Below, one piece after another: positions 1 through 49,160 of a stretch of DNA of 49,160 bases (position 1 is its first letter; each line of letters begins with the position of its first letter). Source of the DNA: Candidatus Geocrenenecus huangii. GTDB taxonomy: Archaea > Thermoproteota > Nitrososphaeria_A > Caldarchaeales > Wolframiiraptoraceae. The notes beneath the pieces were generated by a model. That model was given only the letters and a program-made list of their open reading frames with translations. It did not search any database and was not told where the DNA came from. The position numbers and the translations under genes were made by a program. The stretch spans positions 1 to 49,160 of the forward strand of contig JALNKM010000009.1 of assembly GCA_023268155.1 (NCBI GenBank), given 5' to 3'.

Positions 1-2
1 TC

Positions 3-374
3 AGAATACCTAGAACTCTAGATGTTCCTAGAGAGCTTAATGCATGGTTCAGAGGGTTTGAGTTTAAGGTAAGGGTTGATGGAGAGAATAGGATATGCTT
101 CCCAACATTCCTAAAAGAATTATTGGGTAGAGAGGTATGGGTATGGATAGATGTATCTAGGAAGAGGATGGTGGAGTATCTTGAAGATAGACAACTGAAA
201 CTAGACTTATACATGATAGACTTCAACCCATTCACATTCAAACCATTAACGTCCAAGATGCCTAGATACAATAATGGCTTAGGATACTATGTAAAATGCG
301 GTCTCTCATACCTTATAATTTATGATAGATGTCCAGTACATGGAACGAAGCTGAGAAGTAGGCCTAGAAGGTAG
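3..374 (+). CDS. 3' part of a small zinc-ribbon-like protein (truncated by window edge)
   Basis: The reading frame is open from the first complete codon of the window to a TAG stop, so the gene begins upstream; a TTG at 123 is in frame but nothing marks it as the start. The visible 123 residues are basic and rich in aromatic residues. They end in a short zinc-ligand-like tail: a Cys, then a CPVHG motif 13 residues later, followed by an Arg-rich terminus. I do not recognise a family. Two more small genes, one also cysteine-bearing, follow on the same strand, so this may be the end of a block of accessory or element-derived genes, but no integrase or replication gene is visible. Confidence 0.6.
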   Translation, partial: RIPRTLDVPRELNAWFRGFEFKVRVDGENRICFPTFLKELLGREVWVWIDVSRKRMVEYLEDRQLKLDLYMIDFNPFTFKPLTSKMPRYNNGLGYYVKCGLSYLIIYDRCPVHGTKLRSRPRR

Positions 375-384
375 CCATAAACAA

Positions 385-394
385 CTATATATTT
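385..394 (+). promoter_or_regulatory. TATA box for the 413 gene
   Basis: CTATATATTT is centred about 24 bases before the ATG at 413. This is the spacing expected if transcription starts at or next to the start codon (leaderless mRNA). Confidence 0.45.
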
Positions 395-412
395 TCTAGA
401 CAAACTTTAGTT

Positions 413-640
413 ATGCCCACATGTCCGATATGCAGTAAAAATATAAGGTATCTGTTGAACTACTGTAAGGTTTATGAAGCATATATCTACAATGGTGAAG
501 AATATATTAGAGATAGGTCTAGAGATATAACGGATCCCATAAGTGATGTAGAATATGTATGTCCAGAATGCTTAGAAACATTATTCTATGAGGAGGAAGA
601 AGCAGATAGATTCCTTGAAGGGAGTGAAGATAATATATGA
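413..640 (+). CDS. small acidic zinc-finger-like protein
   Basis: A 75-residue protein with two CxxC pairs, CPIC at residues 4-7 and CPEC near residue 50, spaced as in small treble-clef or zinc-ribbon proteins. The C-terminal third is strongly acidic. The two knuckles suggest zinc binding and perhaps nucleic-acid or protein contact; no enzyme motif is seen. A TATA box about 24 bases upstream supports the ATG start. The stop overlaps the next start (ATGA), so the two genes are translationally coupled. Function unknown. Confidence 0.65.
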   Translation: MPTCPICSKNIRYLLNYCKVYEAYIYNGEEYIRDRSRDITDPISDVEYVCPECLETLFYEEEEADRFLEGSEDNI

Positions 641-852
641 GTGAAGTAGCAATCAAGATTACAAGAGAAGATGTACTATATGTTGCTAAGCAATTAAAGG
701 TTGAGCTGACGGATAAGCAGATCGAGGAAGTCTTAGAGACCACTAAAGACATACTACTAGATGATGAAACATTCTGGAGAATAGTAATGGAGACGATAGA
801 ATACTCGATAAAAGACGTATTAAACATACATAGTGATTATGACGATGAATAA
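637..852 (+). CDS. small acidic helical protein, unknown function
   Basis: A 71-residue acidic protein predicted to be mostly alpha-helical, with no cysteines and no catalytic motif. It starts inside the stop codon of the zinc-finger-like gene (ATGA overlap) and probably acts with it. Its last 33 bases overlap the 3' end of the oppositely oriented methyltransferase gene. No family recognised. Small coupled pairs like this occur in archaeal plasmid or virus remnants but also in ordinary loci, so origin is left open. Confidence 0.55.
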   Translation: MSEVAIKITREDVLYVAKQLKVELTDKQIEEVLETTKDILLDDETFWRIVMETIEYSIKDVLNIHSDYDDE

Positions 853-1377
853 TAAACAGTATAGTTTCTTAAGTCTCGGAAACCTGTTTACAAGTTCTTC
901 TATTTTCTCTTCAGGTGGGTCAGCAACTAAAATACTGTATTTTTCTTCATTTCCTATCTCTAAAGCATCTCTCTGTTCTATCTTTACATTTTTCAGTTTG
1001 CCGAGATTCTTATAGGCTGCCTCAACATATATGTCTACAGCTTTAACATTCTTAACATTCATAATGTATGCTAGTTTCGATAAAGCTCCACTTCCACAGA
1101 ATAGGTCGAGCATGCTTTCAGGTTTTAGTAGAGAGAGTGTTCTTGCAAGTAGCTCCGTTATGCCTGGAGTAGGACCATAAATGTATCCATCCATGTATGG
1201 AAGCCACCTAACTTTGAGTTTACTACAGATTAGAGCTATAGGTGAGTATGGAGACAGCATACCTGAATCTATAAGCCAATCGATTCTGACACATCTCAAG
1301 GCAAGTAGGAATAAGAGAAACCTCTTAAAAAACAAGATTGATACGCGGAAGACAATATGAGGAGAGACGGTGTACAA
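820..1377 (-). CDS. SAM-dependent methyltransferase, small Rossmann type
   Basis: A 185-residue protein with the core of a class I methyltransferase. The glycine-rich SAM loop LDLFCGSG lies near residues 90-97, an acidic strand end (VKAVDIY) comes next, and an ADPP motif IV stands near residue 152. ADPP is typical of enzymes that methylate N or C atoms in nucleic acids, but the substrate cannot be assigned. The protein ends soon after motif IV, so the last strands of a full fold are short or missing. The longest frame starts at TTG 1377; an internal ATG at 1260 would remove a hydrophobic, basic leader. The 3' end overlaps the convergent small gene by 33 bases. Confidence 0.65.
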   Translation of the reverse strand: MYTVSPHIVFRVSILFFKRFLLFLLALRCVRIDWLIDSGMLSPYSPIALICSKLKVRWLPYMDGYIYGPTPGITELLARTLSLLKPESMLDLFCGSGALSKLAYIMNVKNVKAVDIYVEAAYKNLGKLKNVKIEQRDALEIGNEEKYSILVADPPEEKIEELVNRFPRLKKLYCLLFIVIITMYV

Positions 1378-1412
1378 TATCTTGAAAGTCTTAGTTTATC
1401 ATTTTTAGATTT

Positions 1413-2822
1413 TTAGACGATTTCTTGAATTGCTTGGTTTAGTTTTTCTATCCCTTCATCTATTTCATGTATCGGTTTTACCGCTGAGAGTCTCACATGC
1501 TGAGGATATTCTCCGAACCCTGAGCCGGGAGCAACTGCAACCCCATATTCTCTTAAGAGTTTCAAAGCAAAATCTGAAGAGTCTAATCCGGGGATCTTGA
1601 TTCTTGGGAATAGGTAGAAAGTCCCATCTGGCGGATAGACTTCTATCAAACTATTCTTCTTAAGCTTACTGTACATGTACTGAACTCTCTTCCTTATCTC
1701 GTCAACGTTCTTTACAACGACTTCGTCATCTGTGAGAGCTTTAAGTGCAGCCCTCTGAATAAACTCTGGAATACATGTCATCATTAATCCTAGGATTTTA
1801 GCCGCTCTATCTATGAATGCTCTATCACCTACTAGATACCCTATTCTGTAGCCTGTCATCCCCCACATCTTCGAAAAAGACCCTACAAGTACGTACCCCT
1901 CATTTAGTACCTTAACTATGCTTGGAGAATACTTATCGTGAAAATAGTATCGAGAGTAGACTTCATCACTTATAATAGTTAAACTTGATCCTCTAGCTTC
2001 TTCAACAAGATTCTTTAACTCTCTCAATGTTAAGGCCTTCCCGGTTGGGTTATTAGGATAATTTATTATCAGTATACTCGATGCAGGTGATGCATGTTTC
2101 GATAATTCTCCAGATTTAATTATCCAGCCATCTTCAAGCCTCGTCTTTATGGGTACATATCTTCTACCAAGATGCTCAGCTATTTCTCTGTAAAGAGGCC
2201 ACGCAGGCTCAGGAACTAGGACTTCACTACCTATATTAGATAATACTTGTACGGCTACATAGATTGCCATAACTCCTCCAGCAGTTATAAGTACATTTTC
2301 ACTCTTGAAATCTGTTCCATATAATTCATTTAGATGCTCCGCAATGGCCTTCCTCAGCTCAGTGATGCCGTAGGATGGGAGATACCTCGACCTACCTTCT
2401 CTAAGAGCTCTACATGCTTCTTCAACAACATCTTTAGGGGCTGTGAAATCAGGTTCACCTATCTCTAACCTTATAATCTTCTTACCGGATCTCTCTAGCT
2501 CTACAGCCATGTAGAAGATCTCTCTTAAACCAACCTTCTCAACTCTTCTAGTTTTCTCCAACTGGATCTTCGTAGACTCAGAGATGAAGAATGAGATAAG
2601 CCTACTCGTAAAATCTTTATCTAAACCTATTTCTTCAGAAATTTTTAAAGAATCGTTAAACAATTCAATTTCAACCTGTCTATCTAAGACTTCTATGCCG
2701 AGTTTCTGCTTGATCTCAGCAATCTTTAAGACAAGCTCATTCCTTCTAGCAGCAAGCATCAAGATCTCTCTAGTAACTTTCTTAACCTCTTCTCTAAGCT
2801 CCTTAAGCTCAACGCCACCCAT
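1413..2822 (-). CDS. chorismate mutase-aminotransferase fusion
   Basis: Residues 1-90 form an AroQ-type chorismate mutase helix bundle. Residues 95-469 are a class I PLP aminotransferase, with the NYPNNPTG loop near 254-261 and the PLP lysine K318 in SFSKMWG. Together they could convert chorismate to prephenate and transaminate prephenate, or a derived 2-oxoacid, for phenylalanine/tyrosine synthesis. Aligned by eye to the E. coli mutase, R10, R27, K38, D47, E51, S83 and Q87 match active-site residues, but the position of Arg51 is V50. The aminotransferase could instead prefer aspartate or aromatic 2-oxoacids. No other shikimate gene is in the window. Confidence 0.85.
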   Translation of the reverse strand: MGGVELKELREEVKKVTREILMLAARRNELVLKIAEIKQKLGIEVLDRQVEIELFNDSLKISEEIGLDKDFTSRLISFFISESTKIQLEKTRRVEKVGLREIFYMAVELERSGKKIIRLEIGEPDFTAPKDVVEEACRALREGRSRYLPSYGITELRKAIAEHLNELYGTDFKSENVLITAGGVMAIYVAVQVLSNIGSEVLVPEPAWPLYREIAEHLGRRYVPIKTRLEDGWIIKSGELSKHASPASSILIINYPNNPTGKALTLRELKNLVEEARGSSLTIISDEVYSRYYFHDKYSPSIVKVLNEGYVLVGSFSKMWGMTGYRIGYLVGDRAFIDRAAKILGLMMTCIPEFIQRAALKALTDDEVVVKNVDEIRKRVQYMYSKLKKNSLIEVYPPDGTFYLFPRIKIPGLDSSDFALKLLREYGVAVAPGSGFGEYPQHVRLSAVKPIHEIDEGIEKLNQAIQEIV

Positions 2823-3055
2823 AATCTTCTACAAAGTAAATAATTCGAGATTATTAACTTCTCTTTACGCAGTCTCGATAAGATTCTGAAACTAGCCTAG
2901 ATTGATCTCTACTTCTAAAGAGGTAGAATAAGTATTAACCTAGGAAAATGATGCCTTTCCAAGAATATTTAAATGAAGAATCTTTAGTTATTCTCAAGAC
3001 TTTTTTAAGATTTTCAAGATAAAAGCCTCATTTCTTAAGAATTTATAGAAATCTA

Positions 3056-3063
3056 TTTATAAT
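3056..3063 (+). promoter_or_regulatory. TATA box for argX
   Basis: TTTATAAT is centred about 33 bases before the ATG at 3093, predicting a very short leader. A second AT-rich candidate lies near 3042-3048. Confidence 0.35.
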
Positions 3064-3092
3064 GGTTTTAAGTTTTTTGGGTTCAAGAAGAA

Positions 3093-3938
3093 ATGACGAT
3101 ACTAGAAGTTATCGTGGATGTGGTGAGGCTTGAAGAGAAACTCATCATAAATAGTTTGAGAGAAAATGGCTTAGAGGTATTACTGACCAACTTGAAAACA
3201 GATCCACTATCGTGGGTTGTAGATGAAGATATAGCGATTTCGATTATTAGACCTATCTCAATGTATAGAGCTGTCTACTCTGCATCTATAAGAGAATCAA
3301 TGAATGTTCAGACGATAAATAATTCTTCTTCAATAATGATTTCAGGAGACAAGATCTTAACTCTCTCCAAGCTTAAAGCTCTCAATATATCCTTTCCTCA
3401 AACATGTATAGCATTCACTAGTAGTGCAGTCTTAAAAGCAGTAGAGAAGATTGGTTTTCCTCTAGTAGATAAACCTCCGGTTGGAAGCTGGGGGAGGCTT
3501 GTAACACTAGTTCAAGATATGCACGTTCTAAAGAGTATAATAGAGCATAGAGATATGTTGCCGAGCCAAACTACGAAAACCCACATAATACAAAAATACG
3601 TAAAAGATAGTAGGAAAGATATAAGGGTTCTAACTCTGCCTAACCAGATCATTGGTGCAGTGGTAAGAAGACCAGGTAATGGAGAGTGGAGATGTAATGT
3701 AGCATTAGGAGGTAGAACTGAACCATACAGGGTAGATGGCGAACTCGAAGAATTAACATGCAAAGTAGCTGAAACAATCGGAGGAGAGTTCATAGCAGTA
3801 GATGTATTCCAAGAAGATGGGAGATACCTTGTCAACGAAGTTAATGGGGTTCCAGAGTTCAAAGGATTCATGACTGCAACAAAAATAAACGTACCACAAA
3901 TACTGGCCAGACACATTAAGGAGAAGATCAAGAAATAA
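3093..3938 (+). CDS. argX: LysW-glutamate ligase, ArgX type (ATP-grasp)
   Basis: A 281-residue ATP-grasp ligase of the RimK/LysX family. It is expected to join glutamate through its amino group to the C-terminal glutamate of the carrier protein LysW, opening carrier-bound ornithine/arginine synthesis. The nucleotide-binding region (DKPPVGSWGRL) and the metal/ATP motif (VNEVNG) are present. After PEF comes GF with ATKIN, the pattern I associate with glutamate-specific ArgX, whereas the paralogue at 8797 has NT at this place. The motif rule comes from Sulfolobus enzymes as recalled, so substrate choice is inference. It stands alone on the plus strand, about 280 bases before the convergent lysY. 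Confidence 0.8.
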   Translation: MTILEVIVDVVRLEEKLIINSLRENGLEVLLTNLKTDPLSWVVDEDIAISIIRPISMYRAVYSASIRESMNVQTINNSSSIMISGDKILTLSKLKALNISFPQTCIAFTSSAVLKAVEKIGFPLVDKPPVGSWGRLVTLVQDMHVLKSIIEHRDMLPSQTTKTHIIQKYVKDSRKDIRVLTLPNQIIGAVVRRPGNGEWRCNVALGGRTEPYRVDGELEELTCKVAETIGGEFIAVDVFQEDGRYLVNEVNGVPEFKGFMTATKINVPQILARHIKEKIKK

Positions 3939-4059
3939 TCTTTTGGGCTCAAGCAGATTGAAAACTATCTTGGACAAGACTCCTTAATCACGCATTTTCC
4001 AACTATGAGGAAAAGGTATCTGGTTACGACTTAACTCGATCACTATATCTCTAACTAAT

Positions 4060-4069
4060 CTTATATATG
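4060..4069 (+). promoter_or_regulatory. TATA box upstream of the small basic ORF
   Basis: CTTATATATG is a strong archaeal TATA element in the argX-lysY gap. A start site about 25 bases downstream would fall near 4090, eleven bases before the ATG at 4101. Confidence 0.45.
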
Positions 4070-4100
4070 CCTCCACCCCCTCTAATCGTAGTGTAGACCG

Positions 4101-4208
4101 ATGGTTAATGAAAAACGGTATAAAGAAGAATTAATTAATGCTGTTATCTATTTTGAGTTTATAGGTCCAAAGAAGAAAAAGAAGAAACGTAGGTCCGTAA
4201 ATTGTTAA
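4101..4208 (+). CDS. possible 35-residue basic protein
   Basis: An ATG-initiated frame of 35 codons ending in TAA. The first half is amphipathic (YKEELINAVIYFEFIG) and the end is a polybasic run of eight Lys/Arg residues. It has its own well-placed TATA box and sits between argX and the convergent lysY, ending 13 bases before the lysY stop. The basic tail suggests RNA or DNA contact. It could be a small ribosome- or nucleoid-associated protein, or the transcript could be non-coding. No family recognised. Confidence 0.4.
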   Translation: MVNEKRYKEELINAVIYFEFIGPKKKKKKRRSVNC

Positions 4209-4221
4209 ACAGGTTTATGGA

Positions 4222-5298
4222 CTAGATCGGTCTTAGAGGTGGAGTATCTATTCCCATTTTTTCATCAAGCTTCAACATGATATTCATGCATTGAACGGCC
4301 TGGCCAGCTGCGCCTTTAACTAGGTTATCTATTGCGCAGAAAGCTATGGCTCCTACGTCTTGGTAGGGTACAGCTTTAACGTCGGCATAATTAGACCCTA
4401 GCACGTTAGTGGGGTCGGGATACTTGAATAGCCCCTCGCCTACTATTCTTATAAATGGTTCGCCGCCGTATCTTTTCGCATATATTCTCCTGAGAATATT
4501 ATCGTCGATTTTTTGTTGGGTTAACCATGTATGGCATGTAGCTAGAGAACCTCTTACCGCTCCAACCGCATGAGGTACAAATATTATCTTTACTTTTCTT
4601 CTTGAAAGGAGCTCCAGCTCTTGTATTATCTCAGCAACATGTCTATGTCCTTCTACACTATACGGTCTCATAACATTAGCTCTCTCTGGATGATGTGTCC
4701 CCGGATTTGGTCTCCGTCCAGCCTCACTACTACCAACCTTAACGTCTACTACTATCCGTTCTAGATCGATAATGTTTGATTCAACTAGAGGGGTCAATGC
4801 AAGAATAGATGATGTTGCATTACATCCGGGGCATGCGACGAGATTCGCATTTCTTATCTCTTCTCTATGTAGTTCAGGTAAACCGTAGACAGCTCTATCG
4901 AGAAGGTCTAAAGCTTCATGCTTCATCCCATACCATGCTTCATAATCTTGGGGGTTCCTAAGCCTAAAATCTGGACTAAGATCAATAATCTTCAACCCGC
5001 TCTCTAAAAGCCTAGGCGTAATCTTCTGGGAAATCCCTGAAGGCGTATTTACGAATACGAGATCGCATCTTGATGTTAACTCATCTATTGATACATTTGA
5101 AAACTTAAGATCAGGATAGTACCTCCTTAAGTTTATGTGAACATAGGATATAGGCTTTCCTGCAAATTCTCTAGATGTGGCCACGTTTACTTTAACTTCT
5201 GGATGGATTGACAATATCCTTAATAGTTCTCCTCCAGTGTATCCGCTTGCACCAACTACTCCAACCCGAATCATCGGAAAGCCTATAAGGTTAGCCAT
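4222..5298 (-). CDS. lysY: LysW-aminoadipyl/glutamyl phosphate reductase
   Basis: A 358-residue member of the ArgC/LysY family. It reduces the carrier-bound acyl phosphate made by LysZ to the semialdehyde with NADPH. The N-terminal Rossmann loop is VGASGYTGGE (residues 14-23), the catalytic cysteine is C159 in ACPGCNAT, and GHRHVAEI supplies the conserved histidine region. An internal ATG at 5274 (MIRVGVVG) is an alternative start. It is divergent from lysZ across a short shared promoter region. As only one copy is in the window, it probably serves both the lysine and arginine branches, as described in Sulfolobus. Confidence 0.9.
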   Translation of the reverse strand: MANLIGFPMIRVGVVGASGYTGGELLRILSIHPEVKVNVATSREFAGKPISYVHINLRRYYPDLKFSNVSIDELTSRCDLVFVNTPSGISQKITPRLLESGLKIIDLSPDFRLRNPQDYEAWYGMKHEALDLLDRAVYGLPELHREEIRNANLVACPGCNATSSILALTPLVESNIIDLERIVVDVKVGSSEAGRRPNPGTHHPERANVMRPYSVEGHRHVAEIIQELELLSRRKVKIIFVPHAVGAVRGSLATCHTWLTQQKIDDNILRRIYAKRYGGEPFIRIVGEGLFKYPDPTNVLGSNYADVKAVPYQDVGAIAFCAIDNLVKGAAGQAVQCMNIMLKLDEKMGIDTPPLRPI

Positions 5299-5330
5299 AT
5301 TTCAGGCTTACCTTACCGACAAGGCATCGC

Positions 5331-5340
5331 TGAATAAATA
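5331..5340. promoter_or_regulatory. candidate shared TATA region of divergent lysY and lysZ
   Basis: TGAATAAATA reads as an AT-rich TATA-like element on both strands between the divergent lysY and lysZ starts. It lies about 35 bases from each of the outermost ATG codons (5298 and 5371). This is the only good candidate in the gap, so the two genes may be controlled together. The exact start of lysZ bears on this reading. Confidence 0.3.
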
Positions 5341-5418
5341 GGAAACAGTGAGAATCAGTAAATTCCATTAATGGGGAATAGAGTTAATATGCGGGCTTCA
5401 ATTAATCATGTAAAGGCC

Positions 5419-6225
5419 ATGACCTTAATAGTTGTGAAAGCCGGCGGAAGAGCACTTGAACAGAATATCGATAACATATTGAAGAGTATTGCTGTCAGAG
5501 CTGCTAAAGGATTGAAGATGATCTTCGTTCACGGGGGAGGAGACACTGTATCTAGGTATGAAACGCTGATGGGTATAGAACCGAGATTCGTCATCTCTCC
5601 TCAGGGTATAAGGAGTAGGTATACTGATGAGAAAGAGTTAGAAGTCTATGTAATGGTTATGGCAGGGAAGATAAATAAAGAGATAGTCGCTAAGTTGAAC
5701 ATCTTTGGAGTAAAAGCTATAGGGTTGACGGGCGTAGATGCAGGATTCATGAAGGCAGAAAGAAAGAAGAAAATAGTAATCCTAGATGAAAATAACAGGA
5801 AAAAGATTATACCTGGCGGATATACGGGAATGATTAAGGAAGTCAATGCAGTTCTCCTCACAACGCTCGTTGATAAAGGATATCTACCTGTTATAGCGCC
5901 TATAGCATTTGGAGAAGAAGGAGAATTACTAAACGTAGACGCCGACCAAGCAGCTGCAAAGATCGCCGAATCTATCCCCGCCGAAAAACTACTCATACTA
6001 ACAGACGTCGAAGGAGTATTGATCGAAGATAAACTAGTAAAGAGGATAACGCTAGAAGAGGTGGATACTTTGAAAACGAGGATAGGTTTCGGGATGAATA
6101 GGAAAGTGTTAATGTGTGCTAGCGTAGTACAAACGGGTGTAAGAGAATCAATAATTTCTTCAGGGTTAATAGGAGACCCGTTGAAGGCATTAGAGGATGA
6201 TCTGGGCACAAAGATTACCTTGTAG
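5419..6225 (+). CDS. lysZ: LysW-aminoadipate/glutamate kinase
   Basis: An amino-acid kinase of the ArgB/LysZ family, phosphorylating the side-chain carboxylate of the amino acid carried on LysW. Visible motifs are VVKAGGRALEQN at the N terminus, the FVHGGGD loop, and ILTDVEGV with downstream GFGMNRK in the ATP-binding part. The chosen ATG begins directly at the first beta strand, as in homologues, giving 268 residues. In-frame ATG codons at 5371 and 5389 would add up to 16 residues, and a TATA-like element near 5335 would permit the longer form. Divergent from lysY, whose enzyme takes the next step. Confidence 0.88.
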   Translation: MTLIVVKAGGRALEQNIDNILKSIAVRAAKGLKMIFVHGGGDTVSRYETLMGIEPRFVISPQGIRSRYTDEKELEVYVMVMAGKINKEIVAKLNIFGVKAIGLTGVDAGFMKAERKKKIVILDENNRKKIIPGGYTGMIKEVNAVLLTTLVDKGYLPVIAPIAFGEEGELLNVDADQAAAKIAESIPAEKLLILTDVEGVLIEDKLVKRITLEEVDTLKTRIGFGMNRKVLMCASVVQTGVRESIISSGLIGDPLKALEDDLGTKITL

Positions 6226-6315
6226 CTTCTAAAGTCTCGAAGATGCTCTTCAGCAATGAAAGAATTAATCAATTAAAGGAGTATGGCCCCTCTTGATTGT
6301 TGTTAACGGAGTCTT

Positions 6316-7875
6316 CTAGCTTGTAGGTGGACTGTTTCTTATAGTTGGTGTCGCCTGTGCTTGGATAGGTGTTAGGCCTAGTTTTCTCTCAATTGTTTTT
6401 CCTTTCCATTCTGCATATTTTATAAAGGTCCTGAGTAGGATTTTTAAGGGAGCCGATGTAGGTTTATTCAAGTAGAATTTGTTTATTATTTCTTCTGCCC
6501 AATATATGGAATGCCATAAGCATCTTCTCATAACTTCAACATGTTCACTCGTTATCTTAACATCCGTAAACCAACTCTCATTCTTCAATATTCCCATCGG
6601 GACGAAGAACATAGGGACTATCAAAGACCTGTATGGTCTAAGCCTATCGATTAATTCAATTGTCTGGACTAAGTCTTCAGGTTTTTCGTCAGGTAAGCCG
6701 AGAATAATCGTAGCGGCTGGTATAATATTGTTCTCATGCATTATCATGAAGGCCTCTTCAACTACCTGGGGCCAAGACTCTGCAGGATATGGGAGAGACT
6801 TTGCAGGCATGATCTTCTTAGCGAGCCTAAGAGATCCGGTCTCCAATCCAACTTCTACTCCCAGATATTTCTGGACTCCATTACTCTTAACGATCTCCAT
6901 AATCTTTGAGATTAGCTTGTATTCTTTTTCAGCGTTTGTTATTGCTGCAAGGCTTGCATGACTCCAAGCAATTTCTTTAAGATGTTTTCTCGCAACTTGG
7001 TGAAGTTTTATCAAGGCATCAGGATTTAGTTTTATTCCATTTGCACCATATAGTAGCACGTCTTCAGAGTGGAGTATTCCATTCTTAACACCTTGCTCAA
7101 CATTAACCATAATCTCTTTCTCGATCTTTTCTAGGGGGATATGTCTTAGGCTTCTAAGGGTTACCGAGCAGAATCTGCATCCTCTAGGGCATCCGCGCAT
7201 AATCTCGATGAGCCCATTTATACTTGCATACTTTATCAGAGGGATCTCATCTATTGTTGGAACATCTCTGGGACCAACGAAGACGTATTTTGGAAGAGGC
7301 TCACCATCAAAGACCTTCCTTACAAGGTCTAATGTTATTCTCTCTCCTTCTCCATCTACTACTGTATCTATCATCCACCTAGACCATAAATCTAGTTTAT
7401 AGAACCACTGCCATGCCGAGGGTCCTCCAGCAATAATCTTCAACCCTTTCTTTTTAGCTTCATCAAGTGGAAGCCCCTCCATGAATTTTTTGAAGCTCCT
7501 AACGTTTACAGGCTCCTTTTTGGTTATGATCCACCATTCACTACTCGGCGGGCAAAGAGCGAAGTAGTCATGATGGCTTAACATCAGGATCTTCGCATCC
7601 ATCAGATATTTTCTCACATGATCTGGGTCTATTACTGCAGCATTATATCCATGATTTAATAGTAATGCTTCAAGCTTTCTCAAAGCGTAAGGTGCTTGCC
7701 ACGGTCTTCCTTTCTCGTCAGTCTTCATTTTAGGTGCAGCTATCCACATCCATAGATTTTCAGGCATACCTATAGGTGGACCCGTGGCCATGAATCCTAG
7801 AAACTCTTTGCCATGATGGTTTGACATCATCGTTCTATCCGTTGTCAAAATTATGTCTATCTTTTCGGAGGCCAC
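6316..7875 (-). CDS. radical SAM protein with B12-binding-like N-terminal domain
   Basis: A 519-residue radical SAM enzyme. The cluster motif CPRGCRFC puts three cysteines at C229, C233 and C236. Residues about 60-220 resemble the Rossmann-like cobalamin-binding region of the B12-dependent or YgiQ-like group, including IIAGGPSAW and VVDGEGE. No DxHxxG cobalamin ligand stands out, so corrinoid use is uncertain. The reaction is unknown. It follows a 115-residue gene by three bases, so the two form an operon inside the LysW gene region, though no link to lysine synthesis can be shown. Confidence 0.75.
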   Translation of the reverse strand: MASEKIDIILTTDRTMMSNHHGKEFLGFMATGPPIGMPENLWMWIAAPKMKTDEKGRPWQAPYALRKLEALLLNHGYNAAVIDPDHVRKYLMDAKILMLSHHDYFALCPPSSEWWIITKKEPVNVRSFKKFMEGLPLDEAKKKGLKIIAGGPSAWQWFYKLDLWSRWMIDTVVDGEGERITLDLVRKVFDGEPLPKYVFVGPRDVPTIDEIPLIKYASINGLIEIMRGCPRGCRFCSVTLRSLRHIPLEKIEKEIMVNVEQGVKNGILHSEDVLLYGANGIKLNPDALIKLHQVARKHLKEIAWSHASLAAITNAEKEYKLISKIMEIVKSNGVQKYLGVEVGLETGSLRLAKKIMPAKSLPYPAESWPQVVEEAFMIMHENNIIPAATIILGLPDEKPEDLVQTIELIDRLRPYRSLIVPMFFVPMGILKNESWFTDVKITSEHVEVMRRCLWHSIYWAEEIINKFYLNKPTSAPLKILLRTFIKYAEWKGKTIERKLGLTPIQAQATPTIRNSPPTS

Positions 7876-7878
7876 ATA

Positions 7879-8226
7879 CTACACCTCCATGATTTTTACC
7901 TTCGTGTTAAGCGGGATCTGCAAGTCTACCTTATTCTTTATCAATGTGATTTCTTCCTCAGCTGCCTCTACATCTCTCTTCAAGTCTTCTATCGGCCTCG
8001 CCTCTACCAATATACTAAGACTAGTATTCTGTAAAAGTATTCTTCTGACATGGACCATATATGATAGATCGTCCACATTCTCGAGATAGAATCTTAACCT
8101 AATTCTCATCTCTGCTTTAGAATGATAGTCGAGCAAGCATTCGATTATTCTATCTACTCCTTCTTCACTTACTTCTCCGACGTACCAGATATCGTGGAAT
8201 CTCTGACCTAGCATCGTCTCTGGCAT
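7879..8226 (-). CDS. unknown protein in operon with radical SAM gene
   Basis: A 115-residue protein of unknown function with alternating predicted strands and helices (a ferredoxin-like alpha-beta pattern is possible). There is a charged segment near residues 83-98 and no cysteine cluster or catalytic motif. It lies three bases upstream of the radical SAM gene and is presumably translated with it, so it may be an accessory or regulatory partner. No family recognised. Confidence 0.6.
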   Translation of the reverse strand: MPETMLGQRFHDIWYVGEVSEEGVDRIIECLLDYHSKAEMRIRLRFYLENVDDLSYMVHVRRILLQNTSLSILVEARPIEDLKRDVEAAEEEITLIKNKVDLQIPLNTKVKIMEV

Positions 8227-8398
8227 ACTCTCTTCTACTTGGAGAAGTCTTAGTAGCAGTCTATAAAATTTTACTTACTCTTACCCTGCGATAAATATAT
8301 GCTGTTGAATCATGTAAAATCTAGAAAGAATTTGCTAACCTATTTCTCAAAATTTAGCCAATGACGTGAGGGGGTTCACTCGATCAGGTCGATACAGT

Positions 8399-8407
8399 TA
8401 TATATCT
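8399..8407 (+). promoter_or_regulatory. TATA box for lysW
   Basis: TATATATCT is preceded by AGT and centred about 42 bases before the lysW ATG. The predicted start near 8428 leaves a leader of about 16 bases and excludes a longer frame that would begin at 8366. Confidence 0.45.
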
Positions 8408-8443
8408 CTATATGCTACAGTTTGTTTTCAGGGGTTGAATGAT

Positions 8444-8620
8444 ATGAAGAAACTAGAATGCCCTGTATGTGGTGGACATCTAGAAGTACCTGATGATGCT
8501 GTTTCGGGAGAGCTGTTTGAACATGATGAATGCGGTGCTCAGCTAGAACTTGAAGTAGATGAAAACGGAGACTACAAGCTTAAGGAAGCTGAAGAGATCT
8601 CAGAAGATTGGGGAGAATAA
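8444..8620 (+). CDS. lysW: amino-group carrier protein LysW
   Basis: A 58-residue acidic carrier protein. The C terminus is EDWGE, the hallmark of LysW, whose last glutamate is the attachment point for aminoadipate or glutamate. A zinc knuckle is formed by C6, C9, H27 and C30; the His in place of a third Cys also occurs in Sulfolobus LysW. The rest is rich in Asp and Glu, which present the cargo to LysX, LysZ, LysY, LysJ and LysK. Starting at 8444 gives the normal family length and fits the TATA box at 8399. lysX and lysK follow on the same strand after a 176-base gap. Confidence 0.93.
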   Translation: MKKLECPVCGGHLEVPDDAVSGELFEHDECGAQLELEVDENGDYKLKEAEEISEDWGE

Positions 8621-8776
8621 ATAAACACTCTGGGTAGATATTCATTATCTATTTTCGTGGTTAGGTTTATACGAAAAAAGTAAAAAATATTCATTAAACG
8701 AAATAGTTCGAACGATATGTATACTAGATTTTGCAGATTTCGTATGTAATTCTGAATAGATTTATTAGATTCACAG

Positions 8777-8795
8777 TATATATGCTTTTAGCATA
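8777..8795 (+). promoter_or_regulatory. inverted repeat overlapping a TATA-like element before lysX
   Basis: TATGC, a five-base TTTTA loop and GCATA form an inverted repeat ending one base before the lysX ATG, overlapping the TATATATG element. It could be an operator or a small RNA hairpin at the start codon. An alternative TATA at 8760-8767 has better spacing for a leaderless start. Confidence 0.3.
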
Positions 8796-8796
8796 A

Positions 8797-9645
8797 ATGA
8801 AAGTCGGTGTAGCGTACGACGTCATCAGATGGGAGGAAAGAGCAATCATAGAAGCGATAAAGAAACTTGGACATGATGTTAGACCTATACAGGTAAACAA
8901 GAAGATTTTCTGGTTGACTGGAGTGAATGGGTTCAGCGAGCTAGATTTTGTAATCCAGCGATGTGTAAGCTTCTATCGAGCATTAGCCTCTACGGCAATA
9001 TTCGAAGAACAAGGTACAACGGTAGTAAACAGCTTCAATGTTATAAGAGATTGTGAAGATAAACTGTATACAACGTTGAAGCTTGCTAGAAACAGTATCC
9101 CTGTTCCTAGAACCGCGGTATCTTTTAGTAGGGAAGGATGTGTGAATGTTGCAGAGGAATTAGGCTACCCGCTTGTCGTTAAACCTATCTATGGTAGCTG
9201 GGGTAGGATGGTGAGCAGAGCATTAGATAAAGACAGCTTACTCGAAATCATAGAATTCAGAGAGTACATGCAGAGCCCATACTTCAAAGTCCACTACCTA
9301 CAGGAATACGTAGATAAACCGAACAGAGATATTAGAGCATTCTATTTCTGGGGCGAGGTCCCAGCAGCGATATACAGGGTCAGCAGTAGTTGGAAGACTA
9401 ATACAGCGTTAGGCGGGGTTGCCGTAGAAGCAGAGCTTGACGATGAATTAAGCGAGATCGTGAAGAAGTCTGGAGAAGTTATGGGTGGAGGGGTTCTGGG
9501 AATCGACATACTTGAATCAAGAAATGAGAGATACCTAGTGAGCGAGGTAAACGCTATACCTGAGTTCAGGAATACCGTCAGGGTAACAGGTAAAGACTTA
9601 GCTAAGATAATGATAGAAACGACCATCAATAACATCAAAAAATAG
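8797..9645 (+). CDS. lysX: LysW-aminoadipate ligase, LysX type (ATP-grasp)
   Basis: A 282-residue ATP-grasp ligase, paralogue of the gene at 3093. It joins 2-aminoadipate to the C-terminal glutamate of LysW, the first committed step of the carrier-bound lysine branch. VVKPIYGSWGRM marks the ATP-binding region and VSEVNA the metal-binding asparagine. After PEF it has RNTVRVTGKD. I associate the Asn-Thr pair with aminoadipate-specific LysX, against GF in ArgX. It lies between lysW and lysK, on the same strand as both. That the two ligases split between lysine and arginine is inference from motif and context. Confidence 0.88.
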   Translation: MKVGVAYDVIRWEERAIIEAIKKLGHDVRPIQVNKKIFWLTGVNGFSELDFVIQRCVSFYRALASTAIFEEQGTTVVNSFNVIRDCEDKLYTTLKLARNSIPVPRTAVSFSREGCVNVAEELGYPLVVKPIYGSWGRMVSRALDKDSLLEIIEFREYMQSPYFKVHYLQEYVDKPNRDIRAFYFWGEVPAAIYRVSSSWKTNTALGGVAVEAELDDELSEIVKKSGEVMGGGVLGIDILESRNERYLVSEVNAIPEFRNTVRVTGKDLAKIMIETTINNIKK

Positions 9646-9708
9646 TACAAGGTTATTCATGTTAACGTAAGCCATAAAATCGTCAAGTTACTTATGATTT
9701 GAGTAGAA

Positions 9709-10767
9709 ATGAGCAGAGAATTAGAGTTTGCAAGGGACTTGCTTCTCGACCTGATACGAGTCTACACTCCCCCAGGGTACGAACATAGATTAATTCCTGT
9801 GTTTAGAGAGTGGGCGGATAAGCTCGAATACGATGAATTCTACGTAGATGATGTTGGAAACATATTTCTCAGACGTGGTTCACGTGGAAAGACTATTCTC
9901 CTTGCAGGACACCTAGACACAATCCCCGGAGAGATAGATATCAAACTAGACCAAGAAACAATATACGGTAGAGGTGCGGTAGACGCTAAAGGACCATTGG
10001 CCGCGTTCATCATTGGAGGAATGCTAGCCAACCTAGAAAATGATAATTCAAAAGTTATTGTTGTGGGCCTCGTCCGAGAGGAGGACGATGGGCTGGGAGC
10101 TAAACATTTAGTGGAGGAGTCGTTTAAGTCGGATCACATCATAGTAGGTGAACCGACAAATCTTGGAGTTGCAGTAGCTTATAGGGGGAGCATATTGATT
10201 AGAGTCTCGGCGTACACGCTTGGCGGGCATAGCTCTGCACCATACATTGGAGAATCGGCTCTAGACAAGCTGATACAGTTCATAAACGTCATCAATACAA
10301 AGTATAGCGGGGTAGACTTCGATGAGACATCATGTGCTTTCACAGTATTAAGGGCTGGAGACTGGCTTAACAATCTTCCGAAAAAAGGAGAAGCATACGC
10401 GAACATAAGATATCCTCCTGGACATAATCCAGAAGATATATTAAGAGAGATTGAAAACATCGCTAGGAGTACCAGAGTAGAATTCGAGGTTCTAAGTGTA
10501 GAGAAGCCTGTTCGAGTTAGTGTGAATACAGATGCTGTGAGAGCATTGCTTAGGAGTATGTTAAAGTTGAATATGAAGCCGAGGGTTGTCAAGAAGACTG
10601 GGACAAGCGATATGAATACTTTGATAGCTATATCTAGAAGTATAACAGCGTTCGGTCCAGGAGATTCTAGGCTAGCCCATACAGATCATGAAAGAATTAA
10701 TGTAGATGAAGTTGTTACTGCGGCAAGGATAATCTCGAATGCTCTAAATGAATTATCTAGGGTTTAG
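9709..10767 (+). CDS. lysK: LysW-lysine/LysW-ornithine hydrolase
   Basis: A 352-residue M20-family metallopeptidase that releases lysine or ornithine from LysW as the last carrier-bound step. Metal-site residues are visible: GHLD with H68 and D70, D92 in AVDAKG, and the E124-E125 pair in VREEDD. GTSD follows near residue 300. It is 63 bases downstream of lysX. A single copy suggests use in both branches. Its last four bases overlap the end of the convergent oxidoreductase gene. Confidence 0.9.
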   Translation: MSRELEFARDLLLDLIRVYTPPGYEHRLIPVFREWADKLEYDEFYVDDVGNIFLRRGSRGKTILLAGHLDTIPGEIDIKLDQETIYGRGAVDAKGPLAAFIIGGMLANLENDNSKVIVVGLVREEDDGLGAKHLVEESFKSDHIIVGEPTNLGVAVAYRGSILIRVSAYTLGGHSSAPYIGESALDKLIQFINVINTKYSGVDFDETSCAFTVLRAGDWLNNLPKKGEAYANIRYPPGHNPEDILREIENIARSTRVEFEVLSVEKPVRVSVNTDAVRALLRSMLKLNMKPRVVKKTGTSDMNTLIAISRSITAFGPGDSRLAHTDHERINVDEVVTAARIISNALNELSRV

Positions 10768-12650
10768 AAGTATTGAGTATATTCGTCTAGACCGAGTTCT
10801 CTTAATTTTTCAGGATGCGGTATCCCGGAATCGCTCCATCCTCTTAGACGATAATATTCCTTCCGCATCTTCAAGAATTTTTCAAGATCTATATTTTGAC
10901 CTTTAGAAGACCCGAACTTCAAGTTTTCAGAATATATTCTAGGTGGAAGCATATCATCATCTTTCTTTAAGCCTTCTCGTATATTGTAGATTCTAATTAG
11001 ATTATTTATTTTTTCACCTTTCTTCCTTAATTCCAATGGATCAATGATTCTACCTGTTGCGAGGTAATAAATCTCTGAAAGCTCTTTCCACAGTAACGGT
11101 CCTATAACAGGTAAACAATAGAATTTACACATTACCATGCTGTCAACTACTGCATAGAAGTCTTCAAGTTCTATCATGTATTCTACGTGGCCATCGTAGG
11201 ATAGCCTGTCAACTTTGATCTCTGGATTGAATGGATGTGCTCCTACGAGATTCGGTCTATACGCGACATGTCTTAGATGGCATGCTCCCCTCGCAGATAC
11301 AGCATATGCTAATGCTACTCCCTTCAAGGCCCTCGGCTCATATCCTGGGAACTCTAAGGCCTTAACATGTACAGCGTGGCCAGTTGCGTTGAATTTCTCA
11401 GAAGCCCTCTTAACACCCTCCGCCAAAATGTCTCCTAACCCCCTCCTGTAAGCGATCATTTCAATCGCTTTCAGTAATGCTTGACTTTCCCCAAACCTTA
11501 ACCAGTCTTCATCGATTAATTTCTTCTCGGAGAGATACATTGCGTAAGCTACGACGTTCCCTGTGGAGATCGTGTCAACTCCAAGTTTATTCGCTAGGTC
11601 GTTCGCCCTTATTATTGCTTCTAGGTCATCTATGAATGGAAGTGGTCCAAATGCGAATAAAGTTTCATATTCAGGTCCTTCTACTTCTAAACCATCCGGA
11701 GTCTCTGAATGCCTCCCGCACGCTACTGGACAAGCGAAACATGTGATTTTCTTCTTCACGTAGAGTTTGTTAAAAGTTTCAGGCCCTACTTTTTCATAGC
11801 CTTCGAAGTCTCCACCTTCATAGTATCTAGTAGGTAGAGAACCTGTGGAATTCGTTAAGGCCATTATAGCTGAGGTTCCATACTTTGATAGTCCTTGAAG
11901 CTTCTCCCTAGCCAATCTCACTACCTTATTTCTAAGCTCAATGAATTTTTCTTCATCTACAGGTTCAACTCTGTGGCCCCCGCGTATAGCTATTGCTTTT
12001 AGTTTCTTGCTGCCCATTACTGCTCCTCCACCCGTTCGACCGAAGAAGCCTCCTCGAATCTTCTTCTTTTCATGCATATAGAGACCGTGTACTATACATG
12101 CAAATCTTACAAGGTTTTCTCCAGCAGGCCCTATCGTCGCCGTCATTACCTCTCCAAGCTCACTCCATAATTCTTTCTCTGTCGCATAAGTATCGAGCCC
12201 CCATAAATGCGATGCATTCTCTATCTCTACTTTACCATCTTCAGCTAGGAGGTAGACTGGGCTACTTGATGCTCCCCTCACTACTACTGCGTCAAGACCC
12301 GCTTTAACAAGCTCAGTACCAATATACCCGCCGCACAATGATTCTCCGAAGAATCCTGTTAAAGGAGACTTGAAGACCGCGGCCATTCTTGCCGCACTTG
12401 GTAGGACCAGCCCCTCAACTGGGCCGACGGCAAATACTAACAGGTTGTCAGGTGATAGTGGATCAATATTTGGAGGAGTTTTGTCTATTAGTATTTTTAA
12501 ACCTAGGCCGATGCCTCCAATATAATTGGCGTAAAGCATCTCGTTAGACTCGAGATACCTTACCGACTTATTAGATAAATCCACGAGAGCGATTTTATTC
12601 CAGTAACCACTCCGCCTAACCTTACTCATTTTAACATCACGGTTCGGCAT
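10764..12650 (-). CDS. tungsten-type aldehyde:ferredoxin oxidoreductase
   Basis: A 628-residue AOR-family enzyme, expected to oxidise an aldehyde to a carboxylic acid using a tungstopterin and a [4Fe-4S] cluster, with ferredoxin as electron acceptor. Three cluster cysteines are C304, C307 and C311 (CFACPVAC), and a C-terminal CKF cysteine supplies the fourth. N-terminal GFFGESLCGGYIG and GRTGGGAVMGSKKLKA are typical pterin-contact regions. Whether it is an AOR, FOR or WOR type cannot be decided. A TATA box centred 25 bases before the ATG supports the start. A MoaD/ThiS-like gene at 44307 could serve cofactor synthesis. Confidence 0.9.
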   Translation of the reverse strand: MPNRDVKMSKVRRSGYWNKIALVDLSNKSVRYLESNEMLYANYIGGIGLGLKILIDKTPPNIDPLSPDNLLVFAVGPVEGLVLPSAARMAAVFKSPLTGFFGESLCGGYIGTELVKAGLDAVVVRGASSSPVYLLAEDGKVEIENASHLWGLDTYATEKELWSELGEVMTATIGPAGENLVRFACIVHGLYMHEKKKIRGGFFGRTGGGAVMGSKKLKAIAIRGGHRVEPVDEEKFIELRNKVVRLAREKLQGLSKYGTSAIMALTNSTGSLPTRYYEGGDFEGYEKVGPETFNKLYVKKKITCFACPVACGRHSETPDGLEVEGPEYETLFAFGPLPFIDDLEAIIRANDLANKLGVDTISTGNVVAYAMYLSEKKLIDEDWLRFGESQALLKAIEMIAYRRGLGDILAEGVKRASEKFNATGHAVHVKALEFPGYEPRALKGVALAYAVSARGACHLRHVAYRPNLVGAHPFNPEIKVDRLSYDGHVEYMIELEDFYAVVDSMVMCKFYCLPVIGPLLWKELSEIYYLATGRIIDPLELRKKGEKINNLIRIYNIREGLKKDDDMLPPRIYSENLKFGSSKGQNIDLEKFLKMRKEYYRLRGWSDSGIPHPEKLRELGLDEYTQYF

Positions 12651-12670
12651 ATGTAAAAGAAAAACGAGAA

Positions 12671-12679
12671 GCTATAAGG
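12671..12679 (-). promoter_or_regulatory. TATA box for the AOR gene
   Basis: Read on the minus strand, CCTTATAGC is centred 25 bases before the ATG at 12650, placing the transcription start at the start codon itself. Confidence 0.45.
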
Positions 12680-12806
12680 TTTTTACCGTATCTTTTCTCT
12701 ATCCATTGACCTGGACCTAACGCATTCATGAGTCAAGAAGTAGTCAAGCATTATATTATTCATACTCTTAACAATCTTTAAATTTTATTCTATTCTTAAT
12801 CAATGT

Positions 12807-13142
12807 ATGGATATCAAGATAGAATATCAATCTATAGACGAGGATTTATGGAGGAGTGCAAAAGATAATGCTGTAACCTTGTTGAAGACTGATAGGTTGG
12901 AGATCGGTATACTTGAGATTTCTCCGGGTGTAAGGTTTCCTAAAGAAGGCTACAGCATCCATAGCGAGAATGATGAGTTTGCATATGTTTTATCTGGAGA
13001 AGTGGTTTTCAGCGCTGATAAAGAATCTATCAAGCTGAGAGAAGGAATGATACTGTATAACAAGAAAGGTACACCTCACGCTACTGCGAACCTCAGCAGT
13101 AAACCTGCAAGAGTTCTATGGATTCTTTCTCCTCCGAGGTAG
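12807..13142 (+). CDS. cupin-domain protein
   Basis: A 111-residue single-domain cupin. The first motif reads PGVRFPKEGYSIHSENDEFAYVLSG, split here by residue groups rather than in full, with H near 51 and acidic residues following. The second is GTPHATANLS with a histidine near residue 92. Metal binding is likely but the reaction is unknown; such proteins act as isomerases, dioxygenases or small-molecule sensors. An AT-rich TTTAAATTTT stretch about 28 bases upstream suits a leaderless start. The M24 peptidase gene begins ten bases after its stop, so the two form a pair. Confidence 0.75.
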   Translation: MDIKIEYQSIDEDLWRSAKDNAVTLLKTDRLEIGILEISPGVRFPKEGYSIHSENDEFAYVLSGEVVFSADKESIKLREGMILYNKKGTPHATANLSSKPARVLWILSPPR

Positions 13143-13152
13143 GTGGCTCAAC

Positions 13153-14259
13153 TTGTACAAGGATAGGATCGAGAAGATTAGAAGGTTAATGGACGACCAA
13201 GGTATAGATATTGTAATGATTACGTCTGAGCCTAATATGTTATACTTTTCAGGATATAGTGCAGTATCTCTTGAAAGATTGATTGCGTTATTGATAAATA
13301 GAGAAGAAGAAAAGGTGTCTCTCATTGTCCCGAGACTGGAGGAGAAGAGAGCTGAAGAAAACTGTAAATTAACGGATTTCGAATTGATAAGCTACAGCGA
13401 TACAGAGAATCCAATCAACATCCTTGAGAAGGTCTTCTATAAAAGCAGACAGGTGACTATAGGCGTCGAAGAAACAATACCATTCAAATATGTTTATCCT
13501 ATAATCAGCAAATATGTGAGTATAAGGTATTCATTGGTAAATGATTTGATATATTCTCTGAGGATTGTTAAAGAACCTGAGGAGATAGAAGCTCTAAGGA
13601 AAGCTGCTGAGATAAATAATCGAGTTTTACTAGAGGCTATAAGGAATATTAGAGAAGGCTTATCGGAGAAGAGCGTCATGATGCATATCAAGAATTACGC
13701 CTTCGAGGCTGGAGCTGATGAAGTATCTTTCGCGCTAGTACAGAGCGGAAGTCATTCTGCATTACCTCACCAAGAACCCACAGACAAGATAATCCATAGT
13801 GGGGACGCAGTTGTTCTAGACATAGGGATTAGATACAGAGGATATTATTCCGATTTAACGAGAACGGTTGTATGCGGCTCTCCATCAACCAAGCATGTAG
13901 AGATATTCAACATAGTATCAAATGCCCAGCAAAATGCGCTAGATGCAATTAAAGAAGATATAAAAGCAGAGGACGTAGATCTCGTAGCCCGTAGAACTAT
14001 TGAATCATATGGTTATGGAGAATATTTTATACATAGGACTGGACATGGTATTGGACTAGAAGTTCATGAGCCACCATTCATTAAGGTCGGCAACACGAAC
14101 CTACTGAAGAATGGGATGGCCTTCACGGTTGAGCCGGGAATATACTTACCAGATCAATTCGGTGTAAGATTGGAAGATAATGTTATAGTAAGTAGAGGTG
14201 GGTACATCAATCTAGCCAGCATACCTAAATCACTCTACATAGAAGACTACGATGTATAA
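13153..14259 (+). CDS. Xaa-Pro dipeptidase/aminopeptidase, M24 family
   Basis: A 368-residue metallopeptidase with a creatinase-like N-terminal domain (1 to about 135) and a pita-bread catalytic domain. Metal ligands appear in VVLDIGIRYRGYYSDLTRT, HRTGHGIGLEVHE, FTVEPGIY and VRLEDNV, matching the D-D-H-E-E set of prolidases. It cleaves X-Pro bonds in peptides or a related substrate. The TTG start is preceded by GGTGG six bases upstream, a good ribosome binding site. It is ten bases downstream of the cupin gene and faces the peptide importer operon, so a peptide-scavenging role is plausible. Confidence 0.85.
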   Translation: MYKDRIEKIRRLMDDQGIDIVMITSEPNMLYFSGYSAVSLERLIALLINREEEKVSLIVPRLEEKRAEENCKLTDFELISYSDTENPINILEKVFYKSRQVTIGVEETIPFKYVYPIISKYVSIRYSLVNDLIYSLRIVKEPEEIEALRKAAEINNRVLLEAIRNIREGLSEKSVMMHIKNYAFEAGADEVSFALVQSGSHSALPHQEPTDKIIHSGDAVVLDIGIRYRGYYSDLTRTVVCGSPSTKHVEIFNIVSNAQQNALDAIKEDIKAEDVDLVARRTIESYGYGEYFIHRTGHGIGLEVHEPPFIKVGNTNLLKNGMAFTVEPGIYLPDQFGVRLEDNVIVSRGGYINLASIPKSLYIEDYDV

Positions 14260-14283
14260 AGTAAGAAAAGGCGGAAATAGTTA

Positions 14284-15246
14284 TTATTCGTAAAGCCAGC
14301 ATCTGACGATGTGATTACTGTCTAGCACGATGTCCGGAGGATCCCGTTGACTGCATACAGGCTTAGCGAATGGACATCGAGTATGGAATCTGCACCCGTT
14401 TGGAGGCTTAACCGCGCTCGGTATCTCGCCTATCGACTCTATACCCTTAGGTTTGATTTTTTCATCCTCTTCAGATAACGTAGGTATCGAAGATAGAAGC
14501 ATCTGTGTATATGGATGCATAGGCGACTTGAAGAATTTCTCCGTTGGGGCTTCTTCATAGATTTTTCCAAGATACATTATCATTACGCGCTGCGAGATAT
14601 TCCTAACGACTCCAAGGTCGTGTGTTATTAACAGATATGTAAGTTGGAGTTCTTTCTGGATTTTTACAAGCGTGTTGAGGACTTTTGCTTGAGAAGATAC
14701 ATCTAGCGCAGAAGTTGACTCATCGAGGATTATGAATGATGGTTGTGGAGCCAGAGCACGAGCTACTGCAACCAGCTGTTTTTCTCCTCCACCAAGTTCA
14801 TGAGGATACTTGAACATGAATTCTTCGCTTAACCCAACATACTCCAGTAATTCTGCTACTTTATCGTATATCCTCCTCTTATCAATAGTCTTATGTATTA
14901 AGAGAGGTAGGCTGATAATATCTTTCACTAATCTCTTAGGGTTCAGAGATGTTCCAGGGTCTTGGAAGACTATCTGTATGTCTCTCTTTAATTCTAACGG
15001 TCTCTTCTTCATCGGCGCTGATAAGTCGTATCTGTTCTTGTAGATTATCTTGCCATCGTCTGGAGAGTAGAAGCCCATTATGACGTGGCCTGTAGTCGTC
15101 TTACCGGAACCCGACTCTCCAACCAATGCTAGCGTCTCACCATACCTTATGTTAAAGCTCACTCCATCAACTGCTCTAACTACGCCTTCAGCTGTATTGA
15201 AGTATTTTTTAAGGTCTGAAACATTTAAGATTATATCGTCTTGCAT
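14284..15246 (-). CDS. peptide-type ABC transporter ATPase (OppF/DppF-like)
   Basis: A 320-residue ABC ATPase, last gene of the importer operon. Walker A is GESGSGKTTTG, Walker B is FIILDE followed by STSALD, and the C-terminal region carries the cysteine pattern GCRFHTRCPFAKPVC of oligopeptide/nickel transporter ATPases. The signature motif reads LGGGEKQ rather than the usual LSGGQ/LSGGE, a mild deviation. It pairs with the second ATPase gene 12 bases upstream to power uptake through the two permeases. The substrate cannot be told from the ATPase. Confidence 0.88.
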   Translation of the reverse strand: MQDDIILNVSDLKKYFNTAEGVVRAVDGVSFNIRYGETLALVGESGSGKTTTGHVIMGFYSPDDGKIIYKNRYDLSAPMKKRPLELKRDIQIVFQDPGTSLNPKRLVKDIISLPLLIHKTIDKRRIYDKVAELLEYVGLSEEFMFKYPHELGGGEKQLVAVARALAPQPSFIILDESTSALDVSSQAKVLNTLVKIQKELQLTYLLITHDLGVVRNISQRVMIMYLGKIYEEAPTEKFFKSPMHPYTQMLLSSIPTLSEEDEKIKPKGIESIGEIPSAVKPPNGCRFHTRCPFAKPVCSQRDPPDIVLDSNHIVRCWLYE

Positions 15247-15258
15247 CTAACCACCTCC

Positions 15259-16227
15259 CTAATCATATAGGTAGCATGAAACTGTATGTTCGGCGCTCAA
15301 TTGTATTCTACTTGGTTTCGTATTAATGCACTTATCCATTACGTAGGGGCATCTAGGAGCAAATCTGCATCCAGCCGGTGGGTTACGATAGTCTGGAAGT
15401 TTACCTCTTATCCCCTCTCCTACTCCTACTGAGCTAAGCCTAGGAGTACTTGCTATAAGCAACTGTGTATATGGATGCTTAGGCTTATTGAACATTTTTC
15501 TCGTTTCCGCCTCCTCCATTATATCCCCTGCATAAAGAACGTATACCTTGTCTGTCATCTGGTAAACCATTCCAAGTGCATGAGAGACGAGTATTATGCT
15601 TAGATTCTTCTCAACTACTAGTCTGTGTATGAGTTTCAGGATCTGGTCTTGTATGGTTACGTCGAGGTTGGTCGTCGGCTCATCTGCAAGCAACAACTTT
15701 CCAGCCGATGCCAAGGCCATCGCTATCATGACTCTTTGCCTCATCCCTCCACTCAACTGGAATGGATACGACTCTAGTACTCTATCAGGGTCAGGCAGCC
15801 TGACATCATTAAATATTCTCAGGGATTCTTCATAGAGTTCTTTACTTGATGGATTATGGCCTTCAGTCGTCATTTTGTACTTTAAGATATCGTAGAGCTG
15901 GTCTCTAATCTTAAAGACGGGGTTAAGAGCGGCCATAGGGTCTTGAAAGATCATGCCTATTTCTTTTCTCCTAATCTTAGCGAGTTCGCTATCGCTCAGT
16001 TTTAGAATATTTCTACCATCATACCTTATCTCACCTTTTGAGATTATGCCGTTCTGAGGAAGTACTCTGAGTATTGTTTTTAGAAGGGTTGTTTTTCCGC
16101 TTCCAGATTCACCGATTATTCCTACACGTTCCCCTTTCTCTACTTTCAGCCACACACCATTTAATACTTTAAGAGTATACCAATAACTCTTATAGTTGAC
16201 GTATAGGTTATCTATCTCGAGCAACAT
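15259..16227 (-). CDS. peptide-type ABC transporter ATPase (OppD/DppD-like)
   Basis: A 322-residue ABC ATPase with Walker A GESGSGKTTLL, signature LSGGMRQR, Walker B LLLADEP with TTNLD, and the C-terminal oligopeptide-transporter cysteine region (GCRFAPRCPYVMDKC). It is the partner of the ATPase encoded 12 bases downstream. Only two bases separate its start from the end of the second permease gene, so translation is probably coupled. Confidence 0.88.
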   Translation of the reverse strand: MLLEIDNLYVNYKSYWYTLKVLNGVWLKVEKGERVGIIGESGSGKTTLLKTILRVLPQNGIISKGEIRYDGRNILKLSDSELAKIRRKEIGMIFQDPMAALNPVFKIRDQLYDILKYKMTTEGHNPSSKELYEESLRIFNDVRLPDPDRVLESYPFQLSGGMRQRVMIAMALASAGKLLLADEPTTNLDVTIQDQILKLIHRLVVEKNLSIILVSHALGMVYQMTDKVYVLYAGDIMEEAETRKMFNKPKHPYTQLLIASTPRLSSVGVGEGIRGKLPDYRNPPAGCRFAPRCPYVMDKCINTKPSRIQLSAEHTVSCYLYD

Positions 16228-16229
16228 CT

Positions 16230-17129
16230 CTACTCACCTGCGAAGACATCTCTAATACCGTCTCCGAGCAAGTTGAAAGCAAGTATGATCAATACTATGC
16301 TTGCAGCGGGTCCGAGGCTCATCCACCAGTATTCTGGAAGATACTTACTGTATTCTGAAACCATTGTACCTAGGTCAGGTGTAGGAGGCTGGGCTCCAAG
16401 TCCGACGAAGCTGATTGCCGCACCTATAAGTATAACCCATCCAGCATCTAAAGTAACTTTTGTAAGTATTGTTCCCAACTGGATAGGAAGTAACTCTCTA
16501 AAGAGTATGTGTAGAGTAGATGCTCCTTGAGATTCTGCTGCTAGGATGAATGGCTCATTTCGAATCGACACGGTCATAGAATATGTTAATTTTACATACC
16601 ATGGCCACCACATCAGTGAGACAGCCATCATAGCATTGAAGATATTTGGCTCAAGTATGGATGCTATAGATAAGGCTAAGACGAGAGGTGGGAGAGAGAT
16701 GAATATGTCTGATAGCCTCACTATGACCGTCTCGATGAATGTCCCCCTATAATATCCTGCTATCAAACCGAGTATGACTCCTGTCGGAGTCACGAGTGAT
16801 AGAACTAACCCGATCATCATGAAAGCATATCTGAATCCGAAAATTATTCTGCTAAAAACGTCTCTACCATACATGTCTGTTCCAAGAATGTGTTCGAATG
16901 ATGGTGGCCTATAGGCATTCTTAAAGGCTATGTGTAAACCTGCATGAGATGGATAAGGCGCTATATACTCTGCGAAAACCGCCATCAATAAGAGTATAAG
17001 TATTATCGATAAGCCTACCATGGATAATTTGCTCCTCCGGAATCTAAACCACATTCTCTTCCAATTCTCTCTCTTTACTTTCTTCTCCAGTTCAAGAAAT
17101 TTTACTTCGTTGACTGAAGATTCCTGCAT
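16230..17129 (-). CDS. peptide-type ABC transporter permease (OppC/DppC-like)
   Basis: A 299-residue inner-membrane permease. A charged cytoplasmic N terminus is followed by a first membrane helix near residues 38-55, and further helices belong to the BPD transport domain. The EAA-like loop (AAESQGAS...) lies near residue 200. Family members have six helices. It starts seven bases after the first permease gene and forms the channel with it. Confidence 0.87.
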   Translation of the reverse strand: MQESSVNEVKFLELEKKVKRENWKRMWFRFRRSKLSMVGLSIILILLLMAVFAEYIAPYPSHAGLHIAFKNAYRPPSFEHILGTDMYGRDVFSRIIFGFRYAFMMIGLVLSLVTPTGVILGLIAGYYRGTFIETVIVRLSDIFISLPPLVLALSIASILEPNIFNAMMAVSLMWWPWYVKLTYSMTVSIRNEPFILAAESQGASTLHILFRELLPIQLGTILTKVTLDAGWVILIGAAISFVGLGAQPPTPDLGTMVSEYSKYLPEYWWMSLGPAASIVLIILAFNLLGDGIRDVFAGE

Positions 17130-17136
17130 TTTCTAT

Positions 17137-18189
17137 TCACCTCCTATATTTGACTCTCGGGTCTAGGTAGGAGACTACTAGGTCTATGATTATTGAGGCT
17201 ATCGTGTAGGCTAAGCCGATTACTAGTACAACTCCAACTATAGCATTCAAATCTTTTCTCAACATCGCTGTGATGCCATATCTAGATAAACCAGGCCAAT
17301 TGAATATCAATTCAACAAGAAATGCGTTTCCAAGCATAGAGGCCATGTCCAGGGTCATAATAGTGACGGTGGGTATCATTGAGGGTTTAAGAGCATACTT
17401 AAAGAATATGGTCGAGCTTGGAATGCCGTGAGCGTACATATTAAGGATATAGTCTCTGTTTATGTTCTCGATTAGACTTGCTCTCAATATCCTGGCTTCT
17501 TGAGCTATACATCCAATAGCGAGAGATAGCGAAGGTATAATTAGATGTGCTAATGCATCGATAAACGCTACTAAGTTTCCATTTATTAGGGAATCAACCG
17601 TGACGAGGCCTGTAACGCGGGGAACCTCGAGCCCTAAGCTTAGCCTGCCGTATGCTGGAAGCAAGTCTAACCAGTTAGCTAGTACAAGCTGCAATATTAT
17701 GGCCCATACAAATGACGGGATAGCTATACCGACATAGGCAAACACCCTTACAAAGTTATCAATCAAAGAGTTAGGCCTCCTACCGCTGAGAACTCCTAGA
17801 CTGAAAGCACCTATGATATCTATGATCAAAGTGAAGATTATCAATTCAACTGTTGCTGGAAGAAATTCTAGGATATCTGTGAGAACATCTCTGAAGGTTA
17901 CTAATGATAACCCGAATCTACCATGGAAGACATCGATGAGCCAATAAAAGTATTGTATGTAGATTGGCTCGTTTAAGCGGAGGAGCTTTCTATACTGTTC
18001 CACGACATCTTCGGGTGCTCTAGGTCCTAGGGCAAGCCTTGCGGGGTCACCTGGTAAAACCCTAGCTATAATAAATATAAGTATGGAGACTCCGAAGAGA
18101 GTCACGACGCTGTATAGTATCTTTCGTAAATAATAGCTGTTCAAAAAATCCTGTAAACGTTGTAGGGATTTTTTCTCTCCTACAATCAT
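17137..18189 (-). CDS. peptide-type ABC transporter permease (OppB/DppB-like)
   Basis: A 350-residue permease with an N-terminal helix near residues 26-45, the conserved PGDPARLALGP segment after it, and five more hydrophobic segments. The cytoplasmic loop for ATPase contact includes ARILRASLIENINRDYI. It is preceded by the racemase gene after 64 bases and followed closely by the second permease gene. Confidence 0.87.
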   Translation of the reverse strand: MIVGEKKSLQRLQDFLNSYYLRKILYSVVTLFGVSILIFIIARVLPGDPARLALGPRAPEDVVEQYRKLLRLNEPIYIQYFYWLIDVFHGRFGLSLVTFRDVLTDILEFLPATVELIIFTLIIDIIGAFSLGVLSGRRPNSLIDNFVRVFAYVGIAIPSFVWAIILQLVLANWLDLLPAYGRLSLGLEVPRVTGLVTVDSLINGNLVAFIDALAHLIIPSLSLAIGCIAQEARILRASLIENINRDYILNMYAHGIPSSTIFFKYALKPSMIPTVTIMTLDMASMLGNAFLVELIFNWPGLSRYGITAMLRKDLNAIVGVVLVIGLAYTIASIIIDLVVSYLDPRVKYRR

Positions 18190-18253
18190 TTTCCGACTCC
18201 TTCTATACTCAAGGCCAACTATTAATCTTACAGCGTCATTTTAGTTTTTAATG

Positions 18254-19012
18254 CTATACCAAGTTTTTCAGATTCCATGCAAGTAGCTCGGATGTTGGTG
18301 GAGGCTCATATGTACATATCTTGCTATGGCTCCATCCACAAAGCCTCTTTAGTTTTACGAGTTGCTCAGCATGCTTCACAGATGCGATTATCGGGTCTAT
18401 TACTGGAACTCTATATTTTTCTTGGACTAGTTTAAAGAATCCAAAGAAGACTGTACATCCAAGTATTATTACTTCGGCTCCTTCTCTAAGACATTCCTCG
18501 ATTACAGCGTACAGTCTCTTCTCGGTTTCTTTCTCATCCTTGTGGAGATCGTGTACTCCTAATCCTATGTCTTTGAAAGAAGTTAGCCTATCTTCTAACC
18601 CGTATTCTTTCACTCGATTCATCATTAACGGGATCCACTTCTTCCTACCAACCACTATAGCGAATTTCTCTCCTAGAGATAACGCGGTACACGTTGAAGA
18701 CTCGAGGGGGGCTGTTACAATAATGTTGCTTATCTCTCTGGCCTCTTTTAATCCAGGATCGTAGAAACATCCAATAACACATGCATCATATCCATTCTTC
18801 TCTGCTTTCTTGACTTCCTCCAAGATATTGGGGATGATGATGGCATCATATGAATAGTATTCTAGATGATGTGGCCCCACGTTAAATGATGTTACATCTA
18901 TCACTGTATCCGGGTCTTTATATTTATCTAAGTAATCTTTCATGGGTTTATCGAAGACATCGGTCCCCACAGGATTTATATATAAAACCTTATTCAAGAA
19001 CGTCACCTTCAA
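18254..19012 (-). CDS. Asp/Glu/hydantoin racemase family protein
   Basis: A 252-residue cofactor-independent racemase. NPVGTDVFDKP near the N terminus, C82 in GCFYDPG and C186 in LGCTVFF match the two-cysteine catalytic pair of hydantoin racemases. It would invert the stereocentre of a 5-substituted hydantoin or similar compound, in the cytoplasm. The gene lies inside the importer operon, between the binding-protein gene and the permeases, and hyuAB is divergent just upstream. This context favours a hydantoin- or oxoproline-type substrate, though Asp/Glu racemase relatives also carry two cysteines. Confidence 0.82.
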   Translation of the reverse strand: MKVTFLNKVLYINPVGTDVFDKPMKDYLDKYKDPDTVIDVTSFNVGPHHLEYYSYDAIIIPNILEEVKKAEKNGYDACVIGCFYDPGLKEAREISNIIVTAPLESSTCTALSLGEKFAIVVGRKKWIPLMMNRVKEYGLEDRLTSFKDIGLGVHDLHKDEKETEKRLYAVIEECLREGAEVIILGCTVFFGFFKLVQEKYRVPVIDPIIASVKHAEQLVKLKRLCGWSHSKICTYEPPPTSELLAWNLKNLV

Positions 19013-19057
19013 TTCATAAAAAATAAAATGGAAGATAAGTTTTTTGTTTTCTCAGCT

Positions 19058-20905
19058 TTACTTTGGAATTCTCTCCGGGAATACTTGGAACCATCTAAAG
19101 TCTAGCTCATACTCGGCGATTGGGATTACTTCCCCTCTAGCTGCTGGATAATCGATGTATTCGGCTTGATAAGCTCTCAAAACGACATGCTCATACACGT
19201 ATACGGATGGATACAGTTCAATTATTTTTCTTTGTATCTCATAGTATTTCTGCATCCTCTGGTCGAAGTCTATCGTTCCTAATGCATCTTCTATCATCGC
19301 ATCTATCTCTGGATCCATCAGCCACTCACCCTGCTCCCATGTTCCAGTAGCATGTGAATGGTATCTTGAGGAGAGTATCGAGCCTGCTTCTGCATAATGT
19401 GCAACAACGAATATCGATACTGCGTTCGGGGTGGTCTCCATCTTGGTCATACCTTCTACGACTGATAGCCAAGGTACCTTGACTACATTTACCTTTAAGC
19501 CTATTTCCTCCATGTTTGCTTTAAAGAGTAATGCTACTCTTTCTTCCCAAGGAACTTCTGCGATCCACCAATACTCTATCGGATACTTATCCAGCTCACC
19601 CCAATACTTCGACTTCTTAAGTTCTTCTATAGCTGCTTGGATATTTCTCTCTATTGGTTTAAGTGTTGGGTCAGCTCCTGGAAGCATGCTTGGAACTGGG
19701 CCGGCCGGTCTCCTTTCGTATGGTATTATCTCCGCTATAGCTGTATCGTAGTCGAATGCTAATGCTATTGCCTTCCTAACATGAATATCGTCCGTCGGAG
19801 GCTTCTTTGTATGGAGCATTATATAGAATATCATTGCTTGGGGTACTTGGGCAATCTTCACGCCGGGTATCTTGCTCATAGCTTCATAGTTTTCGAGGGG
19901 TTGCCATTGATCTGTAACTTCTAGCTGTCTTTTCTCTATCATAGTACGTATAGTCGTCGGCTCGGTGAAACCATACATTATCACTTTTGTTGGAGCATTC
20001 GGGGCTGTCTCACCCCAGTAATCATCGAACTTAACCAATGTTACAGATTCTCCTCTTTTATACTCATGTAGTTTATATGGTCCTGAACCAGCATCCATCT
20101 CTCCAGCCATCAGCCACGTCTTACCGTAGTCGCCCATATCTTCATACGGCCCCTCAGCAATATGCTGCTTTACCAATTCACTATCTACTATGTATAGCCT
20201 CACTAACGTGATCAAGAATGGGCCGAAAGGATTCCTTAAAACAATCTGGGCAGTGTACTTGTCTAAAGCCTTCGTTTTTTCAAGGTCTACATATGGCTTG
20301 AAGAGATAGCCGTATCCTTCACCTATGATAATCATTCTCTTTAACGAGAATACCACATCTTCCGCTGTCAGCTCCCGCCCACTATGGAATTTTACACCCC
20401 TTCTTAGATAGAAAGTCCATGTTAAACCATCTTCAGAAACCTCCCATCTTTCAGCAACATGAGGCTTAACAGTCCCCTCCCTTGTAGGATAAACCAGAGT
20501 ATCATACACGTTGATGAAATATACTGAGCTGGCCTCATCGGATCCAACTGCTGGATCCATGTACGGAACATTGGCGAATGATACTCTAAGAAGTCTTTCT
20601 TTAACCGGTGTAATGGTTGGTGTCGTAACAGTCGTCGGGCTTGGAGTAGGTGTAGTTACTATGGTCGTGGTCGTGGGCGTAGTTACTGTGATAGTAGGTG
20701 TAGGTGTTATGGTTGTAGGTGTTGTCGGGGTTGTTACGGGTGAGGTCGTAGGTGTTGGGGCAGGAGGAACAGTCAAAAAGTAGGCTGCACCCGCTATAGC
20801 GACTATCACTATGATTACTACGACAGCGATTACCACGGATTTACTGATGCCTTTCATCTTTGTAGTAGGATACTTAGACCTAAAATTCTCTAGCTTTCTC
20901 CTCAT
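19058..20905 (-). CDS. membrane-anchored peptide-type solute-binding protein
   Basis: A family 5 extracellular binding protein (OppA/DppA type) of 615 residues from the chosen start. A basic cytoplasmic N terminus and one membrane helix are followed by a Thr/Pro linker of about 60 residues and then the binding domain. Such anchored binding proteins with Thr-rich, likely glycosylated linkers are common in archaea. GRELTAEDVVFSLKRM and TAQIVLRNPFGPF are family landmarks. The ATG at 20905 is chosen because a TATA box at 20935 predicts a transcription start near 20913; a TTG at 20929 would add eight residues but lies too close. First gene of the importer operon. Confidence 0.88.
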   Translation of the reverse strand: MRRKLENFRSKYPTTKMKGISKSVVIAVVVIIVIVAIAGAAYFLTVPPAPTPTTSPVTTPTTPTTITPTPTITVTTPTTTTIVTTPTPSPTTVTTPTITPVKERLLRVSFANVPYMDPAVGSDEASSVYFINVYDTLVYPTREGTVKPHVAERWEVSEDGLTWTFYLRRGVKFHSGRELTAEDVVFSLKRMIIIGEGYGYLFKPYVDLEKTKALDKYTAQIVLRNPFGPFLITLVRLYIVDSELVKQHIAEGPYEDMGDYGKTWLMAGEMDAGSGPYKLHEYKRGESVTLVKFDDYWGETAPNAPTKVIMYGFTEPTTIRTMIEKRQLEVTDQWQPLENYEAMSKIPGVKIAQVPQAMIFYIMLHTKKPPTDDIHVRKAIALAFDYDTAIAEIIPYERRPAGPVPSMLPGADPTLKPIERNIQAAIEELKKSKYWGELDKYPIEYWWIAEVPWEERVALLFKANMEEIGLKVNVVKVPWLSVVEGMTKMETTPNAVSIFVVAHYAEAGSILSSRYHSHATGTWEQGEWLMDPEIDAMIEDALGTIDFDQRMQKYYEIQRKIIELYPSVYVYEHVVLRAYQAEYIDYPAARGEVIPIAEYELDFRWFQVFPERIPK

Positions 20906-20934
20906 AATCTTCTTAAGATAATGCCCCAATAGCG

Positions 20935-20943
20935 TATATAAAG
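20935..20943 (-). promoter_or_regulatory. TATA box of the importer operon
   Basis: Read on the minus strand, CTTTATATA is centred about 34 bases before the ATG at 20905. It decides the start of the binding-protein gene against the TTG at 20929. Confidence 0.45.
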
Positions 20944-21103
20944 TTTAATCTAGAATAATTCAAGCATCTATCTAAATAATTAAGATTTCAATAGTTGATA
21001 TTACATTATTTCATGTTTATGATATTTACGGTATAAAATTGGTGATTTAGTAAGTCATAATCTTTAATAAATTGTCATTAATTATTTCATAGATGATTTC
21101 AAT

Positions 21104-23158
21104 ATGGTGTATCGTGTAGGCATAGATATTGGTGGTGCTTTTACAGATCTGGTTGCATATGACGATGAAACAGGCGACTTCGTATGGGTTAAAGATGAGA
21201 CAACACCTCACGACCCATCAATAGGAGTATTAAACACAGTATCGAAGAGCAAAGTGGACTTCTCGAAAGTCCTCTCGATAATTCATGGTCAAACACTAGT
21301 CATCAACACGATCATTGAGAGGAAGGGTGCAAAGGTAGGATTAATCACAACGAAAGGATATCGAGACGTACTTGAGCTTCAGAGGTCAAATAGGAGGGAC
21401 ATGTATAACTTTAGATATAAGAAGCCTCAATCCCTCATTCCGAGACATCTTAGACTAGAAGTTGATGAACGAATTATGTCGGATGGGACAATCTTGAGGC
21501 CGCTGAATGAAAAAGATGTTGAAAAAGCTACCCAGAAGCTTCTGGAAGAAGGGGTTGAAAGCATATGTATCAGCTTCATAAACTCCTATGCCAACCCATC
21601 ACATGAGATAAGAGCTGGAGAGATAGCACGTAAAATTACTAAACTACCTATAACGTTAGGACATGAGATAACACGTGAATGGAGGGAGTATGAGAGGACA
21701 GCTACCGCTGTATTGAATGCTTACGTTAAGCCTAAGCTTGAAAAATATCTAGATAAGCTAGAAAAAGAATTTATTAAACAAGGGTTCTCTAGAAAACCTT
21801 TTGTCATGCTTTCAAGTGGAGGTATGGCCTCATTCGATTTCGCTAAAGATTATCCTATATATACTATAGAATCTGGCCCAGTAGCAGGAGTTATCGGCGG
21901 AGTCTATATTGCTAAACTAGTCGGCGAGAAAAATGTAATCATACTAGATGGAGGCAGTACAACAACTAAAGCAAGCCTAGTCGAGGACCTTACACCTAGA
22001 GTCCACACAGAATACTATGTGGAAAGAACAAGGTTCACTGCTGGATACCCGGTACGAGTACCAGTGGTTGATACCTTCGAGATAGGAAACGGTGGAACAA
22101 GCATAGCGTGGATTGACGAGATCGGGAACCTGAGAGTAGGGCCTAAAGCAGCTGGAGCCTACCCTGGTCCAGCATGTTATGGTAAAGGTGGCAGAGAGCC
22201 AACAGTCACGGACGCATACGCAGTTAATGGATTGATTAATCCAGAGTATCTCCTCGGAGGGGCCATGAAGATCTACAGGGATCTAGCGGTTAAAACTATA
22301 AAAGAGAAGATTGCAGACCACTACAATATATCAATCGAGGAAGCTGCGGAGGGGGTAATCAAGCTCGCCAACGAGAATGCTGCCTACGCTATTAGAGTAG
22401 TATCTGTGCAGAGAGGATACGATCCTAGAGATTTCACATTAATAGCTCACGGAGGCTCTGGGCCTATGTTCGCTCCATTCATATCCGAAGAACTAGAAAT
22501 AAAGAAGATAATCGTACCGGTAATTCCGCCTGGAGTATTCAGTGCATGGGGAATGTTAACGACGGATATTAGACACGACCTAGTAGTCACAGAAGTAATT
22601 AGACTGGATAAAGAAAACGCTTCAAAGAGAGTAAACGAAATATATAGAAGCCTCGAAGAAAAGATGCTAGGGATCTTTAAGGAAGAACTAGGCGTAACGG
22701 AGGTCATACTTCAAAGATACGCCGACATGAGATACTATGGACAAGAGCATACTGTCAAAGTACCTATACCTTCAGGTCGCATAAATGATGAAGAAGTTAA
22801 GAAAATAATAGAGAGATTCCACGAATATCATGAGAGAGAATACGCTTTTAGACTAGATAGTCCCGTGGAAATAGTTAATTTCCACCTAGTAGGCGAGTAT
22901 AGAGTTAAGAAATTCGAATTAAAAGAATTAAATAATGCAGTGGGCTCCCTAGATGATGCTGTTATGCAGGAAAGAAGAATCTATGTGAATGGAGAAGAAC
23001 TAAAGGTTCCCGTATATAACAAGCAAAGGCTGTCTCCAAGATTCAGGATCGAGGGGCCGGCGATAATCGAGGACCCGACCTCAACAATCTTAGTCTTGGC
23101 TTCTCAGAAAGCAATAGTAGATAAGTATGGGAACGTGAATGTATTAAGAGGTGGGTAA
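21104..23158 (+). CDS. hyuA: hydantoinase/5-oxoprolinase subunit A
   Basis: A 684-residue ATP-dependent amidohydrolase subunit. The actin-like phosphate loop GIDIGGAFTDLV is at the N terminus, the second nucleotide motif ILDGGSTTTKASL lies near residue 286, and HGGSGPMF follows. With HyuB it opens 5-oxoproline, N-methylhydantoin or a related ring using ATP; acetone carboxylase relatives also exist, so the substrate is open. It is divergent from the importer-racemase operon, which fits a catabolic role on an imported compound. A TTTAATAAA element about 37 bases upstream is the likely promoter. Confidence 0.88.
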   Translation: MVYRVGIDIGGAFTDLVAYDDETGDFVWVKDETTPHDPSIGVLNTVSKSKVDFSKVLSIIHGQTLVINTIIERKGAKVGLITTKGYRDVLELQRSNRRDMYNFRYKKPQSLIPRHLRLEVDERIMSDGTILRPLNEKDVEKATQKLLEEGVESICISFINSYANPSHEIRAGEIARKITKLPITLGHEITREWREYERTATAVLNAYVKPKLEKYLDKLEKEFIKQGFSRKPFVMLSSGGMASFDFAKDYPIYTIESGPVAGVIGGVYIAKLVGEKNVIILDGGSTTTKASLVEDLTPRVHTEYYVERTRFTAGYPVRVPVVDTFEIGNGGTSIAWIDEIGNLRVGPKAAGAYPGPACYGKGGREPTVTDAYAVNGLINPEYLLGGAMKIYRDLAVKTIKEKIADHYNISIEEAAEGVIKLANENAAYAIRVVSVQRGYDPRDFTLIAHGGSGPMFAPFISEELEIKKIIVPVIPPGVFSAWGMLTTDIRHDLVVTEVIRLDKENASKRVNEIYRSLEEKMLGIFKEELGVTEVILQRYADMRYYGQEHTVKVPIPSGRINDEEVKKIIERFHEYHEREYAFRLDSPVEIVNFHLVGEYRVKKFELKELNNAVGSLDDAVMQERRIYVNGEELKVPVYNKQRLSPRFRIEGPAIIEDPTSTILVLASQKAIVDKYGNVNVLRGG

Positions 23159-23159
23159 A

Positions 23160-24902
23160 ATGAGCAAGAGAGACATCTTCACTCTAGAGATAATCAAGAG
23201 CGGTTTGATAACTGCCAATGAAGAAATGTTTTACGCTTTCGGGAGAACAGCTAAGAGTCCAGTAATCTATGAAGTATTAGACTACGCCGTAGGGATAACC
23301 GATTCAAAGGGAGAACTGATCGCCCAAGCCCCAGGCGTTCCAGGATTCTCAGGAGTCTTAGACTTCGTAGCCAAAGAAGTACTCGAAAAATGGAGTGGAG
23401 AAATGCGTCCAGGGGACGTTTACATCCTCAACGTACCATATAAGTCTGGGACCCACCTAAACGACGTTACATTAGCAATGCCCGTCTTCTACAGAGACGA
23501 ATTGATATCGATGATCTTGAACAAAGGACACTGGAGTGAAGTAGGAGGAATGCATTTCGGAAGCTGGACATCCGACTCGACTGAAATATATCAAGAAGGT
23601 GTACAATTCCCTTGTATAAGACTGTATCGTGAGGGAAAACCGAACAAAGATGTAATAGACATTATCTTGGAGAATTCACGTCTACCTCTGCATACGCTTG
23701 GAGATATGGAAGCTCAGGCGGCGTCAATGAAGGTAGCTGCTAGAAGAATTGAAAAACTGATTGAGAAATACGGTATAGAGAACGTTAAGAACGCTATGGA
23801 GAAGATCATAGATGATGGATATAAGCTCGCATTACTTAATTTGAAGAAGCTGCCTAAGGGAGTATTCGAGGCAGAGGATTACCTAGATGACGACGGGTTA
23901 ACAGATGAACCAGTATACGTAAGAGTAAAGGTAACCATAACGGATGAAGAATTCTTAGCGGACTTCACTGGAAGTGGAAGTGTGAAAGGATCTATAGCGT
24001 CGCCGTATCCCGCCACCGTCTCGGGAGTTAGAGAAACATACATGGCTGTAACTGACCCGCATGTAGACTTAAACGGCGGCTACTTTAAACCATTGAAAGT
24101 TATCGCTCCCGAAGGTTCAGCTTTCAATCCTGTCAAGCCAGCTCCTACATCAACGTTCTGGGAAGCAATGTCTTATTCGACAGACCTAGTATGGAAGGCT
24201 CTAGCACCACATGTACCTGACAAGCTAACTGCCGGACACTTCTTATCAATTCTAGCAACAATTCTAGGAGGCATAGATGAAAGAACGGGTGAACCCTTCG
24301 CAATAGTAGAGCCTCAAGCTGGAGGATGGGGTGCAGGCTACGACATGGATGGAGAAAGCGGGCTAGTAGCATGTGGAGATGGAGAAACCTACATAGCATC
24401 AAACGAAGTCTACGAAAAACACATGCCGATACTTGTGGAGAGATACTGCTTGAACACTGAGAGTGGAACGGGCCATGGTAAGTTCAGAGGAGGATTCGGA
24501 GTAATAAAAGACTACAGAGTTCTATGTAGTGAAGCTTCTTTCACAGTATCTATCGGTAGAAATAAGTTCCCGCCATGGGGTGTAGCTGGAGGAATGAACG
24601 GAACACCAAACTACTGCGTAATTTTCAAGCAAGGCGAGGAACCCAAGATCGTTAGAAAAGTAGCAGCAGTAAAACTAAAGAGAGGAGATATGGTAAGCCT
24701 AAGGTCTGGAGGCGGAGGAGGCTGGGGAGATCCCCTTGAAAGAGATCCAGAACTAGTTAGAATGGATGTCAAGAATGAGTACATAACGATCGAGACAGCT
24801 AGAGAAATATATGGGGTAGTCCTAGACCCGAAAACACTAGAAATAAAATGGGATGAGACGAAGAAGCTCAGAGGAGAATTGAAGAAAAAGAAATCCGGAT
24901 AG
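23160..24902 (+). CDS. hyuB: hydantoinase/5-oxoprolinase subunit B
   Basis: The 580-residue partner of HyuA, with the Hydantoinase_B landmarks GDVYILNVPYKSGTHLND near residue 85, DFTGSGSVKGS in the middle, and GGGGGWGDPLERDPE near the C terminus. The ATG at 23160 is one base after the hyuA stop and is preceded by GGTGG, a clear ribosome binding site formed within the end of hyuA. A GTG at 23151 would overlap hyuA and remove that site. Both subunits should form the working enzyme in the cytoplasm. Confidence 0.88.
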   Translation: MSKRDIFTLEIIKSGLITANEEMFYAFGRTAKSPVIYEVLDYAVGITDSKGELIAQAPGVPGFSGVLDFVAKEVLEKWSGEMRPGDVYILNVPYKSGTHLNDVTLAMPVFYRDELISMILNKGHWSEVGGMHFGSWTSDSTEIYQEGVQFPCIRLYREGKPNKDVIDIILENSRLPLHTLGDMEAQAASMKVAARRIEKLIEKYGIENVKNAMEKIIDDGYKLALLNLKKLPKGVFEAEDYLDDDGLTDEPVYVRVKVTITDEEFLADFTGSGSVKGSIASPYPATVSGVRETYMAVTDPHVDLNGGYFKPLKVIAPEGSAFNPVKPAPTSTFWEAMSYSTDLVWKALAPHVPDKLTAGHFLSILATILGGIDERTGEPFAIVEPQAGGWGAGYDMDGESGLVACGDGETYIASNEVYEKHMPILVERYCLNTESGTGHGKFRGGFGVIKDYRVLCSEASFTVSIGRNKFPPWGVAGGMNGTPNYCVIFKQGEEPKIVRKVAAVKLKRGDMVSLRSGGGGGWGDPLERDPELVRMDVKNEYITIETAREIYGVVLDPKTLEIKWDETKKLRGELKKKKSG

Positions 24903-24905
24903 CAC

Positions 24906-24923
24906 CCTTCTCCTATTTTATTT
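24906..24923 (+). terminator. T-rich terminator after hyuB
   Basis: A pyrimidine-rich tract with short T runs follows the hyuB stop directly, the usual form of archaeal intrinsic termination. The convergent argH gene ends about 120 bases further on. Confidence 0.35.
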
Positions 24924-25044
24924 TTAAAGATATCCTGTGGTTTTCTTATTCTTGACATGCTTAGCCGAATACCTAGATTGAGGTTAAATATTTGTTCTTT
25001 TCTTGAATGCCCGTTTTTCTTAACAAACTATGTTAATCTCTATA

Positions 25045-26481
25045 CTACAATGTTATTGACGATATGAAATGTTTCTGTAGTTTTTCCAATGTATCTCTAC
25101 ACCATTGTCTCAACCCTTCTACTCTCCTACGGTCTACTTCAATCATTTTCCTAACTTCTTGAGGATTGGCCGATCCTAACGTTCTGTAAGAACCTGTTAT
25201 TCTATAGGGGTCTAGCCAGCTTCGGAATTTATCATAGTCTACATTTAGAATACTGTTTTTCTGAGCTACTTCTTGGAATTTTTTCACGTCTAGGGTGTTC
25301 CTATCGACGGCTTCAGAGAGTTCTGCACAGAATTGATGTGCCACTCTAAAACTTACTCTACATTCTTCTACGATCTTGTTGGCGACCTCTGTTAAAAGGA
25401 TGGATCCTCTACATGCATTGAGTGCCTTATCTCGATTGACATCTATTGCTGGAATAATCCTGGAAAATATGTTGGCGGTCTCCATTACTTCTCTGAACGA
25501 ATTCCACAGTTTAGGAGTTATCTGCTGGTAATCTAGGTTATATCCACTCGGCTGTCTAGACATTATGGAGATTATCTTAACCAAATCTCCTAGCACTTCT
25601 CCAATCTTCGTCCGAACTATCTCTAAAACCACGGGATTCTTCTTCTGAGGCATAATACTGCTAGTTGAAGCAAACTCTTCAGGAAAATCTATCAAGCCGA
25701 ATTCTTCCGTAGAGTATAGTATGAGTTCTTCAGCTATGCATGAGTATATGTTCGCTGAGTTAACGAGATATGATAAGACAAGTATGATGTAGTCTCTTGA
25801 TGTAGTTGCATCTAGAGCGTTCTCGACTAAATCTTCAAATCCTAGCAGTTGAGCCTCTCTCAATCTGTCTATGGGGGTAGAGGACCCCGCCGCTGCTGCA
25901 GATCCTAGAGGTGAGAGGTTGATCCCAGCATATATGTTTACTACATTCGAAGAATTCCTTAAGATCTTGCTAGCATATGAGTGGAGTATGAAGCCGAAGG
26001 TGCCTGGAGCAGCTCTTTGTAAATGAGTGTATATCGGGAAGATTACCTCTGAGTATCTTTCAGCTTGGTTAAGCAATACATCTGCCAGCGATAATTCGGT
26101 TAAAACTGTTTCAAGTAATCTTTCTCTTGCTCTAATTCTTATAGCTGCGGCCACAGCATCATTTCTACTTTTACCGTAGGCAAGCATACCTCCAGAATAC
26201 TCTGAGGCGGAAGAGACTGCCTGTTCAATGAAGACATGAATATCTTCTAATCTGGGATCTAGCTCTTTAGGAGGGTTCTCATAAATTCGTTTAAGAGCAT
26301 TTAATGCTTTCTGGAGTTCTTCAAATCCCAGAAGCTTCTTCTCATAGAGCATCCTTAAATGTACTGCATTTACCCATATAACAGCATTAAGTATTTCATT
26401 GTCGAAAGAGAGTGATGAAATGTATTCTGCAGCTTCATTATCCATTTCTTTCCTCAACTTCGCACTTCTAAAGATACTCAT
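25045..26481 (-). CDS. argH: argininosuccinate lyase
   Basis: A 478-residue fumarase/aspartase-superfamily enzyme that splits argininosuccinate to arginine and fumarate. The superfamily signature SIMPQKKNP carries the catalytic serine loop, and the upstream GMLAYGKSRNDAVA and HLQRAAPG segments hold the other two conserved regions. Length is normal. It follows argG, also on the minus strand, after 75 bases, and together they complete arginine synthesis from citrulline. Confidence 0.93.
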   Translation of the reverse strand: MSIFRSAKLRKEMDNEAAEYISSLSFDNEILNAVIWVNAVHLRMLYEKKLLGFEELQKALNALKRIYENPPKELDPRLEDIHVFIEQAVSSASEYSGGMLAYGKSRNDAVAAAIRIRARERLLETVLTELSLADVLLNQAERYSEVIFPIYTHLQRAAPGTFGFILHSYASKILRNSSNVVNIYAGINLSPLGSAAAAGSSTPIDRLREAQLLGFEDLVENALDATTSRDYIILVLSYLVNSANIYSCIAEELILYSTEEFGLIDFPEEFASTSSIMPQKKNPVVLEIVRTKIGEVLGDLVKIISIMSRQPSGYNLDYQQITPKLWNSFREVMETANIFSRIIPAIDVNRDKALNACRGSILLTEVANKIVEECRVSFRVAHQFCAELSEAVDRNTLDVKKFQEVAQKNSILNVDYDKFRSWLDPYRITGSYRTLGSANPQEVRKMIEVDRRRVEGLRQWCRDTLEKLQKHFISSITL

Positions 26482-26556
26482 ACTCTCTAAGCCTAGGAGA
26501 TTTTAGCTTAAGGTGCCTTTTAACATTTCGAGTATGTGTCGGAAAGAAAACAAGAT

Positions 26557-27756
26557 CTAAGATTGTTTAATAGTCTGTTTTCGATAAGTGTAATACATTG
26601 TGCTTGGAAGACCCCAAAGCCTCGAGAATGCTTCTCCAGCTTTCTGGTCGAAGACGCTTTTAGAGGTGTATGTGATCATCTCAGGGTTGTATAATGGTTT
26701 CTCAGCTATCCTACCGACGATCCTAGCTGAGCCTTTGAATAATTTTATCCTAACCTCTCCTGTCACCTCTTCTTGTGTTTCATCGATAAATGCATTTATT
26801 GCTTTCACTAGAGGGTCTACCCAGAGACCAGAGTAAACCATCTCAGCCCATTTATGTTCGATTATTGGTTTGAAGTCTAAGATTCTTTTATTAAGAACCA
26901 TTTTCTCAAGGTCTTGATGGGCGTAGATTAATAGTAGGGCTGCTGGAGCCTCATATACTTCTCTAGATTTTAGACCTACAACTCTATCCTCGATATGATC
27001 TATGTAGCCGAATCCATGCACCCCTCCTATGATATTCAACTCCATAATTAGCTTTTCTAAAGGCATCTTTACCCCATCGATAGACTTAGGTATCCCCTTC
27101 TCGAACTCGATTACTATTTCCTGAGGATTGTCCGGTGTCTCATCTAGTGGCTTTAGATATTTGAAGGCTTCTATAGGTGGCTCAATCCATGGATCTTCTA
27201 GTTCTCCTGCTTCTATACTTCTCCCCCATAAGTTTTCATCAATACTAAATCTGCTCTTCCGTGGGTTTACTGGCAGCCCGTTTTTCAATGCGTACTCTAT
27301 TTCCTGGTCCCTACTCATATTCCACTCTCTGACTGGTGCTATTATTTTCAGGCCAGGAGCTAGAGCAGAGAATGTTACATCAAATCTTATCTGGTCATTC
27401 CCTTTACCTGTACATCCATGTGCTACTGCATCGCATCCTTCCTTAAGAGCGACTTCTGCGACTTCTTGTGCTATGAGAGGTCTGCTGAGAGCTGAAGAAA
27501 GAGGGTAAACACCTTCATACAATCCATTAGCCTTAATACATTTAGCAACATATTCTTCTGCGAACTTCTCTCTAGCATTAATGAAGTAATGCTTGATGGC
27601 TCCACTCTTCAAAGCTTTTTCTTCTATTTCTTCAAAATCTTCTTCTTGGCCTACGTCTACCGTAACCGTGATTACTTCTGCATTATACTTCTCTTGCAGC
27701 CACTTAATAGAAACCGTAGTATCTAGTCCACCTGAGTATGCAAGTGCGACTTTCAT
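26557..27756 (-). CDS. argG: argininosuccinate synthase
   Basis: A 399-residue enzyme joining citrulline and aspartate at the cost of ATP. The PP-loop AYSGGLDTT is at residues 6-14, and HGCTGKGNDQ and GRSIEAG provide further substrate-site motifs. Its ATG follows a TATA box at 27797-27807 after a leader of about 20 bases. argH comes next on the same strand. Carbamoyltransferase, which makes citrulline, is not in the window. Confidence 0.94.
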   Translation of the reverse strand: MKVALAYSGGLDTTVSIKWLQEKYNAEVITVTVDVGQEEDFEEIEEKALKSGAIKHYFINAREKFAEEYVAKCIKANGLYEGVYPLSSALSRPLIAQEVAEVALKEGCDAVAHGCTGKGNDQIRFDVTFSALAPGLKIIAPVREWNMSRDQEIEYALKNGLPVNPRKSRFSIDENLWGRSIEAGELEDPWIEPPIEAFKYLKPLDETPDNPQEIVIEFEKGIPKSIDGVKMPLEKLIMELNIIGGVHGFGYIDHIEDRVVGLKSREVYEAPAALLLIYAHQDLEKMVLNKRILDFKPIIEHKWAEMVYSGLWVDPLVKAINAFIDETQEEVTGEVRIKLFKGSARIVGRIAEKPLYNPEMITYTSKSVFDQKAGEAFSRLWGLPSTMYYTYRKQTIKQS

Positions 27757-27796
27757 GCTTTATCTTAGCTTAAAACCACAATAAAAAAATTATGCT

Positions 27797-27807
27797 TATT
27801 ATAAACC
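27797..27807 (-). promoter_or_regulatory. TATA box for argG-argH
   Basis: Minus-strand GTTTATAATAA lies about 45 bases before the argG ATG, predicting a short leader of about 20 bases, longer than at most genes here. Confidence 0.4.
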
Positions 27808-27812
27808 CGCTT

Positions 27813-27826
27813 CTAAAAAATAAAAG
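27813..27826 (-). terminator. T-rich terminator after top6B
   Basis: Minus-strand CTTTTATTTTTTAG follows the top6B stop by about 28 bases and precedes the argG promoter, so it probably ends the top6B transcript. Confidence 0.35.
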
Positions 27827-27854
27827 TCACTATATAAATGTCTATAATAAGTCT

Positions 27855-29444
27855 TCACTCACCCTCTGAGATAAGATATCTTTCTTCTATCTCTTTCATT
27901 ATTTTTTCCTGTGCTTCTTCTAATGTTTCCTTATCTATGCCTAAGCGGCTTAAGAGTTTAGAAATATCTGGAGGTTTTTTATCAATCAGCTCTCCAGCGT
28001 ACTTAGCGATCATGGGTAGATACTTTGCATATATATTCAATTTTTTTACAGCTGTCTGCTTCTTCTCAATCTTCGAAAGATATAGCTTAAGATGTCTAGC
28101 AGCTTCTCTAATCGCTATCACGAGCTCTCTCTCTATTTCCGGTCTATCAGCTATAGCTTCCTTACCCACACTCTTGTACGGTATTTTTGGAGAGCAGATA
28201 TGTGTTACTAATGCTACAGGCGCAACTTTTGGAACCTTATAATTTGACCAGTCTATTCTCTCGTTGACAACTTTCCAGACAACATCTGTTCTTTCATCGT
28301 ATAGAAGAGGTATCTTATTAGCAAACCTATACAGCTGTATTCCTTCAGCTACAGGTATTTCTCCTCCATATGCTAATCCAACTTCGACTACGAAGGGGAA
28401 GCCTGAATACGATGATGGTGGACGTTGAACAACATGTACGAAATCTGGCTTGAGCATATTCTGGATTCCTATCTTCAATAATTCTTCACCGATTGGACTT
28501 ACACTTGAAGGGTCTGGTGTTCTAAACTTATTGTAACGTTTAATCGCATCGACCAGCGCGGTGACTTGTTCATGTGTTAATTTTCTCGGGTTAGCATCTT
28601 CAGATAGCCCAGCTAATTGAACTAGTTCTCTAGCAGTCTTCTCTCCAACTCTCTGGAAATTCGAGACTAGGAATGATATGATATCTTTCTGTCTGGAGTT
28701 TGCTAGAAGCCTATTCATAGCTTCGACATCTACTCCTACAGGGTGGGGTAGAGATTCTTTAGGAGGTTCTGGAACTTTATCTGTAGCTCTTGGGAAAAAG
28801 TACATTCTACCTCTAGGGTCTATAAATAGTAAGGATGCATGCGGGTTTGCTAAAGCTGTGTGTTTAAGATATTCGATTATTTTTGCTTTGCTCCCAGTAT
28901 AATCTGCCTCTAGATAAAACTCGATTATTGTACCTCTCCATTTTCTCTCATTCTTGAATACTTCATGTTTGAAGATCCTAGGCTCGTTTTTTACAATATC
29001 TATCATTAGTACAAATTTATGAATTTCTTTTCCTCCTCTACTAGATATAACAGTAGCCGGCTTATTGGTAGTTATCTGACCATATAGCAAAGCCATAGTT
29101 CCACCTAGCCCGAAGGTTCCACGGTTTTGTTTATATCCATACTTGCTTCCAAACAATACTGTCGCAAAGGCTCTTGGAATATACTCAGGATCCACTCCTA
29201 TACCATTGTCTTCAATCGTTAGTTTATAGACCGCGTTCTCCTCACTCTCTGTTTGACCCTCGGCTGATAATTGAATAATTATGTTTGGAGGAATCTTACT
29301 TATCTCGGCCGCATCTAAAGAGTTCTCTACAAGTTCCCTTATACTCGTGTATAGCGATCTAGATGGGTTGCTGAAGCCAGCTATATCTCTGTTTCTGTAA
29401 AAGAAGTCAGCTGGAGATATCTGCTCGAAGCTCACCTCAACCAT
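27855..29444 (-). CDS. top6B: DNA topoisomerase VI subunit B
   Basis: A 529-residue GHKL-ATPase subunit of topoisomerase VI, the type IIB enzyme that relaxes and decatenates DNA. The N-box RELVENSLDAAE, G1 box IEDNGIGVD and G2 box RGTFGLGGTMALLYG are clear. A helix-two-turn-helix region (VGEKTARELVQLAG) follows, then the transducer domain. The ATG at 29444 is chosen over one at 29474 because a TATA box at 29465-29472 lies 24 bases before it. The length fits Sulfolobus homologues. The DNA-cleaving A subunit gene is not adjacent here. Confidence 0.93.
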   Translation of the reverse strand: MVEVSFEQISPADFFYRNRDIAGFSNPSRSLYTSIRELVENSLDAAEISKIPPNIIIQLSAEGQTESEENAVYKLTIEDNGIGVDPEYIPRAFATVLFGSKYGYKQNRGTFGLGGTMALLYGQITTNKPATVISSRGGKEIHKFVLMIDIVKNEPRIFKHEVFKNERKWRGTIIEFYLEADYTGSKAKIIEYLKHTALANPHASLLFIDPRGRMYFFPRATDKVPEPPKESLPHPVGVDVEAMNRLLANSRQKDIISFLVSNFQRVGEKTARELVQLAGLSEDANPRKLTHEQVTALVDAIKRYNKFRTPDPSSVSPIGEELLKIGIQNMLKPDFVHVVQRPPSSYSGFPFVVEVGLAYGGEIPVAEGIQLYRFANKIPLLYDERTDVVWKVVNERIDWSNYKVPKVAPVALVTHICSPKIPYKSVGKEAIADRPEIERELVIAIREAARHLKLYLSKIEKKQTAVKKLNIYAKYLPMIAKYAGELIDKKPPDISKLLSRLGIDKETLEEAQEKIMKEIEERYLISEGE

Positions 29445-29464
29445 GTTCCAAGACCCTACTTTAA

Positions 29465-29472
29465 CATTATAC
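29465..29472 (-). promoter_or_regulatory. TATA box for top6B
   Basis: Minus-strand GTATAATG is centred 24 bases before the ATG at 29444 and lies inside the frame that would start at 29474, which decides the start in favour of 29444. Confidence 0.5.
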
Positions 29473-29730
29473 AACTTTGTCTTAAAACTTAACTATCAAG
29501 TAATACCTTGACAATCTACTATTTCTCTATTAAGGAGAAATACTAAATAACGAGTTAGCTCATGTACTGTGAACACCTGAACATCTTACACATCCTACAT
29601 CCCAAATAGATTTTAAACATAAGCAACTTAACAGAGATCTTATTAATAATTTGTCTAAAATTTATGAAATTGGTGTTAATTCTACAGGTTTGCTCTATGC
29701 ACTATATTTAAAGGGATAGTTGATTAGCCT

Positions 29731-29739
29731 CATATATTC
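29731..29739 (+). promoter_or_regulatory. TATA box for the SPASM radical SAM gene
   Basis: CATATATTC is centred about 30 bases before the ATG at 29765, consistent with a leaderless or nearly leaderless transcript. Confidence 0.4.
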
Positions 29740-29764
29740 GTAGATATCTATGTAAAATGGAGTA

Positions 29765-31204
29765 ATGTCGCTTGAAGTAGATGTTTTAAGGTTTACCCGA
29801 AGAGTAGTAGGTAACTCGTTTGTAAGAAACATCATGAGAAGGCTCGCAGATGGAGATACTCATGGTTATCGTTCGAGGCTAGAGCACGTTCTATGCATGC
29901 TCGCCGGCGTTGCGTCACCACATGATAAATCAATTGAATGTATGATAGAGTACAGATTATTTGATTCATTTATTAAACTTGCGTTAAGATGCATGAACAT
30001 CAATAGGGAAGAATTTGAAGCAGGTATAAGAGACCCGTCAATTAGAAGAGGTATAGAGCTTGTATTAAGGAGTTTGATACTTTACGGTGTTACAGTGCCG
30101 CAGAAGCTATGCTCACCATTCCTCATAGTCTGGAATTTTACCAATAAATGTAATTTAAGATGTAAGCACTGCTATCAGGATGCATCTCATCCATTACCAG
30201 GCGAACTTACTTTAGAAGAAAAGTTGAATGTTGTAGGTCAACTGGATAGAGTGGGAGTACCGTTAATTGCACTAAGTGGTGGTGAGCCGACAATACATCC
30301 AGACTTCTTAAGAATTGTAGAAGAAGGATCTAGGAGAGGAATATACATGGCTGTCGCAACTAATGGTACCAGATTCTCAAATATGGGATTCGTAGAGAGA
30401 GCATTGAAAGCAGGATTAAAATATGTTGAAGTGAGTCTAGACTCTGTTAACCCTGAGATACATGATGAGATCAGAGGTGTGAAGGGAGCCTGGGAGGAAA
30501 CTATAAGAGGAGTGAAGAATCTTGTAAAGATGAACGTCTCCGTCGGCTTAGCAATGACCGTTACAAAGCTCAACTATAGAGAGATCGAAGATATGGTTAA
30601 ACTCGGAGAAGAACTAGGAGTAAAGAGAGTCATCTTCTTCAATTTTATACCTACAGGGAGAGGTAGAGATATAGTTAAACTAGATCTAAAGCCCGCTGAG
30701 AGAGAAGAGCTCCTCAAGAAAGTGTATGAACTAGCACGTAAATCTAGAGTTCAGGTAGCTTCTACGGCTCCCCAGCTTGCTAGAGTATCATGGCAGATGA
30801 GTAGTGGGTCTGATTGTCTACCTACACACTTCACTCCACCTAAAAGTCAATCTCTAAGAGCCTTAGCAGAATTCATAGGAGGATGCGGGGCTGGGAGAAT
30901 ATATGCGGCTATACAGCCTGATGGAAAAGTTACTCCATGTGTTTTTCTGCCGATAATTGTTGGAGATTTGAGAACTGAGACTTTCCAAGAAATATGGAAT
31001 AATAGCTTAGTTATGGAAAGGCTTAGAGATAAAGATTTACTTAAACAGCCTTGTGGAGTATGCCATTACAAGTATATTTGTGGAGGATGTAGAGCTAGAG
31101 CATATGCATACTTTAATGATTTTCTAGCGGCTGACCCTGGATGCTTAAGAGGAAGCATCGTTAAATCGAGTCTAATCACTCAACCTATCCAGAAAAGCTT
31201 GTAA
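29765..31204 (+). CDS. SPASM-domain radical SAM protein
   Basis: A 479-residue radical SAM enzyme. Residues 1-115 are a helical N-terminal domain I do not recognise. The SAM cluster motif CNLRCKHC gives C129, C133 and C136, and LSGGEPTIHP follows. The C-terminal SPASM domain has cysteines in GGCGAG, CVFLP, CGVCHYKYICGGC and a final Cys, enough for auxiliary iron-sulfur clusters. Relatives include peptide-modifying enzymes, heme-pathway AhbC/AhbD and tungsten-enzyme maturases; the AOR gene in this window makes the last worth testing. No small precursor peptide is seen next to it. Cytoplasmic; reaction unknown. Confidence 0.8.
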   Translation: MSLEVDVLRFTRRVVGNSFVRNIMRRLADGDTHGYRSRLEHVLCMLAGVASPHDKSIECMIEYRLFDSFIKLALRCMNINREEFEAGIRDPSIRRGIELVLRSLILYGVTVPQKLCSPFLIVWNFTNKCNLRCKHCYQDASHPLPGELTLEEKLNVVGQLDRVGVPLIALSGGEPTIHPDFLRIVEEGSRRGIYMAVATNGTRFSNMGFVERALKAGLKYVEVSLDSVNPEIHDEIRGVKGAWEETIRGVKNLVKMNVSVGLAMTVTKLNYREIEDMVKLGEELGVKRVIFFNFIPTGRGRDIVKLDLKPAEREELLKKVYELARKSRVQVASTAPQLARVSWQMSSGSDCLPTHFTPPKSQSLRALAEFIGGCGAGRIYAAIQPDGKVTPCVFLPIIVGDLRTETFQEIWNNSLVMERLRDKDLLKQPCGVCHYKYICGGCRARAYAYFNDFLAADPGCLRGSIVKSSLITQPIQKSL

Positions 31205-31241
31205 GATAATCTATCGAATAGGTCTTCACTTCTATGTTTAT

Positions 31242-31772
31242 TCATGGCTTAGTGTTTCCTGAATTGCCATTCCCTATTTTGGATTCTAGTTTTTCAAGTT
31301 CATCTAACACTCCTTCTCTAGCTAGCGATATGACTAATTCGTCGTAGGTTGCATCTATTATCTTTACACATACTTCTGGATATGTAAGGTCTATCGGTAT
31401 TCTATGCTTCCAGTAATATCCATTTCCGACGTTCAATCTAGTGAATAACCTCAATAGAGAAGATGTTAGCCGGTAGTTCGGAATATTTATCATGTATTCA
31501 ACGAAACAGTTCTTATAAGCTTTTTCGTAAACGTCTCCATAGAACGTATTAAAGAAGAGGTAAAGCGGATAATCTTTCCTATACGTCTCCCAGCTTGTGA
31601 AACGGCTGTATAGTGGTTTCCAACCATCATCTCTAAGATACATGTCTTCGAGAGATATCGGCCTCTTCCAGTAGCTTACAAGGTAGCCTCTTTCTTCAAG
31701 CTGAGGAATAATGAAGCCTCTAATAATCCCCTGCCTCATTAACTCGAGTCTTTCTCTATCAGTAAGATTCAT
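31242..31772 (-). CDS. unknown protein rich in aromatic residues
   Basis: A 176-residue soluble protein, very rich in Tyr, Trp and Arg, with no cysteine cluster, membrane segment or known catalytic motif. The C-terminal quarter is a charged helix. Upstream on the minus strand a CTTATAAT element lies about 60 bases before the ATG. It is convergent with the SPASM radical SAM gene, 37 bases apart, and is separated from the VKOR gene by 165 bases, so no operon partner is indicated. Confidence 0.6.
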   Translation of the reverse strand: MNLTDRERLELMRQGIIRGFIIPQLEERGYLVSYWKRPISLEDMYLRDDGWKPLYSRFTSWETYRKDYPLYLFFNTFYGDVYEKAYKNCFVEYMINIPNYRLTSSLLRLFTRLNVGNGYYWKHRIPIDLTYPEVCVKIIDATYDELVISLAREGVLDELEKLESKIGNGNSGNTKP

Positions 31773-31937
31773 TACTAATCACTACTCAACAGATGCCTTA
31801 CCTAGTATCAATTAGGTATGAAGTCGTGAAATTATAAGGTTTGCTTTCAGCATTCAGGCGGCCCGGCACCCGTTATACTATTTAATTATCTAACGTAAAG
31901 AAGACTTTATAGACCGCGGTGCTACCTTTCTCCAGAA

Positions 31938-32348
31938 CTATCTTATTCTAGATATCTTGTAAGCTGGGATAATGGATACTACTCCGAGAATGTGTGCGAT
32001 AGTACAATACATACATATAGTGTTAAGAATAGCTAGCTCGATCCATAGTAAGGCCGCTACTGAAGGCACGCTCATTAAGGCCCATACTAAAACTAGATAT
32101 GAAGCAGCTTTTCCATGCTTGTAGGATACAACTATCGTTAAGAATAGAAGTGTTAGAAACCATGCTAAGCCGAGAGTGGATAGAGGAATTCCATATATCT
32201 TAGAATAGGGGCTGGTGATGACTTTATCACATTCTCCGACCCCAATCTTGCATACAGGCTGCCTCGAGGCATATTCCAGGTAGGATGATACAATTACCCC
32301 CATTATGGAGATTATTATGAGAGTAAGTGTCCAGAAAGTTTTCTTCAA
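31938..32348 (-). CDS. vitamin K epoxide reductase-like disulfide-forming membrane protein
   Basis: A 136-residue four-helix membrane protein of the VKOR family, which uses a quinone to oxidise a thioredoxin-like partner and so drives disulfide formation outside the membrane. Loop cysteines C33 and C40, S46 in the SPYS motif, and the active-site pair C112-C115 (CMYC) are all present. Its start overlaps the stop of the thioredoxin-like gene by four bases (ATGA), so the redox partner is made from the same message. Confidence 0.9.
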   Translation of the reverse strand: MKKTFWTLTLIIISIMGVIVSSYLEYASRQPVCKIGVGECDKVITSPYSKIYGIPLSTLGLAWFLTLLFLTIVVSYKHGKAASYLVLVWALMSVPSVAALLWIELAILNTICMYCTIAHILGVVSIIPAYKISRIR

Positions 32349-33013
32349 CTTATGGTCCCCTCTATAGCTTTAGCTAATATCTCTATAGAGCTTTCACCGA
32401 CTATTTTTTGAACTATGTTATGAGAGCTATCAAGTATAATGAATGTCGGGGTTCCTTCGACACCATACTTGTCAAAGACCTCATAATTAACATCTAGCAG
32501 AATTGTTTGTGTCAAACCATATTTCTCGATTACACTCTTTAATTGCTCTTTCAACGGCGTCGAGATTACTAAGAAAACCATTCTATCACCATACCTTCTA
32601 CTTAGTTCTTCTATTGTCGGTATCATGTTTATACAATGTCCACAATTTGGCTGGAAGAATTCTAGGAAAACTGGCTTTCCACTAAAATCCGATAAGCCTA
32701 TGTAGCGTTCTAAAGAACTTGATGGGTCATATACTGGTAGAGAGAAATCGGAAGCCCGCTGTAGATTCGGCTTAGAAATAGTTATTTTACTTTGCTGCGT
32801 AGTAACAGTGGTTGTTGTAGTTTGCTGTTCTAGAGCTGGGAGCCGAATAGTCAAGATGATAAGTGTTATAATCACAACTAGTAGCAGTACAGGTAAAATT
32901 ACTCTAACCCCATAATATCTACCAGCATGATCGACCCTCATATGGTTCTTAAGACCGTACTCACTTCTAAAAGACTTCCCACAAACCTTGCAAACATACT
33001 TCTCTTTGTCCAT
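32345..33013 (-). CDS. C2H2 zinc finger-transmembrane-thioredoxin-like protein
   Basis: A 222-residue protein of three parts. Residues 6-29 are a classic C2H2 finger (C8, C11, H24, H29). Residues about 37-55 are one membrane helix. After a Thr-rich linker, residues about 85-222 are a TlpA/thioredoxin-like domain with the active site C124-GH-C127 and GTPTF providing the cis-proline. The finger should face the cytoplasm and the redox domain the outside, where VKOR, encoded by the overlapping next gene, would keep it oxidised. The finger may bind DNA, RNA or protein, or only anchor. A TATA box 28 bases before the ATG supports the start. Confidence 0.85.
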   Translation of the reverse strand: MDKEKYVCKVCGKSFRSEYGLKNHMRVDHAGRYYGVRVILPVLLLVVIITLIILTIRLPALEQQTTTTTVTTQQSKITISKPNLQRASDFSLPVYDPSSSLERYIGLSDFSGKPVFLEFFQPNCGHCINMIPTIEELSRRYGDRMVFLVISTPLKEQLKSVIEKYGLTQTILLDVNYEVFDKYGVEGTPTFIILDSSHNIVQKIVGESSIEILAKAIEGTIS

Positions 33014-33036
33014 CTGTAAACCAAGCCTACCTATCC

Positions 33037-33045
33037 ATATAAAAG
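33037..33045 (-). promoter_or_regulatory. TATA box for the zinc finger-thioredoxin/VKOR operon
   Basis: Minus-strand CTTTTATAT is centred 28 bases before the ATG at 33013, predicting an almost leaderless transcript. Confidence 0.5.
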
Positions 33046-33082
33046 TTTAACTGAAAAAACTAGTTTAAAGATTAGTTGGGTG

Positions 33083-33174
33083 AGCCCCGGGCGGGGTTTG
33101 AACCCGCGACCCCTGGCTTTCTGTATTTCCTTGGTTTACCAAGCCAGTGCTCCACCAGGCTGAGCTACCGGGGC
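33083..33174 (-). tRNA. tRNA-Thr (GGU anticodon) with an 18-base intron
   Basis: A full cloverleaf can be drawn by hand: acceptor stem GCCCCGG/CCGGGGC, D stem GCTC/GAGC, anticodon stem CTGGC/GCCAG with loop TTGGTAA, T stem GCGGG/CCCGC with loop TTCAAAC, and discriminator U. The anticodon GGU reads threonine. Eighteen extra bases, plus-strand positions 33119-33136, follow base 37, the canonical archaeal intron site. The 3' CCA is not encoded. The gene is GC-rich against its AT-rich surroundings, as expected for a thermophile tRNA. Confidence 0.9.
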
Positions 33175-33252
33175 CCTATCTCAGATTATTTCTTAGAAGT
33201 TAATGAATTTATCTTAATCTTTATAGGAGATGGAAGATAAAGTGTAAGTATT

Positions 33253-34827
33253 TTATTTTGCATAAGCTCCAGGTTGTTTCCTTGGATCTGAAACTGCTAA
33301 GAATAGGTTATCTTTCTTAAATACTGATTGAACCGCTCCAAAGTATATGTCTGTTCCAGGATACATGGAGACTTCTCTAACTTCACCTATGTTTAGTCCT
33401 GCTTTGATAAGTCCGCTGCTCGAGATCTTATCCTTAATCAAGTCTTCTAAAACTACTCTGTCCCCTCTGACATGTATTCTTCCTTCGAGTACTGAGGAGA
33501 CTGGATCAAGTCTTCTTATAAAGTAGTTAGAGAGAGTCTGTACTAGCGAAGATATTATCCTCATACCTCCAGATGCGCCTATCACTATCGTTGGAGAGCC
33601 GTCTCTATCAAGTATGATTAATGGAGACATACTGCTCGCAGGCCTCTTACCTGGAGATATGGAGTTCGGATGATCTCTCTGAAGGGTGAAGTCATGCATC
33701 TCATCGTTTAGCAAGATCCCTTTAACAGTTATCCCTGAGCCCATAAAACATTCAATGGTTTCTGTGAGAGATACAAACATCTTACCTTTTCCATCTGCAA
33801 TACTTATATGAGATGTTCCACCTCTATCTCCAACTAGGTGGTAGGAGACTCTACCTTTTTCAATGGAATCTAGAGACTGTCTGACATGGTTTTCTGAAAG
33901 GAGCCTATTAAAATCCATCTCATTAAATAATGGGTCTGATATTATGGAACATCTTTCATCAATTATGTGAAAGAGAGTATGTGCAAGTCTTAGGTAATAT
34001 TCTTCATCTTTCAGTTCCGTCTCAGATAATATCTTTAAGGCTTCGATTAATAATATGCCTGAGCTTGGAGGAGGCATAGTTGCGAACTTTAAAATCTTAC
34101 CTCCAATTTCTAATTCATAGATGATTGGCTCCCTCCATATTGCCTTATAGCATGATAGATCTCTTAAGGAGAGGAACCCATTGTTGATAGAGAATATCCT
34201 ATCGATCTCTTCAGCTATCTCTCCTTGGTAAAAGTATTCTATATTGTCTCTAAGCATTCTTAGTGTTTGAGCAAATCCTCTATAGGATATTGTAGAATCC
34301 TCAGGATATATTTTTCCATCTTTGAAGAATGTAGTGTAGCTTTCTGGGCACATCTTGAGTTTGTATTTTGCATTATCTAGATCTTTGTTCATGCATTTAC
34401 TCCATAATCTTGACACTCGACATGATTCCGCATACTTTATCACTAGGTCTATTATCTTACTCCACTTAAATTCTCCGAATTCTTGATGTAGCATCCAAAG
34501 TCCTCTTAATGTACCTGGAACGGCCACAGCTTTATAGCCGATCGAAGCATCTTCCTCACTTCTATAATCTTCGATTCTCGCTTTCTGTGGAGCTACTTCA
34601 CGGTAATCCAAAGCTCTAAACCCGTGGTCTTCTGAATATAGTAATGCGAATCCTCCTCCGCCTAGACCACTCCAACCTGGCTCGAGCACGTTCAAGAGTA
34701 ATGAAGCAGCTATAGCTGCATCAACTGCATTGCCCCCTTCCCGCATTACTTCTAGAGATATGTGTGAAGCTACCGGCGAATGAGAAGATATTGCTTTTTC
34801 ACCTATAGAATATACGTTCTCAGACAT
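33253..34827 (-). CDS. ggt: gamma-glutamyltransferase
   Basis: A 524-residue N-terminal-nucleophile hydrolase. The autocatalytic threonine is T338 in GGTSHIS, followed by GKMFVSLTETIE and the GSGI loop, and GGNAVDAAIA marks the N-terminal domain. It cleaves gamma-glutamyl amides or transfers the glutamyl group. No signal peptide is visible, so it probably acts in the cytoplasm, unlike the secreted bacterial enzyme. It follows a metallophosphoesterase gene after four bases and an APC permease gene before that, all on the minus strand, near a glutamine-synthetase-like ligase. Cephalosporin acylase-like relatives are an alternative. Confidence 0.9.
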   Translation of the reverse strand: MSENVYSIGEKAISSHSPVASHISLEVMREGGNAVDAAIAASLLLNVLEPGWSGLGGGGFALLYSEDHGFRALDYREVAPQKARIEDYRSEEDASIGYKAVAVPGTLRGLWMLHQEFGEFKWSKIIDLVIKYAESCRVSRLWSKCMNKDLDNAKYKLKMCPESYTTFFKDGKIYPEDSTISYRGFAQTLRMLRDNIEYFYQGEIAEEIDRIFSINNGFLSLRDLSCYKAIWREPIIYELEIGGKILKFATMPPPSSGILLIEALKILSETELKDEEYYLRLAHTLFHIIDERCSIISDPLFNEMDFNRLLSENHVRQSLDSIEKGRVSYHLVGDRGGTSHISIADGKGKMFVSLTETIECFMGSGITVKGILLNDEMHDFTLQRDHPNSISPGKRPASSMSPLIILDRDGSPTIVIGASGGMRIISSLVQTLSNYFIRRLDPVSSVLEGRIHVRGDRVVLEDLIKDKISSSGLIKAGLNIGEVREVSMYPGTDIYFGAVQSVFKKDNLFLAVSDPRKQPGAYAK

Positions 34828-34831
34828 CCTA

Positions 34832-35806
34832 TCAACCTATTCTATACCAGTTCCTTAGTCCATCTCTATCTAGCTCGAGTATCACCCCTTTCAATATCCC
34901 AGAAGAATATTCTGAACCTGGATTAAATACTATGGTCTTCCCTACTTTATCGTATCCAGCCGATTCATGTATATGTCCATGGAGACCAATTATCGGTTTG
35001 TATTTTTCAATGAACTTTCTTACAGACTTGCTTCCAACATTTTCCTTCTCCATCTCTCCAAGACTATACACTGGTTTTAGATTCTTATCTAGCTTAGGAG
35101 CAACATCTATAACCGTATTATAGGGTGGTGGATGGAAACAGCATATTATTTTGTCCCAATCTCTATCGACTAGGTTTACTGTCTTCTCCAACATCTTCCA
35201 CAACTTGTTTTCTTCAGCTTCCCTAGGAGTATTCCATGGGGTCGGGTTAACGTGATCGAAGGAGACCATGCCATAGCCTAATGGTAGCTCTACTAATTTA
35301 CCTAGAGGATACATATCTCTGATGCTTTTTTTCAATACTGGGTCTATATCTAAGATATCGTCGTTTCCAGGCATAACTATAACTTGCTTATCTTTCTGGA
35401 CGTGTTCTTCTAGCATTACGACCCATCTCTTGATATTCTCAGTTATCAATGTTGAGAATAATCTGTTGACTTTTTCAGGATCTTTTTTCAGTTCTTCTAC
35501 TTCTTCTCTACTACAAATATATGGATATACTCCACAATTCTTTAATTCATTCTTTGCTTGTTCCAAATTCTCTGATCCTTTAACTATGTTTGTTTTTCCT
35601 TTAAAGGTGTATTGATAGTTTTCTCCTCCGAGGTCTATTATTGGAATTATTGCTTTTCCAGTTAGGTCTCCTGAAAGTATCATAACATCTATTTCATGAT
35701 GTTGTGGAATTGAGAGGAATCTTCTAAATACTAGCTCGCTATTATGGATATCAGCGACAAAGAATATTTTGAAGGAGCTCATTCCTCCTCTCGACCTTTC
35801 ACTCAA
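34832..35806 (-). CDS. metallophosphoesterase
   Basis: A 324-residue calcineurin-type phosphoesterase. Motifs are ADIHNSE (DxH), SGDLTG (GD), MPGNDD (GND), CFHPPPY and LHGHIHES, the last with the paired metal-ligand histidines. The substrate is unknown; relatives act on nucleotides, phosphoproteins or phospholipids. It lies between the permease and gamma-glutamyltransferase genes in a tight minus-strand operon, which is unusual company for a phosphoesterase and hints at a role on the transported or ligated compound, or in regulation. Confidence 0.82.
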   Translation of the reverse strand: MSERSRGGMSSFKIFFVADIHNSELVFRRFLSIPQHHEIDVMILSGDLTGKAIIPIIDLGGENYQYTFKGKTNIVKGSENLEQAKNELKNCGVYPYICSREEVEELKKDPEKVNRLFSTLITENIKRWVVMLEEHVQKDKQVIVMPGNDDILDIDPVLKKSIRDMYPLGKLVELPLGYGMVSFDHVNPTPWNTPREAEENKLWKMLEKTVNLVDRDWDKIICCFHPPPYNTVIDVAPKLDKNLKPVYSLGEMEKENVGSKSVRKFIEKYKPIIGLHGHIHESAGYDKVGKTIVFNPGSEYSSGILKGVILELDRDGLRNWYRIG

Positions 35807-35852
35807 GACCTATATTAATAGTTGAAATATAAAAAAGATTATGGAGTTTTCA

Positions 35853-37511
35853 TTAAGCTGGAGGTATCTCGGCGAATATCTTTTCAGTCTTTATGCCCTT
35901 CTTCTTATTTGCCCAGTTATAGTATGAGTAGAGTATTATGGCTAGCAGTGTCCAGCCTATCATCCAGGAAGGCGATACAAACGTTACGTCTGCAGCCATT
36001 TGCTGTAAACCAAGTACTAAGAGTATAAATGTTGATACAATTGCCGCTCCTCCTACAATCGATATTACAGGGACTCCTCCAATAGTCTTCGTATAGCCCT
36101 CCTTATAGACCTCCGGCCTCCTAAAGGGCAGGATCGTTGTAGCTATCGCTGATAGGAACCATCTAACGGCTACTGCCGTAACAGCTGTTATCGCATAGAA
36201 TAGTGGTCCATATTCTGGAGATGCTAAAATTAATAGCATTAATATGGCTCCGACTATTACTAATGTTATAGACCAGTGTGGTGTCCTAAACCTATCATTA
36301 ACTTCCGCCAGCTTCTCCGGGAAGAACCTATCAAATGATAATGCGAATGCGATTCTTGATGGTACCATCATGTATACGGGGATTCCATTCATTACCCATA
36401 ATGGTACAGCCAGAGTAATGATGATGGCGAGTATAGGTGCCCAGCCACCGAAGAGAGAAGCTATAAAGACCGCCCAGGTAGGTGTCTGTACAGGGTTGAT
36501 TGCAAGCTGACTATAAGCGCTTTCGGTATTCATTACATACTCGTAGGCTGAGAAGAATTCTCTAAACCCTAGAAGAGTTAAAGATGATATCGAGAGATAG
36601 TATGCGAAGACGAGTATTATTGCTCCAACCGTTCCTAGGAAGAAGTTTCTCTTTGGCCTATCTATCTCTCCAGCCATGTAATTAGCGTATTCAAGCCCCC
36701 AGAATGCATATGCTGAGATAACGATGCTGAGTGAGAGGGTTATCTCAGGAGACCATGGACCAGGCCAACCCCACTTAGAGGGGTCGCCAGTAGCCGATGC
36801 CACATAATCTCTCCAACCTGTCGCTGACGCTACATTCATTATCTCATCATATGCCCCTGACCCGTAAGTCATATCCCATAGATTTCTTACCTGACTCGGC
36901 GTTAGAGATGCTGCGTATGCTGCTCCAGCTATAGTAGCTATTCCTGCTACTAGCGCTAGGAGGAAGAGTATGTTTATGACATATTTGTAGACTTTTACCC
37001 CTAGTAGGCTGATAACTCCAAATACCAATACGAAGAATATTCCGAGACCTATTGAAGCGACTGGGTCAGTGGAGAGCGATTCTCCCAAAGAAACCAAACC
37101 ATTATTATGTGTTGCTAATCCTACTTGTATTATCGCGCTTCCCCAGAACCAGGCCATGAAGTAAGACAATGCTCCTACGATCCAGATATGTACTCCGAGT
37201 ACCAGTAGTGCCTCTATGTATCCTAGCAATGGGTGGAGTACCCTGGAGATTCCTACATAGTCTGAGGCAGTTCTAGGCATAGCCATGGTTAAGAAGATTA
37301 CGGCAAATGCTGCTAGAGCCATTATTACTCCTCCAAGGACTAATGCTAATGGTATGTTTGCTCCAGGCGCAGAGTATCCTTGGCCAGCAGTAAATAGGTA
37401 GAACCCGTCCGCTATAACGTAGTTCGCGGCCATAGCCATGACCGAGAATGCGCCGATCTCTCTTACAAGCCCCGAAGTTCTTCTAACAAATACTATCTCC
37501 TCAGAACTCAT
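35853..37511 (-). CDS. APC-family amino acid or amine permease
   Basis: A 552-residue membrane protein with about twelve hydrophobic segments and an APC-superfamily pattern, including the N-terminal unwound-helix region (VREIGAFSVMAMAANYVIADG) given here as a location only, residues 13-33. It imports or exchanges amino acids or amines across the cytoplasmic membrane. It is first in a run with the metallophosphoesterase and gamma-glutamyltransferase genes, and is divergent from the ligase gene across 116 bases. Confidence 0.87.
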   Translation of the reverse strand: MSSEEIVFVRRTSGLVREIGAFSVMAMAANYVIADGFYLFTAGQGYSAPGANIPLALVLGGVIMALAAFAVIFLTMAMPRTASDYVGISRVLHPLLGYIEALLVLGVHIWIVGALSYFMAWFWGSAIIQVGLATHNNGLVSLGESLSTDPVASIGLGIFFVLVFGVISLLGVKVYKYVINILFLLALVAGIATIAGAAYAASLTPSQVRNLWDMTYGSGAYDEIMNVASATGWRDYVASATGDPSKWGWPGPWSPEITLSLSIVISAYAFWGLEYANYMAGEIDRPKRNFFLGTVGAIILVFAYYLSISSLTLLGFREFFSAYEYVMNTESAYSQLAINPVQTPTWAVFIASLFGGWAPILAIIITLAVPLWVMNGIPVYMMVPSRIAFALSFDRFFPEKLAEVNDRFRTPHWSITLVIVGAILMLLILASPEYGPLFYAITAVTAVAVRWFLSAIATTILPFRRPEVYKEGYTKTIGGVPVISIVGGAAIVSTFILLVLGLQQMAADVTFVSPSWMIGWTLLAIILYSYYNWANKKKGIKTEKIFAEIPPA

Positions 37512-37627
37512 GAGAAAAAATCTCGCATGCTTGCATATAAGATTTTAAGATTACAAAATACACGTTCATCATGATATTACATCCTGAAGGTCTTCCAAGT
37601 GTATCCTTCTTAAAAGTTAATTAGTCC

Positions 37628-39016
37628 GTGTATAAAATATCGGATATTATGAGTAAATTAGATAACATTATGGAGATTGTTGAGAGGAATAAAATCAAGT
37701 TCGTCAGGTTTATCTATGTCGGACTAGACGGGGTTCTAAGAGCTAAGTCGTCTTATCTAGATGAGCTTGAAGACCACTTAATCCACGGTATAGGTTTAAC
37801 CATGGCGATGCAGTCTTTCACAGCTCTCGATACGCTACTATCAGAACCGAGATTCGGACCAGAATCGGAAGATATCTTCTTAGTCCCAGACCTAGAAACA
37901 TTCTCACCCATAACCTACGTAGAAGGACAGGGTAGGGTACTATGCGATATGAAGTTGAGAAATGGAGAAGAATGGGGCTTCTGTACTCGCAGTCTCCTCA
38001 AGAAGCTCTCGAAGAGATATAAAGAAGAACTAGGGATTGTTTTTCAGAGTGCTGCAGAAACCGAGTTCTACATACTGAAGCAGACGGCGCCCGATAAAGT
38101 TGAGCCAATAGATTGGGCGAGATGTTTCTCAACGGTCGGATATGACGCTCTTGGAGACATAATCTTAGAGATAATCGACGCGCTTAAAGCCTCGGGAATA
38201 TCCGTAGTGAGGATCATTAAAGAATATGGTCCAGGACAAGTAGAGATAAATATGAAGCATAGGAACATATTAAGAGCCGCTGATGATATGGTTGTCTTGA
38301 GGGATGTTGCAAAAGGTGTTGCGGCAAAACATGGTCTAGTGGCCACTTTCATGGCGAAGCCTTTCGACTGGCATGCGGGAAGCGGTATGCATTTCCACAT
38401 AAGCGGTCTAGATACGGAGACAGGTAAAAACGTATTCTATGATAAGAACGATAAGAAAGGATTGAACCTATCTCGAACAGCATACTACTTCATTGGGGGA
38501 ATCCTACATCATATGAAGTCTCTATCGGCTATTGTAGCTCCGACGATAAATTCGTACAAGAGATTGATTCCTGGGTCATGGGCTCCATCGAACATATGCT
38601 ATGGATACAATAATAGGTCTGCAGCAATAAGAATACCGACTACGAGAGTTGGAAAAGAAGAGAAAAATATTAGGATAGAGTTTAGAACACCGGATGCAAC
38701 CGCAAACCCATACCTAGCGCTGGCGGCCACTATAGCGGCGGGGGTTCATGGGATTAGAGAAGAGATCGATCCCGCAGAACCCGTTAACGTAGATGCGTAC
38801 AAGCTCTCAAAAGAAGAGAGAGCTAAGAGGAATATAGAACTTCTCCCTACAAGTTTGAGAGAAGCTCTAGAGTATCTTGATAGGGATGACTATCTTAAAT
38901 CTGAACTTGGCTCCGAGCTAATAGAAGAATACATAAAGATCAAGAAGGTTGAATGTGAATCCTATGAACATTATGTAAGCCCATGGGAGATTAAGAACTA
39001 TGTCCCAGTATTCTAA
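37628..39016 (+). CDS. glutamine-synthetase-like ligase
   Basis: A 462-residue GS-fold enzyme. Active-site landmarks are AETEFYIL, GPGQVEINM, HAGSGMHFHIS, NSYKRLIPGSWAP and RIEFRTPDATANPY, so the metal, ATP and glutamate sites look intact. It may be a true glutamine synthetase, but it lacks the near-absolute context of glnA. Its genetic company (APC permease, gamma-glutamyltransferase, class III aminotransferase) recalls PuuA-type gamma-glutamyl amine ligases. A GTG start at 37628 gives the length used; an ATG at 37652 is an alternative. Its stop lies 17 bases inside the next gene. Confidence 0.82.
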   Translation: MYKISDIMSKLDNIMEIVERNKIKFVRFIYVGLDGVLRAKSSYLDELEDHLIHGIGLTMAMQSFTALDTLLSEPRFGPESEDIFLVPDLETFSPITYVEGQGRVLCDMKLRNGEEWGFCTRSLLKKLSKRYKEELGIVFQSAAETEFYILKQTAPDKVEPIDWARCFSTVGYDALGDIILEIIDALKASGISVVRIIKEYGPGQVEINMKHRNILRAADDMVVLRDVAKGVAAKHGLVATFMAKPFDWHAGSGMHFHISGLDTETGKNVFYDKNDKKGLNLSRTAYYFIGGILHHMKSLSAIVAPTINSYKRLIPGSWAPSNICYGYNNRSAAIRIPTTRVGKEEKNIRIEFRTPDATANPYLALAATIAAGVHGIREEIDPAEPVNVDAYKLSKEERAKRNIELLPTSLREALEYLDRDDYLKSELGSELIEEYIKIKKVECESYEHYVSPWEIKNYVPVF

Positions 39017-39977
39017 GATTAGAGAGATCTTAAACACCTTAAAGGATGTCGACGTTGACAAAGTCTTGCAGGCCGTGCAGGATAGGGTAAAAGTATATCC
39101 TACACCACATTATCTACCGATTCACATAGAATATCTTAATGAGCTAGATCAGAAAGAAAACTTCTGTGGCGCGTTTAGTGCATCATACATCTTGAGAGGT
39201 TTAGGCTACAGGACCCACAGAAATGAAATAGTAGACCAAGACTATATAGCGTATCTTTCAAGAGTAAACGTAGACCCAAGAGACTTAGAAAAAATTAGGA
39301 AATTAAAGAATGAGATAGCTAGTTTATCAGGAGAAGAAGCTAGAAAGATTGTTGAGGAGAACAGAAGTATATGGTATAGGTTTGATGATCTTCCAACAAC
39401 TGTGAAGTCTCAGGAGCTTGGCGCTAGCCCTGAAGGAATCACTTACGCAATCCATGAAGTAAGCATGTCTAAGCTTAAAGTAATACCTGTGAAGACCGTT
39501 AGTAAGACTGAGGATGAGCTCTTATCAAGCGAGAAAATGGCCGTCCTTCTAGAATTATTCAAGAAAGCTGAAGTATACAATGCACAGTTTATACTAAACT
39601 TGAACACGAGATACTTGTTAGACTCTGAGAAGATCTTTAAGTTATCAGAGAAGCTTCTGTTGGGAGAAGTGTTCCAAGAAGTTTATAGAGAAAGTGTTGG
39701 GCACTATGTTGGATGTGCTGGCTTGATAGAAGTTAACGATAAGCCTTTAATCATTATAAGAGAAACGTATCGGAAGTATGGAGTACATCTTCAACCTGCA
39801 GAATATGTTAGAAGAGCTCTAATAAGAGAGGATGGAAGGGAAGGTGGAGTCCTAATCATTGTTCCAGCAGATTTAGAAAAGGATCTTAAGAAGATGCTGA
39901 GTGATAGAGGATTAAGGGTGGAGACTTGGGATAATGGAAGCCCATATACTCCGTTTACCAGCCGGCGAACCTTCTAA
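39000..39977 (+). CDS. unknown protein with a possible cysteine-hydrolase site
   Basis: A 325-residue soluble protein overlapping the ligase gene by 17 bases, so it is translationally coupled to it. C56 in FCGAFSAS, H235 in VGHYVG and E255 in IIRETY are laid out like the Cys-His-acid triad of papain- or C39-like enzymes, with helices between. I do not firmly recognise a family, though it recalls an uncharacterised domain family of similar layout in Actinobacteria. It might hydrolyse the gamma-glutamyl product or transfer its acyl group, or regulate the ligase. The 3' end overlaps the convergent aminotransferase by 23 bases. Confidence 0.7.
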   Translation: MSQYSKIREILNTLKDVDVDKVLQAVQDRVKVYPTPHYLPIHIEYLNELDQKENFCGAFSASYILRGLGYRTHRNEIVDQDYIAYLSRVNVDPRDLEKIRKLKNEIASLSGEEARKIVEENRSIWYRFDDLPTTVKSQELGASPEGITYAIHEVSMSKLKVIPVKTVSKTEDELLSSEKMAVLLELFKKAEVYNAQFILNLNTRYLLDSEKIFKLSEKLLLGEVFQEVYRESVGHYVGCAGLIEVNDKPLIIIRETYRKYGVHLQPAEYVRRALIREDGREGGVLIIVPADLEKDLKKMLSDRGLRVETWDNGSPYTPFTSRRTF

Positions 39978-41289
39978 CCTTCTCTTTATCTATTCTATCT
40001 TTTTCTAAGTCGTCCACAGCTTTTTCAAATATTTCTAATGCTTTCTCTACATCTTCACTACTCACCGTTAAGGGTGGGGTAATCTCTATGACGTTAGAAT
40101 ATGTTCCTACGTAAGTAACGAGTAGACCGAGCTCGAAGGCTCTATAGACGAGGCAGGCAGCCTCGAAGGTAGCGGGTGTCTTCGCTTTAGGGTCTTTAAC
40201 CAGCTCAGCTCCTAAGATCATCCCCTTACCTCTAACATCACCTATTAGTTGATGTTTTTCTCTTATCTCGTTAAGCCTCTTCAAGATGTAGTCTCCCACT
40301 CTAGCAGCTCTTTCATGAATTTTATCTCTCAAGATTATGTTTATGGTTGCTAATGAAGCGACACAGCTAACTGGATGAGCGCTACTTGTGAAGAGATGGG
40401 CCGCTATAGCCGCGTCCATGATCTCTCCTCTTCCGACGACCGCGCTTAGAGGGAGTCCGGAGGCCATGGGTTTAGCCATAGATATAACGTCTGGAGCCAC
40501 ATTTGAATGTTCTATAGCGAAGAACTTGCCTGTTCTTCCAAATCCGACTTTAACTTCATCGACGACTAAGCTTATCCCTCGATGCTTACAGATCTTATGT
40601 AGTTTGGGGATGAATTCTGGAGGTGGAACGATTACTCCGCCATCGCTTTGTATAGGCTCAATAATTATTGCAGATAAGTCTTCAGCTGGAGCATTCTCTA
40701 TAACATTATTCTCAAGAAAGTCTATACATAGTAACCCACATTCTGGATATTGTTGCTTGAATGGACATCTATAACAATAAGGATATGGAGCCTTCAAGGT
40801 GTTTGGGAATCCGATAAATCTTGTTAATGCTTTATGCCCAGATAAGCTCAGAGCCCCCATAGTCTGTCCATGATAAGATCCCTGAAATCCAAGCAGCCTC
40901 CTTCTACCAGAATATATAGGCATTATCTTATAGATTAACTCATTAGCATCTGAGCCTGTTAAACCAAACCATACCTTCTTCTTGAAATCTCCAGGTGTTA
41001 CCTCTACTAATCTTTCAGCTAATTCTATTCCCACAGCGTTTGGGAAAGTAGTATGAGATGAGAATACTAACTTTTCTAGTTGTTTCTTCACTGCCTCGAT
41101 TACTTCTGGGTTATTATGTCCTAGATTCGTTACAGCCCATTGCGATGAGAAATCTATATACTCTCTACCTTCTACATCCCAGATCTTTGAATTAAAAGCT
41201 CTATCAACTACTATTGGATAAAATCTTATACCTATAATTCTGCCAACTACACGTTCTTCTCTCTCCAAGTATTCAAGTACGCTAGACAT
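39955..41289 (-). CDS. class III aminotransferase (GABA/omega-amino acid type)
   Basis: A 444-residue PLP enzyme of the OAT/GABA-AT class. VVDEVKVGFGRTG and the PLP lysine in SMAKPMASGLPL are present, with a Cys-rich insert CYRCPFKQQYPECGLLC near residues 172-188 that is absent from LysJ and occurs in some archaeal relatives. It probably transaminates an omega-amino acid or amine such as GABA or ornithine; amino acid racemases of this fold are an alternative. It converges on the ligase-linked unknown gene, overlapping by 23 bases. Confidence 0.85.
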   Translation of the reverse strand: MSSVLEYLEREERVVGRIIGIRFYPIVVDRAFNSKIWDVEGREYIDFSSQWAVTNLGHNNPEVIEAVKKQLEKLVFSSHTTFPNAVGIELAERLVEVTPGDFKKKVWFGLTGSDANELIYKIMPIYSGRRRLLGFQGSYHGQTMGALSLSGHKALTRFIGFPNTLKAPYPYCYRCPFKQQYPECGLLCIDFLENNVIENAPAEDLSAIIIEPIQSDGGVIVPPPEFIPKLHKICKHRGISLVVDEVKVGFGRTGKFFAIEHSNVAPDVISMAKPMASGLPLSAVVGRGEIMDAAIAAHLFTSSAHPVSCVASLATINIILRDKIHERAARVGDYILKRLNEIREKHQLIGDVRGKGMILGAELVKDPKAKTPATFEAACLVYRAFELGLLVTYVGTYSNVIEITPPLTVSSEDVEKALEIFEKAVDDLEKDRIDKEKVRRFAGW

Positions 41290-41343
41290 GCTTATAGTAT
41301 CCCTCTTATGCCATATAAATTTATAAACATCTAGACTATTAAA

Positions 41344-42168
41344 ATGCCCGGAGTAAGGTTGATAGACGAATTTTCATCTAAAGTATTGAAGACAGCTCTC
41401 GAAATCGTTGATGCAGCTCATAATAGAGGTGTAGTAGCAAGGATCTTGGGAGCAGTAGCGACGTACCTCCATTGCTGTAACGATACCCAGGCTCTAACAT
41501 TCATCAAAAACGCGGGGAGACTTACTACCGGAAAGGTATTTACAGACGTGGACCTAATAGCTTACAGTAAGCAGCGGAAACAATTAGTAAACCTTATGAG
41601 AGAATTGAATTTTGATGAGAATAAAATTATAAACGCATTGTTCGGATATAAGAGATTGTTGTTCTTTAAAGATCAGGTAAAAGTCGATATATTCTTTGAT
41701 AAACTAGAATTCAGCCATGATGTATTTTTTGGGAGTGAGCCAGGTAAAGGAAGGCTTGAAATAGATTATCCCACAATAAGCTTAACAGACTTGATGTTAG
41801 AGAAGCTCCAGATACATCAAATAAATAAGAAAGATATAATCGATATAATAGCGGTCTTGATAGTGCATGATGTAGGCGATACAACTGAAAAAGAGGTCAT
41901 AGATGGGAAGTATATAGGGAGCATATTGTCCGATGATTGGGGCTTCTGGTATGACGCACTTGAAAATTTGAAGAAAGTTGAGTACTTCGTAAATAAATTT
42001 AGAGAAGAGAACCTGTTGAGTTCTGACCAATCTACTAAGGTTCTCCAAAATATTGAAAAGATTAAGATAGCTATTGAAAATACTGAGAAGACTAAGAACT
42101 GGATTAAACGCTCTAAGATAGGTACCTCAAAACCATGGTATAGGGAAGTTGAAGATTTGAATGTTTAA
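41344..42168 (+). CDS. nucleotidyltransferase-fold protein
   Basis: A 274-residue protein with a minimal nucleotidyltransferase layout: ILGAVATYL near residues 34-42 in the position of the usual Gly-rich motif, FTDVDLI with D68 and D70, and a third acidic residue D115 in VKVDIFF. The C-terminal half is helical. The family includes tRNA-modifying enzymes, antitoxin-like proteins and AbiEii-type toxins; no partner gene is adjacent, so neither role can be assigned. It is divergent from the aminotransferase gene by 54 bases and precedes lysJ. Confidence 0.65.
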   Translation: MPGVRLIDEFSSKVLKTALEIVDAAHNRGVVARILGAVATYLHCCNDTQALTFIKNAGRLTTGKVFTDVDLIAYSKQRKQLVNLMRELNFDENKIINALFGYKRLLFFKDQVKVDIFFDKLEFSHDVFFGSEPGKGRLEIDYPTISLTDLMLEKLQIHQINKKDIIDIIAVLIVHDVGDTTEKEVIDGKYIGSILSDDWGFWYDALENLKKVEYFVNKFREENLLSSDQSTKVLQNIEKIKIAIENTEKTKNWIKRSKIGTSKPWYREVEDLNV

Positions 42169-42253
42169 CGATAATTTATATCTTTTACTGTTTTCCGTGG
42201 CCAAAGATAATAGTTTTTAAGAAACTTTAACGTATATCGTATGGTGAAACTTT

Positions 42254-43438
42254 ATGGTGAAGTTAATCCAGTTTTATAGCCCTCGAGGCTTAAAGCTCTC
42301 TAGGGCGGAAAACCAGTATGTATGGGATACCAATGGAAGAAAATATCTAGATTGTCATACTCAGTACGGGTCAATCTTTCTAGGACATAGAAACCCGAAG
42401 ATAACAAACGCTATCAAAGAACAGATCGATAAGATTTACGGAGCATATCCGGCATTTGATACAGAAGCTAAAGAGAAAGCATTAGAAAGTCTAAGCAAGA
42501 TTCTCCCAAGAAAACTTGAATACGTATACATGTTGAACGGGGGAGGAGAAGCAGTAGAATTAGCATTAAAGATTACTAGAAAAATTACAGGAAGAAAGAA
42601 ATTCATCTCCTTCATCAATGCATTTCATGGAAGAACAATGGGGGCCTTATCTGTTACATGGAATCCAAAATACAGAGAGGGATACGATCCATTCCCATGG
42701 GATGTAAAATTCCTACCATACAATAAGGTTGAAGAACTGGAGAAAGAAGTAGACGATGGAATAGCCGGGGTCATCGTTGAAGTAATACAGGGAGAAGGGG
42801 GGCTGAATGAGGGATCAGTAGAATTCCTGAAAGCTATTAGAGAAGCATGTGATAAGGCGGGGGCACAGATGATTATAGACGAGGTCCAGACAGGCTTCGG
42901 TAGAACAGGATATCTCTGGGCACATCAGATCGCAAACGTAGAACCCGACATACTAGTAGCAGGGAAAGCTATAGGAGGAGGATTTCCAGTAAGCTTAACT
43001 GCTGTTAAAACAGAACTTGGAGAAAAACTAAAAGAAGGAGACCATGGATCAACTTTTGGAGGAAATCCGATTGCATGTGCAGCCTTAACAGCCTCCATTC
43101 AAGTCTTACTAGAAGAAAAAGTAGTAGAAAGGGTAGCTCAAACAGGCAGGATATTTAGAGAAAGTCTTGAAAAGGTTAAGGAAGATTTTGGAGAAGTTGT
43201 AAGAGAAGTAAAGGGCCGGGGATTGTTCCTCGGCATAGAGACAAGATTTGAACCTACATCTATACTAAAACTATTACAAGATAATGGTGTGATAGCTTTA
43301 AGAGCTGGAAGACTGGTAGTAAGATTCCTACCTCCATACATGATATCTACAAAAGACATAGAGTATGCGGTGGGAACGCTTAGAAATGTTCTAAGCCAGG
43401 TAAAAGAAGAAAAAATAGTAACGAAAACACAAACCTAG
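42254..43438 (+). CDS. lysJ: LysW-aminoadipate/glutamate semialdehyde aminotransferase
   Basis: A 394-residue class III PLP enzyme of the ArgD/LysJ type, converting carrier-bound aminoadipate or glutamate semialdehyde to LysW-lysine or LysW-ornithine. The N terminus (FYSPRGLKLSRAENQYVWD) follows archaeal LysJ. IIDEVQTGFGRTGYLWA and AGKAIGGGFP mark the cofactor site with the PLP lysine. GGTGA-like GGTGA at 42243-42247, six bases before the ATG, is a strong ribosome binding site. Unlike the aminotransferase at 39955 it has no Cys-rich insert. It lies about 31 kb from lysK, so the pathway genes are split. Confidence 0.9.
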   Translation: MVKLIQFYSPRGLKLSRAENQYVWDTNGRKYLDCHTQYGSIFLGHRNPKITNAIKEQIDKIYGAYPAFDTEAKEKALESLSKILPRKLEYVYMLNGGGEAVELALKITRKITGRKKFISFINAFHGRTMGALSVTWNPKYREGYDPFPWDVKFLPYNKVEELEKEVDDGIAGVIVEVIQGEGGLNEGSVEFLKAIREACDKAGAQMIIDEVQTGFGRTGYLWAHQIANVEPDILVAGKAIGGGFPVSLTAVKTELGEKLKEGDHGSTFGGNPIACAALTASIQVLLEEKVVERVAQTGRIFRESLEKVKEDFGEVVREVKGRGLFLGIETRFEPTSILKLLQDNGVIALRAGRLVVRFLPPYMISTKDIEYAVGTLRNVLSQVKEEKIVTKTQT

Positions 43439-43509
43439 ATAAGACAATTTTGAGTAAGGAAATACGTGGCCCCTCAATTTTTATTCGATCTGAAACATTC
43501 CTTAAGGAC

Positions 43510-44037
43510 TTATCTCCACTTTTTCAATAGATACTTATTCCACACTTGGGCCGTTATGTATCCTCCAGCGAATCCGTTTAGCACGCCTCCGATAAGTATC
43601 ATTAGATACAGGGATGGCGCCCAAGGCATCATGCCCACCATTACGGTAACATACATGCTTGCACCTCCTAAAATTGCGGAAGCAATAGACAACGCGATCA
43701 TGAGCCTCCATGTATTAACCGGTGCAGAAGAAGTCTTTACTCTAAATAAAGAGATAAAACAATCAATCATAAGTCCATAGATTAGAGCAAACAAAAATGT
43801 AAATGGAAAGAATGCTGGTCTCCAAAACTGCGTAAGTAAGCCTGAGACTATTCCCGTCATCGTTCCACCAAATCTTCCAACCATGAAATTAGCCAAAGTA
43901 TAGAAAATCACTTGAAGGATTATCATAAACTTATCGATTGGGGATGGTAGGAAAACCTTCGAGATGAAAACAACAATAGATGAAAGAGCCAAAATAGGAA
44001 TCCTCCGAGAAACTCTTTGACCGATCTTATACGTCAT
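43510..44037 (-). CDS. membrane protein resembling an ECF transporter S component
   Basis: A 175-residue membrane protein with five or six hydrophobic segments, short loops and a basic C-terminal tail. Size and layout, with glycine-rich loops (GRFGGTMTGIVSGLL), resemble the substrate-binding S subunits of energy-coupling-factor vitamin transporters. No A or T subunit gene is near. Substrate unknown. Confidence 0.65.
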   Translation of the reverse strand: MTYKIGQRVSRRIPILALSSIVVFISKVFLPSPIDKFMIILQVIFYTLANFMVGRFGGTMTGIVSGLLTQFWRPAFFPFTFLFALIYGLMIDCFISLFRVKTSSAPVNTWRLMIALSIASAILGGASMYVTVMVGMMPWAPSLYLMILIGGVLNGFAGGYITAQVWNKYLLKKWR

Positions 44038-44117
44038 GCTGGAAATACAAATCTTCTGGAAATATAAAAATTACCTAACAATTACATGTTAAAATATTGG
44101 GTTTACATATATTGATA

Positions 44118-44185
44118 TGCCCTCAGATGATGATAATGACCTGCACAGAACTCGATGAAGATCATGCACCTTACTGAAGAGGGTG
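44118..44185 (+). ncRNA. candidate box C/D guide sRNA
   Basis: In the gap before the MoaD-like gene, box C ATGATGA (44127-44133) and box D CTGA (44174-44177) are 51 bases end to end. Between them lie a D'-like CAGA and a C'-like TCGATGA at fitting places. The outer flanks CCCTC (44120-44124) and GAGGG (44179-44183) can pair as a terminal stem. This is the layout of archaeal 2'-O-methylation guides. The guide before box D would pair with UAAGGUGCAUGA, methylating the G opposite 44169. C' and D' are imperfect, the stem has a small asymmetric bulge, and the target is not identified. Confidence 0.55.
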
Positions 44186-44306
44186 TAGATAAGCTGATAA
44201 GAAATCATATTACCTGCTACGTCCCTAAATAAGCCGATTGTTCAAGACATTCATGATGGTGGGGAAACTTTACTAGGTAGAAGTCATCTGAATACATGTA
44301 GGTGAA

Positions 44307-44573
44307 ATGATTATAGAATTCATAGGGCCAATGAAGAAGATTGCCGGTGCAGGAAGACTAGAATTAACGATAGATAGAGAGATGAAGCTTATAGAGATAT
44401 TGAAGATCCTTCCTGAACCTATTAGGAAGAGAGTATTGGAATCATCTGGAAAGCTCTCTCCGGATATAATATTTTTAGTCAATGATGTAGAAGTTAAGAG
44501 TCTAGGTTTAGAAAATATTTCTGTTAAACCCAGCGACAAAATAGTTATGATACCGATCATACATGGTGGATGA
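44307..44573 (+). CDS. MoaD/ThiS-like sulfur carrier protein
   Basis: An 88-residue ubiquitin-fold protein ending in Gly-Gly, the tail that is adenylated and thiocarboxylated in MoaD and ThiS. It could give sulfur for tungsten/molybdenum pterin synthesis, which the AOR enzyme of this window needs, or for thiamine or tRNA thiolation, or serve as a protein modifier of the SAMP type. A GGTGA ribosome binding site lies two bases before the ATG. No MoaE or E1-like gene is adjacent. Confidence 0.82.
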   Translation: MIIEFIGPMKKIAGAGRLELTIDREMKLIEILKILPEPIRKRVLESSGKLSPDIIFLVNDVEVKSLGLENISVKPSDKIVMIPIIHGG

Positions 44574-44696
44574 AAAGCAGACGATAGTGGTGAAGTTAAT
44601 ATAGTAAAATATCCGTGATCCTCTATATGGTTGAGATAAGCTGGATAATGTTGGAAGATGAATTTCTAGAAAAATTGTTGTATACGTAGCTTGAAG

Positions 44697-44704
44697 CTTA
44701 TATC
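44697..44704 (+). promoter_or_regulatory. TATA box for cgi121
   Basis: CTTATATC is centred about 39 bases before the TTG at 44739. The predicted transcription start near 44727 falls after an out-of-frame ATG at 44705 and supports the TTG start. Confidence 0.4.
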
Positions 44705-44738
44705 ATGGTTAAAGACCAAGAGTATATAGTGGATCGTT

Positions 44739-45299
44739 TTGGAGAGAGTGGAGTATCGTGGATACCATGTCGCTGTGGGAGTATATCGCTTACTTGGTAA
44801 AGATCGTATTGAGAACTTTGAGAGAATAATTGATGAGCTGTCTGGAGGCGACGTCATTATAGAGTTGTTCAATTCAGAATTCATTATCTCTCTAAAACAG
44901 ATAGTATTCGCAGCTCTCTCCGCCATCAATGCATTCCTTTCTGAATCGAACATAGCTAGAAGCCTCGGTATCGAGATACTTCTCAGACTTTCGTCTGAGA
45001 CTCAGATAGATAGAGCAATAGATAAGATTGGAGTGAACAAGAATGTTGACGAGGTCGGCGTATGTATTGTGAGTAAAGATATAGACAAATTGGAAGAAAC
45101 GATGAGAAGTTTACTTCAAAAGATAAGTACTGTAGAGATAACTGAGGAATCACTACATTCTATAGATAGGGTAAAGAAAACAGTAGAATTCTACAACATA
45201 AGACGGGAAGAAGTTGAATCCATTCAAGCTAGAGACTTCTACGAGGCAGTCTTACTCATAGTATTAGAGAAGATAGCTACAGTTGACGTTGAAAGATAG
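44739..45299 (+). CDS. cgi121: KEOPS complex subunit Cgi121
   Basis: A 186-residue member of the Cgi121 family, which in the KEOPS complex binds the Bud32 kinase and the tRNA CCA end during t6A37 synthesis. The family core SNIARSLGIEILLRLSSETQ (residues 69-88) is clear, with the helical FIISLKQIVFAALSAINAF segment before it. The TTG start is supported by a TATA box; a GTG at 44748 is possible. Kae1, Bud32 and Pcc1 are not in the window. Confidence 0.87.
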   Translation: MERVEYRGYHVAVGVYRLLGKDRIENFERIIDELSGGDVIIELFNSEFIISLKQIVFAALSAINAFLSESNIARSLGIEILLRLSSETQIDRAIDKIGVNKNVDEVGVCIVSKDIDKLEETMRSLLQKISTVEITEESLHSIDRVKKTVEFYNIRREEVESIQARDFYEAVLLIVLEKIATVDVER

Positions 45300-45320
45300 C
45301 TTCTCATAGAATTCTTTTCA

Positions 45321-45965
45321 CTATTCTAACGCTTTCAGAACATGTTGTAGGAAGAGTGCTTCCGGTACTGCGCCCTCGAAGAAGATCTCTTCATTTATCA
45401 CCGTTTTCGGAACAGCTAGAACATTGTATCTACCTGATAATTCTTGGAATTCTAGTGCCTCAATCATGTCTCCTGTTATTAGAGTATTCTCTATAGCGAA
45501 TTGATGTGCGAGCCTCACTACTCGAGGGCAGTATGGGCAAGATGGTGTAACAAAAACTTGAATATGTACTGGTTTATCGATTTTCTTTAGTACTTCTTTA
45601 GTTTTACTCGTTAATCTACTAGTATTTCTAGAGACGTCTACTATGTCTTCTATGAATGTTGAGAATTCGTATCCGGACGGTAGACCGAAGAATCTAACAC
45701 CATATTCTTTCTCACCGAACAATAGTATTGCGGGAACTTTATCTACACGCCATCTAGTAGCTAATTCTTTATCTTCATCAATGTCGTAGACTTCTTTACG
45801 TATTCTAGTAGAGGTTGAAGAAACTTCCTCGATCAATTGCTCAGCCGTCTCACAGTATTCACAATCCTCTTTCTTCTTGAAGAGAATCACCCTCACAATG
45901 TTTCCTAACTCTTTCTCAAACTTGTTTACTAAGAATTCTCTATCTTCCTTCTTTAGTAATGACAT
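45321..45965 (-). CDS. protein disulfide oxidoreductase (double glutaredoxin-like)
   Basis: A 214-residue protein with two thioredoxin-fold halves, each with an active site: C35-EY-C38 in the first and C143-PY-C146 in the second, with cis-proline segments KVPAIL and AVPKTV. This is the PDO found in hyperthermophiles, which makes and shuffles disulfides in the cytoplasm. It shows no signal peptide. It could work in parallel to the membrane VKOR/thioredoxin pair at 32-33 kb. Convergent with cgi121. Confidence 0.92.
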   Translation of the reverse strand: MSLLKKEDREFLVNKFEKELGNIVRVILFKKKEDCEYCETAEQLIEEVSSTSTRIRKEVYDIDEDKELATRWRVDKVPAILLFGEKEYGVRFFGLPSGYEFSTFIEDIVDVSRNTSRLTSKTKEVLKKIDKPVHIQVFVTPSCPYCPRVVRLAHQFAIENTLITGDMIEALEFQELSGRYNVLAVPKTVINEEIFFEGAVPEALFLQHVLKALE

Positions 45966-46024
45966 CCTTAGGATATAACTTTCTAATCACTAAATAAATA
46001 TTCCGCATGAACAAAAACCGCATA

Positions 46025-47197
46025 TTACTTTTGAATGTAGTTGTAGAGTTTTTCAAGAGGTTTATATTCGTCGACTTTGACCCCCAAGCTTATAAGTATC
46101 CTGGTTAAAGCTGATATGGTATAGAGGATGTAAGGTGGTGTAGCTGTTAATCCCATATGACCTATTCTGAAAGATTTTCCTTCAAGTTGTCCTAGACCCC
46201 CAGAAATCATTATATTGAATTTCTCTAACAATCCTCTAACTATCTTGTTGCATAATCCTTCAGGAGATCTTACTGCTGTAACGGTTGGTGAAGCGTATTC
46301 CTCAGGTGCAACTATTTCCAAATCCATTGCTCTTATGGCCTCCCTAAAGGCTGCAGCTATTCTTCTATGCCTTTCATATCTATTCTCTAAGCCTTCGTTC
46401 AATGCTATTTTTAGTGCTTCCCGTAACCCAACAATACTATGGGTTGGAACAGTTGATGGATACGGGTGGCCAATGGGTCTCCATTTATCCATGTATGTTT
46501 TCCATACACTTAAATCTAAGAACCAGGATGAAGGCTTCCATACTCTATCTTCTACAAATCTGAAAACTTCGTAGCTTATAGCTACTGGAGCTATTCCGGG
46601 CACCGAAGATAATGCTTTCCCAGCGTATCCTACACAATAATCTATATTCCAATCATCAACCCGGAGCTCTACTGCCCCATATGAAGAAATAGCATCAACG
46701 ATATAGAATAGATTGTTTTCTTTAGCTATCCTGCCGTAAACCATTATCGGGTTACTGACCCCGGTGGATGTTTCATTATGGACAACCGCTAATCCCTTTA
46801 CGTCTTTATGAGTCTTCAAAACGTCTTCTACGTATCTAGGCTCAACGACCTTACCATACTCGGCTTTAAGAGATATAACTCTACATCCTAGATGTAGCGC
46901 CATCTCTTCGATCCTTTCACCGAAGAAACCATTAGAAATGACTATGATCTTCTCGCCAGGCGCTATGAGGTTAGCTATACCCATTTCTAGGGCTGCTGAA
47001 CCAGGTCCAGGAAAGATTATTACTTCTCCACTTGTATTAAATACTTCAGCTGCAAGCTTAGTAGTTTCTTCATAGATTTCACCCCATTCCTTACCATAGT
47101 GTGGATAAACAGGCATGGAAACTGAAGCCAGAACCTCATATGGAACTTCAGTGGGGCCAGGGATCATCAAAATAGGTTTACGGGTACATCTATTCAT
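46025..47197 (-). CDS. alanine-glyoxylate/serine-pyruvate-type aminotransferase
   Basis: A 390-residue class V PLP aminotransferase. MIPGPTEVP at the N terminus, the phosphate-binding PGPGSAALE, and the lysine in GYAGKALSSVPG, the position of the PLP lysine in this family, are present. It interconverts alanine or serine with glyoxylate or pyruvate; phosphoserine and (S)-ureidoglycine relatives are alternatives. It lies 16 bases after RNase HI and 59 bases before the disulfide oxidoreductase on the same strand, so the three may share a transcript. Confidence 0.85.
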   Translation of the reverse strand: MNRCTRKPILMIPGPTEVPYEVLASVSMPVYPHYGKEWGEIYEETTKLAAEVFNTSGEVIIFPGPGSAALEMGIANLIAPGEKIIVISNGFFGERIEEMALHLGCRVISLKAEYGKVVEPRYVEDVLKTHKDVKGLAVVHNETSTGVSNPIMVYGRIAKENNLFYIVDAISSYGAVELRVDDWNIDYCVGYAGKALSSVPGIAPVAISYEVFRFVEDRVWKPSSWFLDLSVWKTYMDKWRPIGHPYPSTVPTHSIVGLREALKIALNEGLENRYERHRRIAAAFREAIRAMDLEIVAPEEYASPTVTAVRSPEGLCNKIVRGLLEKFNIMISGGLGQLEGKSFRIGHMGLTATPPYILYTISALTRILISLGVKVDEYKPLEKLYNYIQK

Positions 47198-47213
47198 TCA
47201 CAAATCTCACATC

Positions 47214-47681
47214 TTACCTCGATCTATTCTTATCTATATATTTTTCCCCATTTCCTTCAGGCTTCATTGCATGATAATATTGTTTCGGATTCTCTGCAGC
47301 TTCTCTTGCCAGCCTATCAGCTTCCCTATTTTCTACTCTACTTATATGCATTATCTTGAACTTCTTAATATTCTTCATCAATTCCTGCACCTCTCTATAC
47401 AACCTTCTTATCTTCTCATCTCTTACATTGTATTCTTTATTGATCTGCTTAACTAGGAGCTCGCTGTCAGAGTAGAGCTCAACTTCATCTGCACCCAATC
47501 TAGAAGCTATTTCGAGAGATTTGATCAAAGCTAAGTATTCTGCCTCATTATTAGTCCTTAAACCTATGTAATCTGAGGATCTAAAGATCTCCCGTCCCTC
47601 TTCATTATAGATTATTAACCCTATCCCAGATGGACCAGGATTACCTTGAGAAGACCCGTCGAAGAATATCTTCAGCTTCAA
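47214..47681 (-). CDS. rnhA: ribonuclease HI
   Basis: A 155-residue type 1 RNase H that cleaves RNA in RNA-DNA hybrids. The DEDD catalytic set is D8 (FFDGSSQGNPGP), E46 (NNEAEYLAL), D72 (YSDSELL) and D122 (NREADRLA). It lacks the N-terminal hybrid-binding domain and has a basic tail. First gene of the minus-strand run with the class V aminotransferase. Confidence 0.92.
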   Translation of the reverse strand: MKLKIFFDGSSQGNPGPSGIGLIIYNEEGREIFRSSDYIGLRTNNEAEYLALIKSLEIASRLGADEVELYSDSELLVKQINKEYNVRDEKIRRLYREVQELMKNIKKFKIMHISRVENREADRLAREAAENPKQYYHAMKPEGNGEKYIDKNRSR

Positions 47682-47857
47682 CTAATTTTGACCCACCCAC
47701 CCATTATATCTTCTCCCCAATATACCTTTAAAGTTTTTAAGACTTCCTCGATCCACTCACCATATAATACTTATATAATCTACCCAATCTTTATCAATAC
47801 TCTATTCATATATTCTATTTTTAAGTAGCTACTTGAGGGAGGAGGAGATGAGATACA

Positions 47858-48466
47858 TTGACTAATATTAATGGTATCAGAATTGTCTTCGTCGATACTG
47901 CTAATAATTCTAAGAATCATTGTTGCTATGATCCTGTTGAGGATAGGTTCTTCGAGGTTGAGAGTCTCAGAGAACTAGAAGACCATGATGAGGTATATCT
48001 TGATTCATCGATATTCCAAAGTATGTGGAGTGAGATAGGGGAGCTTCTCAGAGAGGGGAAGAGGGTCTTCTACTTTAGACGTCCATGGAAATGGAGAGAG
48101 CTGAGGGATGGATTATCTGAAGAGTTGAAGAAGAAATTCGGGAAGAAGAAGAGTGACTTCGGTGACACATACGCTCTGTCAAAGATTCCTAGGACCTGGA
48201 AATGGTTTAGAGAGATAACATCAATTGATGTAGAGATAAAGCCATTACTGACGTTGGAAAAATTTTACTACAAGAACTATCAAAGATTGCTGATGCTTAA
48301 AAGTCTAAGTGTAGATGTTGATAGAGATATCGATGAAGTGGAAAGTAGAATATCAATGATACGTATGCGATGTAACATGAGATGTAACATGAGCTCGGGG
48401 ATCTGGATGATGGTGTTCATGAGCCTGACTGTGAAGCTACATTTACGATGTCTATCTAGGTTATAA
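47858..48466 (+). pseudogene. IS110-like transposase remnant (N-terminal domain)
   Basis: A 202-codon frame whose first 150 residues look like the DEDD/RuvC-like domain of IS110 transposases. D13 stands in VFVDTANNSK, and KSDFGDTYALSKI (D100, D103) matches the KTDxxDAxxLA motif of that family. The C-terminal domain with its serine is absent. The end is odd: a perfect 12-base tandem repeat at 48369-48392 is followed by a +1-frame stretch encoding HELGDLDDGVHEPDCEATF, which looks more protein-like than the open frame, so a frameshift is likely. The TTG start follows a purine-rich GGGAGGAGG. No terminal repeats were found, and an unrelated archaeal family is possible. Confidence 0.5.
48369..48392 (+). 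repeat. 12-base perfect tandem duplication
   Basis: GATGTAACATGA occurs twice in direct succession within the decayed 3' end of the transposase-like gene. The unit keeps the frame, so it does not itself cause the apparent frameshift. Confidence 0.85.
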
Positions 48467-48596
48467 TGCAATAAACTAAATTCAACTTCAACAATTTATC
48501 ATAGCATGCACGTGCTGGAGAGAAGTGAAGTTGTGTGAGTGATGAAATCATGCTCTTGGGCGAAAGCCTTTAGAGCCGCCATCCCGCAAATTATTT

Positions 48597-49043
48597 GTGC
48601 TCACGAAATTTAGCGCGAGAATCCTCATCTTAGTCATAGCAGTTGTGGTTCTTCTCATCTTCATTTTCTTCTTTCGGGGCGGAGAGGTTTTTGAAGCATC
48701 GCCATCTTTGGATGAAGAATTCCGGCTAAAGGTCGGCGAGAGAGCCTTGATAAGAGAAATAGGCTTGGTTCTAACATTTAATCGAGTTGTTGAGGACAGT
48801 AGGTGCCCGATAAACGTTTACTGCTTTTGGCCCGGAAGGGTAACAATAGAAATGTTGGTGGCCAGGAGAGGTCAAGATGCCGAGATGATAAACCTGACGA
48901 TACCAGGGTCCGAAAAAAGAGAGCTAGACGGCTACATAATCATGCTACTAGGCGTCGAGCCTCAAAGAGAGTACCCCGACAAAGTAGAAATCCCCCAATC
49001 TAGCTACGAGATCACTCTAAAGGTCTCACAGAGATCACGCTAA
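48597..49043 (+). CDS. membrane-anchored extracytoplasmic protein with DSRCP motif
   Basis: A 148-residue protein with one N-terminal membrane helix (residues about 8-27) and an exported beta-rich domain. The sequence VVEDSRCPINVYCFWPGRV, with two cysteines seven residues apart, matches a motif common in bacterial envelope proteins of unknown function; the cysteines may form a disulfide. The GTG start gives a basic N terminus before the helix. Base composition here looks higher in G+C than upstream, so transfer from bacteria is possible, but this was judged by eye. Confidence 0.6.
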   Translation: MLTKFSARILILVIAVVVLLIFIFFFRGGEVFEASPSLDEEFRLKVGERALIREIGLVLTFNRVVEDSRCPINVYCFWPGRVTIEMLVARRGQDAEMINLTIPGSEKRELDGYIIMLLGVEPQREYPDKVEIPQSSYEITLKVSQRSR

Positions 49044-49098
49044 AAAGCTGCATGAACGATCAGATCAAAGGAGGTTAAGTTCGTAAAAATTGGTTGGG

Positions 49099-49160
49099 TT
49101 ATGAGGTCTCCTGTTTTACTGGTTTTCCGCATTTGCCGCAGAATTTGTCATCTGGTTTGA
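49099..49160 (-). CDS. C-terminal end of a zinc-ribbon protein (truncated by window edge)
   Basis: The minus strand is open from the window edge to a TAA stop and encodes KPDDKFCGKCGKPVKQETS. The FCGKCGKPV knuckle is the second half or a single knuckle of a C-terminal zinc ribbon. The rest of the gene lies beyond the window. Confidence 0.6.
   Translation of the reverse strand, partial: KPDDKFCGKCGKPVKQETS

Follow-up and report, generated by a model that had tools for sequence, protein, structure and literature searches.

In this study, we showed that seven neighbouring genes of Candidatus Geocrenenecus huangii form one real conserved multi-gene unit. Our best explanation, held at about even confidence, is that this block may serve as a gamma-glutamylation locus for an amine that bears, or is attached to, a group resembling an amide or lactam. 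The locus probably resembles bacterial glutamylation routes with different enzymes at several steps.

Results

Gene layout and conservation of the block

The sequence used was positions 1-49,160 of contig JALNKM010000009.1 (GCA_023268155.1), and this whole stretch of 49,160 nucleotides is called the window. The locus at 33253-41289 was studied and extended to 42168 (Table 1). The six open reading frames that a sequence-only reading had proposed as a block were all found where it had placed them, with families confirmed by Pfam, while the seventh conserved gene, encoding the NTase, had been overlooked.

Table 1. Features of the locus in the window, with coordinates, strand and main evidence.
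Feature	Coordinates	Strand	Evidence
Gamma-glutamyltransferase (GGT)	33253-34827	-	PF01019, E 4e-109
Calcineurin-like metallophosphoesterase (MPE)	34832-35806	-	PF00149, over cut-off
APC-family permease	35853-37511	-	PF13520, E 4e-25; kept in block copies
Intergenic region separating the divergent permease and ligase runs	37512-37627		ORF coordinates
Predicted GS-fold gamma-glutamyl ligase	37628-39016 (likely true start 37649)	+	PF00120, E 3e-115
Ligase/DUF6885 overlap, 17 bases	39000-39016	+	same length in 8/8 family copies
DUF6885 protein, predicted papain-fold cysteine hydrolase	39000-39977	+	PF21819, E 3.3e-42
Codons Q51 (putative oxyanion-type Gln) to C56 (putative nucleophile)	39150-39167	+	invariant, 13 homologues
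Codon H235	39702-39704	+	invariant, 13 homologues; start of predicted strand
Codon E255	39762-39764	+	D in Haladaptatus
DUF6885/PLP enzyme convergent overlap, 23 bases	39955-39977		same length in 8/8 copies
Class III PLP enzyme, predicted aminocaprolactam / amino-acid-amide racemase clade	39955-41289	-	best solved relatives racemases; clade 100/99
Nucleotidyltransferase-like protein (NTase), seventh conserved gene	41344-42168	+	D68, D70, D115 invariant; conserved MPE partner

The seven-gene block was intact in all seven sampled Wolframiiraptoraceae genomes with DUF6885, which are hot-spring archaea. A second copy was found in the source genome on contig C6 (86% identity over 8.9 kb), and it makes up, together with the seven genomes, the eight family copies. 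The ligase/DUF6885 overlap described earlier was present and kept in all of them. DUF6885 and the ligase (at least 50% identity) had an identical distribution, 10 of 398 genomes, and were adjacent every time, more than expected by chance. Adjacency held in 13 of 13 loci from three archaeal groups, Wolframiiraptoraceae, Methanomethylicota and Haladaptatus, with DUF6885 directly after the ligase. The block of genome G269 was rearranged yet linked, with ligase, GGT, MPE and APC permease all on one strand. Since no GGT and no PLP enzyme were seen in the Methanomethylicota loci, both are dispensable for the ligase-DUF6885 core. The sequence-only reading had named loss of this neighbourhood in relatives as evidence against its joint pathway; the search of related archaea found the multi-gene unit kept.

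The GS-fold ligase

By comparison with the starts of the other copies, the true start codon of the ligase is probably the in-frame ATG at 37649 and not the GTG at 37628. Its ATP, metal and glutamate residues are retained (E129, E131, E212, E220, H269, R321, R339, R344, E357 and R359), and the ammonia-site residues are changed in all copies (E327 to W, N264 to A, and Y179 to C or a gap). The D50 site aligned differently in two alignments and hence was left out of the evidence. The genome's own GlnA, on contig C18, keeps E327 and Y179. When the ligase was placed in a tree, as had been proposed, true GlnA formed a separate group (100/99) and the ligase fell outside it, among amine-ligase-type paralogues. 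The sequence-only reading had named clustering with ordinary glutamine synthetases as evidence against its joint pathway, and no such clustering was found. The tree position and the lost ammonia-site residues rule out an ordinary glutamine synthetase, and the enzyme is a predicted GS-fold gamma-glutamyl amine ligase type.

The closest NCBIfam model was gamma-glutamylputrescine synthetase (GGputSyn, NF045547), at 432.8 bits against a curated cut-off of 650, and in the tree the haloarchaeal GlnA2 clade lay next to the group that holds the ligase. Haloferax mediterranei GlnA-2, also an archaeal GS paralogue, is a glutamate-putrescine ligase (PMC8394153); it has G at position 327 whereas the block ligase has W, and its reported gene neighbours are transporters. 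These relatives favour an archaeal polyamine route like that of E. coli Puu, built on the permease and a gamma-glutamyl-polyamine ligase. A transaminase would replace the O2-dependent oxidase, a tungsten aldehyde:ferredoxin oxidoreductase would stand in for PuuC, and the part of PuuD would fall to DUF6885 or GGT. The genome carries eight AOR and three aldehyde dehydrogenase genes, and its relatives are tungsten-dependent (PMC9246946), which also fits. Against this route, the putrescine ligase model did not reach its cut-off, and counterparts of PuuB, PuuC and PuuD are absent from the block. Pfam found no oxidase or aldehyde dehydrogenase within the block, and the aldehyde dehydrogenase and DAO-family genes of the genome are unlinked to the ligase. 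A hidden PuuD-type hydrolase elsewhere in the genome was rejected, as the C26 matches were only the tails of large frames of 522 and 577 aa. With the PLP enzyme described below, we consider this route unlikely.

The DUF6885 protein

The product downstream of the ligase belongs to DUF6885 (PF21819, 144.8 bits against a gathering cut-off of 27), a family for which no mention was found in the open-licence literature. Q51, C56 and H235 were invariant in 13 homologues; position 255 was E in all Thermoproteota copies, and E or D after adding Haladaptatus. The sequence thus holds the ordered Gln-Cys-His-(Asn/Asp/Glu) set of clan CA as Q51/C56/H235/[ED]255, and the C56/H235/E255 triad suspected earlier was conserved and extended by Q51. 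The structure prediction that had been suggested for this product gave a papain-like fold (AlphaFold, pLDDT 82, pTM 0.81), in which C56 opens a helix and H235 stands at the start of a strand. The best Foldseek match in the PDB was staphopain (E 3.7e-4, prob 1.00), and the viral structure library returned an AvrRpt2-type papain-like protease and phage lysins; TM scores of the papain-like matches were low, 0.33-0.55. The DUF6885 profile found no relatives among PDB sequences. In the genome contigs, a single-sequence search for close relatives gave no match and the profile search succeeded. A match in genome G281 (E 7e-4, 43 positions) was dismissed as chance.

The predicted fold and the conserved residues support the hydrolase role that had been assigned to this product, and DUF6885 is probably a papain-fold Cys-His-acid hydrolase of clan CA type. 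Since a metal amidohydrolase occupies the slot directly downstream of the ligase homologue in a fourth group, family f21 (six of six loci tested), DUF6885 would by analogy most likely be a gamma-glutamyl-amide hydrolase. Its target might be the substrate, the conjugate or a protein, as a modelled fold tells the chemistry and not the substrate.

The class III PLP enzyme

The best solved relatives of the PLP enzyme were racemases, and the enzyme lies inside the aminocaprolactam / amino-acid-amide racemase clade with support of 100/99. It shares with PDB 2zuk and 6gio, besides the clade, the QSDGG motif (or LSDGG), DEVK and E at the Arg398 position, and with 2zuk W51, although its identity to these known racemases is only 37-38%. 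The marks of a GABA aminotransferase (PuuE/GabT) are absent: E stands for the Arg398-type carboxylate binder, which binds 2-oxoglutarate in GABA transaminases, and SDG stands for GEG. By clade and motifs, it is a predicted member of the amide/lactam racemase clade. A PLP enzyme of this clade is also beside DUF6885 in Haladaptatus halobius. The sequence-only reading was right about family and convergent orientation, and its GABA-type role was rejected.

This placement favours a reading in which the racemase and DUF6885 would turn a racemic amide or (thio)lactone into an amino acid, while ligase and GGT would reversibly gamma-glutamylate a toxic or surplus amine. Homocysteine thiolactone is a substrate in vitro for the paired action of aminocaprolactam racemase and the cysteine protease bleomycin hydrolase (PMC11391342), and the genes of DUF6885 and the PLP enzyme overlap convergently in every family copy. 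In the Methanomethylicota loci that were read, however, DUF6885 comes after the ligase and a racemase of this kind is missing; the first partner of DUF6885 is therefore the ligase, and we give this reading a low probability.

The gamma-glutamyltransferase

In E. coli numbering, GGT keeps the nucleophile T391, R114, D433, S462/S463 and G483/G484, and carries the substitutions N411 to E, which is unusual, and Q430 to E. No signal peptide was visible, and NCBIfam TIGR00066 scored 290 bits, below its cut-off of 358. Among 300 genomes, GGT was restricted to those with the block and G269. It is a predicted cytosolic-type GGT tied to the block, with Thr nucleophile and gamma-Glu binding residues intact.

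The permease-phosphoesterase-nucleotidyltransferase trio

MPE residues D19, H21, D47, N148, H225, H278 and H280 were invariant in 14 relatives, and catalytic-type D68, D70 and D115 of the NTase in 12. The NTase fold gave weak matches to MenT, ANT(2'')-Ia and CCA enzymes, and its profile found no relatives among PDB sequences. Across Thermoproteota, MPE relatives adjoin APC permease and NTase genes, and this trio recurs without the ligase. MPE was therefore rejected as a step of the ligase route. The phosphoesterase had earlier been joined to the pathway; it does belong to the conserved block, but as part of a separate permease cassette.

No description of this set was found in the open-licence literature. 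It is quite doubtful, yet conceivable, that MPE and NTase form a reversible switch of the APC permease in Thermoproteota: the NTase would modify the permease or its cargo with a nucleotide, which the MPE would take off again. In the window this switch would be joined to a gamma-glutamylation locus with DUF6885 as papain-fold gamma-glutamyl-amide hydrolase. Neither the switch nor such a hydrolase was found described in the literature searched.

Discussion

From the computed families, folds, residues, neighbourhoods and trees, we infer every reaction, substrate and step order as follows. The APC permease would take up the compound, and the ligase would couple the compound's amino group to the gamma-carboxyl of glutamate at the expense of ATP. 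DUF6885 may then hydrolyse an amide bond of the conjugate, and cytosolic GGT may free glutamate from the gamma-glutamyl product that is left. Either before or after tagging, the PLP enzyme would act on the free amide-type substrate and invert or exchange its alpha-centre. MPE and NTase would accompany the permease as their own unit and act on it or its cargo.

Like E. coli Puu (PuuP/A/B/C/D/E), the block has an APC-type permease gene adjoining a GS-fold gamma-glutamyl amine ligase gene, and genes for a hydrolase and a class III PLP enzyme lie nearby. Unlike Puu, its predicted hydrolase is papain-fold instead of GATase-type, its PLP enzyme falls in the amide racemase clade, oxidase and aldehyde dehydrogenase are lacking, and GGT, phosphoesterase and nucleotidyltransferase are additional. 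Given the corrections to ligase, DUF6885, PLP enzyme, trio and GGT, a copy of the Puu route is therefore unlikely, and the analogy with bacterial polyamine use drawn in the sequence-only reading is not supported.

Other systems also tie such a ligase to a hydrolase. In fungal FluG it is paired with a metal amidohydrolase, the same pairing as in the f21 loci, and W stands at the E327 position in FluG and PA5508 as in our ligase (PMC6478659); the block differs in having DUF6885 in the hydrolase slot, where f21 relatives of the ligase use the metal enzyme. In the aniline and naphthylamine routes (AtdA1/AtdA2 and NpaA1/NpaA2), the ligase is paired with a GAT-type gamma-glutamyl hydrolase thought to reverse gamma-glutamylation (PMC11335346), whereas DUF6885 is predicted papain-like; those clusters include a Rieske dioxygenase.

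FluG has also been proposed to make gamma-glutamyl signals (PMC6478659), and GS-like ligases also make compounds such as theanine (PMC9909507). The block could likewise serve to synthesise a gamma-glutamyl thiol, osmolyte or signal molecule that GGT and DUF6885 would trim or recycle. This is very unlikely, as the block combines a permease for uptake with two enzymes of hydrolase type, which suggests use and not synthesis.

If the gamma-glutamylation reading is right, DUF6885, a family without known function, would gain a concrete testable role, and an archaeal gamma-glutamylation route would have a non-homologous predicted enzyme in the hydrolase slot. The widespread APC permease-phosphoesterase-nucleotidyltransferase unit exposed here may be a new control of amino-acid or amine uptake. 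The low identity of the PLP enzyme to known racemases (37-38%) and N411 to E in GGT were counted against the locus reading. Two hydrolase candidates for one bond, DUF6885 and GGT, exceed the need of the known routes.

Conservation of the gene block

The window corresponds to contig C21 of an archaeal genome of 1.7 Mb, with Wolframiiraptor and Geocrenenecus (Wolframiiraptoraceae, Aigarchaeota) as named relatives. The six genes which the sequence-only reading had joined into a pathway were all recovered as described by ORF coordinates and Pfam, and the product starting at 39000 was assigned to Pfam DUF6885. A profile search of 398 Thermoproteota genomes placed DUF6885 above the cut-off in ten, the same ten that carried the ligase at ≥50% identity. 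Gamma-glutamyltransferase (GGT), metallophosphoesterase (MPE) and APC permease, then ligase and DUF6885, then the PLP enzyme were kept in one order in 7/7 DUF6885-bearing genomes of the family, with the 17-base and 23-base overlaps unchanged in length. A seventh gene, encoding a nucleotidyltransferase-like protein (NTase), came next wherever the contig extended far enough; in genome G134 the block contig stops short of it and a close NTase copy begins another contig.

Simple probabilities for this conservation are too optimistic since the genomes are related. Mere inheritance of gene order is nevertheless argued against by the rearranged copy in G269 (70% complete), where APC permease, MPE, GGT and ligase are all on one strand and the contig end cuts the ligase, and by distant cases in Methanomethylicota, Haladaptatus and genome family f21. 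A second seven-gene copy in the window's own genome, sharing 86% identity across 8.9 kb, is either a duplication or a binned-in contig of a close relative. The thioredoxin-fold-like/VKOR-like pair adjoining the block is kept in loci L019 and L022 and not in Wolframiiraptor.

Coordinates of the block and associated features
Feature	Location	Strand	Remark
GGT	window 33253-34827	-	
Ligase	window 37628-39016	+	
DUF6885	window 39000-39977	+	
PLP enzyme, class III	window 39955-41289	-	
Permease-MPE-NTase set	window 34832-37511 and 41344-42168; L106-L110, L112, L113, L115, L117, L118, L135-L154, L163		window NTase (41344-42168) on +
Thioredoxin-fold-like protein and VKOR-like membrane protein	window 31938-33013	-	by eye
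AOR C-terminal domain	window 10788-11906	-	one of eight in own genome
Second seven-gene copy	G000:C6 (L016) 1139-10075		
Glutamate dehydrogenase-like gene	G000:C6 10545-11327		flank of second copy; by eye
Partial third NTase gene	G000:C7:404633-405175 (L161)		near contig end
Ornithine cyclodeaminase/mu-crystallin family gene	L025 11010-11993; L041 10817-11905; L042 11408-12391		Methanomethylicota
Class III PLP enzymes near set	L112 3626-4993; L117 8334-9797; L136 2262-3740; L139 8757-10118		

The ligase, DUF6885 and GGT

The core of the block is the ligase with DUF6885. DUF6885 lies 15-22 bases downstream of the ligase in three Methanomethylicota genomes, with a permease-length gene upstream (confirmed as APC permease in L025), and a convergent ornithine cyclodeaminase/mu-crystallin family gene was also seen there. 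On two Haladaptatus plasmids the two genes overlap by one base, and downstream come an M20 peptidase and an amino acid permease; both plasmids have an amidohydrolase, and that of H. halobius carries additional class III PLP enzymes. In f21, a family of large genomes that are mostly in one contig and probably Sulfolobaceae, the ligase homologue is 46-49% identical, DUF6885 is absent and an Amidohydro_2 enzyme is directly downstream in 6/6 loci tested. This slot swap between unrelated hydrolase folds is the strongest single clue to the role of DUF6885.

The DUF6885 model (pLDDT 82, pTM 0.81) best matched staphopain in the PDB (E 3.7e-4, prob 1.00); in a viral library it matched papain-like proteases of the AvrRpt2 type as well as phage lysins. 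The proposed C56/H235/E255 triad is conserved and gains Q51, all in papain order, with a helix starting at C56 and a strand at H235 in the model; position 255 is E or D. Since overall TM scores were low, the predicted structure supports assignment of DUF6885 to the papain fold class but not to any close family.

As had been proposed, the ligase is not an ordinary glutamine synthetase: in a 33-sequence tree it grouped with Methanomethylicota and f21 ligases (support 97/94), joined next by the haloarchaeal GlnA2 clade, and apart from the 100/99 group of E. coli, Bacillus and own-genome GlnA. Residues for metal, ATP and glutamate are retained, while all copies have W in place of E327 and A in place of N264, and Y179 is lost; the inconsistently aligned D50 site was left out of the evidence. 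The W at 327 is shared with PA5508 and FluG (PMC6478659), and glutamate-putrescine ligase activity has been demonstrated for Haloferax GlnA-2 (PMC8394153). On haloarchaeal plasmids, glnA2 genes with the annotation gamma-glutamylputrescine synthetase are near IucA/IucC siderophore genes (L119, L120, L122, L124), which suggests that some GlnA2 act in siderophore synthesis.

GGT relatives were found among 300 genomes only in eight (the seven block genomes and G269). GGT keeps its catalytic Thr and substrate residues; N411 and Q430 are both replaced by E, and no signal peptide was visible. It is likely a cytosolic gamma-glutamyl hydrolase.

The PLP enzyme and the proposed route

The best solved relatives of the PLP enzyme were broad amino-acid racemase (344 bits), amino acid amide racemase (337) and aminocaprolactam racemase (336), with lower scores for GABA transaminase (276) and PuuE (253). 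A tree of 24 sequences united the eight copies from the blocks with 2zuk, 6gio and the H. halobius enzyme encoded two genes from DUF6885 in a 100/99 clade. SDGG and DEVK are common to the clade, and E replaces the 2-oxoglutarate-site Arg, with its role as in GabT, of GABA transaminases and the broad racemase. The earlier assignment as a GABA-type aminotransferase therefore gives way to the aminocaprolactam/amino-acid-amide racemase clade. Bleomycin hydrolase is papain-like. Alpha-amino lactams and amino-acid amides are the substrates of known clade members, and such a racemase and the cysteine protease bleomycin hydrolase jointly process homocysteine thiolactone (PMC11391342), which is no more than a suggestive parallel to the PLP enzyme and DUF6885.

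In the best-supported order, a substrate would be taken up and gamma-glutamyl tagged, the tagged product would be hydrolysed by DUF6885, and glutamate would be recovered by GGT. Judging by the PLP enzyme, the chemistry concerns amides or lactams rather than polyamines. Given eight aldehyde ferredoxin oxidoreductase (AOR) and three aldehyde dehydrogenase genes in the genome, an oxidation like that of the E. coli putrescine (Puu) route might still take place elsewhere in the cell.

The permease-MPE-NTase set

The NTase had no strong Pfam match, and its relatives weakly matched NTP_transf_5 and AbiEii. D68, D70 and D115, of catalytic type, are invariant, and the model (pLDDT 73.5) first matched MenT, ANT(2'')-Ia and CCA enzymes, all with weak E-values. 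Outside the seven block genomes, an MPE relative was ≤6 kb from the NTase gene in 62/94 cases and ≤300 bases in 48/94 (rough chance value <1% per pair); in f21 and family f24 genomes the two are often apart. In 20/20 loci chosen for NTase and MPE being near each other, an APC permease lay at most a few kb away; gene order and strand varied, and no ligase was seen. The three genes occur together without the ligase in many Thermoproteota, with order and orientation shuffled.

This recurrence accounts for the phosphoesterase in the block, and the idea that it is a step of the ligase route was rejected. The MPE metal ligands are invariant. Our guess is a cycle of nucleotidylation and removal that targets either the permease or its cargo. 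In other families, too, class III PLP enzymes occur near the set, and those of L112 and L139 group with broad amino-acid racemase.
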